Made by a program: the position numbers and the translations under genes. From NCBI RefSeq assembly GCF_019263585.2, contig NZ_JADQDF010000001.1, positions 310,001 to 374,000 of the forward strand: a DNA stretch of 64,000 bases, in the 5' to 3' direction. The notes under the pieces were generated by a model. That model had not been told where the DNA came from. It ran no database searches and worked only from the letters and a program-made list of their open reading frames with translations. Positions 1 through 64,000 of the stretch are shown in pieces; the stretch's first letter is position 1, and the number at the start of each line of letters is the position of its first letter. This stretch comes from Pseudonocardia oceani. GTDB lineage: Bacteria > Actinomycetota > Actinomycetes > Mycobacteriales > Pseudonocardiaceae.

Positions 1-271
1 TGTTGCGGCCGAACTGCGGGGCGAAGTCGGGCGGCGGGACGGTGAGCGCCGTCTCGGACATCTCCTTGAGGTCGCCCCCGGCGCAGAACGCCCGGTCGCC
101 CGCCCCGGTCAGCACCATGACCTTCGCCGCGTCGTCCCCGTTGAAGCGGTGGGTCGCGGCGAACAGTCCCTCGCGGGCCGCCGCGTTGAGCGCGTTGCGG
201 GCCTCCGGACGGTTGATGGTCACCCAGGCCACCCCGTCGTCGACCTCGTACGTGATCGTTTCCTCGCTCAC
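1..271 (-). CDS. Enoyl-CoA hydratase/isomerase family protein, N-terminal part (runs off the window)
   Basis: The reverse strand reads from a GTG at 271 through 90 codons and leaves the window, so only the N-terminal third is visible. It has the crotonase beginning (VTINRPEARNALN) and the oxyanion-hole segment AFCAGGD at residues 61-67. Crotonases bind acyl-CoA thioesters in the cytoplasm and hydrate or isomerise them; the specificity cannot be read from this part. It is divergent from the TetR gene at 361, which probably controls it together with the operon on the other strand. The family is clear and the substrate unknown. Confidence 0.85.
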   Translation of the reverse strand, partial: MSEETITYEVDDGVAWVTINRPEARNALNAAAREGLFAATHRFNGDDAAKVMVLTGAGDRAFCAGGDLKEMSETALTVPPPDFAPQFGRN

Positions 272-307
272 CGGTTCCCGTCCTGTCGTCCCGGGGCCCC
301 ACCGCCA

Positions 308-325
308 AGTGAGGACCTGTTCACT
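308..325. promoter_or_regulatory. Candidate TetR operator (AGTGA-N8-TCACT)
   Basis: A perfect inverted repeat, AGTGA-8 bases-TCACT, lies in the 89-base gap between the divergent crotonase gene and the TetR gene. Position and symmetry fit an autoregulatory operator for the adjacent TetR protein. The assignment is inference. Confidence 0.4.
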
Positions 326-360
326 CGCGACCGTACCGTCTCTCCTGTCATGATGACCAG

Positions 361-996
361 ATGGCGAGTGGTGCATCAGCCGACGGCGTGCGGCGACGCG
401 ACCCGGACCGGCGCCGCCGCATCCTCGCCGCCGCCGCCGACCTGGTGTCGCGCCGCGGCTTCCACGCCGTGGGGATGGACGAGATCGGCGCCGAGGCGGG
501 CATCGTCGGCTCGGGCGTGTACCGGCACTTCGCCAGCAAGAACGACCTCCTCGTCGCCCTGCTCGACCAGGCGATGCAGCGGCTGCAGAACCGGGCCACC
601 ACGATCGTCGCCCAGACCGACGACGACCACGTCGCGCTGTCTCTACTGGTCCGCGACCACATCCGGGTCGCCCTGCACGACCGCGACATCCTCGCGGTCT
701 ACCACCGCGAGGCGCACAGCCTGCCCGACGCCGACCGCAGACGGCTGCGCCGCGAGCAGCGCCACTACATCGAGGAGTGGGTGGGCGTGCTCGGGCCGCT
801 GCGGCCCGACCTCGGCGACGGCGAGCTGCGGCTGCTCGTGCACGCCGCCATCGGCGCGGTGCAGGCGACGCTGTTCTACCGCAGCGGGCTGACCGAGCAG
901 CGGCTCGCCGAACTGCTGGACGTGACCGCCCACGCGTGTCTGGGGGTGCACCCGCGAAGCAGCGCCGAAAGTGAACGAGGCCTCACCAACTCGTGA
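361..996 (+). CDS. TetR/AcrR family transcriptional regulator
   Basis: This 211-residue protein has the normal TetR length. Its N-terminal helix-turn-helix lies at about residues 38-60 (VGMDEIGAEAGIVGSGVYRHF, followed by SKNDLL). The C-terminal half is a helical ligand-binding domain with no recognisable ligand signature. It is divergent from the crotonase gene ending at 271 and precedes the acyl-CoA operon starting near 1.2-1.5 kb, so a repressor answering to an acyl-CoA or related catabolite is likely. About 200 bases follow with no recognisable gene before the CitE-like remnant. Confidence 0.9.
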   Translation: MASGASADGVRRRDPDRRRRILAAAADLVSRRGFHAVGMDEIGAEAGIVGSGVYRHFASKNDLLVALLDQAMQRLQNRATTIVAQTDDDHVALSLLVRDHIRVALHDRDILAVYHREAHSLPDADRRRLRREQRHYIEEWVGVLGPLRPDLGDGELRLLVHAAIGAVQATLFYRSGLTEQRLAELLDVTAHACLGVHPRSSAESERGLTNS

Positions 997-1213
997 CCCG
1001 AAACCCGGTCGCCCCCACCCCGAGCAGGAGGTCGAGCGGCTCCCGCCGCCACCGTCCCGGCTGCGAGCGGTGGTTCACGTGACCGCGACCGTCGGCGGCG
1101 AGGTGCTCGGCCCAGCGCCGGCACGCCGAGCCGGCTGGGGGCGGAGTGTCGCGAAGTGGGGCACCCGCGGGACCGGCCGCCGTGCTGCACTGCGCGGGTA
1201 GGGAGGAACGCCG

Positions 1214-1540
1214 ATGGGCACAACCGCCCGCCGGACGGGCATCGGTCGCGTTGGTGCGCGAGGTGATCTCGAGCAGGCCCTCGGGCACCCCGGCCGCGAC
1301 CGGCCGGACCAGGGCTCGACCGTGGAGACGGTGCGGGTGAACGGGCCGCACGCGCGACGGGTGCACCACGATGTGGTCGACGTGCCGACCCGCAGGCCGG
1401 ACGCCCTGGACGTGCCCGAGGTCGCCGCGCCCCGGGACGTCCGGCGGTCCGACGTCCTGCTGACCCGCCCGCAGGTGCAGCCGGGCCGCCGAACCGGGCC
1501 TGTGCGGTGGAAGGTGCCGATCGAGGAGGTGGCCCGGTGA
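1214..1540 (+). pseudogene. Possible remnant of a CitE/HpcH-type CoA-ester lyase
   Basis: This frame has high third-position GC over most of its length and ends in a TGA overlapping the GTG of the next gene, as real operon genes here do. The segment VRVNGPHARRVHHDVV followed by RPDALDVPEVAAPRDVRR resembles the central (VRVN...P) part of the citrate lyase beta/HpcH aldolase family. The N-terminal SFLFVPG-like strand and most of the barrel are missing, and no good upstream start or ribosome site is seen. I infer a decayed gene whose tail is still translated or was until recently. It may instead be a short unrelated protein. Confidence 0.35.
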
Positions 1541-3693
1541 CCGCCGACGCGGCGGCTGCCGCACCCACCGGGCGAGAGCTGCTGCGCTGCCTGCTGCGAC
1601 CGGAGTCGGTCGCGCTGTTCGGCGCGTCCCCGGACCCGGCCCGGCCGGCGACCCGGGCGCTGCGCAGCCTGTTGCGCGGTGCGCGGCCGCCGCGGCTCTA
1701 CCCGGTCAACCCGCGGCACACCGCCGTCGCGGGCGTCGTCTGCCTGCCCGACGCCGCGGCGCTGCCCGAGGTGCCGGACCTGACGGTGGTCGCCGTGCGG
1801 GCCGAGTCGGTGCTGGACACCGTGGCCGCGGCGGCCGACCGCGGCGCGCGGACGTTCCTCGTCTTCAGCTCCGGGTTCGCCGAGCTCGACGACGCCGGGG
1901 CCGCGCGCGAGCGCGGGCTGGCCGCACTGGCGCGCGAGCGCGGGCTCGCCGTGGTCGGGCCCAACTCGCTGGGCGTGATCGACTTCGGGTCCCGCTCCTA
2001 CTGCACGTTCGCCTCCCTGGTGGACGGCGAGGCCGAGCTCCCGGCCGGTGCGGTCGCCCTGGTCACCCAGAGCGGGGCCATCGGCAGCTACGTCGCCGCG
2101 ATGGCCCACGCCGGCGGGTTCGGCCTCGCGCTCATGGTCAGCACCGGCAACGAGGCGGTCCTCGACGCCGCGCGGCTGGCCTGCGCCGTGCTCGACGACC
2201 CGGGGGTCCGGGCGGTCGCCCTCTACCTGGAGGGGGTGCGCGACGGCGCCGGCCTGACCGCCTTCTTCGCGGCGGCCCGCGACCGCGGGGTCCCGGTGGT
2301 GCTGCTGCGCGCGGGCGACTCCGAGCGCGGGCAGGCCGCGGCCCGGTCGCACACCGGTGCGCTCGCCGGGTCGGCCCGGGTCAGCGACGCCGTGCTGCGC
2401 CGCTACGGCGTCGTCGGCGTGACCACCCCCGAGGACCTGGTCACGGCCTGCCGGGCCGTGGTGGCCGAGCCGCCGTGGGGCGGGCGCCGGATCGGGGTGC
2501 TGACCGGCTCCGGCGGCGGCGGGGTGCTGGTGAGCGACGCGTGCGACCGGTGGGGGCTGACGGTCCCGCCGCTGCGGCCGGGCACCACGGCGCGGCTGCG
2601 GGAGCTGCTGCCGGCGTGGGCGAGCGCGGCCAACCCGGTCGACGTCACCGCGACGGTGCTGATCGACCCGCGCTCGCCGTTCGACCGGTGCCTGCGGGTC
2701 CTGGCCGGGGACGACGCCGTCGACGAGGTGGTCGTGTTCCTGGGCGGCGGCGGCTCGTTCGGGCCCGGGCTGGCCCGGCGGATCGTCGCCGCGGCGACGG
2801 TGCTCGGGAAGCGCTGCTCGGTGATCTGGCTGGGCGCCTCCGCCGAGGTGGCCGAGATCCTGCACGCGGGCGGGGTCGCCGTCTTCGGTGGCATCGAGGA
2901 GTGCATCCGGCCGCTGGCCGCGCTGGCCGCAGCCGCCGAGCCGCACCCGGCGACGGAGGTGGACCCGGCGACCGAGGGGGACCAGGCCGAGCCTTCCCCC
3001 GCCGCACTGATCCGGTTCCTCGACGCCCAACACCACCGCGTGCTCGACGAGGACGCCTCCAAGACCCTGCTCGAGCTGGCCGGCGTCACCGGCCTGCCGG
3101 CGCGGCGGGTGCTGGCCCCCGCCGAGGTCGCCGCGGGCGAGGACCCCGGGCTCGGGTTCCCGCTGGCGGTGAAGGTGCTGGCGCGCGACATCGCCCACAA
3201 GAGCGCGGTCGGTGGCGTGGTGGTGGGCGTCGCCGACGCGGCGGGTCTGCGGGCCGCCGCGCGGCAGGTGTTCGCCGCCGGCGTCGCCGCGGTCGGCGCC
3301 GCGGGGGTGCAGGGTGTGCTGGTCGAGCGGATGGCACCGCCGGGCGTCGAGGTGATCGTCGGGGTGGCCACCGACCCGGTGTACGGGCGGGTGCTGGCCG
3401 TCGGACCCGGCGGGGTGCTCGCCGAGCTCGTCGACGACGTCACGATCGTGCTGCCCCCGGCGAGCCCCGGGGCCGTCCGGCGGTCGCTCGAGGGCACCCG
3501 GCTGATCCGGTTGCTCGCCGGCGCCGACACCGGCGCGCTGTGCGCGCTGGTCGCCCGGCTCTCGCGGCTGGTGGCCGGCGGGCTGCCCGGCGTCGCGGAG
3601 ATCGATCTCAATCCGGTACTGGTGCACCCGTACGGGCACGGGGTGTCCGTCGTCGACGGCCTGGTCGCTCTCGACCACGCACGGGAGAGGTAG
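1537..3693 (+). CDS. Acyl-CoA synthetase, ADP (NDP)-forming type, fused alpha-beta
   Basis: The 718-residue product has the layout of ADP-forming acetate-CoA ligases. A CoA-binding Rossmann domain lies at about 20-145 (SVALFGASPDPARPATRAL). Succinyl-CoA-ligase-like domains follow, with a candidate phosphohistidine His272 in ARSHTGALAGS. A C-terminal ATP-grasp domain begins near residue 490 and contains PLAVKVLARDIAHKS at about 541-555. The GTG at 1537 is chosen because it overlaps the preceding TGA. It would activate a carboxylic acid to its CoA thioester for the downstream beta-oxidation enzymes. The natural acid is not identifiable; an aromatic-ring or side-chain fragment is plausible from context. 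Confidence 0.85.
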   Translation: MTADAAAAAPTGRELLRCLLRPESVALFGASPDPARPATRALRSLLRGARPPRLYPVNPRHTAVAGVVCLPDAAALPEVPDLTVVAVRAESVLDTVAAAADRGARTFLVFSSGFAELDDAGAARERGLAALARERGLAVVGPNSLGVIDFGSRSYCTFASLVDGEAELPAGAVALVTQSGAIGSYVAAMAHAGGFGLALMVSTGNEAVLDAARLACAVLDDPGVRAVALYLEGVRDGAGLTAFFAAARDRGVPVVLLRAGDSERGQAAARSHTGALAGSARVSDAVLRRYGVVGVTTPEDLVTACRAVVAEPPWGGRRIGVLTGSGGGGVLVSDACDRWGLTVPPLRPGTTARLRELLPAWASAANPVDVTATVLIDPRSPFDRCLRVLAGDDAVDEVVVFLGGGGSFGPGLARRIVAAATVLGKRCSVIWLGASAEVAEILHAGGVAVFGGIEECIRPLAALAAAAEPHPATEVDPATEGDQAEPSPAALIRFLDAQHHRVLDEDASKTLLELAGVTGLPARRVLAPAEVAAGEDPGLGFPLAVKVLARDIAHKSAVGGVVVGVADAAGLRAAARQVFAAGVAAVGAAGVQGVLVERMAPPGVEVIVGVATDPVYGRVLAVGPGGVLAELVDDVTIVLPPASPGAVRRSLEGTRLIRLLAGADTGALCALVARLSRLVAGGLPGVAEIDLNPVLVHPYGHGVSVVDGLVALDHARER

Positions 3694-3699
3694 GCGACG

Positions 3700-4704
3700 A
3701 TGGCGTGGAGGACCCGGATCACCGAGCTGCTCGGGGTGCGCTACCCGATCATGCAGGCCGGGATGGGGGTGGTGGCGGGTGGGCGGCTCGCCGCCGCGGT
3801 GTCGGACGCCGGCGGCGTGGGGTGCATCGGGGCGTCGCGGATGAGCCCGGCCGAGCTGGACGAGGAGATCGCGCTGGTGCAGGCGGCGACCTCGGCCCCC
3901 TTCGGGGTCGACTTCCTGTTCCCCGATCTCGGCGAGCGCCCCGCCGGGCCCGACGGGGGCGCCTCGCACGCGGTCGACCCGGCGCTGCGCGCGGAGCTGC
4001 TCGAGATCGTCTACCGCAGGCGGGTGCCGCTGATCGTCTACGCGATGAAGCTGCCCGCCGGTGCGGCCGACGAGGCCCACGAGCACGGCATCAGGGTGAT
4101 GACCCTGGTGGGCACCGCCCGGCACGCCGCACGCGCGCAGCAGCTCGGCGCGGACGCGGTCGTCGCCACCGGTACCGAGGCGGGCGGGCACACCGGTGCG
4201 GTCGCGCTGTCGGTGCTGGTCCCCGCCGTGGCCCGGGAGGTCGACATCCCGGTGGTCGCCGCGGGCGGGATCGCCACCGGGGCCGGTGTCGCCGCCGCAC
4301 TGGCGCTCGGCGCCGACGGCGTCTGGGTCGGGACCCGGTTCCTGGCCACCCACGAGGCCGCCGTGCACGACGACGTCCGCAAGGAGGCGGTGGCCCGCAC
4401 CGAGGACCAGACCGTGATCTCGCGGGCGCTGTCCGGGAAGACCTGCCGTTTGGCCACCAACGACTTCACCGCCCACTGGGCGACCCGCGAGATCAAGCCC
4501 TTCCCGGAGCAGGCCATCGAGATCAACCGGCAGGGCCTGGTCCTGAAGGGGCTGCGCGAGGGTGACGTCGTCGGCTCGCCGATCCCGCTCGGCCAGTCCA
4601 CGGCCCTGGTGGACCGGGTGGACGGAGCCGCGGCGGTGCTGGCCGACCTGGTGGGCGGGGCCGAGCGGGCGCTGCGCGGGCTCGCCGAGCGGATGGCGCC
4701 GTGA
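3700..4704 (+). CDS. Nitronate monooxygenase-like FMN protein
   Basis: The 334-residue TIM-barrel protein has the 2-nitropropane dioxygenase/nitronate monooxygenase start (LGVRYPIMQAGMGVVAGG) and the GTEAGGHTG segment at about 157-165, which contacts FMN and holds the likely catalytic His. It starts 6 bases after the CoA ligase and overlaps the next gene by four bases (GTGA). In CoA-degradation operons these proteins are often auxiliary flavin oxidoreductases rather than true nitronate oxidases. FabK-type enoyl reductases share the fold, so the exact reaction is open. Confidence 0.8.
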   Translation: MAWRTRITELLGVRYPIMQAGMGVVAGGRLAAAVSDAGGVGCIGASRMSPAELDEEIALVQAATSAPFGVDFLFPDLGERPAGPDGGASHAVDPALRAELLEIVYRRRVPLIVYAMKLPAGAADEAHEHGIRVMTLVGTARHAARAQQLGADAVVATGTEAGGHTGAVALSVLVPAVAREVDIPVVAAGGIATGAGVAAALALGADGVWVGTRFLATHEAAVHDDVRKEAVARTEDQTVISRALSGKTCRLATNDFTAHWATREIKPFPEQAIEINRQGLVLKGLREGDVVGSPIPLGQSTALVDRVDGAAAVLADLVGGAERALRGLAERMAP

Positions 4705-5843
4705 CCGGGACGTGCGTGGCCGGGATCGGGATGACCGAGTTCTCCCGGGCCAGCGGCCGCAGCGCCGAGCGGCTGGCCGTGGAGGCGGCGACCGCGGCGT
4801 GCGCGGACGCCGGCCTGCCCACCTCGGCGGTCGACGGCATCGTGCCGTTCCCGTTCGGGCCCTCGGCCGAGGACCTGATCGCGGGCCTCGGGCTGCCCGA
4901 CGTGACGTTCACGGCGGTGCCGCACCTGGGCGGGGCCAGCACGGTCGCCGGCCTGCGGCTCGCCGCACTGGCCGTGGCGAGCGGCGCGGCCCGCTGCGTG
5001 CTCGTGTTCGTCGCCCGCAACGGCCGCTCGGGGTCGCGGGTCGAGCAGCGGATCGGGGTGCTGCTGCCCGGTCAACGCTACCGCCGCCAGCTGGAGCACC
5101 CGCACGGGTTCACCACGCCCGCGCAGTGGTACTCGATGTTCGCCCGTCGGCACATGCACGAGTTCGGCACCACCCGCGAGCACCTGGGTGCCGTCGCGCT
5201 GGCCATGCGCGCGCACGCCCAGCTGAACCCGCACGCGCAGATGCACGGGCGGCCGATGACGATGGAGCAGTACCGCGGCAGCCGGCCGATCGCCGAGCCC
5301 TACCTGCTGCTCGACTGCTGCCAGGAGACCGACGGCGCCGGAGCGGTGCTGGTGGTGGCCGCGGACCGGGCCCGCGACCTGCGCCGGCGCCCGGTGCACC
5401 TGGCCGGGCTGGCCGAGGGCCACCCGGACTCGCCCGACGACCTGGTCAACCGCCGCGACTTCTTCACCGTCGGGCTGACCAGGGCGGCACCACGCGCGTT
5501 CGCGATGGCCGGGGTGACCCCGGCGGACGTGGACGCGGCGATGATCTACGACTGCTTCACCTTCGAGGTGATCCAGCAGCTGGAGGAGGCCGGGTTCTGC
5601 GCCCGCGGCGACGGCGGCCCGTTCGTGGCCGACGGCGGCATCGCGCTCGGCGGGCGGCTCCCGGTCAACCCGCACGGCGGGCTGCTCTCCGACGGGCACA
5701 TCGCCGGGATGAACCACGTGGTGGAGGCGGTCGTGCAGCTGCGCGGCGACGGCGGGGCGCGCCAGGTCCCCGGGGCGGAGGTGGTCGCGGTGACCGGATG
5801 GGGCGACATGGGCGACGGCGCGATCGCGGTGCTGACCCGGTGA
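4701..5843 (+). CDS. Thiolase-superfamily protein, Ltp2/SCP2-like (probable retro-aldolase)
   Basis: The 380-residue product has the thiolase fold start (VAGIGMTEFSR) and the C-terminal NPHGGLLSDGHIAG motif. Where a true thiolase carries its nucleophilic Cys it reads LGGASTVAGL, with no Cys. That fits the Ltp2 class, which cleaves beta-hydroxyacyl-CoA by a retro-aldol reaction with a DUF35 partner. The tyrosine-containing segment MIYDCFTFEV matches the YD(S/C)F region of this group. The GTG start overlaps the previous stop, and the DUF35 partner follows with another GTGA overlap. A side-chain-shortening aldolase is the best inference. Confidence 0.85.
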   Translation: MTGTCVAGIGMTEFSRASGRSAERLAVEAATAACADAGLPTSAVDGIVPFPFGPSAEDLIAGLGLPDVTFTAVPHLGGASTVAGLRLAALAVASGAARCVLVFVARNGRSGSRVEQRIGVLLPGQRYRRQLEHPHGFTTPAQWYSMFARRHMHEFGTTREHLGAVALAMRAHAQLNPHAQMHGRPMTMEQYRGSRPIAEPYLLLDCCQETDGAGAVLVVAADRARDLRRRPVHLAGLAEGHPDSPDDLVNRRDFFTVGLTRAAPRAFAMAGVTPADVDAAMIYDCFTFEVIQQLEEAGFCARGDGGPFVADGGIALGGRLPVNPHGGLLSDGHIAGMNHVVEAVVQLRGDGGARQVPGAEVVAVTGWGDMGDGAIAVLTR

Positions 5844-6274
5844 GCGCGCCGCGGGCCACACCACCGCTGCCCGATCCGGACGACCCGGTGCTGGGCGGGT
5901 ACTGGGCCGCGGCCGCCCGGGGCGAGCTCGTGGTGCAGCAGTGCGCCGCGTGCGAGCGGGTGCAGTGGCCGCCGCGCGACACCTGCGGGCGGTGCGGCCC
6001 GGCCGAGCTGCGCTGGCTGCCCGTCGCGGGCACCGGCTCGCTGTTCACCTGGACGGTCGTGCACCACACCACGGTCGCGGCCTACGCCGATGCGCTGCCG
6101 TTCGCCGTCGGTGCGGTCGAACTCGACGACGCGCCGGCCCGGATGCTCGGCCGGTTGCGCGGCGCGCCGCCGGAGGAGCTGGAGATCGACATGCCGCTGG
6201 AGGTGGCGTTCGAGCCGGTCGCCCCGGGCATCGCGCTGCCCGTCTGGCAGCCCGCCGGGGGCGGTCCCCGGTGA
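5840..6274 (+). CDS. DUF35 OB-fold/zinc-ribbon acyl-CoA-associated protein
   Basis: This 144-residue protein has a rubredoxin-like zinc ribbon (Cys35, Cys38, Cys49, Cys52) followed by an OB-fold (TGSLFTWTVVHHTT onward), the standard DUF35 layout. DUF35 proteins are obligate partners of Ltp2-type aldolases and related thiolases and help present the CoA thioester. It is sandwiched by four-base overlaps between the thiolase-like gene and a MaoC gene. In mycobacterial ChsH2 the DUF35 part is fused to the MaoC protein; here it is separate. Confidence 0.87.
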   Translation: MSAPRATPPLPDPDDPVLGGYWAAAARGELVVQQCAACERVQWPPRDTCGRCGPAELRWLPVAGTGSLFTWTVVHHTTVAAYADALPFAVGAVELDDAPARMLGRLRGAPPEELEIDMPLEVAFEPVAPGIALPVWQPAGGGPR

Positions 6275-6765
6275 CCGGCCCGCTCGTCACGGACGAGGCG
6301 CGGGCCTGGATCGGCCGCAGCGACCCGCCGGTGACCGTGGAGGTGAGCGCCACCGACATCGCGAAGTACTGCCACGCCGTCGGCGAGACCGCTGCCGAGC
6401 ACTTCGACGAGGCCGCCGCCCGCGCCGCCGGGTACCGCGCGATCGTGGCCCCGCCGGGGTTCTACGTGGCCGTGCGGATCGGCGCGGCGCTGATCCGGCC
6501 GCGCGCCGCGCTCGCCGAGGACGGCACCCCCGACGCCGACCTCCCCCCGATCGCCGTGTCGCAGGTGATGGCCGGGGAGACCCGGGCCCGGTTCCCCGGC
6601 CGGATCCATGCCGGCGACCGGATCACCCTGGAGAGGACGATCACCGGGCTGACCGAGAAGGCCGGCTCGTCGGGCCCCTTCGTGCTGATGGGGCTGCGGC
6701 ACCGGCTCACCAACCAGCTCGGCGAGGAGGTCGTGGTGGAGGACTACTCACGGATCCTGCGATGA
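6271..6765 (+). CDS. MaoC/FAS1-type dehydratase-like protein, N-terminal hot-dog half
   Basis: The 164-residue product matches the hydratase-like hot-dog domain found at the N-terminus of FAS1-type dehydratases and of ChsH2 (segments IVAPPGFYVAVRIGAAL and GRIHAGDRITLERTITGL). It lacks the Asp/His catalytic pair of active MaoC hydratases, as expected for the CoA-binding, non-catalytic partner. The active-looking partner is the next gene, overlapped by ATGA. Together they should form a heteromeric enoyl-CoA hydratase. Confidence 0.83.
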   Translation: MTGPLVTDEARAWIGRSDPPVTVEVSATDIAKYCHAVGETAAEHFDEAAARAAGYRAIVAPPGFYVAVRIGAALIRPRAALAEDGTPDADLPPIAVSQVMAGETRARFPGRIHAGDRITLERTITGLTEKAGSSGPFVLMGLRHRLTNQLGEEVVVEDYSRILR

Positions 6766-7196
6766 GCGAGCGTCAGCGAGGGAGAGCGGTGAGCGGGCTC
6801 CCCCGGGCCGGCGACCCGCTCGGGCCGGTCGGCCACCGGCCCGGCGCCGTCGAGCTGTTCCAGTACTCGGCGGTGCTGTGGAACTCCCACCGCATCCACT
6901 ACGACGCCGACTACTGCCGCGACGTCGCCGGCCATCCCGCGGTCGTGGTGCCGGGCCCGCTGCAGGGCACCTACCTCGAGCAGCTGCTCACCGGGTGGGC
7001 CCGGCCGGGCCGGTTGGTCGAGCTCCGCTACCGCAACCGGGCGTCGGCCTACGTCGGCGAGGAGCTGCTCGCCCGCGGGCGCGTGCTCGAGGTCGGCGCC
7101 GACGGCCGGACGGTCCGCTGCGAGGTCTGGCTGGCCACCGCCGACGGGCGCACCACCACCACCGGTGAGGGGACGGTCGAGCTCGGATGGACCTGA
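6762..7196 (+). CDS. MaoC-like enoyl-CoA hydratase, catalytic half (HTD2 type)
   Basis: This hot-dog protein has the HTD2-type catalytic segment WNSHRIHYDADYC at about 40-52 and PGPLQGTYLEQLL, typical of 3-hydroxyacyl-thioester dehydratases. The ATG at 6762 overlaps the preceding stop (144 residues). A GTG at 6789 preceded by GAGGGAGAG is an equally good start (135 residues), and the nine extra residues are low-complexity. It pairs with the upstream non-catalytic half, as ChsH1 does with ChsH2. Its end overlaps the acyl-CoA dehydrogenase gene. Confidence 0.85.
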   Translation: MSERQRGRAVSGLPRAGDPLGPVGHRPGAVELFQYSAVLWNSHRIHYDADYCRDVAGHPAVVVPGPLQGTYLEQLLTGWARPGRLVELRYRNRASAYVGEELLARGRVLEVGADGRTVRCEVWLATADGRTTTTGEGTVELGWT

Positions 7197-9610
7197 CCCC
7201 CGCCAAGGACGCCTGGCAGCGCGAGGTGCGCGACGTCCTGCTGGAGCACCTGACCCCCGAGCTGCGTGCCGCGCTGCCCGGCTGGCGGGAGACCGCGCCC
7301 GTCGACCGTCACCCGGCCGTCCGCCGGCTCCTGGAGACGATGGCCGCGCGCGGCTGGTTCGGGATCGGGGTCCCGGCGGAGTACGGCGGCCAGGGCCGCT
7401 CCGCGGTCGAGCAGTTCCTGTTCTTCGAGGCGTGCGACTACCTCGGCACGCCGCACCCGGACCTGATGACCACCGTGTCGGTCGGGCCGACGATCGCCCG
7501 CGCCGGCACCGACGAGCAGCGCCGGCGCTGGCTGCCGGGCATCGTCTCCGGCGGGGTGGAGTTCGCGCTGGGCTACTCCGAGGACGCCGCGGGCACCGAC
7601 CTCGCGAACCTGCGGTGCCGCGCGGTGCGCGACGGCGACCACTGGGTGGTCGACGGCCACAAGCTGTGGAACACCGGGGCACACCACGCCACCCACGAGT
7701 GGCTGGCCTGCCGCACCGACCCCGACGCACCGCGGCACCGCGGGATCAGCATCCTCGCCGTGCCGCTCGACTCGCCGGGCATCACCGTGCGGGCGCTGCC
7801 CACCTGGGGCGGGCTGCGCACCAACGAGGTGACCTTCACCGGGGTCCGGGTGCCGGCCGACCACCTGATCGGCGAGGCCGGGCAGGGCTGGGCCCACATC
7901 ACCACCGCGCTCGCCCTGGAGCGCGTCGGCATCGCCGGCGTCGGCACGCTGCGCCGCCTGTTCGACGGCCTCGTCGCCGAGCTGGGCGCGGGCGCCGGGC
8001 CGGACGGCGCCGCCGCGGTCCGGCTCGCCGAGCTGGAGACCCGGGTCCGCGCCGTGCGCCTGCTCGCCCTGCGCACGCTGGGCGAGATCGACGCCGGCCG
8101 GCTGTCGGACGCCGACGCCGCGATGCTCAAGGTCGCCGCCACCGAGCTGGTGGCCGAGCTGTCCGACGCCGCGCTGGAGATGTGCGGGGAACGCTCCCGG
8201 CTGGCCACGGGCGAGCCGGGGTCGCCGCTGGGCGGGTTCGCCGAGCTGACTTACCGGCGGGCTCCCTACCTGCGCTTCGGCGGCGGCACCAACGAGGTGC
8301 AGCGCACGATGGTCGCGCAGCGCCGCTACGGCCTGCCCACCTCGGCGCGCTCCGCGCCCGCCCCCGTCGGGCGCGCCGGGCGCCGGGCGGGAGAGAGCTC
8401 CGAGCACCGCGCGCTGCGCGGGTCGACGGCGGCGTTCCTGCGCGACCACGTCGACCCGCGCCGCCTGGCCCGCGGCGACGCCGGTCACCGCGACGCGCTG
8501 TGGACGGCCGTCTGCGGGCAGGGCTGGCCGGTGCTGGCCGTGCCGCAGGTGTACGGCGGCGCCGGGGCCGCGCCGGCGGACCTCGCCGTCGTGCTCGCGG
8601 AGGCCGCGCGGGCCGCGCTGCCCAGCACCCTGCGCTCCACCGCCGCGGCGGCACTGGCCCTGGCCCTGGCCGGCTCGGCCGAGCAGCGGCGGCGGTGGCT
8701 GCCCCGGCTCGCGACCGGCGCCGCCACCGTCGCCGCACCGCCGGAGCTGCTGATGCTGCGCGCAGCGCGCGGTGCGGGCACGGACGGCGCGGGGTACCGG
8801 CTCGACGGCGACCTGCACCGCCTGGACGACGCCACGCCGGGTGCGGTCGTGGTGGCCGTCGCCGTCGACGACACGGGTGCGACCCGGCTGGTCGCCGTGG
8901 ACACCGCGTCCGACGGGGTCACCGTAACGCCGCTGCGGTCGGTCTCCGGCGAGCCGCTCGGCGCCGTCGCGTGCACCGCGGTGGCAATCGGGACCGCGGA
9001 CGTCTCCGCGCCCCTGCGCCCGCACCGGGTCGACGACGTCGCCGACGTGTGCGCGCTGCTGGCCGCCGTCGAGCTGGTCGGGCTCGGCGAGGAGCTGCTG
9101 GAGCGCACGGTCGCCCACGTCACCACGCGCGAGCAGTTCGGCCGCCCGATCGGCACGTTCCAGGCGGTGGCCCACCACGTCGCCGACATGGGCTCGGCGC
9201 TGGAGTGCGCGCGGATGCTGGTCGACGCCGCGCTCGCCGACCTCGGCGCCGGACGCCCGGCCCGGCGGTCGGCCGCGGCGGCGAAGGCCCGCGCCGGGCG
9301 CGCCGCGACCGCGATCAGCAGGCTCGCCCACCAGCTGCACGGCGCCATCGGCTACGTGACCGAGTCCGACCTGCACCTCTACTCGCGCCGCGCGACCGCC
9401 GTCGCGCTGTCGGCCGGTACGGCGTCCGAGCACCTGGCGTTCCTCGCCCGGCGCTACCGGGCCGACCGGCCGGGCACCCTGGGTCTCGACGCCCTCGACT
9501 CCCCCGACCGCTCGGTCGACCTGTCCCGACGCTCCGACGGAGGCACCATGTTCCCCGACCAGAAACCTCGTCGCGAAGCCTCGACCGAGCGCCGCGAGGC
9601 AGGGCAGTGA
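7187..9610 (+). CDS. Two-domain (fused) acyl-CoA dehydrogenase
   Basis: The 807-residue protein contains two acyl-CoA dehydrogenase domains in tandem. The first covers about residues 1-385 (GVPAEYGGQGRS, FALGYSEDAAGTD, RFGGGTNEVQR). The second covers about 400-770 (AVPQVYGGAGAAPAD, TREQFGRPIGTFQAVAHH, QLHGAIGYVTESD). FAD-dependent alpha,beta-dehydrogenation of an acyl-CoA is expected, as in the alpha2beta2 ChsE enzymes or single-chain FadE34. Neither C-terminal motif shows the YEG glutamate of the MCAD class (FGGG in the first, LSAG in the second), so the base lies elsewhere or one half is structural. About 35 polar residues trail the second domain. Confidence 0.88.
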   Translation: MDLTPAKDAWQREVRDVLLEHLTPELRAALPGWRETAPVDRHPAVRRLLETMAARGWFGIGVPAEYGGQGRSAVEQFLFFEACDYLGTPHPDLMTTVSVGPTIARAGTDEQRRRWLPGIVSGGVEFALGYSEDAAGTDLANLRCRAVRDGDHWVVDGHKLWNTGAHHATHEWLACRTDPDAPRHRGISILAVPLDSPGITVRALPTWGGLRTNEVTFTGVRVPADHLIGEAGQGWAHITTALALERVGIAGVGTLRRLFDGLVAELGAGAGPDGAAAVRLAELETRVRAVRLLALRTLGEIDAGRLSDADAAMLKVAATELVAELSDAALEMCGERSRLATGEPGSPLGGFAELTYRRAPYLRFGGGTNEVQRTMVAQRRYGLPTSARSAPAPVGRAGRRAGESSEHRALRGSTAAFLRDHVDPRRLARGDAGHRDALWTAVCGQGWPVLAVPQVYGGAGAAPADLAVVLAEAARAALPSTLRSTAAAALALALAGSAEQRRRWLPRLATGAATVAAPPELLMLRAARGAGTDGAGYRLDGDLHRLDDATPGAVVVAVAVDDTGATRLVAVDTASDGVTVTPLRSVSGEPLGAVACTAVAIGTADVSAPLRPHRVDDVADVCALLAAVELVGLGEELLERTVAHVTTREQFGRPIGTFQAVAHHVADMGSALECARMLVDAALADLGAGRPARRSAAAAKARAGRAATAISRLAHQLHGAIGYVTESDLHLYSRRATAVALSAGTASEHLAFLARRYRADRPGTLGLDALDSPDRSVDLSRRSDGGTMFPDQKPRREASTERREAGQ

Positions 9611-10380
9611 GCGTCACCCTCGACCGCGACGGCGCGGTCGCCGTCCTGACCCTGAACAAGCCCGAGAAGCTCAACGCGCTCGACCACGCGATGCGCAGCG
9701 AGCTCGCGGAGCGGGCCGCGCAGGTGCAGTCGGACCCCGCGGTGCGGGCGGTGGTGCTCACCGGCGCCGGACGTGCCTTCTGCGCGGGCGGCGACATCGC
9801 CGCGATGGGCGAGAGACCCGACGCCGGAGCCGCCCGCACCTGGATGCGCAGCGCGAACGCCGCCACCCTCGCCCTGCTGGCCATCGAGAAGCCGCTGATC
9901 GTCGCCGTGAACGGGGTGGCCGCCGGGGTCGGCTTCTCGATCACCCTCACCGGCGACGTGCGGCTCGCCGCGCAGGGTTCGCGCATGATCGCCAGCTTCG
10001 CCAACGTGGGGCTGGTGCCCGACGGGGGCGGACTGTGGCTGCTGTCGAGGATGGTCGGGCTGCACCGGGCCAAGGAGATGTTCCTGTTCGCCGAGACGCT
10101 CGACGCGACACGGGCGCAGCGGCTCGGCCTGGTGCGCGAGATCCACCCGCCGGAGGAGCTGTCGGCTGCGGCGATGGCCATGGCGCACCGCTTCGCCGAA
10201 GGCCCGACCCGCGCGTTCGGTCTGGGCAAGGCGCTGGCCCACCGGTCGGTCAGCGGCGACCTGGAGACCTACCTCGAGCTGGAGATCGCCCACCAGACCC
10301 TCGCGATGGGCTCCGCCGATCACCAGGAGGGGGTCACGGCGTTCCAGGAGAAGCGGGCCCCCCGGTTCCCCGGCCGTTGA
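9607..10380 (+). CDS. Enoyl-CoA hydratase/isomerase (crotonase family, PaaG-like motif)
   Basis: The 257-residue crotonase starts at a GTG overlapping the preceding TGA. It has the oxyanion segment AFCAGGDIAAM at 58-68 and NVGLVPDGGGLWLLSRMVG at about 133-151. The Asp139 in VPDGGG is typical of PaaG-like delta-isomerases and replaces the Glu of classic hydratases, so isomerisation of an enoyl-CoA is at least as likely as hydration. It is the last gene of the first operon; a promoter region for the next operon follows directly. Confidence 0.87.
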   Translation: MSVTLDRDGAVAVLTLNKPEKLNALDHAMRSELAERAAQVQSDPAVRAVVLTGAGRAFCAGGDIAAMGERPDAGAARTWMRSANAATLALLAIEKPLIVAVNGVAAGVGFSITLTGDVRLAAQGSRMIASFANVGLVPDGGGLWLLSRMVGLHRAKEMFLFAETLDATRAQRLGLVREIHPPEELSAAAMAMAHRFAEGPTRAFGLGKALAHRSVSGDLETYLELEIAHQTLAMGSADHQEGVTAFQEKRAPRFPGR

Positions 10381-10416
10381 GGGCCGGTGCCGGCGGACGG
10401 GACCGCCGCATGGCTC

Positions 10417-10444
10417 TTGACCCACCCCGCATCGGGTGTAATTC
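10417..10444 (+). promoter_or_regulatory. Promoter with inverted repeat between -35 and -10
   Basis: TTGACC at 10417-10422 and TAATTC at 10439-10444, 16 bases apart, form a sigma-70-like promoter in the 107-base gap before the ferredoxin gene. The spacer is almost entirely an inverted repeat, CACCC-6 bases-GGGTG (10423-10438). A protein bound there would block RNA polymerase, so this is a candidate repressor site for the ring-cleavage operon. Confidence 0.5.
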
Positions 10445-10487
10445 TCATGACTGATAGGTCGAACTAACTCGCCGGATCGGGGGGGAC

Positions 10488-10838
10488 GTGGCGGACATCG
10501 AGGTTCGACCCGACGGCGTCCGGGTCACCGCCCGGGCCGGCGAGACGGTGCTCGCGGCGCTGTTCCGCTCCGGGTACGGCTACCGCGTCGGTTGCCGGCG
10601 CGGCGGCTGCGCGCTGTGCAAGGTCGACCTCGTCGAGGGCGAGGTCGACTACCCGGCCGTCGTCGCCGACACCGTCCTCACCGACGAGGAGCGCCGCGGC
10701 GGCACCTGCCTGACCTGCCGGGCCGTCCCGCGCGACGACGTGGTGGTCCGGCTGCGCGACGAGCGGCTGCGGGTCGTCCTGCCGTTCCTGCACGCCGCGG
10801 CGGCCCGGCGGACCCGCGGCGGGCCCCCCACCACCTGA
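10488..10838 (+). CDS. Plant-type [2Fe-2S] ferredoxin, XylT-like
   Basis: This 116-residue protein starts at GTG and has the chloroplast-type cluster motif C-x4-C-x2-C (CRRGGCALC) and a later Cys in CLTCRA. Such ferredoxins next to catechol 2,3-dioxygenase genes (XylT, PhlG, DmpQ) re-reduce the oxidised active-site iron of the dioxygenase. The catechol 2,3-dioxygenase gene begins 34 bases downstream, so this role is strongly suggested. Electron donation to the nearby Rieske oxygenase is an alternative. Confidence 0.85.
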   Translation: MADIEVRPDGVRVTARAGETVLAALFRSGYGYRVGCRRGGCALCKVDLVEGEVDYPAVVADTVLTDEERRGGTCLTCRAVPRDDVVVRLRDERLRVVLPFLHAAAARRTRGGPPTT

Positions 10839-10872
10839 TCTCCACCACCACCACGCGACGAGGAGCACCGAC

Positions 10873-11787
10873 ATGGCCGTCATGCGACTGGGGTACGTGC
10901 ATCTACGGGTCACCGACGTCGAGGAGGCCAAGTCCCACTACGGCGACACCCTCGGGATGCGGCTGACCGCCGAGCAGGACGGCAAGCTCTACTTCAAGGC
11001 CTGGGACGAGTGGGACCACCACTCCGTGGTCGTCGAGCCCGGTGGCGTCGGGCTGGCCAAGCTGGGCTACAAGGTCGCCCGCTCCGAGGACCTCGACGTC
11101 TACGAGAAGCGGGCCCAGGCCTTCGGCTGCATCACCGAGCGGATGAGCGCCGGCGACAACCTGGCCGTCGGCGACGGGGTCCGCATCGTGATGCCGAGCG
11201 AGCACGTCATGGAGCTCTACTCCGACACCGAGTGCGTGGGCACGGAGGTGGGCGCGCTGAACCCGGCCCCGTTCCCCCGGCACCTCGTCGGCGTGGGCGT
11301 TCCCCGGATCGATCACGCCGCCATCACGGCCGAGGACCCGGTGACGCTGGAACGCTATTTCGCGGAGGTGCTCGACTTCCGCGCGGTGGAGCGCCTGGTC
11401 ACCGACCAGAGCGACGACGGCGCGCTGATCGGGTCCTGGATGTCGTGCTCCAACACACCGCACGACATCGCGTTCCTGCAGGGTCCCAACGGCAAGCTGC
11501 ACCACTTCGCGTACCTGCTGGAGGACTGGAGCGCCATCCGGCACGCCGGCGACCTGTTCTCGATGGACGACGTGCCGGTGGACGCCGGCCCGACCAGGCA
11601 CGGCATCACCCGCGGCCAGACGATCTACTTCTTCGACCCGGCCGGGAACCGCAACGAGGTGTTCTCCGGCGGCTACCTGGTCTACCCCGACTTCCCGACG
11701 ATCACCTGGACGGCGGACAAGCTCGCGCAAGGGATCTTCTACATCGGCCGGGAGGTCAAGGACACCTTCGTATCGGCGCTGACGTGA
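10873..11787 (+). CDS. Catechol 2,3-dioxygenase-type extradiol dioxygenase (VOC superfamily)
   Basis: The 304-residue two-domain VOC protein has the Fe(II) ligands of type I extradiol dioxygenases: His148 (RIDHAAI), His210/211 (KLHHFAY) and Glu262 (NEVFSGG). The acid-base segment RHGITRG is at 242-248. Length and motifs match the XylE-like catechol 2,3-dioxygenases, including single-ring substituted catechols as substrates. It is preceded by a XylT-like ferredoxin and followed by a Rieske oxygenase alpha subunit with a GTGA overlap. It would open the ring of the catechol produced by this operon. Confidence 0.92.
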   Translation: MAVMRLGYVHLRVTDVEEAKSHYGDTLGMRLTAEQDGKLYFKAWDEWDHHSVVVEPGGVGLAKLGYKVARSEDLDVYEKRAQAFGCITERMSAGDNLAVGDGVRIVMPSEHVMELYSDTECVGTEVGALNPAPFPRHLVGVGVPRIDHAAITAEDPVTLERYFAEVLDFRAVERLVTDQSDDGALIGSWMSCSNTPHDIAFLQGPNGKLHHFAYLLEDWSAIRHAGDLFSMDDVPVDAGPTRHGITRGQTIYFFDPAGNRNEVFSGGYLVYPDFPTITWTADKLAQGIFYIGREVKDTFVSALT

Positions 11788-13079
11788 GCGCCGGCACCGA
11801 CGCCGCCACCGGCGTCCCGTACGCCGAGCTGGTCCAGGCCGACCGGGTGCACTCCCGGCTCTACACCGACCCGCAGGTCTTCGCCGACGAGATGGACCGG
11901 ATCTTCCACTCCGGGTGGGTGTACGTCGCCCACACCAGCGAGGTCGGGCAGCCCGGCGACTACGTCCTCAAGACCATCGGGACCCAGCCGGTGATCGTGA
12001 GCCGCGACGCCGACGGCGACGTGCACGTGCTGTTCAACCGGTGCAGCCACCTGGCGAACCTGCTCTGCCACGACCCCAGGGGCAACTCCTCGTCGTTCCG
12101 CTGCCCGTACCACGGGTGGACCTTCCGCAACGACGGCGACCTCGTCGGGGTGCCGTTCCGTCCGGGCTACGGCCCCGACTTCGCCCGCGCCGACCACGGC
12201 CTGGCCCGGCCGGCGCACACGCAGGAGTACCGCGGCTTCCTGTTCGCCAGCGTCGCCGCCGACGTCCCTGCACTCGCGGAGTTCCTCGGGCCGGCCCGGG
12301 AGACCATCGACCGGCTCTGCGAGCTCTCCCCCGAAGGCGAGATCGAGCTGACCGCGGGATGGCTGCACCACCGCACCGAGACCAACTGGAAGATCGCCTT
12401 CGAGAACGAGATCGACGCCTACCACGGCAACTTCGTGCACCGGTCGCTGACGATGATGGGCAACTGGTCGCTCGTCGCCGACGCCGACGTCACCAGCGAG
12501 AAGGCCCTGTCCCAGACCCGCTACCTCGGCAACGGGCACACGGACATGGACTGGCGCCCGCAGTTCCGCAAGGTCGGGCGCAAGTACCTCTGGCTCGGCG
12601 CCACCGCCGAGGAGAAGCTGGCGGACTACGCCGGGGCGCTCGCCCGGCGGCACGGACGCGAGCACGCCGACGAGCTGCTCGTCGACGGCCCGCCGCACAC
12701 GATGATCTTCCCCAACCTGTTCATCGCCGAGCTGTTCATCCTGGTCATCGAGCCGCTCGCGGCCGGCGGCACGATCCAGCACCAGGCCCCGATCCGCTGG
12801 AAGGGCGCCGACCAGCTCAACCGCCGCGCCTTCCAGCTGACCGGCGGGTCGATCGGCCCGGCCGGCATGGTCATCGCCGACGACAGCGCGATGTACGAGC
12901 GGAACTTCCGCGGGATGGCCGCGCAGCGACCGGAGTGGCTGCTGCGCAGCCGCGGGCTGCACCGGGAGCAGACCCTGCCCGACGGCGTCGAGGTCTCCCA
13001 CGCCACCGACGACACCAGCCACCGCGCGTTCTGGCGGAACTACCTGCGTCTGATGACCGGTGGGGGGTCGGGCCGGTGA
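11784..13079 (+). CDS. Rieske ring-hydroxylating dioxygenase, alpha (catalytic) subunit
   Basis: The 431-residue protein has a Rieske [2Fe-2S] domain with Cys87/His89 (CSHL) and Cys107/His110 (CPYHGW), and the mononuclear iron site Asp211, His214, His219 (IDAYHGNFVH). The first Rieske motif reads CSHLAN where most relatives have CxHRG. The GTG start overlaps the stop of the extradiol gene. Its beta subunit is unusually distant, at 14982, after a small protein and an AMP-forming ligase. A free aromatic acid or amine is the likely substrate, converted toward a catechol; the identity is unknown. Confidence 0.9.
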   Translation: MSAGTDAATGVPYAELVQADRVHSRLYTDPQVFADEMDRIFHSGWVYVAHTSEVGQPGDYVLKTIGTQPVIVSRDADGDVHVLFNRCSHLANLLCHDPRGNSSSFRCPYHGWTFRNDGDLVGVPFRPGYGPDFARADHGLARPAHTQEYRGFLFASVAADVPALAEFLGPARETIDRLCELSPEGEIELTAGWLHHRTETNWKIAFENEIDAYHGNFVHRSLTMMGNWSLVADADVTSEKALSQTRYLGNGHTDMDWRPQFRKVGRKYLWLGATAEEKLADYAGALARRHGREHADELLVDGPPHTMIFPNLFIAELFILVIEPLAAGGTIQHQAPIRWKGADQLNRRAFQLTGGSIGPAGMVIADDSAMYERNFRGMAAQRPEWLLRSRGLHREQTLPDGVEVSHATDDTSHRAFWRNYLRLMTGGGSGR

Positions 13080-13306
13080 TGCTGTCCAACGAGTTCGCCG
13101 CCGTCGAGGTGGAGCTCGACGAGACCGGCCACGGCGCCCGGCTGAGGGTCCGCGACCTGCTGCGCGGCGGCGCGGCGGTGTACCTCGACCCGATGCAGCT
13201 CGAGGCGCTGGTGTGGGCCGACCCGGCGGAGCTGGCCCGGTTGAGCGACCCGGACCGGATCATCGCCCGCACCGAGCGGGCCGCCGACGGGCCGGGCCGG
13301 CGGTGA
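13079..13306 (+). CDS. Small conserved protein linked to Rieske oxygenases (copy 1)
   Basis: A 75-residue protein begins with NEFAAVEVELDE and contains RLRVRD and VYLDPMQLEAL. It starts inside the alpha-subunit stop (TGATG), which implies translational coupling. A clear homologue lies at 27148-27387, also attached by TGATG to a Rieske oxygenase subunit. It has no cysteines, no signal peptide and no membrane segment. Short proteins of this look are, to my recollection, sometimes labelled 'dihydrodiol dehydrogenase' in databases, but it is far too short for an oxidoreductase. Function is unknown; an oxygenase assembly or regulatory subunit is inferred. Confidence 0.75.
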   Translation: MLSNEFAAVEVELDETGHGARLRVRDLLRGGAAVYLDPMQLEALVWADPAELARLSDPDRIIARTERAADGPGRR

Positions 13307-14985
13307 CCGGCGTGCCGAGCGCGGCGGACGCCGCGGGGCCGGTGCTGGCCGGGGAGCTGCTGGCCGGCTGGGCGCGCCGGGCCCCGCACAAGCCCGCCGT
13401 GCGCGAGGACGGCCGCACGCTGACCTGGGCCGAGCTCGACGCGCAGGTCACCGCGCTCGCGTCGGGGATGGCGGCGTCCGGTGTCGGGCCGGGAGACGCG
13501 GTCGGGATGCTGGCGCTCGACCGGCTCGAGGTGTTCGTGCACTACCTGGCCTGCCTGCGTCTCGGCGCGGTCCGGGTGGGGATCAACGCCCGCTTCGCCG
13601 CCCGGGAGGTGCTGCACGTCGTGCGCGACTGCGAGGCCCGGATGGTGGTGGTCGAAGCCGGGCTGGCGCACCTGCTCGGCGGCGAGGAGCGCGCCCTGCG
13701 CGCGGAGGGCAGGCTGCTGGTCTCGCTGACCCCCGGGGACCCGGCCGCACCGTGCCTCGCAGGCTACGACTCCTCCTTCGGCGAGCTGTGCGCCGGTCCG
13801 GCCGTGGACCTCCCCGCGCCGCGCCCCGGCGACGTGGCGCTGATCAGCTACACCTCGGGCACCACCGGCCTGCCCAAGGGCGTGCTCGTGAGCCAGGCCG
13901 CCGTCGGCACGGTCCTGGTGCACACGGTCCTGATGATCGGCCTGGGCCCGGACGACGTGTGGTTCCAGGCCACCTCGCTGGCCTGGATCGCGAGCCTGCT
14001 CGCGCTGCTCGGGCTGGTGAACGGGATGACGGTCGTGCTGCCCGGCGGGCCGGGCGGCTTCGACGCCGGGCACTTCCTGCGCGCCGTGGGACGGCACCGG
14101 GTCACCGGCACGGTGCTGGCCCCGGTGATGATCCGCCGCGTGCTCGACGAGCTCGACGCCGGTGCCGGTGCCGGGGACGGGGACGGGGACGGCCACGACC
14201 TGTCGAGTTTCCGCACGCTCGTCTACGGCTCCTCGCCCGCTCCCCCGGCACTGCTGCACCGGGTGCACGCGGCGCTCCCCGCGACGGCACTGGTACAGCT
14301 CTACGGCATCACGGAGTGCTCGGGCGGCTGGGTCAGCGTGCTCACCCACGCCGACCACCTGCGTGGGCTCGCGGGCGAGCCGGAGCTGCTGGCATCGTGC
14401 GGGCGGCCGGGACCGTGGGTCGACGTCGCGGTGACCGACGACGACGGCCGCGAGGTGGCCCGGGGCGAGCGCGGCGAGGTACGGCTGCGGTCCCCGATGA
14501 ACTGCCTGGGCTACCACCGGCTCCCCGAGCTCACCGCCGGGCTGCTGGACGGTGCCTGGATCCGCACCCACGACATCGGCCGGATGGACGACGAGGGCTA
14601 CCTCTACCTCACCGACCGCAAGGACTTCATGATCATTACCGGGGGGATGAACGTGTACCCGAGCGTGGTGGAGAACGTGCTGGCCCAGCACCCCGACGTG
14701 GCCGACGTCGCGGTGGTCGGCGCCGCCCACGAGGAGTGGGGCGAGGCCGTCGTCGCGATGGTCGAGCCCCGCCGGGGCGCCACCCCGGACCCGGCCGGCC
14801 TGGTGTCGTTCTGCCGGGAGCGCCTCGGCGCCTACCAGGTGCCCAAGCACGTCGCGGTCGTCGACGCGCTCCCCCGCGGCGTCACCGGCAAGGTGCTCAA
14901 GCCGACGATCATCGCCGAGCTGGCGGAGCATCCCGAGCGGCTCCCCTGGCACCGCACCGCCTCCGGCGCGGTGGGGACGCGATGA
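13303..14985 (+). CDS. AMP-forming acyl-CoA synthetase/ligase
   Basis: The 560-residue protein is an ANL-superfamily ligase. The phosphate-binding loop YTSGTTGLPKG is near 183-193, the A5 motif is YGITECSGG, and the hinge/C-terminal domain carries YLTDRKDFMIITGGMNVYP. The lysine of the C-terminal motif (GVTGKVLKP) is present. It would make an acyl- or aryl-CoA at the cost of ATP to AMP. It sits between the alpha and beta subunits of one dioxygenase with overlaps on both sides, so it acts in the same pathway. A propionate- or cinnamate-type side chain is possible, because an Ltp2/DUF35 pair follows. Confidence 0.88.
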   Translation: MTGVPSAADAAGPVLAGELLAGWARRAPHKPAVREDGRTLTWAELDAQVTALASGMAASGVGPGDAVGMLALDRLEVFVHYLACLRLGAVRVGINARFAAREVLHVVRDCEARMVVVEAGLAHLLGGEERALRAEGRLLVSLTPGDPAAPCLAGYDSSFGELCAGPAVDLPAPRPGDVALISYTSGTTGLPKGVLVSQAAVGTVLVHTVLMIGLGPDDVWFQATSLAWIASLLALLGLVNGMTVVLPGGPGGFDAGHFLRAVGRHRVTGTVLAPVMIRRVLDELDAGAGAGDGDGDGHDLSSFRTLVYGSSPAPPALLHRVHAALPATALVQLYGITECSGGWVSVLTHADHLRGLAGEPELLASCGRPGPWVDVAVTDDDGREVARGERGEVRLRSPMNCLGYHRLPELTAGLLDGAWIRTHDIGRMDDEGYLYLTDRKDFMIITGGMNVYPSVVENVLAQHPDVADVAVVGAAHEEWGEAVVAMVEPRRGATPDPAGLVSFCRERLGAYQVPKHVAVVDALPRGVTGKVLKPTIIAELAEHPERLPWHRTASGAVGTR

Positions 14986-15479
14986 CCGGCTCGGTGCTCG
15001 AGGTCTCGCAGGACGCGGTGCAGGCGTTCGTCTACCGGGAGGCCCGGCTGCTCGACGAGCGCCGCTACGACGACTGGCTGGGGCTGTGGGCGGGTGACCG
15101 CGACGTCCTGTACTGGGTCCCCGCCGGGGACGACCACGACGGGGCCGGCGTCATCTCCTACGTCCACGACAACGGCAGGCGGCTCAACACCAGGGTGCGG
15201 CAGCTGCTGACCGGTGAGCGCTACTCGCAGGTGCCGTTCTCGCGGACGGCGCGCATCGTCTCGGGTGTCGAGCGCGAACAGGCGGGGCCGGGCGCCGTCA
15301 CCGTGCACGCCGCCTTCGCGCTGCACGAGTTCCGGATGGACCGCACGCACGTCTGGGCCGGGCGGCTCGAGTTCGACCTGGTGGACCCCGCCGGTGACGG
15401 CACGCTGCGGATGACGCGCAAGAAGGTGCTGCTCGTGGACCGCGCCGGAGCCGTCCCGTCGATGGCCTTCCTGCTCTGA
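14982..15479 (+). CDS. Ring-hydroxylating dioxygenase, beta subunit
   Basis: The 165-residue SnoaL/NTF2-like protein matches the structural beta subunit of Rieske dioxygenases (FVYREARLLDERRYDDWLGLW, TRKKVLLVDRAG, SMAFLL at the C-terminus). Beta subunits complete the alpha3beta3 hexamer and can influence substrate range. The ATG overlaps the ligase stop (ATGA). Its natural partner is the alpha subunit at 11784-13079, three genes upstream. Confidence 0.9.
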   Translation: MTGSVLEVSQDAVQAFVYREARLLDERRYDDWLGLWAGDRDVLYWVPAGDDHDGAGVISYVHDNGRRLNTRVRQLLTGERYSQVPFSRTARIVSGVEREQAGPGAVTVHAAFALHEFRMDRTHVWAGRLEFDLVDPAGDGTLRMTRKKVLLVDRAGAVPSMAFLL

Positions 15480-15520
15480 GACCGCCCGGCGAGCAGCCGC
15501 CCCGACCCGAGAGGGAGCAC

Positions 15521-16699
15521 GTGCGCAACGACCCGGCCCTGGCGGCCGTCACCGAGATCCGGCCCGGCCGCTACCCCGAGCTCGACGAGCTCGCCCTGCA
15601 CTCAGCGGTGATCTCCGCGTTCCTCGACCAGTGGGACGTCCGCCCCGGTGACATCGACGGGGTGCTGGCCGCACCGACCGGGGTGCTCACCGAGGGCGGC
15701 GCGGACGTCGCGGTGCACGAGAAGGTCGCCGACGAGCTGGGCATCCGGCCGCGGTTCTCCCAGACGATGTACGCCGGCGGCGCGGGCTACGCGCTGATGG
15801 TCGCCCGCGCCGCGGAGGCCATCGCGGCCGGGCGCGCCGACGCCGTGCTGTGCATCTCCGCCGGCAAGTTCCCCAAGGTGGGTGCGGCCAGCGGCGAGAA
15901 GATCGCCAAGTTCGTCAGCCATCCCGAGTTCGAGTACCCCTACGGGACCTACATCCCGGTGCTCTACGCGCTGTTCGCGCAGCGCTGGATGGCCGAGACC
16001 GGCGCCACCGGGGAGGACCTGGCGGCGGTGGCGGTGGCCCAGCGGCAGTGGGCGCTGCTGCACCCGGACGCCTTCATGCGCGACAAGGGCCCGCTGACCA
16101 TCGCCGACGTGCTGGGATCGCGGATGGTGGCGAGCCCGTTCCACCTCTACGACTGCTCGGTGCCGCTGGAGGGTGGTGCCGCCCTGCTGGTGACCAGCGG
16201 GGAGCGGGCGCGCGCGGTCAACGAGCGCCCCGCCTACCTGCTGGGCTACGGGGAGGTGCACATGGAGGGTGCGGTCAGCATGCGGTCCACCTTCGACACC
16301 GGTGGCGCGACGGACGCGGCCCGGCAGGCCTTCGCGATGTCCGGGCTGGCGCCCTCAGAGATCGACGTCGCCCAGCTCTACGACTCCTTCTCCTCGAACC
16401 CGGTGATGTACCTGGAGGAGTGCGGTCTCGCCGGGCGGGGCAAGGCTCCGGAGCTCTACCGCAGCGGTGCCACCGCGCCCGGTGGGACGCTGCCGGTCAA
16501 CACCTACGGAGGGCTGATGTCGTTCGGGCACACCGGGGACGCGTCCGGGATGAGCATGGTCGTCGAGGGGGCGCTGCAGGTGATGGGGCGCGCCGGGGAC
16601 CGCCAGGTCCCGAGGACGTCCACGGCGCTCGTGCACACCCACGGCGGGATGCTCTCCGAGCACGCCACGCTGATCCTCGGCGACCGGGCGGAGTCCTGA
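15521..16699 (+). CDS. Thiolase-superfamily protein, Ltp2-like (second copy)
   Basis: This 392-residue thiolase-fold protein starts at GTG after a GAGGGAG ribosome site. It again lacks the thiolase nucleophile (QTMYAGGAGYALMVAR) and keeps the aldolase-type features LYDSFSSNP and VNTYGGLMSFGHTG. The DUF35 partner follows with a TGATG overlap. Together they probably cleave a 3-hydroxyacyl-CoA made after the AMP-ligase, removing a short chain from an aromatic ring. True thiolytic activity is unlikely without the Cys. Confidence 0.85.
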   Translation: MRNDPALAAVTEIRPGRYPELDELALHSAVISAFLDQWDVRPGDIDGVLAAPTGVLTEGGADVAVHEKVADELGIRPRFSQTMYAGGAGYALMVARAAEAIAAGRADAVLCISAGKFPKVGAASGEKIAKFVSHPEFEYPYGTYIPVLYALFAQRWMAETGATGEDLAAVAVAQRQWALLHPDAFMRDKGPLTIADVLGSRMVASPFHLYDCSVPLEGGAALLVTSGERARAVNERPAYLLGYGEVHMEGAVSMRSTFDTGGATDAARQAFAMSGLAPSEIDVAQLYDSFSSNPVMYLEECGLAGRGKAPELYRSGATAPGGTLPVNTYGGLMSFGHTGDASGMSMVVEGALQVMGRAGDRQVPRTSTALVHTHGGMLSEHATLILGDRAES

Positions 16700-17109
16700 T
16701 GGCCCCCGCGAAGCCCGCCCCCGAACCCACCGCGCTGTCGGCGCCCTACTGGGCCGCGGCGGCCCGCGGTGAGCTGTCCGCACCGTGGTGTGAGCCGTGC
16801 GCAGACTGGGTGTTCCCGCCACGGCCGCGCTGCCCGCGCTGCGGCGGCTCCGAGATGGGCTGGCGTCCCCCGGCCACCACCGGTGAGGTCGTCACGTTCT
16901 CGGTGGTGCACCAGGCCGCCTACGAGGCCTACCGCGACGACCAGCCCTACGTGGTGGCGATCGTCGCCCTCGACGGCGGGCCCCAGCTGATGACCAACGT
17001 GGTGGACCTGCCCGACCCCGGTGCCGTCACGGTCGGGCAGCGGGTGGAGCTCACCTTCGAGGCGCGGTGCGAGGGCGTGCAGGTACCGCAGTTCCGCCCG
17101 GTGGGCTGA
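16699..17109 (+). CDS. DUF35 OB-fold/zinc-ribbon protein (second copy)
   Basis: This 136-residue protein has the zinc ribbon Cys31, Cys34, Cys45, Cys48 and an OB-fold beginning at TTGEVVTFSVVHQAAYE. Its start lies inside the stop of the Ltp2-like gene. It is the expected partner of that aldolase. It ends five bases before the convergent, broken hydrolase gene, so any terminator must lie inside genes. Confidence 0.87.
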   Translation: MAPAKPAPEPTALSAPYWAAAARGELSAPWCEPCADWVFPPRPRCPRCGGSEMGWRPPATTGEVVTFSVVHQAAYEAYRDDQPYVVAIVALDGGPQLMTNVVDLPDPGAVTVGQRVELTFEARCEGVQVPQFRPVG

Positions 17110-17114
17110 GCTCC

Positions 17115-17881
17115 TCAGTCGCCCTTCCCGGTCAGGAAGTCCAGCGCGAGCGCGTTGAAGACCTCGTGCTGCTCCCACTGCGGCCAGTGGCCCGCGTCCT
17201 TGATCACCTCGAACCGGGCGTCCGGCATCTTCTCGGCCATCGCCATCCCGGCGGCGGCCGGGCCGGACGGGTCGTCGCTGGTCCACACGACCATCGCGGG
17301 CCCGGCGACGGCGGCCAGCTCGGAGTCGGTGACCAGGTTGCGGGCGCGGATCTCGGGGTCCTGCAGGCACAGCAGGTGCCGCATCGACTCGGCGAACCCG
17401 GGACGGGCGTAGATCGTCCGGCGGATGTCGATCAGCTCCTCGGTGACCGAGGACGGGTCGGCCATCAGCCACTCCAGGCGGGCCCTGATCCGCTCGTGGC
17501 TGGGGTCGTCGGCAGCGGCCTGCGACAGGCTGCGGATCCGCTCCATCACCTCGGGGGTGGCCATCGTGCCGCCCGGGGTGTTGAGCAGCACCCGGCCGAC
17601 GCGCCCCGGATGGGCGGCCGCGTACTTGAGCGCCAGCCAGCCGCCGAGCGACTCCCCCGACAGGTGGGCGCGCCCGACGCCCAGCGCGTCGAGCAGCCCG
17701 TCCAGATGCGCGACGTAGTCGGGCAGCTCCAGGTCGCGGGTGGCGTGGGTGGTCCACCCGTGCCCGGGGTACTCGTAGGCGATCACGCGGAAGTGCTGCG
17801 CGAGGGGCACTCGCCGACCTGCACGTAGCCGACGGTGAACGCGAGGCCCGCGAGCGCCGACCAGATCGACGGGCGGCTCAT
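17115..17881 (-). pseudogene. Alpha/beta hydrolase, broken by an internal deletion and frameshift
   Basis: The reverse strand starts at an ATG at 17881 (MSRPSIWSALAGLAF, then TVGYVQVGE) but stops after 31 codons. The rest of the protein continues in another frame from about 17812 (PLAQHFRVIAYEYPGHGW). The tail has the nucleophile GESLGGW, the acid region TSDDPSGP and AGHWPQWE. What should lie between, including the HGxG oxyanion-hole loop found in every homologous hydrolase, is missing. I estimate about 35-45 residues lost. It adjoins the frameshifted mhpB, so the intact pair would have been an extradiol dioxygenase plus meta-cleavage hydrolase. Confidence 0.8.
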
Positions 17882-17955
17882 GTCGCGTCCGCCGGCGTCC
17901 GCGGCGCGGCGTCGTCGCGGTGGCACAGTGCGCTGCGCCGGGGGTCGGGTTCCAT
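17878..17955 (-). CDS. Very short ORF before the broken hydrolase
   Basis: An ATG at 17955, preceded by GAGAAGAGG on the reverse strand, opens 25 codons rich in Pro, Arg and Asp. They end in an ATGA overlap with the broken hydrolase start. Ribosome site and overlap suggest it is or was translated. No homology is recognised; it may be a remnant of a deleted gene or a leader peptide. Confidence 0.3.
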   Translation of the reverse strand: MEPDPRRSALCHRDDAAPRTPADAT

Positions 17956-17980
17956 GGCGGCCTCTTCTCCGGGTGGGTGG

Positions 17981-18924
17981 CTAGACGGGGAGCGTGCGGG
18001 CCGTGGTGAGCCCGAATCCGGCGATCCATTCCGGGATCGCCTCGTAGAAGGAGGTGTCGACCCGATAGCGGCCGGCGGCACCGAGCGCGGCGTAGGCGGC
18101 GATCCAGGTGCGCACCTCGTGCGCGGAGTGCCCGCCGTTCGCGGCGAACCAGTCGTTCGGCCGGGCGTCGATGCTCTCCAGGTCGCCACCGGCGAGCAGT
18201 GCCATCAGATCGGCGTCCCACCCGGGGTTGAGCGGCAGCAGATGCGAGTCGCCGGCGGCGAAGGCGGCGACGGCCCGCACCACCCCGGACTCTCTGGCCG
18301 CCCGCACCTCGGGCGCCGGGTCGCGCCCGGCTATCAGCCGCTCGGCGATCTCGGGCGGCGCGTCCTGGATGCGGGGAACCGGCGGATCGTGCGACAGACC
18401 ACCGGAGCCCATGATCAGTACGCGTCTGCCGAGGGCCTGCGCGGCGCGCCCGACCGCGGCACCCAGCAGGCGCGCCCGCGTCACCGGGCCCAGCGGCTCG
18501 GCCACACAGTTGACGAACACCGGCACGACCGGGACGGCGTCGATCGCGCCGAAGAGCAGGTGCAGCGGCTGGGTGAACCCGTGGTCGACCTGCATGCGTT
18601 CGGACACCGCCACGTCGATGCCGTCGGCGAGGACGGCAGCGGCGATCCGGCGGGCGGCAGCGGCGTCGACGGGCAGCGGCCCGGCGGGCAGGCCGTAGTC
18701 ACCGACGACTCGGCGGCGGCAGCGATGCAGAACGGCGGCATGACCTCGTAGAAGAAGCCGTTGTAGTGGTCCGGCGCGAACAGGATCACGAGCTCCGGAT
18801 CGGCGTCGCGGATGGCGGCACGCGCCTGGTCGAAGGCGGCCTCGACCCGTTCCCGGACACCGGCGCCCGGGTCGGCCCGGCCCATCAGCGGGGTGTGCGA
18901 CGTCGTGCACAGGGACAGCGTCAT
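17981..18924 (-). pseudogene. mhpB: 2,3-dihydroxyphenylpropionate 1,2-dioxygenase (MhpB-type, class III extradiol), frameshifted
   Basis: The frame from ATG 18924 matches MhpB from its start (CTTSHTPLMG, LFAPDHYNGFFYEVMPPFC). The rest continues in a second frame (GDYGLPAGPLPVD, RMQVDHGFTQPLHLLFG, MGSGGLSHDPPVP, ending PEWIAGFGLTTART). MhpB has eight residues between PPFC and GDFG. Adding one base in the GAGTCGTCGGTGAC region restores exactly eight, so a single-base deletion near 18710-18720 explains the break. All catalytic segments are otherwise present, suggesting a recent event or a sequencing error. It is divergent from the GntR gene. Confidence 0.88.
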
Positions 18925-18936
18925 CGGTGACTCCCG

Positions 18937-18957
18937 GCTTGCATTCTAGCGTGTCAA
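18937..18957. promoter_or_regulatory. Candidate GntR site 1 (CTAGAATGCAAGC on the reverse strand)
   Basis: The gap between the mhpB remnant and the GntR gene contains, on the reverse strand, CACGCTAGAATGCAAGC. Related sequences lie at 21189-21207 and 21274-21289. All three share CTAG-N-AT-N-C-N-N-G. Location next to the regulator and before regulated-looking genes supports an operator, by inference. Confidence 0.45.
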
Positions 18958-19059
18958 CAGATCGTAGGCCCCGCCGGCCGAGGAGGACAAGGATCTCGCG
19001 GGGGCGCGACGCCGCCGCGTCCCGGCGCACCGAACGGCGGCCCCGGATAGGCTGGGGCG

Positions 19060-19815
19060 ATGACCAGGAGCGGTGACGAGGGCGGCCGGCCCCGCTCGGT
19101 CACCGGCCCCGGCCGGCGACCGAGCGCGCAGGGCCTCGGCTCGCTGGTGTACGCCCAGATCAAGGACCGACTGCTCGACGGCGTCTTCCACGCGGGCCAA
19201 CGGCTTCAGGTCGAGGCCCTGCGGACCGAGTTCGGGGTGAGCAAGCAGCCGGTCATGGAGGCGCTGAGGCGGCTCTCCGGCGAGGGCCTCGTCGAGATCA
19301 TCCCGCAGGTCGGATGCCAGGTGTGCAGCTACCCGCAGCGGGAGGTCGACGACTTCTTCCGGCTCTTCGGCGCGATGGAGGGCACCATCGCCGAGATCGC
19401 CGCGAGCCGCCGCACCGACGCCCAGCTCACCCGGCTCGCCCGGATCGAGAGCCGGATCGGCGACCTGCGCGCGGTCACCGACCCCACCGAACGCAGCCGC
19501 GGCTACCGCACCCACAACCGCACCTTCCACGGCGTGGTCCACGAGATGGCCGGATCCCCCGTCATGGCCGCCACCAGCCGGCGGATGTGGGACCTCAGCG
19601 ACTTCCTGATCAACACCCACGGGGCGCTCGCCCCGCTGTCGTCGGCGCTCGACCTGCGCCATGCCGACCACGAGCAGATCCTCGCCGCGCTCGGCGAGCG
19701 CGACGGCGCCGCGGCCCGCAAGGAGACCGAGGCCCACATCGTCGGCACCCTGGAGATCATCTGGGCGACGGGCACGCGGTCCCCCGACGACGTCGGGGAC
19801 GCGGCCGGAGCCTGA
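19060..19815 (+). CDS. GntR family regulator, FCD (FadR) subfamily
   Basis: The 251-residue product has the winged helix at about 25-95 (LVYAQIKDRLLDGVFHAGQ, then FGVSKQPVMEALRRLSGEGL) and an FCD ligand domain with the metal-binding histidine pattern (HNRTFHGVVHEMAG and HADHEQILAAL). FCD regulators respond to small carboxylates or aromatic acids. It is divergent from the broken mhpB and followed by a convergent luciferase-family gene. The CTAG-containing motifs at 18.94, 21.19 and 21.28 kb are candidate binding sites, which would put the HpaB-type operon under its control. Confidence 0.9.
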   Translation: MTRSGDEGGRPRSVTGPGRRPSAQGLGSLVYAQIKDRLLDGVFHAGQRLQVEALRTEFGVSKQPVMEALRRLSGEGLVEIIPQVGCQVCSYPQREVDDFFRLFGAMEGTIAEIAASRRTDAQLTRLARIESRIGDLRAVTDPTERSRGYRTHNRTFHGVVHEMAGSPVMAATSRRMWDLSDFLINTHGALAPLSSALDLRHADHEQILAALGERDGAAARKETEAHIVGTLEIIWATGTRSPDDVGDAAGA

Positions 19816-19854
19816 CACGCGGCGATGTCCGCCCCGCGTCCCCGACACCTCGCC

Positions 19855-19872
19855 GCCCGCGGGCCCGCGGGC
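19855..19872. terminator. GC-rich 18-bp palindrome between convergent genes
   Basis: GCCCGCGGGCCCGCGGGC is a perfect 18-base palindrome in the 62-base gap between the convergent GntR and luciferase-family genes. It could act as a bidirectional terminator; there is no T-run. Confidence 0.45.
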
Positions 19873-19877
19873 CCGTC

Positions 19878-21146
19878 TCAGACAGCGGCGGTCCACTTCG
19901 CGGTGTCGAACTCGGGACGCAGGGTCGGCTCGAAGCGGTCGAGCTTGATGCCGATCTTCGGCAGGACCTGCTCCACCAGCAGCTCGTTGCTGCGCAGCAT
20001 CTTGTCCAGCGGCGCGGGACCGATCCCCATCCAGAGCACGAGCAGCTCGATGCCGAACGCCTCGATGGCCTTCTCGAGGTTGCGGGCCACGGTGTCGACC
20101 GAGCCGGTGATCGAGAACCCGCGGTCGACCATGGCGCGGTAGTCGTTGGGCACCGGCCCTTCCTCGCCCGGGCGGCGCAGGGCCTCGTTGAACCCGAAGT
20201 GGTCGTGCCAGGTCGGCCAGATGAACCCCAGCGCGTCCCGGCCGATGGCGAAGGCCTCCTCGTCGGTGTCGGCCACCACGACCTCGCGGAAGTGCCCGAC
20301 GTTGCGCCCCCAGCCGATCGCCGGATCCCGCAGCTTCGCCTCCTCGTGGTAGGCGTCCAGGCACATCTTGACCGTCTCCTCGATCGGACTGAAGATGATC
20401 GGCCAGCCGCCCTCGCGTGCCGCCCACCGGAGGGTGTTGGGGCTGAGCGTGAACGGCACCACCAGCTCGATGGTCGACGGGTCCTGCAGCGTGTTGGGCG
20501 CGATCCCGATCTTCTGGACGGTGCCGTCGGCGCCCACCGTGGACGGTGCCATCTCCCGCGTCCCCGGGTGGTCCCACGTGATACCGCGCGGCGGCACCTG
20601 CCAGTGCGTGCCGTGGAAGGAGAACTCGCGGTTCTCCCACAGCCCGCGCACGACCTGGTAGGCCTCCTCGAAGAGCTCGCGGTTCTGGGCGTCGTGCTCG
20701 GCGTACTGCGGGTCGGTCGCATAGGTCGCGACGGCGCCGTTCTTCTGCCCGACGGTCGTGACGTGCCGGCTCTGGTAGCCGCGGGCGAAGCCGGCGATCA
20801 TCCGGCCGCCGCTGAAGTGGTCGAGCATCGCGAGGTCCTCGGCGACCAGCACGGGATTGCGGGCCGGGAGCACGGTGGCCATCTGCGCGATGCGCAACCG
20901 CGTGGTCAACCCGGCCGCCCAGGCACCGAGCAGGATCGGGTTGTTCGACATCTCGAGGCCCTCGAGATGGAAGTGGTGTTCGGAGAACGCCGCGAAATCG
21001 AAGCCGAGGTCGTCGAGCTGGCGCAGCACGGCGCCGTTCTCGAACAGCGCCCGCTGGTAGAAGTTCGGGTTCGCCCCAACGTAGCCCTGCCTGAACTGCT
21101 CCGGGGTCGCCGCCGCACTGGGCAGCAGGAACGATGCCAACCGCAT
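19878..21146 (-). CDS. LLM-class flavin-dependent oxidoreductase (luciferase-like monooxygenase)
   Basis: The 422-residue TIM-barrel protein has bacterial-luciferase-family features: the start MRLASFLLPSAAATPEQFRQ, the segment FSEHHFHLEGLEMSNNP and RNPVLVAEDLAMLDHFSGGR. These enzymes use reduced FMN or F420 to oxygenate or reduce small substrates. A flavin reductase is encoded 1.6 kb away (22773-23315). It is divergent from the HpaB-type gene over a 163-base gap with two candidate GntR sites. The substrate is unknown; a role in oxidising an aromatic or ketone intermediate is inferred. Confidence 0.88.
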   Translation of the reverse strand: MRLASFLLPSAAATPEQFRQGYVGANPNFYQRALFENGAVLRQLDDLGFDFAAFSEHHFHLEGLEMSNNPILLGAWAAGLTTRLRIAQMATVLPARNPVLVAEDLAMLDHFSGGRMIAGFARGYQSRHVTTVGQKNGAVATYATDPQYAEHDAQNRELFEEAYQVVRGLWENREFSFHGTHWQVPPRGITWDHPGTREMAPSTVGADGTVQKIGIAPNTLQDPSTIELVVPFTLSPNTLRWAAREGGWPIIFSPIEETVKMCLDAYHEEAKLRDPAIGWGRNVGHFREVVVADTDEEAFAIGRDALGFIWPTWHDHFGFNEALRRPGEEGPVPNDYRAMVDRGFSITGSVDTVARNLEKAIEAFGIELLVLWMGIGPAPLDKMLRSNELLVEQVLPKIGIKLDRFEPTLRPEFDTAKWTAAV

Positions 21147-21188
21147 TCTCGGACACCTTTCGACGCCTGCGAGGCCCCCATTGGCCTC

Positions 21189-21207
21189 CTAGCATGCTTG
21201 CATGCAA
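21189..21207. promoter_or_regulatory. Candidate GntR site 2 (CTAGCATGCTTGCATGC)
   Basis: CTAGCATGCTTGCATGCAA lies between the divergent luciferase-family and HpaB-type genes. It contains two GCATGC palindromes 2 bases apart and the CTAG-N-ATGC-NN-GC pattern shared with the site beside the GntR gene. Confidence 0.45.
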
Positions 21208-21273
21208 CTCGCCGGGGCAGGTCGTTGTCAAGGCCGCCTTGCCCCGCGACAGGGCGCCAGCTACGGTCGTCGG

Positions 21274-21289
21274 CACGCTAGCATTCCAG
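21274..21289. promoter_or_regulatory. Candidate GntR site 3 (CACGCTAGCATTCCAG)
   Basis: CACGCTAGCATTCCAG matches the reverse-strand site at 18.94 kb in 13 of 16 positions. It lies about 20 bases before the HpaB-type start codon, where a bound repressor would block expression. Confidence 0.4.
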
Positions 21290-21309
21290 TTCCCGCGAGA
21301 GGGGCGACG

Positions 21310-22776
21310 ATGCCCGTACGCACCGGTGCGCAGTACGTCGAGAACCTGCAGAAACACCCCCGGGAGGTGTGGCTCCGGGGCAAGCGCGTCGAGGACGTCA
21401 CCACGCATCCCGCGCTGCGCCGGCCGATCGAGCAGATCGCCGGGCTCTACGACCTGCAGCACGATCCCGAGCTCGCCCCGGTGCTCACCGGGGAGGGTCC
21501 GGACGGCTCGCGGGTCGGCCGCGCGTTCCTCCCCTGCCGCACGCCCGCGGACCTGCGCGCGCGGCGCGAGGCGTTCCGCGCCTGGGCCGAACCCACCCTC
21601 GGCCTGATGGGACGCTCACCCGACTTCCTCAACACCACGCTGATGGCCTTCGCCGAGTCACCCGGCGTGTTCGCCGAGCTCGGGCCACGCTTCGCGGACA
21701 ACATCCGGCGCTACCACGAGCACGTCCGGGACCACGACCTGTTCCTCACCCACGCGTTGATCACCCCGCAGGTCGACCGCTCGAAGGGGTCATCGGAGCA
21801 GCAGGAGCAGTTCCTGCACATGGGCGTGGTGTCGACGTCCGAGGAGGGCCTGGTCGTCCGGGGCGCCCGGATGCTCGCGACGCTCGCCCCGATGGCCGAC
21901 GAGCTGCTCGTCTACAGCCTGCCCGGCCTGCGTCCCGGGGACGAGAAGCACGCCGCGTGCTTCGCCGTGCCGATCGACGCCCCCGGCCTGCGGCTGATCT
22001 CCCGCACCCCGTTCGACGACGGCACCCGGCACCCCTTCGACCACCCGCTGTCCTCGCACTTCGAGGAGGCCGACTGCCTCGTCGTGTTCGACGACGTGCT
22101 CGTGCCGTGGGACCGCGTCTTCCTGCACGGCGACGTGGGGCTGGCCAACGCGCTCTACTCCGCGACGAACCTGCGCCAGCACACCGCGCACCAGACCGGC
22201 GTCCGCGGCCTGGTCAAGCTGCAGTTCATCACCGGGCTGGCCATGAAGCTCAGCCAGTCGGTCAAGATCGACGGGTTCCTGCACGTGCAGCAGAAGCTCG
22301 GCGAGTGCATCGCCGCCGTCGAGCAGGCGCACGCCCTGATCGTCGCGTCCGAGGCCGAGTACGAGACCACCGACGCCGGCACCGTCCGGCCCCGGTTCGA
22401 CGCGCTGCAGACGCTGCGCGTGCTGCTGGCCACGCAGTACCCCAAGCTGGTCGAGGTGCTGCAGACCCTCGGCGCGGGCGGCCTGCTGATGATGCCGTCG
22501 GCCGAGGACTTCACCTCCCCCGTCGCCGACGACATCGCCCGCTACTACCGCGGCGCGGACCTGTCCGCGGTCGACCGGATCCGGCTCTACAAGCTCGCCT
22601 GGGACCTGTGCGGCGACGCGTTCGGCCAGCGGGCCGCACAGTACGAGCGCTACTACGCGGGCGACCCGGTGCGGCTGCTGGCCACGAACTACCTGGCCTA
22701 CGACAAGTCCGAGTGCTTCCGCCTCGTCGACCGCGCCCTCGCACTGGCGGGCGACCCGGACACCCCGGCGCCGTGA
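21310..22776 (+). CDS. FADH2-dependent aromatic monooxygenase, HpaB/4-hydroxyphenylacetate 3-hydroxylase family
   Basis: The 488-residue protein has the HpaB family start (RTGAQYVENLQKHPREVWLRG) and the flavin/substrate-site region DHDLFLTHALITPQVDRSKG. The middle segment is FEEADCLVVFDDVLVPWDRVF. HpaB enzymes ortho-hydroxylate phenols to catechols with FADH2 supplied by a separate reductase, which is the next gene (GTGA overlap). It would supply a catechol to one of the nearby extradiol enzymes. The broken mhpB suggests a hydroxyphenylpropionate-like substrate, but that is inference. Two candidate GntR sites precede it. Confidence 0.9.
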   Translation: MPVRTGAQYVENLQKHPREVWLRGKRVEDVTTHPALRRPIEQIAGLYDLQHDPELAPVLTGEGPDGSRVGRAFLPCRTPADLRARREAFRAWAEPTLGLMGRSPDFLNTTLMAFAESPGVFAELGPRFADNIRRYHEHVRDHDLFLTHALITPQVDRSKGSSEQQEQFLHMGVVSTSEEGLVVRGARMLATLAPMADELLVYSLPGLRPGDEKHAACFAVPIDAPGLRLISRTPFDDGTRHPFDHPLSSHFEEADCLVVFDDVLVPWDRVFLHGDVGLANALYSATNLRQHTAHQTGVRGLVKLQFITGLAMKLSQSVKIDGFLHVQQKLGECIAAVEQAHALIVASEAEYETTDAGTVRPRFDALQTLRVLLATQYPKLVEVLQTLGAGGLLMMPSAEDFTSPVADDIARYYRGADLSAVDRIRLYKLAWDLCGDAFGQRAAQYERYYAGDPVRLLATNYLAYDKSECFRLVDRALALAGDPDTPAP

Positions 22777-23315
22777 CACCGGCGACCGGGGTGGTGGACC
22801 CCGATCGCTTCCGCCGCGCGCTCGGCCGGTTCGCCACCGGCGTCACCGTGATCACGACGACCACCGCCGACGGACCGGTCGGCGCCACGGTGAGCGCGTT
22901 CTGCTCGCTCTCGCTCGACCCGCCCCTGGTGCTCGCCTGCCTGGGCCGTGAACGGTCGATGCACCGGGCCCTGGCCGCGGCCCCCGGTTTCGGCGTCAGC
23001 ATCCTGGCGTCGGACCAGGCTGCGGTGGCCCGCGGCTTCGCCCGGCCCGGGGACCGGTTCGCCGGCGTCGCGCACGCCCCCGGTCACCACGGCCCCCACC
23101 TGCGGGGCGCGATCGCCCACCTGGACTGCGCCGTGCACGACATCCGCGACGGCGGAGACCACGTGATCGTCATCGGCCGGGTCGACGCGCTGGCGGTGCA
23201 CCCGGGCGACCCGTTGCTCTACGCCCGGGGCGCGTTCCTCGACCTCCCCGCACCCGGTGCAGAGCGCGCCTCCGCGACCGCCGTGCACGAGTGGCTGCTC
23301 TCCGCGCCCTGGTGA
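22773..23315 (+). CDS. Flavin reductase (HpaC-like, short-chain flavin reductase family)
   Basis: The 180-residue protein has the flavin-reductase-like FMN-binding split barrel (FRRALGRFATGVTVITT, then VSAFCSLSLDPPLVL). The later GDHVIVIGRVDAL segment is also typical. It overlaps the HpaB-type gene by four bases and would supply it, and perhaps the luciferase-family enzyme, with reduced flavin from NAD(P)H. The 166-base gap after it holds the 19-bp dyad site at 23410. Confidence 0.9.
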   Translation: MTPATGVVDPDRFRRALGRFATGVTVITTTTADGPVGATVSAFCSLSLDPPLVLACLGRERSMHRALAAAPGFGVSILASDQAAVARGFARPGDRFAGVAHAPGHHGPHLRGAIAHLDCAVHDIRDGGDHVIVIGRVDALAVHPGDPLLYARGAFLDLPAPGAERASATAVHEWLLSAPW

Positions 23316-23409
23316 GCAGTCCCACGTCCACCCCGCGGACCAGCCCGGTCCCCGGCACCGCACCCACGGCCCCTGCCGCCGTGCGCCACCGACGCGTGAT
23401 CGGGGCGAA

Positions 23410-23428
23410 TCCGTAGTTCCCCCGGATG
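23410..23428 (+). promoter_or_regulatory. 19-bp dyad site TCCGTAGTTCCCCCGGATG (copy 1)
   Basis: TCCG-9 bases-CGGA lies within a 19-base stretch that matches, in 17 positions, a site before the biphenyl-type dioxygenase operon (33061-33079, opposite strand). It ends 53 bases before the hydrolase start. I infer a shared binding site for the NarL-type regulator encoded at 33102-33722. Confidence 0.6.
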
Positions 23429-23481
23429 CCGGCCCGCCGCGACGCGGCCACACTGCCCGCAACGACACAGGAGGACGACCC

Positions 23482-24372
23482 ATGACCGGCACACTGGCGG
23501 AGATCACCGCCGAGTCCACCTCACGCTTCGTGCAGGTCGACGAGCACCGCATCCACCTGCACGACACCGGCGCGCGCACCGCGGAGGCCGCCTCGCGCCC
23601 GCCGCTCGTCCTGCTGCACGGCGGCGGTCCCGGCGCGTCCGGGTGGAGCAACTTCTCCCAGAACGTCCCCGGTCTCGCCGAGCACTTCCGGGTCATCGTG
23701 CTCGACCAGCCCGGTTACGGACGTTCCGACAAGCCGATCGTCCAGGACGGCGTGTGGACCTTCAACGCCTACATCCTCAGCGGCGTGCTCGACGCCCTGG
23801 AGATCCCCAGCGTGCACCTCGTCGGCAACTCGCTCGGTGGTGGCACCTCGCTGCGCATGGCGCTGGACTACCCCGACCGGGTCGACCGGTTGATCCTCAT
23901 GGGGCCGGCGGGCGGCACCCTCAACATCTTCTCCTCGGACCCGTCCGAGGGACTCAAGGTGCTGTTCGGCTTCTACGCACCCCCGGGGCCCAGCATCGAG
24001 AAGATGCAGCACCTCATCGATGTGATGACCTACGACTCGAGCAACGTTCCGCCGGGAGTGCTGGAGCAGCGCTACGCCGCCGCGACCGCACCGGACGCCG
24101 TGGAGTACGTGACCCGCCTGTTCGGGACGTTCGGGGCCAGGGGCGCGGGCGTGCCCGAGGAGCTCTGGCGCGATGTGCACCGCATCCCGCACAAGACCCT
24201 GCTCACCTGGGGCCGCGACGACCGGGTCCTGCCGCTCGACGGCGCGTTCTTCATGCTCAAGCGGATGCCCGATGCCCGGCTGCACGTCTTCCCCCGATGC
24301 GGGCACTGGGCCCAGCTCGAACACCAGGCCGAGTTCGACGCCCTGACGGTGTCGTTCCTCACCGGCCCCTGA
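23482..24372 (+). CDS. Meta-cleavage product hydrolase (BphD/HsaD/MhpC-like alpha/beta hydrolase)
   Basis: The 296-residue alpha/beta hydrolase has the meta-cleavage-hydrolase signature LLHGGGPGASGWSNF at about 44-58, the nucleophile Ser117 in GNSLGGG, the acid in WGRDDRVLP near 246 and His near 275 in CGHWAQLE. These enzymes split the C-C bond of vinylogous 1,5-diketones made by extradiol dioxygenases. GAGG before the ATG is the ribosome site. It heads an operon with the Rieske ferredoxin and reductase, and shares a regulatory site with the dioxygenase operon at 26-33 kb, which lacks its own hydrolase. Confidence 0.92.
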   Translation: MTGTLAEITAESTSRFVQVDEHRIHLHDTGARTAEAASRPPLVLLHGGGPGASGWSNFSQNVPGLAEHFRVIVLDQPGYGRSDKPIVQDGVWTFNAYILSGVLDALEIPSVHLVGNSLGGGTSLRMALDYPDRVDRLILMGPAGGTLNIFSSDPSEGLKVLFGFYAPPGPSIEKMQHLIDVMTYDSSNVPPGVLEQRYAAATAPDAVEYVTRLFGTFGARGAGVPEELWRDVHRIPHKTLLTWGRDDRVLPLDGAFFMLKRMPDARLHVFPRCGHWAQLEHQAEFDALTVSFLTGP

Positions 24373-24397
24373 CGTGACCGCTACCGGGAGTCCTTCG

Positions 24398-24757
24398 ATG
24401 AACGCCGCCGCACCGTCCCCGACGGTCACGCTGTGCCCCGCGGGCGACCTTCCCCCGGGCGCGGTCCGGGTCGCCGAGATCACCCCGCCGATCGCGGTGT
24501 TCAACGTCGACGGCGTGCTGTACGCGATCGACGACACGTGTTCGCACGCCCAGGCCTCCCTGGCCGACGGCGATGTCGACGGCTGTCACGTCGAGTGCCC
24601 GTTCCATGCCTCGGCGTTCGACCTGCGGACCGGGGAACCGGACGGTCTCCCGGCGAGCCTGCCGGTGCGGACGCACGCGGTGGAGGTCCGCGACGGCATG
24701 GTCGTCGTGCTGGTCGGCGTCTCGCCCGCGGGCCGGGCCGGCGAGCCGGGGACGTGA
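24398..24757 (+). CDS. Rieske-type ferredoxin (BphA3-like)
   Basis: A 119-residue protein carries a Rieske cluster with Cys48/His50 (TCSHAQ) and Cys67/His70 (CPFHAS). It is the electron carrier class used by three-component aromatic dioxygenases. The ATG at 24398 has a GGGAG site seven bases upstream and is preferred over the GTG at 24374. The ferredoxin reductase follows with a GTGA overlap. It is the only Rieske ferredoxin in the window and may serve several of the four oxygenases. Confidence 0.92.
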   Translation: MNAAAPSPTVTLCPAGDLPPGAVRVAEITPPIAVFNVDGVLYAIDDTCSHAQASLADGDVDGCHVECPFHASAFDLRTGEPDGLPASLPVRTHAVEVRDGMVVVLVGVSPAGRAGEPGT

Positions 24758-25998
24758 GGACCGGGGTCGCGTCCGTCGCGGTCGTCGGGGCCGGGCTGGC
24801 CGGGGCTACGGCCGTGCGCACCCTGCGCGAGCAGGGCTTCTCCGGCCGGGTCACGCTGATCGGCGGTGAGCCGCACCTTCCCTACGAACGCCCCCCGCTG
24901 TCGAAGGCGTACCTGACCGCCGGTGCGGCCCGCGAGACGCTGCAGGTCCACCCGCCCGAGTTCTACGCCGCGCACGACATCGAGGTCGTCCTGGGCCGGG
25001 CGGCCGCACGGCTGGTACCCGGCCGCGGCGTCGAGCTCGTCGACGGCACCGTTGCGGCCGCCGAGCGGGTGCTGCTGTGCACCGGCCTGCGACCACGGCG
25101 GCTGCCGGTCTCCGGTGCGGCGCTGACCGGGGTGCTCGGCGTACGCGACCTGGAGGACGCCGAACGGCTGCGGGACGCCGTCGCTCGTGGCGGCCGCACC
25201 GTCGTCGTCGGCGAGGGTTTCGTCGGCTCGGAGGTCGCCGCCACGCTCGCCGGGCTGGGCGCCGAGGTCACCCTGCTGATGGGTACCGGTCTGCCGGTGC
25301 AGCCCGCCCTCGGCCCGGAGGCCGGCGCATGGCTGCTGGCCCGACACCGGGCGAGCGGCATCGACGTGCGCGAGCGGTCGCCGATCCGGGCGATCCTGGG
25401 AGCCGGGCAGGTCGAGTCCGTCGAGCTTGCGGACGGGACCGTCCTGCCGGCCGACACCGTCGTGATCGCCGTCGGCTCCGCCCCGAACGCCGACCTCGCC
25501 GCCGACGCGGGGATCCGGGTCCAGGACGGGGTGCTCGTCGACGAGCGAGGGCGTACGTCGCATCCCGGCGTGTACGCCGCCGGTGACGTGGCCCGGTTCC
25601 CGAGCGCCACGTTCGGCGGCACGCTCCGGGTAGAGCACTGGCAGCACGCCCAACAGCACGCGGCCGGTGCCGCACGGGCCGTGCTCGGCGGCACGGAGGC
25701 CTACGACCGCGTCCCCTGGGCCTGGTCGGAGCAGCACGGACATCGCTTCGAGATCGCCGGGCTGCCGTGGTCCGGCGGCGTCGTGCGTCGACGCGGGGAC
25801 CCGGACAGTGCCGAGGGCGCCCTCTGGATCACGGTTCGTGACGGGCGGGTCGTCGGCGCGGTGTCGGTGAACCGGCGGCGGGAGCTGCGGGCGGTGCTGC
25901 GGGCGCTCGGCCGCGGCCCGGTGACCGTCGACGAGCACGCGCTGCTCGACCCGGACGCCGACCTGCCGAGCCTGCTGACCCGGCCGGCGACCACCTGA
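24754..25998 (+). CDS. Ferredoxin reductase, FAD/NADH type (BphA4-like)
   Basis: The 414-residue protein has an FAD-binding Rossmann motif (VVGAGLAGATAV at 9-20) and PYERPPLSKAYL, typical of the BphA4/rubredoxin reductase group. An NAD-binding motif (VVVGEGFVGSEVA) is near 149 and a second FAD motif is VYAAGDVARFPS. It passes electrons from NADH to the Rieske ferredoxin encoded just upstream. It ends 30 bases before the convergent alcohol dehydrogenase. Confidence 0.93.
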   Translation: MRTGVASVAVVGAGLAGATAVRTLREQGFSGRVTLIGGEPHLPYERPPLSKAYLTAGAARETLQVHPPEFYAAHDIEVVLGRAAARLVPGRGVELVDGTVAAAERVLLCTGLRPRRLPVSGAALTGVLGVRDLEDAERLRDAVARGGRTVVVGEGFVGSEVAATLAGLGAEVTLLMGTGLPVQPALGPEAGAWLLARHRASGIDVRERSPIRAILGAGQVESVELADGTVLPADTVVIAVGSAPNADLAADAGIRVQDGVLVDERGRTSHPGVYAAGDVARFPSATFGGTLRVEHWQHAQQHAAGAARAVLGGTEAYDRVPWAWSEQHGHRFEIAGLPWSGGVVRRRGDPDSAEGALWITVRDGRVVGAVSVNRRRELRAVLRALGRGPVTVDEHALLDPDADLPSLLTRPATT

Positions 25999-26028
25999 AC
26001 CGCGGCCGGCACGACCCGCTCGACGGGG

Positions 26029-27135
26029 TCAGCTGCTCTGTGGCACGACCGTGATGTGCACCGCGGTCGGGTCGCCCTCGCCACCGAGCGTGCGCAGCGC
26101 CTGATCGACCTCTCCGAGGCCGAAGGTGTGGGTGCAGAGCCCCGCCAGGGGCAGCGTCCCCGACTCGATGACCGCGATGGCGCGGCGCACCGAGGTGTAG
26201 TCGTGGCCGTACACGCCCTTGACCGTGAGCTCCTTGAAGAACAGCAGGTCCGGCCGGAAACCGGTGGCCGGCGCCATCTCCCGGGAACCGGCCACGATCA
26301 CGGTGCCGCCCACCCGCGCCACCGAGACCGCCTCGGCGAGCGCCCCCGACGAGCCCGCGGTGACGTCCACGACCACGTCGGCCATCTGCCCACCGGTCAG
26401 GGCCGCGATCTGCTCGTCCAGCGGCCCGTCCTCGGCCCGCACGACGTGGTCGGCGCCCAGGGACGCGGCCAGCGCCAACCGGGCGTCGTCGCGGGCGGTG
26501 CCGACCACGATCGTCGTCCCGGCCCCGGCCAGCCCGGCGCCGATCACGCAGCCCAACCCGTGTTGCCCCGGGCCGAGGATGACCACGGTGTCCCCGATGC
26601 GGCAGCCGCCGTCGCGCTCGATCCAGCGGATGCCGTTGGAGATCGGGATGAACAGCGGCGCGACCTCGACCGGGACGTCCTTGGAGATCCGGTGCACCAC
26701 CGAGCGCGGATGCAGGTAGACGTACTCCCCGAAACCACCCCACAGGTGCGGGGCCAGGGAGCTCGGCGTGAGGCCGTAGCGCAGGCCGTCGGGGGTGTGC
26801 ATGGGGTCGCACATGTGGCTGCGACCGGTGCGGCACAGCCGGCAGTGCTGGCAGGGGATGGACTCCTCCAGCACGATCCGGTCGCCCTCGGCGACGCCCC
26901 ACCGGTGCGCCGCCCGCGCGCCGATGGCCACCACCTCGCCGACCACCTCGTGGCCGAGCACCAGCGGCGGCAGCTCGGTCATCCAGGTGCCTGCGTAGGG
27001 CGCCCAGTCGCTGCCGCAGATCCCGGTGCCCAGCACCCGCAGCAGCCCGTCGTCGGGACCGGTCTCGGGCAGCGGGAAGGACTGCAGTTCGATGCGTCGC
27101 GGTTCCACCAGCACCGCCGAGCTCGTGCGGTCCAT
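26029..27135 (-). CDS. Zinc-dependent medium-chain alcohol dehydrogenase
   Basis: The 368-residue MDR protein has the catalytic zinc ligands Cys40 (GICGSD) and His62/Glu63 (LGHEVVGE), and the structural zinc cysteines 95, 98, 101 and 109. The nucleotide-binding motif GPGQHGLGCVIGAG is in the second half. It oxidises an alcohol to an aldehyde or ketone with NAD(P). It is the last gene of the biphenyl-type operon, 12 bases after the small oxygenase-linked protein. It may act on a dihydrodiol or an alkyl-side-chain alcohol. Confidence 0.9.
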   Translation of the reverse strand: MDRTSSAVLVEPRRIELQSFPLPETGPDDGLLRVLGTGICGSDWAPYAGTWMTELPPLVLGHEVVGEVVAIGARAAHRWGVAEGDRIVLEESIPCQHCRLCRTGRSHMCDPMHTPDGLRYGLTPSSLAPHLWGGFGEYVYLHPRSVVHRISKDVPVEVAPLFIPISNGIRWIERDGGCRIGDTVVILGPGQHGLGCVIGAGLAGAGTTIVVGTARDDARLALAASLGADHVVRAEDGPLDEQIAALTGGQMADVVVDVTAGSSGALAEAVSVARVGGTVIVAGSREMAPATGFRPDLLFFKELTVKGVYGHDYTSVRRAIAVIESGTLPLAGLCTHTFGLGEVDQALRTLGGEGDPTAVHITVVPQSS

Positions 27136-27147
27136 CTCGGACTCCTC

Positions 27148-27387
27148 TCAGAGCCGGTCGAGGTCGTCGAGCGGCTCGCTCATGGACGGGGACACGATCG
27201 GCGCAAGGTCCGAGGGCCGGGCCCGGGACAGCCGCTCCAGGCTGAGCGGGTCGAGGAAGCCGGCCCGACCCGTGCGCACGTCGGTGATCTTCAACCTGGG
27301 CGAGTTCGCCACCTCGTCGACCTCGACGAGCACGGCCGCGAACTCGTTGCGCAGCAGCCACTGCGTGGGCCCGGTCGCGTCGTCCAT
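27148..27387 (-). CDS. Small conserved protein linked to Rieske oxygenases (copy 2)
   Basis: The 79-residue protein contains RNEFAAVLVEVDE, RLKITD and GFLDPLSLERL. These are the same ordered blocks as in the 75-residue protein at 13079-13306. Its ATG sits inside the TGA of the beta-subunit gene (TGATG). It has no Cys, signal or membrane segment. Two independent occurrences, each coupled to a different Rieske oxygenase gene, argue for a working role with the oxygenase. Function is unknown. Confidence 0.75.
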   Translation of the reverse strand: MDDATGPTQWLLRNEFAAVLVEVDEVANSPRLKITDVRTGRAGFLDPLSLERLSRARPSDLAPIVSPSMSEPLDDLDRL

Positions 27388-27884
27388 CAGAACAGGAACG
27401 CCAGGTTCGGCGAGTACTGGTCGTTGTCGAGGAAGGCGAGCTTGCGCAGCACGATCCGCCAGTGCCCGTCCTCCTGCCGCAGCAGGTAGCGGCAACGCGC
27501 GGCATGCTGGGTGTTGCGCGTCCCGTGCGACTCGAACAGGACCAGGTTGACCCGCACCTCGACAGTGCCCGGCGGTGCCTCGGGACCGGGTTCGGGCACA
27601 GTCACGTTGCCGACCAGGTGCATCGTGCGCGACGGGTTCTCCTGGACGGCCCGGCCCAGCGCCAGCCGCGCCACCCGGTCGGCCAGCCTGGCCCGGTCGT
27701 CATAGATGATCGAGACATGGGAGTCGGGGTCGTGATCGGCTTCGTTCGCCGGCACCCAGAAGACGCCGTCGGCGGCGAACAGCTCGAGCCACTCCTCGTG
27801 CCGGCCCTCGTCGAGCAGCATCGCCTCGTGGTGCACGAAGTCCTCGGCCTCGGCCCGGGTCAGGCCGGTGACGGTCGCGGTCAC
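27387..27884 (-). CDS. Ring-hydroxylating dioxygenase, beta subunit
   Basis: The 165-residue NTF2-like beta subunit (EDFVHHEAMLLDEGRHEEWL, VLRKLAFLDNDQ, SPNLAFLF) starts at a GTG overlapping the alpha-subunit stop. Together with the alpha at 27881-29155 it forms a complete hydroxylase separate from the BphA-type pair upstream in the same operon. It resembles the beta subunit at 14982 more than the one at 31026, which is longer. Confidence 0.9.
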   Translation of the reverse strand: MTATVTGLTRAEAEDFVHHEAMLLDEGRHEEWLELFAADGVFWVPANEADHDPDSHVSIIYDDRARLADRVARLALGRAVQENPSRTMHLVGNVTVPEPGPEAPPGTVEVRVNLVLFESHGTRNTQHAARCRYLLRQEDGHWRIVLRKLAFLDNDQYSPNLAFLF

Positions 27885-29155
27885 GGTCGGTCCCCCATCA
27901 GCTCCAGCCAGCGGCGGTAGAACCCCCGTTGTGGCTGCTCGTCGGTGACATGGCCCCACCGGGCCTCGCCGTCGACCTCCTCCCGCCGCAGGCCGCGCAG
28001 GAACGGCAGCCACTCCACCCCCTCGGCGGCGAGGCCGACACCGACCCGGTCGAACATCTCGACGTCGTCGGGGCCGCCGCCCCCGGACGGGCCGTAGAAC
28101 GCCTCGTGCGTCCGCAACCGGGCGCTGTTCTCCTCCTCGGTCACCCCGTCCAGGAGGTAGGGGTACAGCTCCACCTCGGAGTAGCCGACCCGCCGCGGGT
28201 GGATGACCCGGATCTGGCAACCGATGATCTGCAGGTTGGGGAAGACCAGGAGGTTGAAGCCCTGCGTGCCGTTGGCCAGCAGGACCTCGGTGGCCCGCTC
28301 CTCCCCGAGCCGCTCCGCCAGCCGGGCCAAGGCCGCAGCCCCGGGCGGGGTCTCCAGCTTCGCCCGGATCATCGGGGCCATCACCGAACGGAAGTCCAGG
28401 ATGCCGTGGCCCCGACCCAGCGCCCCGGCCCGGCCCGACGAACCCGGCCCGAAGATCGACCCGCCCAGACCGCTGGTCTCCAGGAACGCGCTGTGCACGA
28501 AGTTGGGGTGGTAGCCGTCCACCCCGTTCTCGCTCTGCAGCTTCCAGTTGCCGTCGTAGGCGTACTTGTGGCTGCCCGCACCCAGCCGGATCTCCCCGGC
28601 CGGGGCCAGGTCGACCGCCAGGTCGATGAACTCGGCAGCCCGCCCGAGGTGCTCGCGCAACGACTCGCCCTCGGCGGCCAGGCTGGCGAACACCAGCCCC
28701 CGGTGACTGTCCACCCGGGGCACCCGCCCCAGGGCGAAGTCGGTGGGGTCGAAGTCCGCCTTGTCGTAGCCACTGCTGAACGTCGGCGCGACCAGCCGGC
28801 CGTCGTTGCGGAAGGTCCATCCGTGGTACTCGCAGCGGAAGTAGCTGGAGTTGCCGGCGGCGGCCTGGCACACCGTCGCGGCCCGGTGCGTGCACCGGTT
28901 GAGCAGCACGTGCAGTGTGCCGTCCTCGTCCCGCGAGAGGATCACCGGCTGGGTGCCGATGAACGTGGACTTGTAGTCCCCCGCCCGGGCGACCTCGCTC
29001 TCGTGCCCGACGTAGATCCAGGTCCGCGCGAAGATCCGGCGTAGTTCCTGCTGGTAGACCTGCTCGTCCAGGTAGACCTCCCGGTGCACCCGATCGAGCT
29101 CAACCAGCGGATGCACCGGTACCGCGACCGCCTGGTCGCTCGACGTCCCGATCAT
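27881..29155 (-). CDS. Rieske ring-hydroxylating dioxygenase, alpha subunit (second type in the operon)
   Basis: The 424-residue protein has Rieske ligands Cys88/His90 (CTHRAA) and Cys108/His111 (CEYHGW), and mononuclear iron ligands Asp213, His216 and His221 (VDGYHPNFVH). The ATG at 29155 follows the extradiol gene by seven bases. It looks closer to benzoate/cumate-type alpha subunits than to the biphenyl type. An extra oxygenase in a bph-like operon could attack the aromatic acid left after the first ring is opened. That role is inference. Confidence 0.9.
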   Translation of the reverse strand: MIGTSSDQAVAVPVHPLVELDRVHREVYLDEQVYQQELRRIFARTWIYVGHESEVARAGDYKSTFIGTQPVILSRDEDGTLHVLLNRCTHRAATVCQAAAGNSSYFRCEYHGWTFRNDGRLVAPTFSSGYDKADFDPTDFALGRVPRVDSHRGLVFASLAAEGESLREHLGRAAEFIDLAVDLAPAGEIRLGAGSHKYAYDGNWKLQSENGVDGYHPNFVHSAFLETSGLGGSIFGPGSSGRAGALGRGHGILDFRSVMAPMIRAKLETPPGAAALARLAERLGEERATEVLLANGTQGFNLLVFPNLQIIGCQIRVIHPRRVGYSEVELYPYLLDGVTEEENSARLRTHEAFYGPSGGGGPDDVEMFDRVGVGLAAEGVEWLPFLRGLRREEVDGEARWGHVTDEQPQRGFYRRWLELMGDRP

Positions 29156-29162
29156 CGCCGAC

Positions 29163-30077
29163 TCACCCGGTTTCCGGACCGGCCACCGGCTCGAGGCACC
29201 CCGGGGGCGGTGCATCACCCGGCCGGTGGCCCCAGATGCTCGCGCTCTGCATGTGGGTGACCACCCAGCCGTCGTCGTCGACGGTCTCCGCGCCCCAGCC
29301 GTACTCGATCTCGAACCCGCTGGGCGAGCGGACGTAGAAACTGAACATCCGGTCGTTCGTGTGCCTGCCCAGCGTCATCGCCAGCGGGATCCCGCGGTCC
29401 GCGCACAGGTCGTGCGCGATCCCGACATCGTCGAGCGAGGCCGTCTGCACCATGATGTGGTGCAGTCCGCGCATCCCCGGGACCGCCATGATCGCCAGGG
29501 TGTGGTGCCGGGGGTTGACGTGGAAGAAGACGACCCGGTTGCCGAACATGTCGATCTCGTCGCTGATCTTGAATCCGAGTGTCCGGTGATAGAAGTCCAG
29601 GGCGGCGTCCATGTCGGGAACCACCAGCACGACATGGCCCAGGCCCTGACCGTCGGTCACGAAGCCGGACATCGCCCGGCCCGGCCGGAACGACGCGGGC
29701 ACCACGAGCTGGCCGTAGAACAGCTCGTGGGTGAACCCGGCCGGGTCGGAGAACCGGACCAGCGCCCGGACCCGTGCGGCCCGGCACTGCTCGGCGGTGC
29801 CCCGCGTGACGCTCACCCCGGCCGCCTCCAGCTCGGCGACGGCCGCCTCGAGCTCCTCGGCGCCGGCCACCTCCCAGCCCGTGCGGTCCAGCCGGTTGTG
29901 CGGCCCCTCGGTGATCACGAGCCGGCCGGGGCGGTCGTCGTTGGTCAGCGACACCGAGTTCGGCGCTCCGTGCGGGTCGTCGGACACGGCCAACCCCAGC
30001 ACCTCGGGACCGAACGTCTGCCATTCCTTGGCGTCCGGCGACTCCAGCCGGACGTAGCCGAGCGAGGTGATCTTCAT
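29163..30077 (-). CDS. Two-domain extradiol dioxygenase (BphC/HsaC-like, VOC superfamily)
   Basis: The 304-residue VOC protein has His148 (GLGHVVL), His206/207 (GLHHIMV) and Glu258 (FEIEYGWG) as Fe(II) ligands, and a likely acid-base His in GRHTND. Spacing and motifs match 2,3-dihydroxybiphenyl 1,2-dioxygenases, which open catechols bearing a bulky substituent. The ATG lies after a GGAGCAACC site on the reverse strand. It follows the dihydrodiol dehydrogenase in the operon by 74 bases, the order expected of a biphenyl-type pathway. Confidence 0.92.
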   Translation of the reverse strand: MKITSLGYVRLESPDAKEWQTFGPEVLGLAVSDDPHGAPNSVSLTNDDRPGRLVITEGPHNRLDRTGWEVAGAEELEAAVAELEAAGVSVTRGTAEQCRAARVRALVRFSDPAGFTHELFYGQLVVPASFRPGRAMSGFVTDGQGLGHVVLVVPDMDAALDFYHRTLGFKISDEIDMFGNRVVFFHVNPRHHTLAIMAVPGMRGLHHIMVQTASLDDVGIAHDLCADRGIPLAMTLGRHTNDRMFSFYVRSPSGFEIEYGWGAETVDDDGWVVTHMQSASIWGHRPGDAPPPGCLEPVAGPETG

Positions 30078-30151
30078 GGTTGCTCCTTCCGGACGCCTTC
30101 GGGGCGCCGACGTGGTGGTGACCGGCTCAGCGGGTGCCGATCGGACCGGGG

Positions 30152-30976
30152 TCAGCCGCCGAGCAGCTGCCCCATCAGGGCCTGGTCGGCCTTGCGGCCG
30201 CGGACCCCGAGGCCGCCGTCGCAGTTGTGCACCGAGCCGGTCGTCGTCGGCGAGTTCTCCGACGAGGCCAGCAGCACGTAGGTGGCGGTGTAGGCGCTCG
30301 CGCTGATCGGCTGCTCCAGCGGTGACATGGCGATCATCAGCTGGTCGACCGGCATGGAGCCGAAGGACGTGTCCTGGAGCCCGAGCGCGGAGGGGCCGCG
30401 CAGGTCGGTGGGCATCCCACCGGGCGCGACCGCGTTGACCCGGATGTCGGGGGCGAGCTCGTAGGCCAGCTGCCGCACCAGGCCGGTGACCGCGTGCTTG
30501 GACGCGGTGTAGAGCGGCCCGCCGCCGCCGGGGTAGAAGGCGGCGTTGGACGCGGTGAAGATCATGGAACCGCGGGTCCGGCGCAGCGCGTCGATCGAGG
30601 CCTTGGCCCCGAGCAGGTAGCCCAGGACGTTGACGCCGAACAGCTGCTCGAACGCCTGCCCCAGCGCCTCGCCAGGCAGGGACTCGAGGCTCGACCCGAA
30701 GTCCCACAGCCCGGCGTTGCCGACGAAGGTGTCCAGCTGCCCGAAGGCGGCGACCGTGTCGGCGACCGCACGGGCGTTGTCCTCGAAGCTCGTCACGCTC
30801 CCCACGGTCACGCCCACCGCGTCACCGAAGTCGGCCGCGAGCTGCTTGGCCTTGTCCGGATCGATCTCCAGCACGCCGACCCGCGCTCCCTCGGCGACGA
30901 ACCTCTCCACCAGGGCACGGCCCATTCCGGAGCCGCCCCCGGTCACCAGTGCAACGTTCCCGTCGAGCCATCCCAT
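30152..30976 (-). CDS. cis-2,3-dihydrodiol dehydrogenase (BphB-like SDR)
   Basis: The 274-residue short-chain dehydrogenase has TGGGSGMG at 12-19, the acidic Glu37 that selects NAD, and the catalytic Ser143, Tyr156, Lys160. The block FYPGGGGPLYTASKHAVTGLV is nearly diagnostic of the BphB/TodD/HcaB group. It would oxidise the cis-dihydrodiol made by the dioxygenase just upstream to a catechol for the extradiol enzyme just downstream. Confidence 0.93.
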   Translation of the reverse strand: MGWLDGNVALVTGGGSGMGRALVERFVAEGARVGVLEIDPDKAKQLAADFGDAVGVTVGSVTSFEDNARAVADTVAAFGQLDTFVGNAGLWDFGSSLESLPGEALGQAFEQLFGVNVLGYLLGAKASIDALRRTRGSMIFTASNAAFYPGGGGPLYTASKHAVTGLVRQLAYELAPDIRVNAVAPGGMPTDLRGPSALGLQDTSFGSMPVDQLMIAMSPLEQPISASAYTATYVLLASSENSPTTTGSVHNCDGGLGVRGRKADQALMGQLLGG

Positions 30977-31025
30977 GGCGGTCGAGCCTCCTGTGTGACG
31001 ATCGCTGCCGGTCGGGTTCGACCGG

Positions 31026-31586
31026 TCAGAAGAAGTTGCTGAGGTTCTGCGAGAGCAGGACCGTCTGCTCGAGCAGGATCTGCCGGCGGCTGATCAGGAA
31101 GGACCCCTCGTGCCGGCGCAGGGTGTCGCGCCGCGAACCGATCCAGGTGGTCTCCTCGGACTTGAGCCGGGTCCGGTAGAGCAGGAAGTTGGTGTGCACG
31201 TCCAGCTCGGCGCCGCGGTCGTCGACGACGTGCACGTTCGTCACGATGTGGCGGGTGCGCGACGGCGGGTCCTCCGCCCACGCGGTGCCACTCATGATCT
31301 TGGCGACCCGCCCCTGGAGCATCTGCTTGTTCTCGTCGAAGAAGGCGATCTCTCCGGGGCGGGTGAACTCCTGGTCGATCTCGCGGCGCAGCCGGGTCCG
31401 CCGGATCGGCATGAAGTAGTGCACGTCGTCGCTGAACAACGCCACCCACTCCGGGAACCGGCGGCCATCGAGCAGAGCCGCCTCGCCGGTGTAGAAGCGC
31501 TCGACCTCGAACTGGCGCAGCGCGGCCGTGAGCAGTTCCTGGTCGACCGTCCGGTCGACGGTCGCGATGGTCTGGTCGATCGTCAT
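31026..31586 (-). CDS. Biphenyl-type dioxygenase, beta subunit (BphA2-like)
   Basis: The 186-residue beta subunit (QFEVERFYTGEAALLDGRR, VHYFMPIRRTR, RRQILLEQTVLLSQNLSNFF) is longer than the other three here and matches the biphenyl/toluene dioxygenase beta class, including the C-terminal NLSNFF. It starts 30 bases after its alpha subunit and precedes the dihydrodiol dehydrogenase. Confidence 0.92.
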   Translation of the reverse strand: MTIDQTIATVDRTVDQELLTAALRQFEVERFYTGEAALLDGRRFPEWVALFSDDVHYFMPIRRTRLRREIDQEFTRPGEIAFFDENKQMLQGRVAKIMSGTAWAEDPPSRTRHIVTNVHVVDDRGAELDVHTNFLLYRTRLKSEETTWIGSRRDTLRRHEGSFLISRRQILLEQTVLLSQNLSNFF

Positions 31587-31616
31587 GGTGGTGTCCTGTC
31601 TCCTCGTGGTCGGCGG

Positions 31617-32990
31617 TCAGAGAACGTCGGGCGGAGCCGTCCGCTCGCGCAACTCGTCCCAGCCGGTGCCGCGCAGCCACTCCTGCCAGGCGGCGAAGGT
31701 CCACAACTGGCCGTGCTCGTTGATGCTGCACTCGATGTAGGGCGGGTCGAGGCCGTCCTCGTCGTTGACGACCTTGCCGCGCCGCAGGTTCATCGCGAGC
31801 ACCTGTGGGACCCGCTTGCTCTCGGCCCCGAGGGTCTGCATCGTGCTCTGGGTCCAGTTCTCGCCGTCCTCCTGCTCGAGGAAGCCGGCGGGGCCGAACG
31901 CGTGGATCGCCCCCTGCACGGCCATCGCCCGCTGCTCCGGTGGGGCGTCCTTGTGGACGAAGGTGAACCACCAGATCTCGGTCTCCATCGGCCCGCGCGG
32001 GATCCGTAGCGAGATCTGGTTGAACGGCGGGGTGACCCAGCAGGTCGGGAAGATGTTGGCGTGCCCGACCGATCGCCGCGCCACCGGGCCGAGCCGCTCC
32101 ACGACGTCCGGGCGGTCCCGCCACGAGTGGTCGATCATGCCGCCGAAGTTGCCCATCGCCTCGACGGTGGGCCCGGCGATCGCGTGCCCGAACGCGTCGA
32201 TGAACACCAGCTGGTCCCCGGCGTCACCGGAGACCACCCCGCCGGGCAGCTGCAGGTCCGCCCCGTCCGGGCCGACCACCCCCGCCGTCTTCATCTGGGC
32301 GCCGGTGCCGTCCGGGGGCGTGGGCAGCAGCCCGGTCTGGAACGCCGAGAGGTGGGTGATTTGCGGGTGGTACCAGTCGAACAGGTTGTCGACCGCGAAC
32401 TTCCAGTTGCAGGGGATGATGAACTTCTGGATCCCCGGAACGGCCTCCATGTCGCCCTGGGAGGCGATGAACTCGAGCCCCAGCCGTCCTGTCCGGCCGA
32501 GGAACTCCTCGAGCGGCGGCGCGGTCGCGTCCATCGTGGCGAACACGAAGCCCCGGTAGGACTCCAGCTGCGCCACCTCCCGCAGCCCGGTGGCCGGCAT
32601 CTCGTCGTGGTACAGCTCGGAGAGCCCGGGGACACCGATCAGGTCGCCGGCCAGGTCGTAGGTCCAGCCGTGGTAGGTGCACATGAAGTTCTTGGCGTTG
32701 CCCTCCTCGGCCCGGCACACCGCGTTGCCGCGGTGGGCGCAGGTGTTGAGCAGGCCCTTGATGCCGCCGTCCTTCTGCCGCACGACCAGGACGTTGTCGC
32801 GGCCCATCGGGGCCTCGAAGAAGTCGCCCTTCTTCTTGATCTGGCTCTCGTGGCACAGGAAGAGCCAGCTGCGGGCGAAGATGGTGGTCAGCTCGCGCTC
32901 GAAGATCTCGGGATCGCTGAAGATCCTGCGGTCGATCTCGCCCCGTTCGAGGTTGACGAGCTGGTCGACCCGGTCCGTCTCGATGGTCAT
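31617..32990 (-). CDS. Biphenyl/toluene-type dioxygenase, alpha subunit (BphA1-like)
   Basis: The 457-residue alpha subunit has Rieske ligands Cys84/His86 (CAHRGN) and Cys104/His107 (CTYHGW), and mononuclear iron ligands Asp205, His208 and His213 (FDWYHPQITH). Length and the segments NWKFAVDN and GDLIGVPG fit the biphenyl/toluene/cumene group that dihydroxylates unactivated rings. The ATG at 32990 has GGAGGAGCTCC directly upstream. It is the first gene of the operon; its 111-base leader holds the dyad site at 33061-33079. The ferredoxin and reductase are on the other strand at 24.4-26.0 kb. Confidence 0.93.
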   Translation of the reverse strand: MTIETDRVDQLVNLERGEIDRRIFSDPEIFERELTTIFARSWLFLCHESQIKKKGDFFEAPMGRDNVLVVRQKDGGIKGLLNTCAHRGNAVCRAEEGNAKNFMCTYHGWTYDLAGDLIGVPGLSELYHDEMPATGLREVAQLESYRGFVFATMDATAPPLEEFLGRTGRLGLEFIASQGDMEAVPGIQKFIIPCNWKFAVDNLFDWYHPQITHLSAFQTGLLPTPPDGTGAQMKTAGVVGPDGADLQLPGGVVSGDAGDQLVFIDAFGHAIAGPTVEAMGNFGGMIDHSWRDRPDVVERLGPVARRSVGHANIFPTCWVTPPFNQISLRIPRGPMETEIWWFTFVHKDAPPEQRAMAVQGAIHAFGPAGFLEQEDGENWTQSTMQTLGAESKRVPQVLAMNLRRGKVVNDEDGLDPPYIECSINEHGQLWTFAAWQEWLRGTGWDELRERTAPPDVL

Positions 32991-33060
32991 GGAGCTCCTC
33001 CTGCTGCTCAGCGGCGTTCTCGCACTCAGCGGCAAGTGAACTGCATCACCCGACGGCGGA

Positions 33061-33079
33061 CATCCGGTGAAACTACGGA
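33061..33079 (-). promoter_or_regulatory. 19-bp dyad site TCCGTAGTTTCACCGGATG (copy 2)
   Basis: On the reverse strand the sequence TCCGTAGTTTCACCGGATG ends 70 bases before the BphA1-like start. It has the dyad TCCG-9 bases-CGGA and matches the site at 23410-23428 in 17 of 19 positions. It lies between the operon and its adjacent two-component genes, the expected place for the response-regulator target. Confidence 0.62.
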
Positions 33080-33101
33080 CCCGACGGCAGCCGCACGCGG
33101 G

Positions 33102-33722
33102 TCACGCCGTCAACCCCACATCGCGGGCGACCCGGGCCAGCTCCGCCCGCGAGCGGACCCCGAGCTTGCGTTGCAGCGCGCCCCGATGGCTCTCCACCGT
33201 CCGGCTGGACAGGAACAGCTGGTCCGCGATCTCGGCGTTGGTCATGCCCGACGCCAGCAGCGCGAGCACCTCGACCTCGCGCGCGGACAGCGCGTCGGTC
33301 GCCCCCCGGCGCGCGCCGGAGCTGCGTTGCCCGACCGGTCGGAACGACACGAAGTCCGGATCCTCCATCACCCGTCGAACGGCGCCGATGAGCTCGTCCT
33401 CGAGGCACTCCTTGGTGACGTAGCCACGGGCTCCGAGCGCCCGCGCCTTCTCGACGTAGCCGCGCGCCCCGTACATGCTCAGCATGACCACCCGGGTGTC
33501 CGGGCGGATCCGGGCGACCGGACCGAGCAGGTCGAGGCCGCTGCCGTCGGCCAGCCTGATGTCCACGACCGCGACGTCGGGCCGGTGCTCGGCCACCAAC
33601 GCGAGCAGCTCGGCGCCGGTCGAGGCCGCCCCGAGCACCCTGATGTCGTCGGTCCCGGCGAGGATCCGCCTGATCCCGGACCGGACAATTCCATGATCGT
33701 CACAAACCACCACACCGATCAT
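33102..33722 (-). CDS. NarL/FixJ-type response regulator (BphT-like)
   Basis: The 206-residue protein has a receiver domain with the phospho-acceptor Asp54 (AVVDIRLADG) and a C-terminal LuxR-type helix-turn-helix (LSAREVEVLALLASGMTNAEI, with TVESHRGALQRKL). Its start overlaps the kinase gene by 23 bases, so the two are co-translated. In rhodococcal biphenyl degraders the BphS/BphT pair activates the bph operons, and this pair sits just upstream of a bphA1-like gene. Binding to the 19-bp dyads is inferred. Confidence 0.92.
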   Translation of the reverse strand: MIGVVVCDDHGIVRSGIRRILAGTDDIRVLGAASTGAELLALVAEHRPDVAVVDIRLADGSGLDLLGPVARIRPDTRVVMLSMYGARGYVEKARALGARGYVTKECLEDELIGAVRRVMEDPDFVSFRPVGQRSSGARRGATDALSAREVEVLALLASGMTNAEIADQLFLSSRTVESHRGALQRKLGVRSRAELARVARDVGLTA

Positions 33723-36700
33723 CGTCGACCGGCACCTCCGCCATCACCGTTGTGCCGCCGCCGATGTGCGACACCACATCCACCCGACCCCCGACGAGCC
33801 GGGCCCGCTCCCGCATCCCGGCCAGGCCGAGGGAACGCCGCTCCCGTGCCGCGGCGGGGTCGAACCCGCCGCCGTTGTCCTCCACGACCGCGCGGACGCG
33901 GTCCCCCGACCTCACCACCAGCACGCTGGCCTCGCCGGCCCCGCTGTGCCGGCCCACGTTCGTCAGGGCCTCCTGGACGATCCGGAACAGCGCGGTCTCC
34001 GCGAGCGGCGACAACACCCCGTCCGCACAGCGCACCGTGAGATCGATCGGAATCCGGAACATCCGCTCGGAGTCCTCGACCAGCTGCTCGACACAGCCGA
34101 TCACGCCGAGATCGTCCAGCCCCTCGGGCCGCAGGGACCAGGCGACGGTGCGGACCGCCCGGATCCCGTCGCGGGCGATGTCACGCAGGCTCGTCACGGC
34201 CGGCTCGAGGGATCCCGCGCGCCGGTCCAGAGCGCCGAGACCCTCGAGGATCCCGCTGAAGAGATGCCCGAGGTCGTCGTGCAGGTCCCGGGCGATCCGA
34301 GCGCGCTCGGCCTCCTGGACCTCCACCATCTGCGCCGCGGCCCGCCACCGCAGCGCCTGCCGGTCCAGCAGCGCACCGGACAGCGCGGCCAGCACCTCGA
34401 CGGCCTGCACGTGCGCGGCCGCCTCGCCGAACGGGAAGGTCGCGATGACGACGTGCCCGGCGGGGCCGCGCATCGTCACCGGCACGACCACGCGCTCGAC
34501 TGCGCCCGACACCGCGCCGGGCCCGGATTCGCCGACGTCGACCGCCGCGGCCCGGACCTGGACCTCCAGGGCCGCCGTGGCCGATGCGACCGCGTCGCGC
34601 AGCTCGGCCAGGATGTCCTCGGCCGACTCGAGACGGGCCAGCCGCCGGGCCGCGGCGATGACCGCGCGATGGCGGCTGATCTCGGCGAGTCCGGGGAGCA
34701 TCGGCACGGCACGGTCCTCGACCAGCCCTCGATCCACGGTCAGCCGCGGATCGTCGGGCCGGCCCGCGACCGGGGCCGCACCGTCCACCGGCGCCGGGTC
34801 CCGGGGTCGCGTCCCGTCCGCCCGCGGTGCCCCGAACGCCTCGGCGGCCACTGCGGCGCAGGCCGTGAGGTCACCGTCGGCGTTCCGGTGCCGAGCACTG
34901 CGCGTCGCGATCCACAGCTGGAACCGGCCACGGTGCAGCCGGCCGCGGGCCAGCGAGAGCAGCGCCCATTCCCGCAGGGTGGCCGGCCGCTCGGCGCCGT
35001 ACACGGCCGCGCTGAGCAGCGCGGCGGCCAGGCACCGGCGCGCCGCCCGGCGGTCCCGCCGTCGTCGCGACGCCGACCAGCTCGGCCGGGCGTCGGTGGC
35101 CAGCCGCAGGGCCTGCAACTGCCAGGTCCGCAGCGGTGCGACGAAGTGGTTGCGGATCCCGCTGCGGCGCAGCTCCCGTTCGACCGCGGCGAACTCCGCG
35201 AGTGCGGCGTCGGGGTTGCCCAAGTGCAGCTGCCGCCACCCCATGGCCCCCCGGATCAGTGCCCGGGTGTGGGCGTCGGAGTCCGCGATGCAGTCCAGCT
35301 CGCGGGCGAGGACATCGGAGCCGACCTCCGCGGGCAGGCACCGCACCCACACCGCGAGAGCCGTACCGGCGCCGATCCGGTCACCGATCGCCCGGCTCTC
35401 CCAGAACGCCTCCCGCGCCCGCGCGCCGGCCTCGTGCAACCGGCCACGGCGGTACAGGCACAGCGCCTGCTGCCAGGTCGCGGCGATCTGCTCCCACCGG
35501 TCACCGAGCACGGCGAAGGCCCGGACCGCCGCGTCGAACTCCGCGCTCGCCTCGTCGAACCGGCTCGCCGCGTACAGCACGAACCCGCGGAAGTGCCGCG
35601 ACTGGGCGACGCCCCACTCGTCGCCCAGGGCGCGGCGCAGCCGCAACGACCGCCCGACCAGGCGCAGGGCGACCGGCGCCAGCACCGGCGCCAGCCCGGC
35701 CAGGCACGCCGCGCTTCCCGAGTAGGCCTGGGACAGCTGGCGGACGCTCCCGGCGGCCTGAGCGAACCGCAGGGCCCGCAGCATCGACCAGACGTTCCAC
35801 GCCGGGGTGCTGGTGAACCACGACTGGTAGGACAGCCTGTTGTAGAGCCGGGCCGCCAGAGCGGCGCGGTCGGACACCGGGGCGGGCCGCACGATCTGGA
35901 CCACGAGCAGCGTGACCCACCTCGCCAGTTCCACCACCGACCACCCCGCCGCGGCCGCGGCGGACGTCGGATGGCGCAGCCCCAGTGCCGCCACCGCGCG
36001 CGAGGTCCACAGGTCCGCGTCGCCCAAGGTCCCCTTCTTGAACGCCAGCTCGCCCCGCGCGATGGCCACCCGGCCGCAGTCGACGGGGTCCAGCCCGAGC
36101 GCGGCGCCGTACGCCGCGTCCAGGTGCTCCGCCGCGGTGTCGTAGCCGCCCTGCAGCATGTGCAGTGTGCCGATCCCCTCGTGCACCCGGAACCGGTCCC
36201 GGCCGGACACCCCGTCGGCCGCGTCGATGCCGGTGCGGGCGATCGTCAGGAACGTCTCGGCGACGTCGAGTGCGTGGCGGCGCAGCGCGGCCTCCCCCGC
36301 GCGCAGCGCGTGCGGCAGTGCCAGGGTCGACGCCCCGCCCCGGTGCAGGTGGTGGGCGATCGCGTGGTCGTCGGAGGTCTCCTGCACGATGAGCGCGCGG
36401 GCCGCTCGGCGGTGCGCCGCCCGCCGGCCGGGCTCGTCCAGGGAGGACAGGACGGCGTCCCGGAAGCCGTCGTGGACGACCTCCACGACCGCGGGTCCAC
36501 CCGCTGCCCGATGGAGGAACCCGCGGTCGGCGGCATCGTCCAGCACGCGCTCGACGTCCCCGGTACCCCACCCGAGCGCCGAGGCCAGCACGGCGACCTG
36601 CACGCGCTGCCCGAGGACCGCGGCCTGCTCCAGCACCGTGCGCGTGATCGGGTCCAGCTGCGCCATCCGGGCGGCGACGAAGGCCTCGGATCGGAGATCG

Positions 36701-37770
36701 TGTTCGGGACCGGCCGATGCCGGCGGCAGCCCGCGCAGCCTCGCCTCGTCGACCGTCCACCGGCCGCCGACCGCGACGAGCACCCCGGAGTCGATCAACG
36801 CCCGGAGCGTGGACAACACGTACAGCGGGACACCGAGCGAGTGGCCGGCGATGTAGTCGCCGACCTCGTCGGGTATCTGCCCGGCCGCGGCGACGACCAG
36901 CGCACGCACCTCGCCCGGCCCCAGCGGCCCGAGCTCGACCTGCACGATCTCGGGCAGCTCCCAGGACCGGACCGCGGCCTGGGCCTCCGGCCGGAAGGCG
37001 AAGACGACGGTCAGGTGTCCGGCCCCGGCGCATACCGTCCGCGCGATCACCGCGAGCAGCTGCCAGCTCAGTTCGTCGGCGGTCTCGCAGTCGTCCAGGA
37101 TCAGCAGGCCGGGGCGGGTCGCGGTGAACACCGCGACGAGCATCCGCGCGATCGCGGTCAACGCTCCGGAGACCTCGGTGGCGGGAGACGAGAGCTCGGC
37201 CCGGTCCCCCAGGACGCGCGCCATCTCCGGGACGAGCGCGACGACCGGGGCCGCGAGCCCCCCCGGGCGTGCGCCGACGTCGGCGACGACGTCGGGGCGG
37301 GCCACGAGGAGGTCCGCCAGCTCGGTGAGGGCGCTGCCGAACAGGCCGAGGGGGCGCCGGGCGCCGTGGTCCGCAGGCGTTCCGCGCAACACCGTGACCC
37401 CGGCAGCCGTCGCACCTGCGGCCACCACGTCGAGCACCCTGCTCTTCCCGGCCCCGGGCCGGCCGCAGAGCCCGACGACGGCACCGCGGCCCATCCCCGC
37501 ATCGGTGACACAGCCGCGAAGGCGGCCGAGCTCCGCGTGCCGGCCCACCAGCCCGGGCTCGACGAACCGGACGGGGCCGCCCTCCTGCGTGCCCGACCCG
37601 GTGGCGGCGGCGCCGCGCACGGACACCGCTGTCCCGGAGGCTCCCGTCGGCACCCCGCCCGAGGTCGGCACGACCGGCTCCGCGCCGGAGCGGCGTGCCG
37701 CAGCACCGTGCCGCACCGCTGCGCCGGCGGGGTCCAGGACGGCACCCGGGTCGATCTGTGCACCGTGCAC
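33700..37770 (-). CDS. Very large AAA-ATPase/histidine kinase hybrid (BphS-like sensor)
   Basis: The 1356-residue protein starts with a Ser/Gly/Ala-rich leader (1-70), then an AAA/MalT-like ATPase (Walker A GRPGAGKS at 103-110, Walker B LLILDDCE). A long helical, TPR-like middle of about 600 residues follows, then a GAF-like region near 1030-1130. A HisKA_3 domain carries the phospho-His near 1162 (RIARDLHDDLGH) and a HATPase domain ends the protein. There is no transmembrane segment, so it senses a cytoplasmic ligand, probably the aromatic substrate. The rhodococcal BphS is also a very large cytosolic sensor, but known versions carry a Ser/Thr-kinase-like N-terminus that I do not see here. 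Confidence 0.85.
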   Translation of the reverse strand: MHGAQIDPGAVLDPAGAAVRHGAAARRSGAEPVVPTSGGVPTGASGTAVSVRGAAATGSGTQEGGPVRFVEPGLVGRHAELGRLRGCVTDAGMGRGAVVGLCGRPGAGKSRVLDVVAAGATAAGVTVLRGTPADHGARRPLGLFGSALTELADLLVARPDVVADVGARPGGLAAPVVALVPEMARVLGDRAELSSPATEVSGALTAIARMLVAVFTATRPGLLILDDCETADELSWQLLAVIARTVCAGAGHLTVVFAFRPEAQAAVRSWELPEIVQVELGPLGPGEVRALVVAAAGQIPDEVGDYIAGHSLGVPLYVLSTLRALIDSGVLVAVGGRWTVDEARLRGLPPASAGPEHDLRSEAFVAARMAQLDPITRTVLEQAAVLGQRVQVAVLASALGWGTGDVERVLDDAADRGFLHRAAGGPAVVEVVHDGFRDAVLSSLDEPGRRAAHRRAARALIVQETSDDHAIAHHLHRGGASTLALPHALRAGEAALRRHALDVAETFLTIARTGIDAADGVSGRDRFRVHEGIGTLHMLQGGYDTAAEHLDAAYGAALGLDPVDCGRVAIARGELAFKKGTLGDADLWTSRAVAALGLRHPTSAAAAAGWSVVELARWVTLLVVQIVRPAPVSDRAALAARLYNRLSYQSWFTSTPAWNVWSMLRALRFAQAAGSVRQLSQAYSGSAACLAGLAPVLAPVALRLVGRSLRLRRALGDEWGVAQSRHFRGFVLYAASRFDEASAEFDAAVRAFAVLGDRWEQIAATWQQALCLYRRGRLHEAGARAREAFWESRAIGDRIGAGTALAVWVRCLPAEVGSDVLARELDCIADSDAHTRALIRGAMGWRQLHLGNPDAALAEFAAVERELRRSGIRNHFVAPLRTWQLQALRLATDARPSWSASRRRRDRRAARRCLAAALLSAAVYGAERPATLREWALLSLARGRLHRGRFQLWIATRSARHRNADGDLTACAAVAAEAFGAPRADGTRPRDPAPVDGAAPVAGRPDDPRLTVDRGLVEDRAVPMLPGLAEISRHRAVIAAARRLARLESAEDILAELRDAVASATAALEVQVRAAAVDVGESGPGAVSGAVERVVVPVTMRGPAGHVVIATFPFGEAAAHVQAVEVLAALSGALLDRQALRWRAAAQMVEVQEAERARIARDLHDDLGHLFSGILEGLGALDRRAGSLEPAVTSLRDIARDGIRAVRTVAWSLRPEGLDDLGVIGCVEQLVEDSERMFRIPIDLTVRCADGVLSPLAETALFRIVQEALTNVGRHSGAGEASVLVVRSGDRVRAVVEDNGGGFDPAAARERRSLGLAGMRERARLVGGRVDVVSHIGGGTTVMAEVPVDDDRCGGL

Positions 37771-37856
37771 GGACGGTAACCTCCCGAGGACGCGTCGACC
37801 ATGGCGGAGCGCGGGCCGACGTCGTCGCCGCCGGCCCCGGCGGGATCACCGACCGA

Positions 37857-38633
37857 TCAGCCCATGCTGCTGCCGCCGTTGACACTGATGACCTGGCCGG
37901 TGACGAAGCCGGCCTCGGGGGTGGCCAGGAACGCGACCGCGGCGGCGACCTCCTCGACCTCGGCGGGGCGGCCCGCCGGGATCATCGCGACGGCGTCGGC
38001 GAGCACGACCTGGAACCGCTCGGCGACCTTCCCCGCCGCGAGGGCCGCGGCGTTCTCCGGGGTCGTCGTGTAGGACGGCGCCACCACGTTGACGGTGATC
38101 CCGGAGCTCGCGAACTCGCGGGCGAGCCCGGTGGCGATGGCGTGCACGCCGCCCTTGGCCGCGTTGTAGACGGCGTGGTCGGTCAGCCCGTTGCGGACCG
38201 ACTCCGCACCGATGTTGACGATCCGGCCCCCGCCCCGGGCCACCATGTGCGGCAGGACCGCCAAGGTGACCCGGACGGTCGTCCACAGGTTGTTGTCGAT
38301 CGTGGCCCGCAACGTCTCCTCGGTGTGTTCCAGGGTCGGGCGGATGACCCCGCCACCGGCGTTGTTGACCAGGATGTCGATCCCGCCGAGCGCGTCGACG
38401 GCGGAGTCGAGCAGCCGCTGCGCCTCCCCGGCCACGGAGAGGTCCCCGGCGAATACCGCCACCTCGAGCCCGTCGGCGCGCAGCGCCTCGGCGCCGCCCT
38501 TCACCTCGGCGTCGCTGCGGCCGGCGATGAGGACGCGGGCCCCGTCGGCGAGCAGGCGGCGGGCGATCCCGAACCCGATGCCGGTGGCGCCGCCGGTGAC
38601 GACGGCCGTCCGGCCCGTCAGCGGGCCGGTCAC
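37857..38633 (-). CDS. Short-chain dehydrogenase, probable dihydrodiol dehydrogenase
   Basis: The 258-residue SDR has TGGATGIG at 13-20, NNAGGGV, the catalytic Tyr-x3-Lys in VYNAAKGG and the C-terminal VNGGSSMG. It starts at a GTG overlapping the beta-subunit stop and ends the operon. Position next to an alpha/beta dioxygenase suggests it rearomatises the dihydrodiol, the place of CmtB or BenD, though it belongs to the general FabG-like SDR branch. The 86-base gap after it contains nothing recognisable beyond a weak GC-rich hairpin near 37830. Confidence 0.85.
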   Translation of the reverse strand: MTGPLTGRTAVVTGGATGIGFGIARRLLADGARVLIAGRSDAEVKGGAEALRADGLEVAVFAGDLSVAGEAQRLLDSAVDALGGIDILVNNAGGGVIRPTLEHTEETLRATIDNNLWTTVRVTLAVLPHMVARGGGRIVNIGAESVRNGLTDHAVYNAAKGGVHAIATGLAREFASSGITVNVVAPSYTTTPENAAALAAGKVAERFQVVLADAVAMIPAGRPAEVEEVAAAVAFLATPEAGFVTGQVISVNGGSSMG

Positions 38634-39145
38634 AGGATGATCGCCACGTCGGAGACCTGACGCAGGGTGGTGTTGGACAGCAGGCAGTGCTTCATCACGA
38701 TCCTCAGCTCACCGTCGACGGCGCGCAGGCGGTAGGTGTAGCGGCCGACGTAGCACATCGCCCGCTCCGCGCGGAACCGCCAGACCGAGAACTCGGCGCG
38801 GACCGTGAGCTCGTCGCCCTCGACCTCCCCGAGCCGGACGTTGGCGATCTGGTGACTGGTGTTGGAGTGCGGGTACTCGCGGTGGGCCTTGCGGCTGTTG
38901 AGGCGCTCGACCCTGGCCCGGAGCCGGAACATCGTGTCGTCGATCAGCATCAGGTCACGGGCCGCGTCGCCGTGCGGCGCGTCGTTGCACGGCACGTAGT
39001 AGCGGGCGTCCTCGGTGAACAACGTGATCCACTCGTCGAGGTCCCAGTCGTCGAGCAGCTCCGCCTCGCGGTAGAGGAACTCCTCGACCTCGGCCCGCCC
39101 GATCCCGGCAAGCCTCGAGGTGGCGAGCACGGCGTCGGCGGTCAC
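38630..39145 (-). CDS. Ring-hydroxylating dioxygenase, beta subunit
   Basis: The 171-residue NTF2-like beta subunit (EVEEFLYREAELLDDWDLDEW, RYYVPCNDAPHGD, IVMKHCLLSNTTL) is coupled by GTGA overlaps to its alpha subunit upstream and the SDR downstream. The NDAP and DWDLDEW segments resemble cumate/benzoate-type beta subunits. No electron-transfer genes are in this operon, so the ferredoxin and reductase must come from elsewhere. Confidence 0.9.
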   Translation of the reverse strand: MTADAVLATSRLAGIGRAEVEEFLYREAELLDDWDLDEWITLFTEDARYYVPCNDAPHGDAARDLMLIDDTMFRLRARVERLNSRKAHREYPHSNTSHQIANVRLGEVEGDELTVRAEFSVWRFRAERAMCYVGRYTYRLRAVDGELRIVMKHCLLSNTTLRQVSDVAIIL

Positions 39146-40425
39146 CGGCCGACCCCGTCCCGGCCGGACACCTGTTCGTGCCAGCGGCGCCAGAAGGCCC
39201 GCATCTGCTCCTCGTCGTCGGCGTGCGGGTCGCGCGCCATCCCGCGGGAGATGTCGTTCCACTCGATGCCGCCGCTGCGGAAGCCTTGCTGGCAGGACTC
39301 GAGAGCCTCGATGTCGTCCGGCGTCGCGAAGCCGCCCGGGCCGAGGAAGGTGAGGAAGCTGTCCAGGCGCCGTTGCCGCAGCTGCGGCATCTCGTCGGCC
39401 GGCGCGAGCTCCCACGCCGTGACCTCCATGCGGTCGGCCGACACCGGCATGAACGTCCGCACCGTGACGGCCATGATGTCGTTGATGATCAGGTTGGGGT
39501 AGACGAACAGGTTGCGGTTGGTCTCGGCCATCCGCGCGGCCCGCTCCTCGCCGAAGCGCTCCACGAGGTCGGCCCGCAGCCGCGCGATCTCCTCACGGCC
39601 GTCCTCGCCGAACATCGGCTCCCACTTGGCCACCGGCCGTCCCCATGGGGCGTGGTAGTCGATCACCGCGTGCCCGTTGCCGAGCGACCGGCCGACGCCG
39701 TCCACGCCGGTCGAGAGATCGGTGCCGAGGGCGACGAGGTACTTGAAGTAGGTGTCGTGCGTCGGGACCGCGTGGTAGCCGTCGATGCTGTTCTCCACCA
39801 GCAGCTTCCAGTTGGCGTCGATCGCGTACTGGTTGCTGCCGGAGATGATCTCGGCGCTCCCGAGGCCGTCGGCCGCGAGGTCGAGGTACTCCTTCGCCCC
39901 GGCCAGGTACTCGTCGAGCTCGACGATGTCCGGGTCGTAGCTGGCGAAGACGAAACCGCGGTAGCTCGCCATCCGGGCGACCGGGCGCAGCCCGAGCTCG
40001 GAGAAGTCGAGCCCCTCGCCGTAGGCGTCGCGGCCCGGCACGCCGACCAGCTTGCCCTCGGTGTCGAACGACCAGGCGTGGTAGAAGCACTGGAAGACCT
40101 TGGCGTTGCCGGAGTCCTTGCGGCACACGACGGCGCCGCGATGGCTGCAGGTGTTGTGGAACACCCGGATCTCGCGGGACTTGGCCGCCCGCACCATGAA
40201 CAGGGGCCGGCCGCCGACAGGACGCCGGACGTAGTCGCCGGGCTCGCGCACCTCCGACTCGTGCCCGACGTAGAGCCAGCTGTGGGCGAAGACCCGCTCG
40301 AGCTCGAGGGCGTGGATCTCGGGCGAGGTCATGCTGGAGCGGTGCACCCGGAACCGGTGCCCCTCCTCCTCGACGAGCCCGCCGCCGGTGCCGACGGCGG
40401 GTGGGGCGGAATCGGTGACGGTCAC
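39142..40425 (-). CDS. Rieske ring-hydroxylating dioxygenase, alpha subunit (aromatic-acid/cumate-like)
   Basis: The 427-residue alpha subunit has Rieske ligands Cys93/His95 (CSHRGA) and Cys113/His116, and iron ligands Asp215, His218 and His223 (IDGYHAVPTH). The second Rieske motif reads CFYHAWSF, with Ala where the conserved CxYHGW glycine stands. It starts at GTG overlapping the hydrolase stop. Operon partners (SDR, LigB-type extradiol, hydrolase, amidohydrolase) fit dihydroxylation of an aromatic acid such as a p-cumate analogue, followed by meta cleavage. The substrate is inference. Confidence 0.9.
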   Translation of the reverse strand: MTVTDSAPPAVGTGGGLVEEEGHRFRVHRSSMTSPEIHALELERVFAHSWLYVGHESEVREPGDYVRRPVGGRPLFMVRAAKSREIRVFHNTCSHRGAVVCRKDSGNAKVFQCFYHAWSFDTEGKLVGVPGRDAYGEGLDFSELGLRPVARMASYRGFVFASYDPDIVELDEYLAGAKEYLDLAADGLGSAEIISGSNQYAIDANWKLLVENSIDGYHAVPTHDTYFKYLVALGTDLSTGVDGVGRSLGNGHAVIDYHAPWGRPVAKWEPMFGEDGREEIARLRADLVERFGEERAARMAETNRNLFVYPNLIINDIMAVTVRTFMPVSADRMEVTAWELAPADEMPQLRQRRLDSFLTFLGPGGFATPDDIEALESCQQGFRSGGIEWNDISRGMARDPHADDEEQMRAFWRRWHEQVSGRDGVGR

Positions 40426-41279
40426 GACTCTCCTTCGGTTGCGGGGTCGGCGAGGAAGCCGGCGACGAGGCGGGAGAACTCGTCCGCCCGCTCGATCTGG
40501 GTCCAGTGCCCGCAGCGGGCGAACACGTGCAGGTCGGCGTCGGGGATGAGGCCGGCCATCGTCCAGCTGACGTCCACGGGGATGACCTTGTCGTGCATGC
40601 CGTGGACGAGCAGCGTCGGCGCGGTGACGGTGCGCACCGCGTCCGCCTCCAGGGCCAGGTCGTTGCCCGAGTGGCGGGGGTCGAAGAACATCGTCCGGTA
40701 GATCTCGTGCGCGTCGCCCTCGATGCTCGCCCGGTACCGGGCCTGCACCAGGTCGTCACCGATGATCGAGGGGTCGTAGGCGAAGTGCGTGGTGAGCAGC
40801 TCGCGCATGTTCTCCGGAGACGGCTCGTAGCTGCGCACCGCGGCGAGGCCCTCGGTGGGCCGCATCCCGACCCCGGGTGCGCCCATCAACACCATCCGGT
40901 CGATCCGCTGCGGCTGCGTGATCGCGATGTGCAGCGTGATCAGCCCCCCCATCGAGTTGCCGACGAACGACGCGCGGGGCACGTCGAGGGCGTCCAGGAA
41001 ACCGATCATGTGGTCGAGCCAGGTGGCGACCCCGTAACGGATGTCGGCGGGCCCGCGGCTGGCGCCGTAGCCCACCATCTCCGGTGCCAGCACCCGGTAC
41101 TGCCGGGCCAACGCCGGCATGGTGAGCCGCCAGTTCGCCCACGCGCTCACTCCCGGACCGGACCCGTGCAGCAGCACGACGGTGCGTGCCCCGGCGCCGG
41201 CCTCCAGGTACCGGGTGCGGATCCCGCCGACGTCGACGAACTTCTCGGCCAGCTCGGTGGCCGCGGCGGTGGTGGTCAT
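40422..41279 (-). CDS. Meta-cleavage product hydrolase (alpha/beta hydrolase, CmtE/XylF-like)
   Basis: The 285-residue hydrolase has LLHGSGPGVSAWANW near 36-50, the nucleophile motif GNSMGG, the acid in HGMHDKVIP and the histidine in CGHWTQIE. This is the C-C hydrolase pattern for 2-hydroxy-6-oxo-dienoates. It is bracketed by four-base overlaps with the LigB-type dioxygenase and the alpha subunit, so it very likely acts on that dioxygenase's product, releasing a carboxylic acid and a hydroxypentadienoate. Confidence 0.92.
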   Translation of the reverse strand: MTTTAAATELAEKFVDVGGIRTRYLEAGAGARTVVLLHGSGPGVSAWANWRLTMPALARQYRVLAPEMVGYGASRGPADIRYGVATWLDHMIGFLDALDVPRASFVGNSMGGLITLHIAITQPQRIDRMVLMGAPGVGMRPTEGLAAVRSYEPSPENMRELLTTHFAYDPSIIGDDLVQARYRASIEGDAHEIYRTMFFDPRHSGNDLALEADAVRTVTAPTLLVHGMHDKVIPVDVSWTMAGLIPDADLHVFARCGHWTQIERADEFSRLVAGFLADPATEGES

Positions 41280-42367
41280 GCCTTGTTCCCCTCGGAGACG
41301 GCGTTCCCCTCGAAGACCGCGAAGCACTTGTTGGAGTTGAGGACCTCGGTCTCGACGAACGTCGACCAGGTCGGCCTGTGGCCCAGCTCCGCCATCGCCC
41401 CGGCCAGGCAGAACCACAGCAGCATCTCCTGCTGGCCCGACCGCACGATGTCGTCCGCGCTGGTCTTGAGCCAGGCCTCGTAGTCGCCCGCCGCCAGGGA
41501 CTCGTACAGGGCGCGGTCCGAGACGGTGTCCGGACGCAGGTGCCAGTTGTCGTCGACGAGGAAGGCGTGCGACCAGCTCGACGACGCGACCAGCGCCACC
41601 CGGTGCGGCCCGTCGCGCAAGGCCGAGGCCAGTGCCGCGCCGAGCGCGTAGCAGCGCGCCGGGGTGGGGCCGGGCGGGTCCAGCCGCTCGGTCGCGATGT
41701 CGGCGAACTTCGCGATGCCGCCCTTGCGGGCGATCACGTGCCGGCCGTAGCAGTTCACCGCCATCGGCAGCACGGGGTAGGGGAACTCGGTGCCGGCGTG
41801 GTCGTAGTCCAGGTAGAGCTGGGTGTTGGCCATCGCGTGCGGGAACGGCACGCCGTCGGGCTTGCGGTAGGAGTAGGCGATGTCGAACCCGGCGTCGAGC
41901 AGGTGCGCCGCGACCTCCCGGCCGATGTCGGGGGCACCGCGCATCAGCATCGGCATGTCGGCCGGCCGACCCCACGGGTTGGGTACCCCGCGCGACCCGG
42001 CGGGCTCCAGCGGCCGGACCTCCATGTCCTCGTAGGCCATCAGGCAGAACGACGGCACGACCTCCTCGCGGAAGGTCTCGTACTGGTCGTCCCCCCAGAC
42101 CAGGACGACGTCGGGCGCGAACGCGTCGAGGGCCTCGCGGCACCTCGCCATCCCCGCGACCAGCTCGGCGCGGTGCCGGGCCGCGGCCGCGGTGCCCCCG
42201 TCGTCACCCCAGTCGGCGCGCATCCGCTCCGGCCAGTTCGCCGGGTCCTTCTGCTCGGCCGGGATGTCGGGGTCCGAGAGCGTGAGCCGCAGGATGTCGG
42301 CCATGTGCTCGTCTGTGACCGCGAGCGGCGGGTAGTGGGTCAGGCCGAGGCCGAGGATCTCGCCCAC
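41276..42367 (-). CDS. Class III (LigB-type) extradiol ring-cleavage dioxygenase
   Basis: The 363-residue protein has LigB-superfamily blocks: GLGLTHYPPL at the start (first His ligand), LVWGDDQYETFREEVVPSFC, and SWSHAFLVDDNWHL. It is a single-chain member without a separate LigA-like subunit; the C-terminal 60 residues (WLKTSADDIVRSGQQEM onward) look like a LigA-type helical cap. It opens a catechol carrying a carboxylate or bulky group next to the hydroxyls. It overlaps the amidohydrolase by 28 bases and the hydrolase by four. Confidence 0.88.
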   Translation of the reverse strand: MGEILGLGLTHYPPLAVTDEHMADILRLTLSDPDIPAEQKDPANWPERMRADWGDDGGTAAAARHRAELVAGMARCREALDAFAPDVVLVWGDDQYETFREEVVPSFCLMAYEDMEVRPLEPAGSRGVPNPWGRPADMPMLMRGAPDIGREVAAHLLDAGFDIAYSYRKPDGVPFPHAMANTQLYLDYDHAGTEFPYPVLPMAVNCYGRHVIARKGGIAKFADIATERLDPPGPTPARCYALGAALASALRDGPHRVALVASSSWSHAFLVDDNWHLRPDTVSDRALYESLAAGDYEAWLKTSADDIVRSGQQEMLLWFCLAGAMAELGHRPTWSTFVETEVLNSNKCFAVFEGNAVSEGNKA

Positions 42368-43392
42368 GAGGGGCCTCCCTTGTCGTGGACCGCGCTCTCC
42401 GGGTGGAGGGCGGCGATCATGTCCAGTGCGTTGTCACGGCCGATCAATCTGCGTAGGCCGTCGTCCAGGCCGTCGAGGACGGCCCCGGCCGGGGCCTCCC
42501 GAGCGGCGAAGGGGTAGTCGGTGCCCAGCACGACGTGCCCGGGCCCGAACCGGGTGACCGCCAGCCGCAGGCTGTCGGCGTCGTAGGCCAGCGAGTCGCA
42601 CCACATGTCCCGGGCGCGCACCGTCGGTGGGCGCTCGCCCGGGCGGCCCGCGAGCAGCTCCCCGCGGTCGAGGCGGGGCAGCACCGCCGGCAGCGCCCCA
42701 CCGGCGTGGGCCAGGCACAGCCGCATCCCGGGCCGCCGCTCGCGGCCGGTGAGCAGGGCCGCCGCCGCGACGGCGGTCTCGCCCGGCATCCCGATGCCGA
42801 ACCCGATGCCCAGGGCCGCCAGCCGCGGGTCGAGCGTCTGGTCGACCGGGTGCACCAGGACGAAGGCGCCCAGCTCGGCAGCGGAGTCGAAGAACTCGTC
42901 GAAGCGCGGGTCGGCCAGCTCGGCGTCACCGACCCGGGTGCCGATCTCCACCCCGGGGAACCCCAGCTCGCCGACGCAGCGCAGCAACTCGGCCGTCGCC
43001 CGGGCCGGGTCCTGCAGCGGGACGGCGCCCAGGCCGAACAGCCGCCCGCCGCCCCGCCCGACCAGCTCCGCGAGGAACTCGTTCTGGGCGGCGGCCAGCA
43101 CGGCGGCCCCGTCGGCAGGCTCCCCGTGACACAGCGTCACGGGGATCGGCGAGACGAGCTGCGCCGCCACGCCCTCGGCGTCCATGTCGGCCAGGCGGCG
43201 CTCCGCCGACCAGCACCGGTCGTCGACCTCCCGGTACGGGCGCCCGTCGAGCAGGATGCGGGCGGTGGTTTCGTCGATCCGCTCCGTCGAGGGCCACCGG
43301 CCGGGGTGGTCGGACAGGTCGGGCAGGTCGGGCGCGATCGCGTGCGTGTGGACGTCGATCGTGCCGGCGGGCAGCGCCGGGACGGACCTCAT
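42340..43392 (-). CDS. Amidohydrolase-family (ACMSD-like) decarboxylase or hydrolase
   Basis: The 350-residue metal-dependent protein has the DVHTHAI start motif (His15, His17), VLVHPVDQTLDPR, LAHAGGALP and the C-terminal metal Asp in GTDYPFA. It belongs to the amidohydrolase 2 group with aminocarboxymuconate semialdehyde and gamma-resorcylate decarboxylases. The ATG at 43392 follows GGAGG and is preferred to the GTG at 43404. In a cumate-like route a decarboxylase is needed between ring cleavage and hydrolysis (the CmtD step), and this protein could fill it; that is inference. Confidence 0.85.
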   Translation of the reverse strand: MRSVPALPAGTIDVHTHAIAPDLPDLSDHPGRWPSTERIDETTARILLDGRPYREVDDRCWSAERRLADMDAEGVAAQLVSPIPVTLCHGEPADGAAVLAAAQNEFLAELVGRGGGRLFGLGAVPLQDPARATAELLRCVGELGFPGVEIGTRVGDAELADPRFDEFFDSAAELGAFVLVHPVDQTLDPRLAALGIGFGIGMPGETAVAAAALLTGRERRPGMRLCLAHAGGALPAVLPRLDRGELLAGRPGERPPTVRARDMWCDSLAYDADSLRLAVTRFGPGHVVLGTDYPFAAREAPAGAVLDGLDDGLRRLIGRDNALDMIAALHPESAVHDKGGPSWARSSASA

Positions 43393-43417
43393 CGACACCT
43401 CCACAGCTGGGTCGTCG

Positions 43418-43663
43418 TCACGGCGGCGGCGCCTCGGGAGCCGACTCCCCCGGGAACAGCTCGTCGGTGTGGCCCAGGTAGCCCAGGGCGAGGAACAGGT
43501 ACGCGTCGGCCATCTCCAGGGCCCTTCCGACGGCCGGGCTGACCGCGGCGGCCTGCTCGGACAGCAGGCCCGCCCGCAGGGCCGCGAGCCGCTCGCGCTG
43601 CAGGTCGGGCGGGCCCCCGAGCACCGACGGGGCCGCCTGCACCGGGATCTGTACCGTCGTCAC
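43418..43663 (-). CDS. Small helical protein coupled to the PaaK-like ligase
   Basis: An 81-residue protein starts at GTG overlapping the PaaK-like stop (GTGA). It is mostly helical (LQRERLAALRAGLL, VGRALEMADAYLFLALGYLG) with an acidic, Pro-rich tail and no Cys. It has high third-position GC in frame. I do not recognise it. Coupling to the ligase and the amidohydrolase (25-base gap) suggests a subunit or chaperone of one of them. Confidence 0.65.
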   Translation of the reverse strand: MTTVQIPVQAAPSVLGGPPDLQRERLAALRAGLLSEQAAAVSPAVGRALEMADAYLFLALGYLGHTDELFPGESAPEAPPP

Positions 43664-45033
43664 AGGTTGTCTCCCAACGTCACGGTGGGCCGCTCGTCCA
43701 CCGACCGGCTGTCGAAGATCCGCTTGGTCTTCAGCTCGTACCGCGGCAGCGCGCCCGCCGCGAGGATCTCGGTCTCCAACCGGACGCCGAGGTTGTCCCG
43801 GAGGTGGCCGCCGAGGGATCGGCCGAGCTCCGCGGCGTCGGCCCCCGGTGTCCCTGCCTCCACCTTGACCAGCATCCGGTCCATCCCGTCGACCCGGCTG
43901 ATGTGCAGCTCGTAGTGGTTGGACAGGCCGGTCACCTCGCCGATCAGGTTCTCCACCGCCGTGGGATAGACGTTGACACCGCGGATGGTGACCATGAAGT
44001 CGGCGCGGCCGAGCACGGTGCCGGGCATGTGCTTCCACGTCCATCCGCAGCCGTGGTCGGGCGCGTCGTCGATGCGGACGAGGTCGTGGGTGCGGTACTT
44101 GATGAACGGTTGCGCGAAATGGGTGTAGCTGGTCAGCACGTGCTCGCCGACCGCGTCCGATGAGGTGACGGGCTCGCCGGACGCCGGGTCGACGGCGTAG
44201 GAGTGGCAGACGTCCTCGATCACGTGCACCCCGCCGGCCCACTCGTGGCAGGACTGGCTGATGAACAGCGCCTCGCCCACGCCGTAGGCGTCGTAGACCT
44301 GCTCGGCCCCCCACGCCTGCTTCAGCTGGTCGCGCGTGGCGGGGATGGAGAAGCCGGCCTCGCCGCCGCCGGCGAGCATGCGCACCCCGGCGTCGCGGAC
44401 GTCGAGGCCCTCGCGCCTGGCCACCTCGGCGAGGTGCAGCAGGTAGGTGGGCGTGCCGCAGACGATGGTGGGGCGCCGCTCCAGGATCTGCCGGACGCGC
44501 TCCACACCGCTGGCCCCGCCGCCGGAGACGATCGTCAGGCCGAGGTTGCGGGCGCCCCAGTAGAAGCTCCAGAGCCCGATCCACATGCCGAAGTCGAAAC
44601 AGAAGTACATCGAGTCCGACGGCCGGATGCCGTGGTCCCACAGGCCGTAGCAGTACTGCGAGCCCGCCTTGTGCAGCTCGTAGTGGGTGAAGGCCTCGTT
44701 GAGGAAACGGCCGGTGGTGCCGGTGGTGTGGAAGTACTGCTGCCAGGTCTCCGGCCCGCGGGCGATGCCACCGAACCCGTCGGCGCTGGCCTCCTGGTCG
44801 GCCACGTAGTGGGGCTTGTCGGTGAAGGGCAGCTTGTGGTGGTAGTCGTCCCACGTGCGGATGTCGGCGGGCTTGACGCCGGCCGCGTCGTAGATGCGCC
44901 GGTGCAGCGGCGAGTTCTCGTAGGCCCAGCCGACGAGGTGGCGGATGCGCGTCAGGTGCAGCGCGTCGAGCGTCTCGCGCGACGCGGTCTGGGTCGGCGC
45001 GTTCCAGAGCCGGGACTGCTCGATCGTGGTCAC
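43660..45033 (-). CDS. Phenylacetate-CoA ligase-like AMP-forming ligase (PaaK family)
   Basis: The 457-residue protein has the PaaK-type start (LVGWAYENSPLHRRIYDAAGV), the phosphate loop HTTGTTGR at about 102-109 (no Lys after TTG), YGVGEALF and the C-terminal DFMVTIRGVNVYPTAVE. The GTG at 45033 follows GGAGAT and is chosen over an upstream ATG that would overlap the crotonase. It would make an aryl-CoA in the cytoplasm. The operon thus contains CoA (ligase, crotonase, MaoC pair) and non-CoA (dioxygenase, extradiol) steps. Confidence 0.87.
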   Translation of the reverse strand: MTTIEQSRLWNAPTQTASRETLDALHLTRIRHLVGWAYENSPLHRRIYDAAGVKPADIRTWDDYHHKLPFTDKPHYVADQEASADGFGGIARGPETWQQYFHTTGTTGRFLNEAFTHYELHKAGSQYCYGLWDHGIRPSDSMYFCFDFGMWIGLWSFYWGARNLGLTIVSGGGASGVERVRQILERRPTIVCGTPTYLLHLAEVARREGLDVRDAGVRMLAGGGEAGFSIPATRDQLKQAWGAEQVYDAYGVGEALFISQSCHEWAGGVHVIEDVCHSYAVDPASGEPVTSSDAVGEHVLTSYTHFAQPFIKYRTHDLVRIDDAPDHGCGWTWKHMPGTVLGRADFMVTIRGVNVYPTAVENLIGEVTGLSNHYELHISRVDGMDRMLVKVEAGTPGADAAELGRSLGGHLRDNLGVRLETEILAAGALPRYELKTKRIFDSRSVDERPTVTLGDNL

Positions 45034-45041
45034 GACATCTC

Positions 45042-45833
45042 CTACCGGCCCAGCCACTGCGGCGGGCGCTTCTCGAGGAACGCCCGCGCGCCCTCCCGGT
45101 GGTCCTCGGTGGTCTTGAGCACGCTCTGCCCCAGCCGCTCCAGCCGGCGCCCCGTCTCGGCGTCGACGTCGGTGCAGGTGTTGAGCACGAGCTTGGCCAT
45201 CCCCAGCGCCAACGGCGCCATCGTGGCGAGCCGGCCGGCCATCGCGACGGCGGCCTCCAGCGCACCGCCGTCGGCGACCACCTCGGTGGCCAGTCCGAGC
45301 TCCAGGGCTCGCGGCGCGCGCAGCGTGCCGCCGAGCATCACGAGCTCCTTCGCCCGCCCCAGCCCGACGTGGCGGACCAGCCTCGAGCAGCCGCCCGAGC
45401 CGGGGATCAGCCCGACCTTGGCCTCGGGCATGACGAACCGGGCGCTCTCCCCGGCCACCCGGAAGTCGCAGGACAGGGCGAGCTCGAAGCCGCCGCCAGC
45501 GGCGACCCCCTCCACCGCCGCGATGACCGGCGCCTCCATGGCCTCGACGGTGTCGAACACATCGTGGATGCCCCGGGCCAGCGCGCGGAACCCGCGGGTG
45601 CCCATCGCGGTGAGGTCGCCCATCTCGCCGACGTCCTCGCCCGCGGAGAACCCGCGACCGGCCCCGGTCAGCACCAGCACCCGGACCTGCGGGTCACCGG
45701 CGGCGTCCTCGACGGCGTCGCGCATCTCCGAGCGCATCCGGGAGTTCCACGCGTTGAGCCGGTCCGGGCGGTTGAGCGTCAGCACGCGGACACCGCCGGC
45801 CCGCTCCTCGGTCATGAGGTGCTCGTAGCCCAT
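45042..45833 (-). CDS. Enoyl-CoA hydratase/isomerase family protein
   Basis: The 263-residue crotonase has TGAGRGFSAGEDVGEMG at about 56-72, AAGGGFELALSCDFR and MPEAKVGLIPGSGG, with the Glu and PGSGG typical of hydratases. FSAGED replaces the usual FCAGGD. The ATG overlaps the MaoC gene stop. It probably acts on the CoA ester formed by the next gene's ligase. Confidence 0.88.
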   Translation of the reverse strand: MGYEHLMTEERAGGVRVLTLNRPDRLNAWNSRMRSEMRDAVEDAAGDPQVRVLVLTGAGRGFSAGEDVGEMGDLTAMGTRGFRALARGIHDVFDTVEAMEAPVIAAVEGVAAGGGFELALSCDFRVAGESARFVMPEAKVGLIPGSGGCSRLVRHVGLGRAKELVMLGGTLRAPRALELGLATEVVADGGALEAAVAMAGRLATMAPLALGMAKLVLNTCTDVDAETGRRLERLGQSVLKTTEDHREGARAFLEKRPPQWLGR

Positions 45834-46189
45834 CAGGCACCGTCCGCGGCGGCGGCCGGGGTGAGTGCCACCGTGGCCACGACCGTCCCGTCGGCCTTGC
45901 GGACCTCGACCCCCTTGTCGGTGGGGGCGACCGTCAGCTCGTCACCCGGGAAGACCGGGGCCGACAGCCGCGCCGTGGCCGAGCGCAGCGCGTCCGGGCC
46001 GATCTGCGCGACGACGGCGTCCAGCGCCAGTGCGACGGTCAACGGGCCGTGCGCGATCACCGACGGCAGGCCGGCCGCCTTGGCGAACTCCTCGTCGACG
46101 TGCACCGGGTTGTAGTCGTCGACGGCTCCGGCGTAACGGGCGATCTGCACCCGGCTCACCGGGCCGAGGGTCGCTTCCGCGATGTTCAC
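45833..46189 (-). CDS. MaoC-like dehydratase, catalytic half
   Basis: The 118-residue hot-dog protein has the R-hydratase motif DDYNPVHVDEEFAKAAGL (Asp25, His30) and IAHGPLTVALALDAV. The GTG at 46189 overlaps the stop of the partner. With the upstream FAS1-type half it forms a second heteromeric MaoC pair in the window, here in the opposite operon from the first pair. Confidence 0.87.
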   Translation of the reverse strand: MNIAEATLGPVSRVQIARYAGAVDDYNPVHVDEEFAKAAGLPSVIAHGPLTVALALDAVVAQIGPDALRSATARLSAPVFPGDELTVAPTDKGVEVRKADGTVVATVALTPAAAADGA

Positions 46190-46617
46190 GACGTGGCCGC
46201 CCTCTCGACGAACGTGATCGACTGGCGCTGCACGACCGCACCGTCGCTGTCGGTGTACTCGGCGACGACCACCCCGAACTGGTTGGCGCCCTTGGCGAAC
46301 ACGTCGTCGACGATGACCCGGACGTGCACGGTCTCGCCCGGTACGAACGGGCGCTCCCACTCGTAGCCGAGCCCGCCCAGGAGCGCTCGCGACAGGTCCA
46401 GCCCGAGGCCGTCGACGACGGCGGACTCGCCGCCGACCGTCGCGGCGAAGGACGGCACGAGGGTGGCGGTGCGTGGCCCGCTGTCCGTTCCGAGTGCGCC
46501 CGCCAGGCGTGCCAGCAGCGCGGGCGTGACCACGAGATCCGCCTCTGCCAGGGTGCGCCCCTTTGCGCCCTCGTCCACGTCGACCTCCGTATCTGTGGGG
46601 GGCTCGAGTTCGCCCAA
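46186..46617 (-). CDS. MaoC/FAS1-type dehydratase-like protein, N-terminal half
   Basis: The 143-residue protein shows the N-terminal dehydratase-like fold (LGYEWERPFVPGETVHVRV, ANQFGVVVAEYTD) without the catalytic Asp/His motif. It is the first gene of the long leftward operon, with a candidate promoter 14-43 bases upstream, and is coupled to the catalytic half by GTGA. The ATG at 46617 is used; in-frame starts further inside are possible. Confidence 0.82.
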   Translation of the reverse strand: MGELEPPTDTEVDVDEGAKGRTLAEADLVVTPALLARLAGALGTDSGPRTATLVPSFAATVGGESAVVDGLGLDLSRALLGGLGYEWERPFVPGETVHVRVIVDDVFAKGANQFGVVVAEYTDSDGAVVQRQSITFVERAATS

Positions 46618-46630
46618 CCCATTGGTCGGG

Positions 46631-46660
46631 ACAATGGAGGACCGGGAGCGGCCGCGTCAA
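46631..46660 (-). promoter_or_regulatory. Leftward promoter of the MaoC-to-SDR operon
   Basis: On the reverse strand TTGACG (46660-46655) and CATTGT (46636-46631) are 18 bases apart, with the first start codon 14 bases further on. The -35 is good and the -10 weak. It lies back to back with the rightward promoter at 46695. Confidence 0.4.
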
Positions 46661-46694
46661 GGGCGCCCGCCGAATAATTCATTCGACCCGTCGG

Positions 46695-46724
46695 TTGACG
46701 AAACTCCGGCCGCCCGATTATGGT
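46695..46724 (+). promoter_or_regulatory. Rightward promoter of the diiron/XylMA operon
   Basis: TTGACG at 46695-46700 and TATGGT at 46719-46724 with an 18-base spacer form a sigma-70-like promoter 30 bases before the GTG start of the diiron gene. A GAAGGGAG ribosome site lies at 46742-46749. Confidence 0.5.
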
Positions 46725-46754
46725 GCGGGTCACACGTCGACGAAGGGAGCGCCG

Positions 46755-47477
46755 GTGACGATCACCGAGGTGCCGCGCCGGGTCTACCGCGAGGGCGATC
46801 CGGAGATGCCCGAGGAGTTCCACGAGCTCCTCGTCCGCATGCTCAGCCACCACCTGGAGAACTCGACCAATCCGCACTACACCGACCTGCTCGGGAAGTT
46901 GTGGAACAGGTGCATGACGCTGTGCCCGACCGAGCGCCTGAAGACGACCTTCGCCAAACTCATGGCCCAGGAGGTGGAGCACGGGGTCATCACCGCCCGG
47001 ATCCTGGAGGGGCTCGGGGTCGGCCCGATCGACGCCCCGATCAAGCAGTACTTGTTCCACCTGCCCATCGACTCGTTCTGCGACCTCGCCTACTTCAACG
47101 GCCTCGGCGACCGGGTGGGCTGCTACATCGGCGAGACGTGGGAGGGCGTGCCCTACGAGCCGCTGCTCTCCGTCGCCGAGCGCCTGCACAAGGACGAGGT
47201 CTTCCACGCCACGTTCGGCATGAGCAACCTCAAGCGCATCTGCTCGACGCCCGAGGGCCTCGACGAGGCGAACCAGAAGATCAAGATCTGGTGGCCGGCC
47301 GCGCTGGACATGTTCGGCCGGTCGGACTCGAACTTCTCCGACGCCTACGTCCGCTGGGGTCTGCGCACCAAGAACAACGAGGACCTGCGCCAGCAGTACG
47401 TCGCCGACACCCGGCCGATGGTGGAGGCCCTGGGCATCTCGGTGCCCGCCGACACCGCCAACCGGCGGTTCCTCTGA
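46755..47477 (+). CDS. Stand-alone PaaA/PaaC-like diiron (ferritin-like) protein
   Basis: The 240-residue helical protein resembles the phenylacetyl-CoA epoxidase PaaA/PaaC family. It carries two ExxH pairs suitable for a diiron site, Glu73-x2-His76 (AQEVEHG) and Glu148-x2-His151 (KDEVFHA); Asp110 and Glu35 are possible further ligands. The GTG at 46755 has a GGGAG site; upstream in-frame codons overlap the divergent gene and are rejected. No PaaB, PaaC partner or PaaE reductase accompanies it. Instead two small proteins follow with overlaps. It may be an O2-activating enzyme or an electron-transfer or assembly partner of the XylM-like hydroxylase; function is unassigned. Confidence 0.75.
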   Translation: MTITEVPRRVYREGDPEMPEEFHELLVRMLSHHLENSTNPHYTDLLGKLWNRCMTLCPTERLKTTFAKLMAQEVEHGVITARILEGLGVGPIDAPIKQYLFHLPIDSFCDLAYFNGLGDRVGCYIGETWEGVPYEPLLSVAERLHKDEVFHATFGMSNLKRICSTPEGLDEANQKIKIWWPAALDMFGRSDSNFSDAYVRWGLRTKNNEDLRQQYVADTRPMVEALGISVPADTANRRFL

Positions 47478-47767
47478 TGACCGCCACCGACCCGTTGCTC
47501 GCCCGCGGGTCCGGCGGGTGGCGGGTGCAGGTGGTCCGGCCGGACCCGAAGGTGGCGCTGTTCGAGGTGGCGCTGTCGGACTACCGGGAGTTCTTCTTCG
47601 TGGCCGTCGGCGAGCGGTCGGTCTCGGTCACCATGTACGACACCAGCGACCAGACCTACCCGGAGCCGCAGACGTTCACCTTCGCCAAGCCCTACGGCTG
47701 GGACGCCGACCTCGGTGACGAGGAGGCGCTGCTGCAGGTGTGGCAGGCCGTCGGCGTGCAGCGATGA
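47477..47767 (+). CDS. Unrecognised 96-residue protein of the diiron cassette
   Basis: The ATG lies in the stop of the diiron gene (TGATG). The protein is beta-rich with WRVQVVRPDPKVALFEVAL and DYREFFFVAVGERSVSVTMYD, then an aromatic, acidic tail. It has no Cys, signal peptide or membrane segment. It is the size of PaaB but shows no PaaB motif I recognise. It is coupled on both sides and is partly represented in the decayed copy near 63.85 kb, so the three genes travel together. Confidence 0.7.
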   Translation: MTATDPLLARGSGGWRVQVVRPDPKVALFEVALSDYREFFFVAVGERSVSVTMYDTSDQTYPEPQTFTFAKPYGWDADLGDEEALLQVWQAVGVQR

Positions 47768-48045
47768 GCACCTTCACCGTCAAGGGCTCCCGCAACGGCA
47801 GCCTGGTGCACGTCACCTGGACCGACGGGCGGATCAGCGGCGACTTCCCCACCGTGGACCTGCTGCTGACCGAGGCCGAACTGGTCCCGATCCTGCACGC
47901 GGACGCCTACGCCGCCCGGGCCCTGCCCCACCTCGACGGGATGACCGCGGCCCCCCTGCAGGACGCGGCGGCGGCCTACCGGCTGATCGTGCACGTGATG
48001 GACAGCGTGCGCGAGACGACCGGCGACGTACCCGCCGTGACCTGA
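47764..48045 (+). CDS. Unrecognised 93-residue protein of the diiron cassette
   Basis: The ATG overlaps the preceding stop by four bases. The protein begins with a beta segment (FTVKGSRNGSLVHVTWTDG), followed by helices (LLLTEAELVPILHADAYAAR, AAYRLIVHVMDSVRETTG). It has no Cys or membrane segment. I recognise no family. A fragment of its first 25 codons is preserved in the relic at 63.88-63.93 kb. The 147-base gap after it contains a short tandem repeat. Confidence 0.7.
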   Translation: MSTFTVKGSRNGSLVHVTWTDGRISGDFPTVDLLLTEAELVPILHADAYAARALPHLDGMTAAPLQDAAAAYRLIVHVMDSVRETTGDVPAVT

Positions 48046-48072
48046 GCGACGGCCAACCTGCACGACAGCACG

Positions 48073-48105
48073 ACCGGCAGGGCAGCACTACCGGCAGGGC
48101 AGCAC
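48073..48105. repeat. Tandem 17-base repeat (two units)
   Basis: ACCGGCAGGGCAGCAC occurs twice with a one-base spacer in the gap between the small cassette gene and the XylM-like gene, followed by further GCACG/GCACGAC echoes. No hairpin or gene is apparent. Confidence 0.6.
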
Positions 48106-48192
48106 GGCACGACACCGACACAGGCAAGAGGCAATGTCGCCGTCCGCGGAGCCGCCGCGGGGTCGACTCGAGCGTGAGGAATCGACGTCATC

Positions 48193-49332
48193 ATGGGTGC
48201 ACTTCGCTACTACATCGTCACGGCGGTCGTCGCGGCCGCCGTCGTCGGGCTCTGGCTCGGCGGATCGTGGGCGTGGCTCGGGATCGCCACCTTCCCGGTC
48301 CTGATGGCCCTGGACATCCTGCTGCCCGCCGACCACGAGCCCCGGAAGATCTCGATGCCGGTGCTGGCCGACATCCCCCTCTACCTCCACCTCCCGCTGC
48401 TGGTCGGGCTGTGGGCGCTGTTCATCGGCCGCCTCACCGAGTGGACCTCGGGCGCCGCCGGCGCGATGAGCGGCTGGCAGATCGTCGGGATGGTCCTGTC
48501 GGTCGGGTGGATCGGGGCGGTGCCCAACCTGCCCATCTCCCACGAGCTCATGCACCGTCGGCACTGGTTCCCGGTCGCGGTGTCGAAGATCTACAACACC
48601 GTGTACCTCGACCCGAACCGCGACGTGGGCCACAAGCTCACCCACCACCTCGACCTGTGCACCCCCGTCGACAGTGACACCCCCCGGCGCGGTCAGACGA
48701 TCTACGCGTTCGTCTGGCAGGCCTCCTACGGGGCGTGGAAGGACGGCGTGGTCACCAGCGTCCAGTCCCTGCGCAAGCGCGACATGACGATCTTCCACCC
48801 GCGCAACGCCGTGTACGTCGAGATCCTGCTGCTGGCCGCCCTGTGCGCAACGGTGCTCTACTTCGCCGGCTGGGTCGGGCTGCTGGTCGCCGTCGCGACG
48901 ATGATCTTCTCCAAGCTGCTGGTGGAGGGCTTCAACTACCTGCAGCACTACGGCATGGTCCGGGTGCCCGGCTCGCCCATCAAGCTGCACCACGCCTGGA
49001 ACCACCTCGGGCCGATCATCCGGCCGCTCGGCGTCGAGATCACCAACCACATCGAGCACCACTTCGACAGCAAGCACCGCTTCTACGAGCTCGAGCCGCG
49101 CACCGACGGGGCGCAGATGCCCAGCGCCTTCCTCTGCTTCGTCTGCGCCCTGGTGCCGCCGCTGTGGACGAGCTACATCGCCAAGCCGCGGCTGCAGGAC
49201 TGGGACACGAGGTTCGCCTCCCCCGACGAGCAGCGCATGGCGATGGCCGAGAACCGGCGGATCGGCTGGCCCGAGTGGGTCGGCGCCGCCACCGGCAAGA
49301 AGGTCGACCCGGAGCCCTCGGGCATGGCGTAG
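48193..49332 (+). CDS. Membrane alkyl-group hydroxylase, XylM/CymAa/AlkB family
   Basis: The 379-residue integral-membrane protein has several hydrophobic spans (for example 7-45, 62-80, 95-115, 208-245) and the family's histidine boxes: His117-x3-His121 (HELMHRR), His147-x3-HisHis (HKLTHH), NYLQHYG at 248-254 and HIEHH at 286-290. This fold holds a nonheme diiron centre that hydroxylates a methyl or alkyl group. The nearby XylA-like reductase and the NHIEHHFDSKHRFYEL segment point to the xylene/cymene branch rather than alkane hydroxylases. GAGGAA upstream is the ribosome site. Confidence 0.88.
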   Translation: MGALRYYIVTAVVAAAVVGLWLGGSWAWLGIATFPVLMALDILLPADHEPRKISMPVLADIPLYLHLPLLVGLWALFIGRLTEWTSGAAGAMSGWQIVGMVLSVGWIGAVPNLPISHELMHRRHWFPVAVSKIYNTVYLDPNRDVGHKLTHHLDLCTPVDSDTPRRGQTIYAFVWQASYGAWKDGVVTSVQSLRKRDMTIFHPRNAVYVEILLLAALCATVLYFAGWVGLLVAVATMIFSKLLVEGFNYLQHYGMVRVPGSPIKLHHAWNHLGPIIRPLGVEITNHIEHHFDSKHRFYELEPRTDGAQMPSAFLCFVCALVPPLWTSYIAKPRLQDWDTRFASPDEQRMAMAENRRIGWPEWVGAATGKKVDPEPSGMA

Positions 49333-49398
49333 GCCCCGGCCGTGGGCGTCGGCGCCCACCGTGTCGCAGCTACTCACCCACCGAGAGACAGGACAGTG

Positions 49399-50454
49399 AT
49401 GGGGTTCTTCACACGCGACCGGACGCCGCCGTCGGTCACCATCCGGCCGTCGGGCAGGTCCTTCCCCGCCACCGGCAAGGACTCGATCCTGAACGAGGCT
49501 CTCGCAGCCGGGATCCCGTTCCCGCACAGCTGCACCGTGGGCACCTGCGGCACCTGCAAGTCGCGGCTGATCAGCGGCAAGGTCCGGGAGATCACCGACG
49601 CCGCGATCGCGCTGTCGTCCGAGGAGCTCAAGGACCGCTTCATCCTCCCCTGCCAGTCACTGGCCCGCGGGGCGGTCGAGCTCGACGTCGCCGATCTCGC
49701 CGACATGCCCGACCACCCGCTGGTGCGCACCCATGGGGAGATGGTCGGCAGGCGCGAGCTGACCCACGACATCCTGGAGGTCGTCGTCCGGGTCGACGAG
49801 CCCTTCGAGTACTCGGCGGGCCAGTACGCCGAGGTGACCGTCGACGGCGTGTCCGGTCCGCGCAGCTACTCCTTCGCCACGGGGGGGGCCGACCGTCCGA
49901 AGGACGAGTTCACCTTCTTCGTCCGCCGGACCCCGGGGGGCGAGTTCACCGAGTGGCTCTTCGCCGACGACCGGACCGGCACCCGGCTCGGCGTCGTCGG
50001 GCCGTTCGGCAACCTGTGGCTGCGGCCGTCGACGGCGCCCGTGCTGTGCGTGGCCGGGGGCAGCGGTCTGGCCCCGATCAAGTCGATCCTGGAAGCCGCC
50101 CGCGACGACGACGTCCGGCGCGAGTTCGTGTTCGTGTTCGGGGCCCGCACCACCCGCGACCTCTACTGCCTGGAGGAGTCCGAGGCGCTCGCCGACGCCT
50201 GGGGGGCGTCCTACACCTTCCTGCCCGCGCTGTCGGAGGAGGCGCCCGACTCGGGCTGGTCGGGCGCCCGCGGCATGGTCACCGACGTCCTCGCCGGGCT
50301 CCCCGCCGAGCTACTCACCTCGTGCGACGCCTACGTGTGCGGCCCGCCGGTGATGGTCGACGCGGTGGAGGAGCAGTTGCGGGCCCTGCGGCCCGAGGGC
50401 GGCTTCTTCCACGCCGACAGGTTCCTCGACAAGAAGACCCAGCGACAGGGGTGA
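49399..50454 (+). CDS. Ferredoxin-NAD(P)H reductase, XylA/CymAb-like electron transfer component
   Basis: The 351-residue protein has an N-terminal plant-type [2Fe-2S] domain (Cys45, Cys50, Cys53, Cys85), an FAD-binding domain with RSYSFATGG, and an NAD-binding domain (VAGGSGLAPIKSIL, CGPPVMVDAV). This ferredoxin-FAD-NAD order is that of XylA, CymAb and BenC. The ATG at 49399 is preferred over one at 49342, whose extra residues are not family-like. It reduces the XylM-like hydroxylase; it might also serve the diiron protein or the dioxygenases. Confidence 0.92.
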   Translation: MGFFTRDRTPPSVTIRPSGRSFPATGKDSILNEALAAGIPFPHSCTVGTCGTCKSRLISGKVREITDAAIALSSEELKDRFILPCQSLARGAVELDVADLADMPDHPLVRTHGEMVGRRELTHDILEVVVRVDEPFEYSAGQYAEVTVDGVSGPRSYSFATGGADRPKDEFTFFVRRTPGGEFTEWLFADDRTGTRLGVVGPFGNLWLRPSTAPVLCVAGGSGLAPIKSILEAARDDDVRREFVFVFGARTTRDLYCLEESEALADAWGASYTFLPALSEEAPDSGWSGARGMVTDVLAGLPAELLTSCDAYVCGPPVMVDAVEEQLRALRPEGGFFHADRFLDKKTQRQG

Positions 50455-50458
50455 GCCG

Positions 50459-51499
50459 TCAGGGCGCCAGCCGCCGCGCCACGCCCGCCAGCTTCTGCAC
50501 CCCGTCGTGTTCCAGGGCCGGCAGTGCGGCCGCGATGCGGCGCACGCCCGCGAGGCGATCGACGGCCGGGGCCTCACCCACCGCCGCCGAGGCGGTCTCC
50601 GACCACGTGTCGGCGAGCCGCCGGTACACCGCGGCCGCCGCGAGCACCACCGGATCGTCGATCCAGCCGCCGAGATCGGTCAGGAACTCCGCCTGCAGCC
50701 GCCGGAACAGCCCGCCGCCGGTTCCCGCCTTCTCCACGAACACCTGCAGGCTGAACAGCGCACGATCCAGCGCGTCCCCCGGGAACTGCTCGGCCCAGAG
50801 GTCGAGGTCGGCCACGAACGCAGCGACCCCGGCGGTCCCGGCGACCGCCGTCGCACCCATCGCCGCGGCCGGGTCCGACATGCCGTGCACCGCCTCGGCA
50901 CACGCCCTCGCCGCCGCCGCCCGCAGGTCCGGGAGCGCGTCGGGGAAGCCGAGCCGGAAGCAGGTGTGCCGGGTGGGCACCGGGAAGCCGACGGCCGAGC
51001 GGGCCCGCGCCAGGTCGTCGCGGCCGATCGTCTGCGGCTCGGCCCGGTCGTTGTCCACCACGACAACCGTGCCCGCGTCGTCGTCGTAGCCGATCACGAC
51101 GATGTCGTGGCGACTCATCCGCATCTTCACCCGCAGGTAGGGCAGCTCGGCCATCTCCGCCCAGCACAGGACCGGGCGGCCCGCATCGAGCTCGTCGCGC
51201 ACCCACTCCCAGCCCAGCACCGGATCGTCGGTCGAGCGCAGCTCCTGGGCGATGCCGAGGTTGGCGCTGAACTGCTCGGTCAGCGCGGCGCCGCGCCCGA
51301 CGAGGTAGATCGGGGTTCCGAGGCCGGGGCCACGGAGGTAGCTGAAGCTCAGGCTGCCGCCGAGCCCGAACACCGCGCCCTCGCCCATCGGCGCGTCGCC
51401 GTAGCTCAGGCCGGCCCAGTCGAGCAGGTCACGCAGCGAGCCGGACCCGCAGTGCCCGCCGATCCGGTGCGGGTACCCGGCGACCATCGAGCCGCCCAT
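50459..51499 (-). CDS. BtrH-like/DUF4872 protein
   Basis: The 346-residue protein resembles the butirosin BtrH N-terminal domain plus a DUF4872-like C-terminus. It has a Cys near residue 17 in GGHCGSGSLRDLL, the glycine-rich FGLGGSLSFSYLRG, and a His-containing RHDIVVIGYDDDAG, as in Cys-dependent acyltransferase/peptidase-like folds. The ATG overlaps the thioesterase stop. BtrH transfers an acyl group from a carrier protein, but no carrier or antibiotic gene is near, so the function is open. It converges on the reductase gene across four bases. Confidence 0.75.
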   Translation of the reverse strand: MGGSMVAGYPHRIGGHCGSGSLRDLLDWAGLSYGDAPMGEGAVFGLGGSLSFSYLRGPGLGTPIYLVGRGAALTEQFSANLGIAQELRSTDDPVLGWEWVRDELDAGRPVLCWAEMAELPYLRVKMRMSRHDIVVIGYDDDAGTVVVVDNDRAEPQTIGRDDLARARSAVGFPVPTRHTCFRLGFPDALPDLRAAAARACAEAVHGMSDPAAAMGATAVAGTAGVAAFVADLDLWAEQFPGDALDRALFSLQVFVEKAGTGGGLFRRLQAEFLTDLGGWIDDPVVLAAAAVYRRLADTWSETASAAVGEAPAVDRLAGVRRIAAALPALEHDGVQKLAGVARRLAP

Positions 51500-52065
51500 C
51501 AGGCACCCCGGGCGATCGTGCCGGGCACCGACGGGCCGGGCGGGCTCGTGTCCGACACCGTCGTGTCGGGTCGTGCGACGCGGAACCTGCTGACCGCGTC
51601 GGCCCCGTCGGCCGAGCCGAACCGTTCGAAGTGCGCGAGGTCCACCGTGACGAACACGGCGTGCGCGGAGAAACGCACCGCACCGTCGGCTGCGCGCCCC
51701 TCGGCCGCCATCGTCAACCGGCGGCCGTCCTGACTCACGAGCCGACCCGTCAGCCGGTGCGGCTCCCCCACCGGCACCGGTGCCAGGTACTCCACCTGGA
51801 GGCTGCGGGTCACGGCCGGCTGCCGCAGCACGTAGAGCAGGAACGCCACCAGGTCGTCGCAGGCCGACGCCAGCACCCCGCCGTGCACGACACCGTGGGC
51901 GCCGGCGTGCTTCGGCGCGAAGGACACGTCGGCCAGCACCTCGTCGCCGACGCGGTAGACCTGCAGCGCGACCCCGGCCGGGTTGTCCGGGCCGCAGCCG
52001 AAGCAGCGGTCCCCGTGCGGGTCGAGCAGGACCGCGTCCGCTGGCCGCGGAGGAAGCTCCGTCAT
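51499..52065 (-). CDS. Hot-dog thioesterase (PaaI/4HBT superfamily)
   Basis: The 188-residue protein has the hot-dog helix motif VVHGGVLASACDDLVAF and an N-terminal CFGCGPDNPAGVAL segment typical of actinobacterial PaaI-type thioesterases. It should hydrolyse an acyl- or aryl-CoA. It is divergent from the TetR gene at 52133, with a TGACAG-N11-CTGTCA dyad between them, and is coupled to the BtrH-like gene. Confidence 0.88.
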   Translation of the reverse strand: MTELPPRPADAVLLDPHGDRCFGCGPDNPAGVALQVYRVGDEVLADVSFAPKHAGAHGVVHGGVLASACDDLVAFLLYVLRQPAVTRSLQVEYLAPVPVGEPHRLTGRLVSQDGRRLTMAAEGRAADGAVRFSAHAVFVTVDLAHFERFGSADGADAVSRFRVARPDTTVSDTSPPGPSVPGTIARGA

Positions 52066-52099
52066 CGGTGGACCCTTCGTTGCGGTGTGTCCGTCTTCT

Positions 52100-52122
52100 T
52101 GACAGCGGCGGGCCGTCTGTCA
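52100..52122. promoter_or_regulatory. TetR operator candidate TGACAG-N11-CTGTCA
   Basis: A perfect 6-base dyad with an 11-base spacer lies 11-33 bases before the TetR start, in the 67-base divergent gap. TTGACA of its left arm could also be a -35 element for the regulator. Autoregulation plus control of the thioesterase is inferred. Confidence 0.55.
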
Positions 52123-52132
52123 GGCTGCCATC

Positions 52133-52735
52133 ATGGCACAGCGACAGCACCGGTTCCCGGGTGTCACGCGCCACCTGCTGCGCGAGGCCGCGATCGACGC
52201 CACCGCCGAGGTCGCCGACCGATCCGGCTGGGAGTCGCTGCGGATGGGCGACGTGGCGGCCGCGGTCGGCATCAGCCGGCAGACCCTCTACGCGGAGTTC
52301 GGCTCGAAACCCGCACTGATCCGCGCGGTCGTGCTCCGCCGGACCGACCGGCTCCTCGGTGCGCTGTCCGCCGTCCTCGCGGACGCGGGCGGCGACGAGC
52401 AGGAGGCGGTCCGCACCTGCTGCCGGTTCGTGCTGAACGCGGCCCGGGAGGACCCGATGGTCACCTGTCTGCTCACCGGGGCGGAGAGCGGCCTGCTCGA
52501 CCTGGTCACCACCGACTCGGCCCCGATCATCGACCGGGCCACCGCGGCCCTCACCGGCCACGTCCTGCGACGCCGTCCCTCCGCGGACCCGCGCCGGGTG
52601 GCGGTGGCCGCCGACGCACTGGCCCGGCTGCTGGTCAGCCACGTGGTGCTGCCCGACCGCGACGTGGACACCGTGGCCGATGAGATCGCCGAACTCGTCG
52701 GGCCCTACCTCCGAGAGGTCCTCTCGACCGGATGA
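52133..52735 (+). CDS. TetR/AcrR family regulator
   Basis: The 200-residue protein has the TetR helix-turn-helix at about 34-56 (LRMGDVAAAVGISRQTLYAEFGSK) and an all-helical ligand domain (TCCRFVLNAAREDPMVTCLL). It is divergent from the thioesterase/BtrH-like pair and convergent with the next TetR gene. It most likely represses the divergent pair. Confidence 0.9.
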   Translation: MAQRQHRFPGVTRHLLREAAIDATAEVADRSGWESLRMGDVAAAVGISRQTLYAEFGSKPALIRAVVLRRTDRLLGALSAVLADAGGDEQEAVRTCCRFVLNAAREDPMVTCLLTGAESGLLDLVTTDSAPIIDRATAALTGHVLRRRPSADPRRVAVAADALARLLVSHVVLPDRDVDTVADEIAELVGPYLREVLSTG

Positions 52736-52769
52736 ACCGGATGCGACGGTCCCTCGGGTCCGGGCGGCG

Positions 52770-53474
52770 TCACCCCGACGTCGCCGGGCCCGACCGCGCC
52801 GGGTCCGGTGGGACCCGGCCATCCGGGACCGGCACGCCCGGCCCGAGCACCAGACCGATCATCGTCCGGGCGACGTCCTCCGGGGTGTCGCGCACCGGGT
52901 CCATCCACTTGTAGACCCAGCTGGTCATACCCAGCAGCGCGTGGGCGGCGTGCCTGGCGTCCAGCCGGGTCGCGCCGTCCGCCGCGGTCGCGGCCTCGAC
53001 GACCTCCGCGACACGCCGCACGTAGGCCCGCTCCTTGCGCCGGATGTCGGCGTCGAAGCTGTCGTCCAGCCGCGGGCGCTGGTCGAAGAACACGGCAAAC
53101 AGGCTCGGCTCCTCGGCGACCATCCGCACCTGGTGGGCGATGAGCGTGGCGAGGCGCTCCCGAGGGTCGGGGATGCCGGACATCGCGTCCAGCCGGTGCA
53201 GCGACAGCGTGATCGCCCGGTCGAAGATCAGGTAGAGCAGCTGGGCCTTGCTGCGGACGTAGTGGTACAGGCTGGCCTTGCTCAACCCGAGCACGGCCGC
53301 CACGTCGTCGAGCGAGCCGGCGTCGAAACCGCGTTCGTGGAAGACCACGGTGGCGGTGTCGATGATCTCCTCGAGGCGCTTGCGGTACTCCGGCGACGGT
53401 TCGGTCAGCCGGGGACGGCCCGGGCGGCGCCGCGGCACGGCAGGCTCGGTGTCGCGATCGGCCGCTGCCGCCAT
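52770..53474 (-). CDS. TetR/AcrR family regulator (KstR2/FadR-like length)
   Basis: The 234-residue protein has the helix-turn-helix SLDDVAAVLGLSKASLYHYV near 55-75 after an Arg/Pro-rich leader, and the TetR_C-type segment LRRLDAM... with FFDQRPRLDDSFDADIRRKE. This arrangement is common in TetR regulators of lipid and steroid catabolism. The ATG at 53474 is used; a GTG directly before it is possible. A 243-base divergent gap with two palindromes separates it from the DUF6230 gene. Confidence 0.88.
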   Translation of the reverse strand: MAAAADRDTEPAVPRRRPGRPRLTEPSPEYRKRLEEIIDTATVVFHERGFDAGSLDDVAAVLGLSKASLYHYVRSKAQLLYLIFDRAITLSLHRLDAMSGIPDPRERLATLIAHQVRMVAEEPSLFAVFFDQRPRLDDSFDADIRRKERAYVRRVAEVVEAATAADGATRLDARHAAHALLGMTSWVYKWMDPVRDTPEDVARTMIGLVLGPGVPVPDGRVPPDPARSGPATSG

Positions 53475-53554
53475 CACTCGCCCCTTCGTACCCGAGCGCC
53501 TCTCGACCAGCAGGCGCCACTCGATCTCCGCCGGGTAGATGTTCTCACCACCGG

Positions 53555-53592
53555 ACCTGATCAGGTACTTGGCCCGGCCGGCACATCGTGCC
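53555..53592. promoter_or_regulatory. Two palindromes upstream of the TetR gene
   Basis: ACCTGATCAGGT (53555-53566) and GGCAC-ATC-GTGCC (53580-53592) are perfect palindromes in the divergent gap between the TetR and DUF6230 genes. The first is a typical compact TetR-type operator. The rest of the gap (to 53717) holds a TTGACG at about 53667 and an AGGAGG ribosome site, but no further gene. Confidence 0.45.
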
Positions 53593-53717
53593 GACCCGGG
53601 TACCTACGGGAGGCGGGACGCACGATGAGCTGGCTCACACGGCGTCACCGTTCACCACTGTCACAGTTGACGATGTAGAGATCTCCGCCGGAGTTCGCGC
53701 TCAGCCAGGAGGCAGCG

Positions 53718-54344
53718 ATGACCCACCGTGTCGGCACGCACCGCGCGCCGCCCTCCCCGGCCGGGCACGTCCGCGGGCGGCGGTTCGCGATGGTGTTCCT
53801 GCCTTCGATGCTGGCCCTGGGGCTGCTGACCGCCGGGGTCGCCACCGGCGCGGTGCCCGTCGCGCTGGCGATGGAGGGGCGGCAGACCCTGAAGTTCACC
53901 GCCGCGCGGTTCGATGCCGAGGCGCGCGGCGTACTGCCCTCGTTCGTACAGAACCAGGACGGCTCGCGCCAGCCCGTCGTCGTCCTGCAGCTGTCCGACA
54001 TCACGATCGCCGGTGCGTGCGTGTCGACCGCGGTCGACACACCGCTCGGCTCCTACGTGCTACGCGCGGTCACCGAGGACTCGACGCCGATCGTCGTCGG
54101 CGATGCGCAGATCGCCATCGAGAGCCTCGACGGCGTGGGCGCAGCGGGACAGCAGATCCTCCTCAACCGCAGCGAGACGGCGCCGGACGGTACGCCGGTC
54201 GACACCTCCACCGGTGGCGTGCCGGTCACCGCGAGCGGTCTCGCGCTGGACATCAGCGCGACGGCCCGATGGGCGACGGTCAACCGGCTCACCCTGTCGG
54301 GGTTGCGCCTGCAGGTGGGCCAGGACCAGCCGGAATGCCTCTGA
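53718..54344 (+). CDS. DUF6230-type exported or membrane-anchored protein
   Basis: The 208-residue protein has one hydrophobic segment at about 24-50 (MVFLPSMLALGLLTAGVATG), after a basic leader, and a beta-rich extracytoplasmic region (FTAARFDAEARGVLPSF, LQLSDITIAGACVST). This matches the actinomycete DUF6230 family, which is usually followed by a DUF6114 gene, as here (TGATG overlap). Family members are sometimes labelled cholesterol esterase without support. Function is unknown. Confidence 0.75.
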   Translation: MTHRVGTHRAPPSPAGHVRGRRFAMVFLPSMLALGLLTAGVATGAVPVALAMEGRQTLKFTAARFDAEARGVLPSFVQNQDGSRQPVVVLQLSDITIAGACVSTAVDTPLGSYVLRAVTEDSTPIVVGDAQIAIESLDGVGAAGQQILLNRSETAPDGTPVDTSTGGVPVTASGLALDISATARWATVNRLTLSGLRLQVGQDQPECL

Positions 54345-54778
54345 TGCCCCGATCAGCTGCGGCACGACGTCGGCGCGACCGGGGCGCTGGAGGGGGCCGG
54401 TGGCGCCGGTGGTGGCGCTCGCACCCGCTGGCGGCGGTGATCCTGACCGCCGCGGCCGGCCTGGCGATCCTCTTCCTACCGGGCGGGCGGCTGACGGTGC
54501 TGCTGCTGCCCGGGCTGGCCGGGACCTCCGGGTTCCTCTTCGGCTGCGCCCTCTGCGCGCTCGCCGCATTCCTCTGGTTCGCACCGGGCCACCGGACGTT
54601 CACCGGGGTGGCGGTGATCCTCGTGTCGCTGACCTCGCTGGTGACCACCAACATCGGCGGCTTCCTGGTGGGGACGCTGCTCGGCGTCCTCGGGGGATCT
54701 CTCGGCTTCGCGTGGCACGGCACCGATGACCGGCCACCCTCGGAAGCCGGACCGGCCACCCGACGGGGCACCGGATGA
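54344..54778 (+). CDS. DUF6114-type small membrane protein
   Basis: The 144-residue protein starts in the stop of the DUF6230 gene (an in-frame ATG at 54335 is an alternative). It has a strongly basic N-terminus and three to four hydrophobic spans (HPLAAVILTAAAGLAILF, LLPGLAGTSGFLFGCALCAL, TFTGVAVILVSLTSLV, GGFLVGTLLGVLGG). It is the usual DUF6230 partner. Its end overlaps the MerR start by four bases. Role unknown, possibly envelope-related. Confidence 0.75.
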   Translation: MPRSAAARRRRDRGAGGGRWRRWWRSHPLAAVILTAAAGLAILFLPGGRLTVLLLPGLAGTSGFLFGCALCALAAFLWFAPGHRTFTGVAVILVSLTSLVTTNIGGFLVGTLLGVLGGSLGFAWHGTDDRPPSEAGPATRRGTG

Positions 54779-55539
54779 ACGGCCGCGAGTACCGCATCGA
54801 CGAGCTCGCGCGCACCGCGGGGACGACGGTGCGCAACATCCGCGCGTACCAGGACCGTGGCCTGCTCCCGCCTCCGCGCCGGGCCGGCCGGGTCGGCCTC
54901 TACGACGAGGCCCACCTGGCCCGGCTGCGACTCGTCGGCCGCCTGCTCGAGCGGGGCTACACCGTGCAGAACATCGGTGAGCTCATCGCCGCCTGGGAGC
55001 AGGGGCGGGACCTCACCGCGGTGCTCGGTCTCGAGCAGGTCGTCACCGGCTTCTGGAGCGACGAGATCCCGACCATGGCCACCCCGGCGGATCTCAGCCC
55101 GTTCGCCGGTCCCGACGGCCTCGACACCGCCATCACCCGGCTCCACGACATCGGCGTGATCGAACGACAGGATGCGGACCGGTACAGGGTGCCGAGCCCG
55201 CGATTGCTCAACGCCCTGCGCGAGCTGGTCTCGTCGGGCCTCCCGGTCGACGCGGTGCTCGCCGTCGCCGAACAGCTCAGATCGTCGATGAACGGGCTGG
55301 CCGCGCGGTTCATCGGCGGGCTCGCCGATGCCGTGCTGGCCGGACACGAGCCCGGGTGGATCCCCAGCGGGAGTGAGATGACCCAGCTCACCGCCGCCAT
55401 CGGCCGAGCAAGACCGGCCATCGGCGCGGCGGTCGACGCCGCGTTCGGCCAGGCGCTGGAGCGGCACAGCGGCGGCGCGATCGGCGACTACATCAGCGGG
55501 ATCACGCCGCACGGCGGGAACATCCACGACGTCGTCTGA
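54775..55539 (+). CDS. MerR family regulator
   Basis: The 254-residue protein has an N-terminal MerR helix-turn-helix (YRIDELARTAGTTVRNIRAY, then RGLLPPPRRAGRVGLYDEAH) and a dimerisation helix (LRLVGRLLERGYTVQNIGEL). A long C-terminal domain without Cys suggests a small-molecule rather than metal sensor. It is translationally coupled to the DUF6114 gene, so it probably regulates that little operon. A terminator hairpin follows. Confidence 0.88.
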   Translation: MNGREYRIDELARTAGTTVRNIRAYQDRGLLPPPRRAGRVGLYDEAHLARLRLVGRLLERGYTVQNIGELIAAWEQGRDLTAVLGLEQVVTGFWSDEIPTMATPADLSPFAGPDGLDTAITRLHDIGVIERQDADRYRVPSPRLLNALRELVSSGLPVDAVLAVAEQLRSSMNGLAARFIGGLADAVLAGHEPGWIPSGSEMTQLTAAIGRARPAIGAAVDAAFGQALERHSGGAIGDYISGITPHGGNIHDVV

Positions 55540-55551
55540 CTCACCTACTCA

Positions 55552-55590
55552 ACACCCCGGCGAGGATCTGGCGCCTTCCGCCGGGGGTGT
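55552..55590. terminator. Terminator hairpin after the MerR gene
   Basis: ACACCCCGGCG and CGCCGGGGGTGT pair in an 11-base stem with one bulged G and a 16-base loop, 12 bases after the MerR stop. The remaining 170 bases to the RND stop show no supportable gene. Confidence 0.65.
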
Positions 55591-55762
55591 GACCGCGGTG
55601 GGCCGGTTGGTGTTGCTGCTCGTCGTGTAGGTCCCGGCAGGAGCTGCTCGACGACGAGCTGGCCGGGCGCAGCTGCCCGACCGGCGGGCCGAGGCTGATG
55701 GGGGACGGTGACCGAGCAGTACGCGATAGGTCATGGGCATCGGCATGGCTGTTCCCCGGTTG

Positions 55763-58700
55763 TCAGGTGACGCGACCATTCTCCGCCTCGCTCGGGATGA
55801 CCGGATCACCGAGCTCCAGGCTCGTGCTGACCGCCCCGTCGTGGCGCACGTCGACGGTGCCTGTGGCGGGAAGGCCGTTGCTGGCTGTGACGGTGTAGGT
55901 GCCCTCGGGCAGCCCTGTCAGCCGGAACGATCCGTCGGCGGCAGTGCGGCCGGTCGCCACCACCGTGCCGTCGGCATCGCGGACGGTGGCCACGGCGCCG
56001 CCGATCGGCATGCCCTGCCGCGAGCGGACCGTGCCGGTCACCTCGCCGGCCGGGGCGAGGTCGATGTCCTGGTGGACGGTGCCGGTCTGCGGCACCTGGA
56101 TCAGCATCGAGGCCGAGGGCCCGGACGTGGGTGCGGCGAGGAGCCGGTGCTCCCCGGCGGGGATGTGGGTGAGCAGGTAGCGCCCGTCGGTGTCGGCCCG
56201 CCCGCCGGCGACGCGCTGCCCGGCGAGGTCGACGACGGTGACGAGCGCGGGCACCCCCGCTCCGCTGGCGGTCCGGATCCGGCCGGTCACGCACGCCGGG
56301 CCGTCGACGGCCAGGTCGTGTCGGACCGCGGCCTCGGTGACCTCGACCCACTCGGTCGCGGGCTCACGACCGCCGGACTGCCCGACGAGCAGGTACTCCC
56401 CTGCCTCAGGCAGGTCGGCGCGGTAGTCACCCCGACCGTCCGAGTAGGTGGCGGCGACCTGGCTGCCCGTGTTGTCGAACACGGCGACCGCGGCGGCGGC
56501 CAGCGGGTTCCCCTCGCGATCGGTGAGCCGTCCGTAGAGCGCCGGGCCGGCCGGGGCCTTCTGGAAGGTGTGCGGCTCGGGAGTCACGGCGAACCCGTCG
56601 GCGACTCCGGCGGTGTTCACGGGCATCGAGGCGCCCGCGGTCGCGCCGGCTCCGGCGCCCGGCGCCACCACGGCGAGAGGTTTCCGCCGCGCCGGTGCCT
56701 GCGAGTCGCCGGCCGGTCCGCGGCTCGCGAATCGCTCGTCCGCGGTGTCGTCCGCCGACGACCGACCGTCCCCACGGCGCTCGACGAGCAGATAGAGCAC
56801 CGGCACCAGGACGAGGGTGAGCAGGGTGGAGGTGACCAGGCCGCCGATCACGACCACCGCGAGCGGCTGGGCGATGAACCCGCCACCGCCGCCGGTGAAA
56901 CCCAACGCCAGTGGCAGCAGGGCGAACACCGTGGCCACGGCCGTCATCAGGATCGGGCGCAGCCGCTGCGCCGAGCCCTCGACCAGGGCTTCGTGCACGG
57001 TGTGCCCGGCGCGCCGGTACTGGTTGACCAGATCGATCAGGACGATCGCGTTGGTGACCACGATCCCGACGAGCAGCAGCATGCCGATCAGCGCGGGCAC
57101 ACCCAGCGGTATGCCGGTGATCAGCAGCAGACCGAGCGCTCCGGTCGCCGCGAACGGGATCGAGACGAGCAGCAGCAGCGGCTGCAGCAGGCTGCGGAAC
57201 GTCACGACCATGACGAGGTAGACCACGGCGATCGCGGCCAGCAGCGCGAGTCCGAGCTGGGTGAACGCCTCCTCCTGATCGGCGCTGATCCCGCCGATCT
57301 CCGCCGTGGCGCCGGGCGGGAGGTCGAGTTCGTCGAGCTCGGCCCGCAGGTCGGAGGTGACGGCGCCGAGGTCCTCGGCGTCGGGGCGGGCGGTGATCTG
57401 TGCGCTGCGCTCGCCGTCGGTCCGCACGATCGTCGGCACGGTGGTCGTCTCGGTGATCGTGGCGATGTCGGCGAGGGTCACCGCGCCCAGCGGCAGCGCC
57501 CGCAGCGCAGCCAGGTCGGCCGGAGCGTCACCGGTGCGCAGCACGACGTCCTGCTCGACCCCGTCGATGGTCACCGTGCCGGCGGTGGAACCACGCAGCG
57601 CCGTGGCCACGGCCTGGCCCACCGCCGCCTCGGTGAGCCCCTGCTCGGCGGCGAGCCGCCGGTCCACCGCCACGTCCACCGTGGTCTGTTCGGCGGCGAG
57701 GTTGTTGCGCACGTCGGTCGCGCCCGGAATGGCCTCGACGGCCCCCTGGACCGTGGCGGCGGCCTCGGCCAGGACCTCGGGGTCCTGGGCGCGGACGTCG
57801 ACGGCGAGCTCGTCGGCGCCGAATCCGCCCTGTCCTGCGGTGACCGTCAGCGTGCCTGCGTCGTTCAGGCCGTCGAACGTCTCGCGCAGGTCGGCGGCCA
57901 CCGCCTCGACGTCCGCGTCCTCGGCGAGGGTCACCGCGAACCGGGTCGCCGTGCTCTCGAGGTCGCCGGGTGGGCCGAGCAGCACGGCGCCACCGGCCGG
58001 GGAGCCGACCGTGACCTGGTAGTTCTCGACCTCGTCGGTGCCGGCGAGGACCTCCTCCACCTGCCGTGCGGCGGCGTCGGCCTGGGGCAGCCCGGTGCCG
58101 GGATCGAGCTCCTGGGTCACGGTGAGGGTGTCGCCGCCCGTGCTGCCCAGGAAGTTGGTCTCCAGCAGCGGCACCAGTGCGACGGTTCCACCCAGGACCG
58201 CCACGGCGAGCGCGAGCGAGAGTACCGGGCGGGCGAGCGCCCCGTTGAGCACCGGAAGGTAGCCACGCTGCAACGCGGTGGGCTCCTCGGTGACGCGGCT
58301 CTCCGCGTGGGCTGGTGCGGACGGGCTGCGTAGGAACACCGATGCCAGCACCGGTACCACCGTCAGCGAGACGAGGAGCGAGGCGAGCAGCGCGGCGGTG
58401 ACGGTCACCGCGAACGGTCGGAACAGCTCGCCGACCTGACCGCCGACGAAGGCGATCGGGAGGAACACCGCGACGGTGGTGATCGTCGAGGCGGTGATCG
58501 CGCCGGCCACCTCGCGGATCGCGGTGAGGATCGCCGCGCGCCGCGGGCCGCCGTAGCCGATGTGCCGTTTGATGTTCTCGATGACGACGATCGAGTCGTC
58601 GACGACGCGCCCGACGGCTACGGTGAGCGCGCCGAGGGTGAGGATGTTGAGCGTGTTGCCGCCCAGGTAGAGCACGATCAGCGCCAGCAGCACCGACAGC

Positions 58701-59803
58701 GGGATCGACACCGCGGTCGCGACGGTGGCCCGCGCCGAAAGCAGGAAGCCCAGGATCACCAGCACGGCGAACAGCAGGCCCAGCAGGCCCTCTGTGGTGA
58801 GGTCCTCGACCGACTGCTCGATGAACGGCGCCTGGTCGAACACCACGGTGACCTCGGCGTCCTGCGCAGCTCCACCGAGCAGGTCGGTGACCTCCCCGAG
58901 CGCCTCGGTGACCTCCTCGGACACCGCGATCGTGTTGGCATCGGGCAGTTTCGTGATGCCGATCCCGATGCTCGCCGCACCGTTGGTGCGGGTGTACCCG
59001 GTGGCCGGCGCGGGCTCGGCGGTGACGACGGCGATGTCGCCCAGGCGCACCGGGTCAGCACCCGGTGCCGCCGGGACGACGAAGAGCTCGCTCAGCTGCT
59101 CGACCGCCGTGATCGGGGTGCCGACCTCGACCGCCACCGGTTGGGTGTCGGGGGTCAGCTCGCCGGCGGGCACCCGCACGCCGTTGGCCTGAAGCACCTG
59201 GGAGATCGACGCGGGCGACACGCCGCGATCGGCCGCGGCCGCGGCGTCGAGGTCGATCGTGACACGTGGGTCCGCGATGCCCGACAACGTCACCTGCCCG
59301 ACACCGTCGAGCGCGCCGAGCAGCGGTCGCACGTCGTCGCGCAGCACCGCCGCGAGCTGGTCGTCGGCCAGCGTGGACGATGCCGCGAGCTGCAGCACCG
59401 GGATCGCGTCGGTGGTGATCGCGCTGACCGTCGGTGTCACGCCGTCGGGGAGCGCGATGCCCACCACCGCGCGCTCCACCGCGGTGGCGGATTCGTCGAT
59501 GTCGGTGCCGTAGGCGAACTCCAGGGTGATCGCGGAGACGCTGCCGCTGGACGTCGAGGAGGACCCGATCAGGCCGTCGACGCCGTCGACCGCCGTCTCG
59601 ATCGGGTCGGTGACCTGCCGCTCCACGGACTCGGGTGAGGCACCCGGATAGGGGGTCACCACGGTGAGCACGGGCAGCTCGAGCGAGGGCAGCAGCTCCT
59701 GGCGAAGCGAGGTGGCCGCGACCACGCCGAATGCGAGGACGAGCAGCGTGACCAGTCCGACGATGGCACGGTTGGTTAGGCTGAGACGCGCGAGCCAGGT
59801 CAT
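55763..59803 (-). CDS. RND-family efflux transporter fused to carboxypeptidase-regulatory-like domains
   Basis: The 1346-residue protein begins with an AcrB/SwrC-like RND permease of about 1020 residues (first span NRAIVGLVTLLVLAFGVVAA, porter-domain PYPGASPESVERQVTDPIE, central GRVVDDSIVVIENIKRH, later GIVVTNAIVLIDLVNQYR). After a linker come three repeats of about 80-90 residues of the carboxypeptidase regulatory/prealbumin-like fold (LYGRLTDREGNPLAAAAVAV; VTGRIRTASGAGVPALVTVV; VTGTVRSRQGMPIGGAVATV). The pump exports hydrophobic compounds. Known RND proteins normally lack this tail, which would lie on the side of the C-terminus. It is divergent from a MarR gene, its likely repressor. Confidence 0.9.
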   Translation of the reverse strand: MTWLARLSLTNRAIVGLVTLLVLAFGVVAATSLRQELLPSLELPVLTVVTPYPGASPESVERQVTDPIETAVDGVDGLIGSSSTSSGSVSAITLEFAYGTDIDESATAVERAVVGIALPDGVTPTVSAITTDAIPVLQLAASSTLADDQLAAVLRDDVRPLLGALDGVGQVTLSGIADPRVTIDLDAAAAADRGVSPASISQVLQANGVRVPAGELTPDTQPVAVEVGTPITAVEQLSELFVVPAAPGADPVRLGDIAVVTAEPAPATGYTRTNGAASIGIGITKLPDANTIAVSEEVTEALGEVTDLLGGAAQDAEVTVVFDQAPFIEQSVEDLTTEGLLGLLFAVLVILGFLLSARATVATAVSIPLSVLLALIVLYLGGNTLNILTLGALTVAVGRVVDDSIVVIENIKRHIGYGGPRRAAILTAIREVAGAITASTITTVAVFLPIAFVGGQVGELFRPFAVTVTAALLASLLVSLTVVPVLASVFLRSPSAPAHAESRVTEEPTALQRGYLPVLNGALARPVLSLALAVAVLGGTVALVPLLETNFLGSTGGDTLTVTQELDPGTGLPQADAAARQVEEVLAGTDEVENYQVTVGSPAGGAVLLGPPGDLESTATRFAVTLAEDADVEAVAADLRETFDGLNDAGTLTVTAGQGGFGADELAVDVRAQDPEVLAEAAATVQGAVEAIPGATDVRNNLAAEQTTVDVAVDRRLAAEQGLTEAAVGQAVATALRGSTAGTVTIDGVEQDVVLRTGDAPADLAALRALPLGAVTLADIATITETTTVPTIVRTDGERSAQITARPDAEDLGAVTSDLRAELDELDLPPGATAEIGGISADQEEAFTQLGLALLAAIAVVYLVMVVTFRSLLQPLLLLVSIPFAATGALGLLLITGIPLGVPALIGMLLLVGIVVTNAIVLIDLVNQYRRAGHTVHEALVEGSAQRLRPILMTAVATVFALLPLALGFTGGGGGFIAQPLAVVVIGGLVTSTLLTLVLVPVLYLLVERRGDGRSSADDTADERFASRGPAGDSQAPARRKPLAVVAPGAGAGATAGASMPVNTAGVADGFAVTPEPHTFQKAPAGPALYGRLTDREGNPLAAAAVAVFDNTGSQVAATYSDGRGDYRADLPEAGEYLLVGQSGGREPATEWVEVTEAAVRHDLAVDGPACVTGRIRTASGAGVPALVTVVDLAGQRVAGGRADTDGRYLLTHIPAGEHRLLAAPTSGPSASMLIQVPQTGTVHQDIDLAPAGEVTGTVRSRQGMPIGGAVATVRDADGTVVATGRTAADGSFRLTGLPEGTYTVTASNGLPATGTVDVRHDGAVSTSLELGDPVIPSEAENGRVT

Positions 59804-59879
59804 GGGGATCAGTGAATACTACGGTCAGGGCGAAGCTTCATCGGGAGCTGAGATTTCGCTGAGGCACGGAGGGCGGGTC
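59804..59879. promoter_or_regulatory. Divergent RND/MarR control region
   Basis: The 76-base gap contains, on the reverse strand, a TAGTAT -10-like element (59821-59816) 12 bases before the RND start, giving a very short leader. AGCT-8 bases-AGCT and GCGAA...TTCGC half-sites are candidate MarR contacts. No clear -35 is visible. Confidence 0.35.
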
Positions 59880-60344
59880 ATGGACGGCGAACGGTTGGAG
59901 CTGCTCGCGTCCATCGATCGGCACGAGGCCGTGCTGCGGCGGGCGATCACCCGGGCCGGGCCGGACCCGCTGTTCGACAGTGGGCTGACCATGCAACAGC
60001 TCCGGATCCTCCTGTTGCTCGACACGGACGGTCCCCTCCCGCAGGGCGACCTAGCCCACGCTCTCGGTGTGGCCCTGCCCACCGTCACCGGAATCGTGGA
60101 TCGGCTGGTCGGTCGCGAGCTGGTGCACCGCATCGAGAACGCCGGCGACCGCCGGGTCCGACTCGCGGGCCTCACCCCCGAGGGCCTCGCCCTCGTCGAA
60201 CAGATCGCCGCGGCCGGCCAGAAGCGGCGCCGGCGGTTGCTCATGCGCATCGACGTCGATGCCCTGCGCGGGCTCGAACGGGGACTGGCCGCGCTGCGCG
60301 AGCTCGCCCAGGACGACTCACCGCGGCGACGCAGCGAGCCGTGA
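59880..60344 (+). CDS. MarR family regulator
   Basis: The 154-residue winged-helix protein has the MarR pattern: LTMQQLRILLLLDTDGPLPQ, recognition helix region ALPTVTGIVDRLVGRELVHR, and wing NAGDRRVRLAGLTPEG. The ATG at 59880 follows GGAGGGCGGG. It is divergent from the RND pump gene, the common arrangement for a phenolic- or drug-responsive repressor of efflux. A strong hairpin follows. Confidence 0.92.
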   Translation: MDGERLELLASIDRHEAVLRRAITRAGPDPLFDSGLTMQQLRILLLLDTDGPLPQGDLAHALGVALPTVTGIVDRLVGRELVHRIENAGDRRVRLAGLTPEGLALVEQIAAAGQKRRRRLLMRIDVDALRGLERGLAALRELAQDDSPRRRSEP

Positions 60345-60347
60345 CCC

Positions 60348-60387
60348 ACGCCCCCCGAGCCGCAGGGCCACGGCGTCGGGGGGGCGT
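60348..60387. terminator. Terminator hairpin between convergent genes
   Basis: ACGCCCCCCGA and TCGGGGGGGCGT form an 11-base stem with one bulged G, four bases after the MarR stop. It can serve both the MarR gene and the convergent exported-protein gene. No T-run is present, as is usual at this GC content. Confidence 0.6.
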
Positions 60388-60440
60388 GCAGCAGCGTGGC
60401 GGATCCACCGGACAGGCAGGCCATCTGCGTGCGCCGCGTC

Positions 60441-60722
60441 CTACCTCAGCGGACCATCGTTGATCAGGCCGCCGAGCGGGCCTTCGACGAAGCGGGGGTC
60501 CACGTCGGGCAGCTCGGTCTCCAGACCGTTGGCGCCCTCCGGCCTCGGCGCGTCGACGGCGTCGATCACCTGGGCCAACAGGTCCTCGACGAGGGTGGTG
60601 ACGGCGTTGACGCCCTGACCCAGGTCGCCGGGGGTGGAGACGTCGGCCATGGCGACTCCGCCCCCGCCGACGAAGGTGGCGGCGACGATCGCGGCCACGA
60701 CGAACTGCTTGCGAATCCTCAT
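60441..60722 (-). CDS. Small exported protein, third gene of the molybdenum-hydroxylase operon
   Basis: The 93-residue product has a classic signal peptide (basic MRIRKQ, hydrophobic core to residue 22, AMA cleavage near 26) and a mature part of about 67 residues with no Cys or metal motif (LGQGVNAVTTLVEDLLAQVIDAV). The ATG at 60722 has GGAGATC upstream and lies 11 bases after the 2Fe-2S subunit stop. I do not recognise it. Secretion fits the Tat-exported large subunit, so it may be an accessory protein of the exported enzyme. Confidence 0.75.
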   Translation of the reverse strand: MRIRKQFVVAAIVAATFVGGGGVAMADVSTPGDLGQGVNAVTTLVEDLLAQVIDAVDAPRPEGANGLETELPDVDPRFVEGPLGGLINDGPLR

Positions 60723-60733
60723 GTTCGATCTCC

Positions 60734-61210
60734 TCACATGTTCTCCGCGCCGGCGTAGATCGCCTCACGGATACGCTGGTAGGTGCCGCACCGGCAGATG
60801 TTGCGGATCTCCTCGATCGCCGCGTCGTCGAGCTTGCGACCCTCCTCCGCGCACTGCCGGACCTTCGCCGCCGCGGCCATGATCTGGCCCGGCTGGCAGA
60901 AACCGCACTGCGCGACGTCCTTGTCGATCCAGGCCTCCTGCATCGGGTGCAGGTCGGAGTCCACCGTGTCGGCCAGGCCCTCGATCGTGGTGATCTCGTC
61001 CTCGGAGGAAATCTCGGAGACCGGCACCGAGCAGGGGTTGAACGCCTTGCCGTTGATGTGGCTGGTGCAGGCCTTGCACACGTTGATCCCGCAGCCGTAC
61101 TTCGGGCCGGTGACCCCGAGGAAGTCGCGGATCACCCAGAGCAGCCGGACGTCGTCCTCGACCTCGACGGTGACGGACTCCCCGTTGAGGGTGAAGGTGT
61201 GGGTGGGCAT
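60734..61210 (-). CDS. Molybdenum hydroxylase small [2Fe-2S] subunit (IorA-like)
   Basis: The 158-residue protein has both clusters of xanthine-oxidase-family small subunits: Cys40, Cys45, Cys48 and Cys60 (plant type), and Cys102, Cys105, Cys139 and Cys141 (CGFCQPG, CRCGTY). It lacks a signal peptide, so it would be exported by riding with the Tat-signal large subunit. It begins 11 bases after that gene. Reaction: hydroxylation of an aldehyde or N-heterocycle, electrons passing through these clusters. Confidence 0.92.
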   Translation of the reverse strand: MPTHTFTLNGESVTVEVEDDVRLLWVIRDFLGVTGPKYGCGINVCKACTSHINGKAFNPCSVPVSEISSEDEITTIEGLADTVDSDLHPMQEAWIDKDVAQCGFCQPGQIMAAAAKVRQCAEEGRKLDDAAIEEIRNICRCGTYQRIREAIYAGAENM

Positions 61211-61221
61211 GTCTGGCGCTC

Positions 61222-63564
61222 CTAGAAAGTGAACTGCAGGCCGTTGGTGGGTGACTGCGGGACCGGCGGCACCACCGGCTTCGGCTCGTACGGGAACGGG
61301 TCCTTGTGGTTGATCGGGAAGTACTCCGGCGTGATGCCGGTGGCCCGCCGGTAGGCGTTGGCGACCGCCGCGCCGGTGGAGGCCACGCCGGCCTCGCCGA
61401 TCCCGCCGGGCTCGGGGAAACCGGAGTCCACGATGTGGATGTTCATCTCGATCGGGGTGTTCCACTGCCGGGTGTAGAAGTAGTTGTCCCAGCTGGCCTC
61501 GACGAAGTAACCGTCGGTGAGATGCAGGCTGGAGGTCAGCACGTTGGCGATCGCGTCGTTGATGCCACCCATCATCTGGGCCTCGACGCCGCGCGGGTTG
61601 ATGACCAGGCCGGGGTCGATCGCGAAGGTCACCTTCGTGACGCGGGGGCCGGTGACGCCCTCGCGGATCGGCCGGTTCACCGTCCCCGGGCGGCAGTCGA
61701 TCTCCACCAGGCAGGCCGACACGCCCTTGTACTCGAAGTGGAAACCGAGGCCCTGGGCGGTGCCCTCGGGCATCGACTTCCCCCAGTCGCCCTCCTCGGC
61801 GACCTTGTCGAGCACCGCGCGGGCCCGGTCGGACTTGAGGAACTCCCGGCGGAACTCGTAGGGGTCCTTGCCCATCTGCTCGGCGATCCGGTCGACCATC
61901 AGCTCGCGGGCGGCGGTGACGTCGGGCGAGTAGATGTTGCGGGTGGACTGCGTGTTGAACCGCAGGTCGACCTCGTTGAGCAACCGGGTGCTCACCCCGA
62001 AGTTGTAGTGCGTCACCTGCGTCAGCTCGAAGATGGACTGGGACAGCGTGTAGTTCGCGGCCGGCAGCTTGAACACCGCCGCGGTCAGCGGCTCGCCCAG
62101 ACCCGGGTTGGTCTCGGTCGCCACGCTGGCGTGACGCTGCTCGAAGCTGACCACCGTGTCCCCGGCGATGACGGCGCGCACGCGCGATGTGCACAGCGGG
62201 TGCACGCGACCGACGCGCGCGTCGTCGGCGCGGTGCCACATCAGCTTGACGGGCTTGCCAATCTTCTGCGAGATCTCCGCGGCCTCGAGCGCAGCGTCGA
62301 AGAACAGCTTGCGGCCGAACGAGCCGCCGCCCTCGATGACATGGAAGGTGACCGCGCTCGTCGGCAGGCCGAGGATCTTGGCGATCTCGGCCTGCGCGGC
62401 GATCGGGTTCTTCGCCGGGCCCCAGATCTCGGCCCTCCCGTCACGCACGTCGGCGATGGCGGAGTTGGTCTCCAGGGACGCGCCGCTGCGGAAGTAGAAC
62501 GTGTGCTCGCTCTCCAGGCTCTCGCCCACCACCCCGGCCGGGACGACCAGCGGCAGCTCGGCCGCCTTGATCTCGGCGAGCACCGAGTCGTCGTTCGCGC
62601 CCTCGGCGGTCCCGGGGCCCCACCGGGCCCGCAACACCTGGATCGCGTCGATGCACTGGCCGAAGGTCAACGCACGGACCGCGATGCCCGTGCTGACCAC
62701 CTCGACGTCGGTGACGCCCGGCATCCGCCGGACCTCGTCGACGTTGTCCACGGACTCGACCGTGCCGTTGAGCGTGGGTGCCCGGCAGACCATTGTGGGC
62801 AGCGCGTCGGGGACGTCCAGGTCGGTGACGAACTTCTTCGCACCGGTCACCATCGCGAGCTGGTCGGACTTGTTGCGCGGCTTCCCGACGACCGTGAACT
62901 CCTCGCGCGGCTTGAGGAGGACCTCCACCTCCTCGGTCACGTCGGCGCTCGCGACCTCGGCCAGGTCACCGATCGGGATCACCGCCCCGACGGTGCTGGT
63001 GATCAGGCCCGCGCGACTGGTCAGCAGGCCGACCTCCTGCTCCAGCTGGGCCGCCGCCGCGTCGAGCAGCCGCTTGTTGGCGATCGCGGCCGCCACGCGG
63101 ATCGGGGTGTAGGTGGTGAACGTGGTGCTCGACCCGGCGGTGATCTGGTTGAACAGCAACTCCGGGCGGGCATCGGCCAGGGTGACGATCACCTGGTCGG
63201 GATCGAGTCCCATCTCCTCGGCGATGATCATCTGGGTGGACGTGATGATGCCCTGCCCGTTGTCCGAGCGGGGGAGCTCGAAAGAGACCGTGCTGTCGCG
63301 GTTGACCGTGATGCGGATCAGATTCGCCGTCGCGCGGGATGTCTCGCGCAGGAGATCGAGCAGGTCGTAGGCCTCCGGAACCTGCGGGGGCGACACGAGC
63401 GGGCTCGCGACTGCGGTCGGGCCCAGCCCGAGCGACTGGCGCCCCATTTCCGCGGCCACCACCAGCGTCGGGGCAGCGATGACGAAACCGAGGAACTTCC
63501 GTCGGCTGACGTCGACGCGCGGCCGAGCAGGTCGCGGTGTAGCGGCAGTGCGGTGGTGGGCCAT
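61222..63564 (-). CDS. Tat-exported molybdopterin-binding hydroxylase large subunit (IorB-like)
   Basis: The 780-residue protein has a twin-arginine signal (VSRRKFLGF at 19-27 followed by VIAAPTLVVAAEMG), then molybdenum-cofactor domains with LPRSDNGQGIITS, IEGGGSFGRKLFF, FGFHFEYKG-like GLGFHFEYKG and the C-terminal GGIGEAGVASTGAAVANA (Glu as catalytic base). This split organisation is that of isoquinoline 1-oxidoreductase-type and aldehyde-oxidising enzymes. No medium FAD subunit, cytochrome c or XdhC-like maturation gene is nearby. The upstream 180 bases hold an AT-rich patch near 63680-63705 that probably contains its promoter. Confidence 0.9.
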   Translation of the reverse strand: MAHHRTAATPRPARPRVDVSRRKFLGFVIAAPTLVVAAEMGRQSLGLGPTAVASPLVSPPQVPEAYDLLDLLRETSRATANLIRITVNRDSTVSFELPRSDNGQGIITSTQMIIAEEMGLDPDQVIVTLADARPELLFNQITAGSSTTFTTYTPIRVAAAIANKRLLDAAAAQLEQEVGLLTSRAGLITSTVGAVIPIGDLAEVASADVTEEVEVLLKPREEFTVVGKPRNKSDQLAMVTGAKKFVTDLDVPDALPTMVCRAPTLNGTVESVDNVDEVRRMPGVTDVEVVSTGIAVRALTFGQCIDAIQVLRARWGPGTAEGANDDSVLAEIKAAELPLVVPAGVVGESLESEHTFYFRSGASLETNSAIADVRDGRAEIWGPAKNPIAAQAEIAKILGLPTSAVTFHVIEGGGSFGRKLFFDAALEAAEISQKIGKPVKLMWHRADDARVGRVHPLCTSRVRAVIAGDTVVSFEQRHASVATETNPGLGEPLTAAVFKLPAANYTLSQSIFELTQVTHYNFGVSTRLLNEVDLRFNTQSTRNIYSPDVTAARELMVDRIAEQMGKDPYEFRREFLKSDRARAVLDKVAEEGDWGKSMPEGTAQGLGFHFEYKGVSACLVEIDCRPGTVNRPIREGVTGPRVTKVTFAIDPGLVINPRGVEAQMMGGINDAIANVLTSSLHLTDGYFVEASWDNYFYTRQWNTPIEMNIHIVDSGFPEPGGIGEAGVASTGAAVANAYRRATGITPEYFPINHKDPFPYEPKPVVPPVPQSPTNGLQFTF

Positions 63565-63743
63565 CCGGGAGGTCCTCTTCCTGGCAGACGACGGGCTGGA
63601 GCCGGCCCGGTGGGAGCCGGGCGGTGAGCGGTGAGCGGGCACTGTCCTGGTCCCGGGTACGGCGACCCGAGGCACAAGCACTTTGTACGGAGCTAACGAT
63701 TAACCGGACCAGAAGGTTCGCCCCGCTGTCGACACGGCGCCGT

Positions 63744-63932
63744 TGCCCTACGAGCCGCAGCTCTCCGTCGCCGAGCGCCTGCACGAGGACCCGGGTCTTC
63801 CACGCTGAGGCGCTGGGCCGGCCGATACCGCGAATCGGCGGTTCCTCTCACGACCGCCACCGACCCGTCGCTCACCTGCGGTCGTAACGGCAGCCTGGTG
63901 CGCCCGTCACCTGGACCGACGGGGGATCCGCG
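63744..63932 (+). pseudogene. Decayed, internally deleted copy of the diiron cassette (three collinear fragments)
   Basis: Three blocks match 46.755-48.045 kb in order. 63744-63790 matches 47149-47195 (45 of 47 bases, diiron gene), extended by GGTCTTCCACGC. About 63820-63880 matches 47448-47508 (53 of 61 bases; end of the diiron gene and start of the next). About 63882-63932 matches 47791-47840 (third gene). The intervening 250 and 280 bases are deleted, and the stop/start TGATGA has become CACGA. It cannot encode the proteins. Confidence 0.9.
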
Positions 63933-63947
63933 CAAAGACACCCCTGC

Positions 63948-64000
63948 CGCCTGGTCCTGGACGCGATCTTCTACCTGGTGATCGGCGGGATCGCCTGGGC
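63948..64000 (+). mobile_element. IS5-family-like transposase fragment (runs off the window)
   Basis: The last codons read RLVLDAIFYLVIGGIAW, the conserved N-terminal block of IS5-family transposases. Normally about 40 residues precede this block, but the decayed cassette copy ends only about 15 bases before it, so the 5' end and left terminal repeat appear lost. The rest lies outside the window. Confidence 0.65.

Follow-up and report, generated by a model that had tools for sequence, protein, structure and literature searches.

A compact PaaA-like diiron protein with two small conserved proteins, the putative oxygenase of a CoA-dependent ring-degradation pathway in Pseudonocardia oceani and other actinobacteria

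The described systems closest to the locus reported here are the BoxAB benzoyl-CoA 2,3-epoxidase and the PaaABCE 1,2-phenylacetyl-CoA epoxidase. BoxB acts on aryl-CoA and has a length of about 470 aa. Among the hydratases of CoA pathways, ChsH1-ChsH2 is a heterodimeric MaoC-type enzyme. According to the accessible text of PMC4498308, the Paa hybrid route consists of a CoA ligase, a PaaA-type oxygenase, a crotonase and a hotdog hydratase; the same text counts PaaE among the relatives of phthalate dioxygenase reductase (PDR) and gives BoxB as a homologue of PaaA. In 2026, a survey covering 6,536 genomes found PaaA/PaaB/PaaC architectures to be rare outside a phenylacetate-CoA ligase context and proposed PaaA and PaaC as markers of the phenylacetate pathway (PMC13186573, accessible sections). 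The protein family described below is not mentioned in those sections, and the accessible sections of PMC11881993 contain nothing on it. No pointer to the cluster was found among the titles and abstract openings listed by searches of a largely open-access library, and a prior description is possible.

The DNA analysed is a stretch of 64,000 nucleotides (the window; G000:C3:310001-374000) of the 6.8-Mb genome of Pseudonocardia oceani. On its forward strand lies a gene for a PaaA-like diiron protein, here called D (46755..47477 including the stop codon, coding 46755-47474; GTG start, 240 aa). It is followed on the same strand by two genes for conserved proteins without a known family, S1 (47477..47767 including stop, coding 47477-47764; 96 aa) and S2 (47764..48045 including stop, coding 47764-48042; 93 aa). 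The start of S1 sits in the stop of D (TGATG, an overlap of 1 base), and S2 starts in an ATGA overlap of 4 bases with S1. Genes for a XylM-like membrane hydroxylase and a XylA-like reductase come next. A preliminary description had reported this order, the stop-start overlaps and two ExxH pairs in D, and all of these were confirmed, including the open reading frames. The closest named relatives of the D gene are from Pseudonocardia. We assign a probability of roughly 60% to the reading that D-S1-S2 serves as oxygenase in a CoA-dependent ('hybrid') pathway of ring degradation, which would be Paa-like with a far smaller oxygenase and with XylM/XylA as an optional feeder.

D is PaaA/PaaC-like, as first proposed: it matches PF05138 (Pfam PaaA_PaaC) with 60.5 bits at a cut-off of 28.5. 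Against the NCBI PaaA model TIGR02156, it reaches 71.1 bits, far under the cut-off of 280. The best match among solved structures is PaaA (E 6e-14 to 1e-12 in PDB sequence searches). The entry 4MUD ('Ring oxydation complex/ phenylacetic acid degradation related protein') is likewise short (235 aa) and PaaA-like, with an E value of 1e-7 to the D profile, but it matches this profile less well than PaaA does. The BoxAB system resembles the proposed one in being an oxygenase of aryl-CoA, whereas D has about half the size of BoxB. The PDB sequence matches to D up to E = 1 included no chain named BoxB, which is weak evidence.

The putative metal site of D is of the PaaA type. The residues E35, E73, H76, D119, E148 and H151 are invariant across 19 D sequences, and the two ExxH motifs are formed by E73/H76 and E148/H151. 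In an alignment with PaaA and PaaC rows drawn from the fetched genomes, E73, H76, D119, E148 and H151 were common to 19/19 D and 10/10 PaaA rows. In the PaaC rows, E73, H76, D119 and E148 were mostly lost and H151 was kept. The PaaA residue opposite E35 of D is His instead of Glu. The lysine bridge of PaaA is Lys68 (PMC4498308, accessible text); the corresponding column holds Lys in all 10 PaaA rows and Leu69 in all 19 D rows, with Lys (16) or Arg (3) at the neighbouring residue 68 of D. Moreover, the C-terminal tail of PaaA (beyond about residue 245) is missing from D. A tree of 42 rows (19 D, 10 PaaA, 11 PaaC and 2 others; quick method, no bootstrap) placed D in a single clade with an SH-aLRT value of 100, apart from PaaA and PaaC. 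This clade lies on the PaaA side of the tree, where the placing forks are weak (79-89) and the D branch is long.

D, S1 and S2 were each found in 8 of 390 genomes of the family (own genome counted), and the eight genomes were identical; for S1 and S2, the best 13 first-look candidates per genome were scored. The dN/dS values were below 0.6 in all 12 pairs computed for the three genes. Co-occurrence and constraint together mean that the cassette is more than chance. The small open reading frames are also conserved elsewhere: S1 was present in 15 and S2 in 18 of the 20 genomes or records bearing D. S1 was not found in the five holding the loci L018, L020, L021, L022 and L023, which come from Acidimicrobiales (twice), Acidiferrimicrobium, an Actinobacteria MAG and Acidimicrobiia; S2 was not found in the two holding L022 and L023. 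Neither small protein is universal among the D-bearing genomes and records.

Remnants of a second D-S1-S2 copy were located by alignment at 63744..63932 on the forward strand. They consist of a piece of D, the end of D with the start of S1, and a piece of S2 (62, 65 and 51 aligned columns, 86-92% identical). The preliminary description had taken the preserved order in this decayed copy as support for a functional unit. The order is indeed kept, but the copy was overstated, as only a minor part of D and almost nothing of S1 survive. Being so heavily deleted, it is poor support, and a comparison of 24 distinct D loci replaces it. Six of these loci (L009, L013, L014, L017, L022 and L023) are truncated on at least one side, and the counts given for the 24 loci are therefore lower bounds.

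S1 and S2 had been called unrecognised, and neither matches any Pfam family: profiles of 16 rows (S1) and 17 rows (S2) gave only stray matches with E values of at least 0.03. In NCBIfam, no match up to E = 1 was obtained for S1 and S2 of the window. S2 has the signature VRGxRNGS..W..G...GDPPTVDL, which is strong around V6-L33. The predicted model of S1 (pLDDT 78; residues 1-13 unreliable) is a 5-stranded sheet with a C-terminal helix, and that of S2 (pLDDT 93) has the order beta-beta-beta-alpha-alpha-alpha-beta. Compared with solved folds, the best Foldseek E values were 0.39 for S1 and, despite the high pLDDT, 1.0 for S2. A second structural comparison gave a best Z of 6.3 for S1 (3.9 A over 83 residues, actin-capping protein), in a range that the tool deems ordinary, and a best Z of 2.5 for S2 (2.8 A over 54 residues). 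These missing structural relatives are absences and no proof of new folds. A profile match of S1 to an (R)-amine transaminase (E 0.017) was dropped, as it involved only a small part of an enzyme of 330 residues. A profile comparison with PaaB gave no match for either protein, with probabilities of 0.1% for S1 and 0.5% for S2 from profiles that are shallow.

From the sequences, S1 and S2 are probable oxygenase partners of D. Near D, S1 lies in 18 and S2 in 19 of the 24 loci. The rival that survives best, which we nevertheless consider rather unlikely, is that both are helpers of the pathway and not oxygenase subunits; S2 would, for example, serve the CoA ligase, and S1 would be a binding or maturation protein. 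In L018, a single frame of 608 aa encodes the S2 domain together with an acyl-CoA ligase, and S2 lies 1.7-6.1 kb away from D in seven loci (L015, L016, L018, L020, L021, L025 and L027). For these observations, a ligase helper fits as well as an oxygenase subunit. The five D-bearing genomes or records in which S1 was not found also speak for helpers, whereas the overlap of D, S1 and S2 in the window and their joint presence in the same eight family genomes argue for subunits.

A search for conserved neighbourhoods of the three genes had been suggested, and it revealed recurring CoA-pathway genes across the 24 loci. On the reverse strand of the window, an operon runs away from D, with starts 137 bp apart if the start calls are right. 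Its first gene encodes a FAS1_DH-type hotdog protein (46186..46617; PF13452; 19/24 loci). It is followed by a MaoC-type hotdog hydratase (45836..46192, start inferred; PF01575; 19/24 at ≥40% identity), an enoyl-CoA hydratase/isomerase (crotonase, ECH; 45042..45833; PF00378; 18/24 at ≥60% identity) and a PaaK-like acyl/aryl-CoA ligase (43660..45057; PF14535; 14/24 at ≥60% identity). A third small conserved protein of 81 aa, S3 (43418..43663), has no Pfam match and occurs in 14/24 loci. The constant neighbours of D are thus the hotdog pair, the enoyl-CoA hydratase and the PaaK-like ligase; XylM/XylA is not constant. The divergent genes at 43421-46617 (hotdog, MaoC, ECH, PaaK-like ligase and small protein) were absent from the preliminary description and are found with D much more frequently than XylM.

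The PaaK-like ligase scored 204.9 bits against TIGR02155 (cut-off 646.3). At ≥60% identity, it was absent from 10 of the 24 loci, several of which are cut off; L021 has a relative with 36% identity, and L018 has the ligase fused to S2. For the crotonase, plain hydratase models scored above PaaG, and no cut-off was reached among the models listed. The tandem of FAS1_DH-type and MaoC-type hotdog genes resembles the heterodimeric MaoC-type hydratases (HadAB), but the genes of the window are far below the HadA and HadB cut-offs and are tied to a diiron gene.

Behind S3 and on the same strand lies a ring-cleavage module at 37857..43404, with an amidohydrolase, a LigB-type extradiol dioxygenase, a BphD/HsaD-like hydrolase, Rieske alpha and beta subunits and an SDR. 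This set (Rieske, extradiol, amidohydrolase and hydrolase) may be comparable with the p-cumate (Cmt) system. The extradiol dioxygenase and the amidohydrolase were each found at 3/24 D loci (≥50% identity), and the module stands beside D in the window, in L036 and, partly decayed, in L010.

We infer a ring in the D substrate from family and neighbours alone. D might instead hydroxylate a non-aromatic acyl-CoA (alicyclic, terpenoid or branched) in a pathway like beta-oxidation, with no aromatic epoxide. This is unlikely in our view. Acyl-CoA dehydrogenase, thiolase, SDR, an F420-type LLM protein and two types of hydratases accompany D in several loci and would suit such a pathway, as would the loss of the PaaA tail and bridge lysine. 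On the other side stand the PaaK type of the ligase and the aromatic ring-cleavage module in three loci, and the relatives with a known function, BoxB and PaaA (for PaaA, PMC4498308, accessible text), act on aryl-CoA.

The D cluster shares with the PaaABCE epoxidase a PF05138 subunit with five metal-site residues in common. It further shares the PaaK-like ligase, crotonase and hotdog hydratase near D and, in some loci, a PDR-like reductase. It differs in that D has no adjacent PaaB or PaaC and two apparently unrelated small proteins instead, lacks the C-terminal tail, carries Leu for the bridge lysine and stays far below the TIGR02156 cut-off. The cluster also differs by its TetR-type gene and by the operator-like motif common to its loci. 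The absence of PaaB beside D had been noted before and is confirmed; the own genome has PaaA, PaaC and its only PaaB match elsewhere, near G000:C3:940 kb.

D does not always occur with ordinary Paa partners. No PaaB match was found in 8 of 15 D-bearing genomes, of which G038 is 99% complete and most others have no completeness figure. D is the sole PF05138 match in G038 and in G692 (no completeness figure), and neither has a PaaB match. Hence, D cannot generally rely on PaaB and PaaC. That D is an ordinary PaaA paralogue borrowing PaaB, PaaC and PaaE from a canonical paa cluster, such as the one near 940 kb, is very improbable in view of these genomes and of the missing PaaA tail. The earlier proposal of a separate O2-activating enzyme is supported by the sequences: D forms its own clade with PaaA-type metal residues, and it occurs in genomes lacking a PaaB match or any other PF05138 match.

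The electron donor may vary. At 6/24 D loci, a PDR/VanB-type reductase (≥40% identity) was found, which in one case runs off a contig end. In two Rhodococcus plasmids and in Mycobacterium SM1, it follows D on the same strand at a distance of 1.3-2.3 kb. The window cluster has no such reductase and carries the XylA type instead, with the 2Fe-2S domain first; in PaaE-type reductases, the FNR domain precedes the 2Fe-2S domain. Anywhere in the genome, PDR/VanB-type reductases were present in 7 of 9 D-bearing genomes searched. G692 and G694 had no match, and the donor may differ there. The Paa-type set of parts, the PDR-like reductases and the independence of D from PaaB and PaaC together suggest that D-S1-S2 is a compact acyl-CoA ring oxygenase.

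The XylM-like hydroxylase (48193..49332 including stop, coding to 49329; forward strand; PF00487, FA_desaturase) is 49.6% identical to XylM of a Pseudomonas plasmid, and the XylA-like 2Fe-2S/FNR reductase follows on the same strand (49342..50454 including stop, coding to 50451). Each was found at 5/24 D loci (≥45% identity). One of the five XylM cases is decayed (L010), and another lies 19.6 kb from D (L041). In L010, from Pseudonocardia 73-21, XylM and XylA have internal deletions, whereas the reading frames of D, S1, S2, S3, hotdog, MaoC, ECH and ligase all remain open (dN/dS 0.09-0.47 relative to the window). In L036, XylM (0.19) and XylA (0.29) are constrained too, which means that the pair is also kept there.

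In the preliminary description, D-S1-S2 had also been put forward as an accessory system for the XylM-like hydroxylase. Its role would then be in maturation, in supplying electrons or in handling the product. Adjacency in the window, L036, L025 and the decayed L010 and a shared promoter motif upstream of XylM/XylA in G012 agree with this idea, but XylM was not found at 19 of the 24 loci (some cut off) and is broken in L010 beside a constrained D cluster, and we regard the idea as highly improbable. With the D-type motif also preceding the XylM/XylA operon in G012, the pair looks like an optional feeder to the D pathway.

An operator-like palindrome running into a -35-like TTGAC lies upstream of D (46677..46703, forward strand, motif score 43.6). 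In most loci, the motif reads AATTC-nn-CGACYnGTCGG-TTGAC, with variants. A site scoring ≥20 was present upstream of D in 24/24 loci, 14 of which had trained the matrix. Among the ten held-out D sites, only those of L020 (25.2), L022 (22.2) and L023 (25.1) are not near-copies of training sites, and their scores are the weakest. A second matrix was trained on 13 of the 24 D-upstream sites. A weaker copy faces the hotdog operon (46609..46635, reverse strand), with a score of 14.8 in the window, below the threshold of 20, and of 21.4 in L009.

The exact pattern occurs once in the own genome, at D. With up to two mismatches, there were 16 matches versus 22 in a reversed control, meaning that only the exact site at D stands out. 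Ten mononucleotide-shuffled windows, a weak control, gave 0 matches above 13, and 27 other loci (121,443 bp) gave 1 match scoring ≥20. Scores near 20 are unsafe: in L041, a match of 20.9 precedes a transposase-associated gene, and L042 holds its twin without an assignment.

The motif was also found before other genes of the clusters. It precedes the amidohydrolase in L014, L015 and L020, an SDR in L015, S2 in L020 and the hotdog operon in L043. Binding protein genes follow it in L020 (Peripla_BP_6) and in L014 (a similar lipoprotein-type gene, by eye). In L018, it stands before a thiolase leading towards the S2-ligase gene, and in L038 before ligase-like and permease-like genes (by eye). In L025 (genome G012), it stands before the XylM/XylA operon, whose first two genes are ALDH and ADH by eye. 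The shared motif implies that the separated cluster pieces form one regulon, which XylM/XylA joined as a feeder in one genome.

A TetR-type regulator is encoded at 52770..53477 on the reverse strand and was found at 12/24 D loci (≥45% identity). The naming follows from the translation by eye and the annotation of a 59% identical counterpart in L041. The gene was not found in L036, and its reading in L011 contains a stop. This regulator would bind the conserved putative operator as a repressor and probably controls the regulon through it.

In the scheme that we infer, metal content, reaction, substrate, complex, electron donor and repressor included, the PaaK-like ligase would supply a CoA thioester, either an aryl-CoA or a cyclic acyl-CoA. 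Acting as a PaaA-type diiron protein, D would then take electrons from a 2Fe-2S/FNR reductase and use O2 to oxygenate the ring, with epoxidation as the likeliest reaction. The product would be isomerised, hydrated or opened by the crotonase and the MaoC/hotdog pair before enzymes of beta-oxidation complete the breakdown. S1 and S2 may replace PaaB and PaaC as small partners in oxygenase assembly or reductase docking; S2 might also hand the substrate from the ligase to the oxygenase. The TetR-type repressor would act on the whole regulon via the operator. Where present, XylM/XylA would start the oxidation of a methyl-substituted hydrocarbon towards the carboxylic acid. A further-reaching version is tentative, with the odds somewhat against it: D and two new small-protein families may be a third kind of diiron CoA-thioester oxygenase beside PaaABCE and BoxAB, in which S2 couples the ligase to the oxygenase and the substrate, perhaps also a reactive epoxide, is handed over and not released.

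For the use of PaaA as a marker, the D family is a counter-example, as it is PaaA-like, often stands beside a PaaK-like ligase and occurs in G038 and G692 without another PF05138 or a PaaB match. The slimmed-down PaaA relative of some soil actinobacteria, together with two small proteins and CoA-pathway genes, suggests a further bacterial route of ring breakdown. If the proposal is true, ring compounds have a new degradation route in members of Pseudonocardia, Frankia, Rhodococcus, Mycobacterium and Acidimicrobiia. The cluster would then also offer a minimal system for probing the roles of PaaB and PaaC and a testable role for two families of small proteins.

D is rare. It was found in 6 of 296 genomes of the class sample (E ≤ 1e-30) and in 1 of 396 of the phylum sample (E ≤ 1e-25), the own genome counted in both. 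Among plasmids, D was found at 77% identity in two Rhodococcus records, including pRHL1 of the laboratory strain R. jostii RHA1, and the other 189 matching records were <60% identical to D. The plasmid pRHL1 carries D, S1 and S2, which makes knock-outs feasible in R. jostii RHA1.

Two genomes carried two loci each for D, the PaaA-like diiron protein (PF05138): G585 (L036 and L037) and G012 (L025 and L026). In G585, the genes of the XylM/XylA membrane hydroxylase and its reductase were detected at one D locus but not at the other. The genome of Mycobacterium sp. SM1 (L058, L072) contained an additional, divergent pair of PF05138 proteins, which belonged to none of the three clades PaaA, PaaC and D.

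At L018, a single open reading frame (L018:4402–6225) comprised the domain of S2, which in the window is the second small protein encoded 3' of D, together with a complete acyl-CoA ligase. In the window, the PaaK-like ligase gene is followed by the gene of S3 (43421–43663, minus strand), a small protein of 81 aa with no Pfam match that was present at 14 of the 24 D loci compared.

Genes for Rieske alpha and beta subunits, an SDR, a LigB-type extradiol dioxygenase, an amidohydrolase and a hydrolase are located at 37857–43404 (minus strand). The gene order of this module presumably resembles that of a p-cumate-type meta pathway, and a similar gene set is carried by an R. pseudokoreensis plasmid. 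Two additional reading frames on the minus strand (27881–29218 and 31617–33035) appeared Rieske-oxygenase-like when their translations were judged by eye.

A segment of 2,346 bp after XylA (50458–52803) has a second copy with 97.5% identity at G000:C3:374388–376731 of the same genome. This duplicate lies shortly past the window end, beside the residual fragments of a second D copy.
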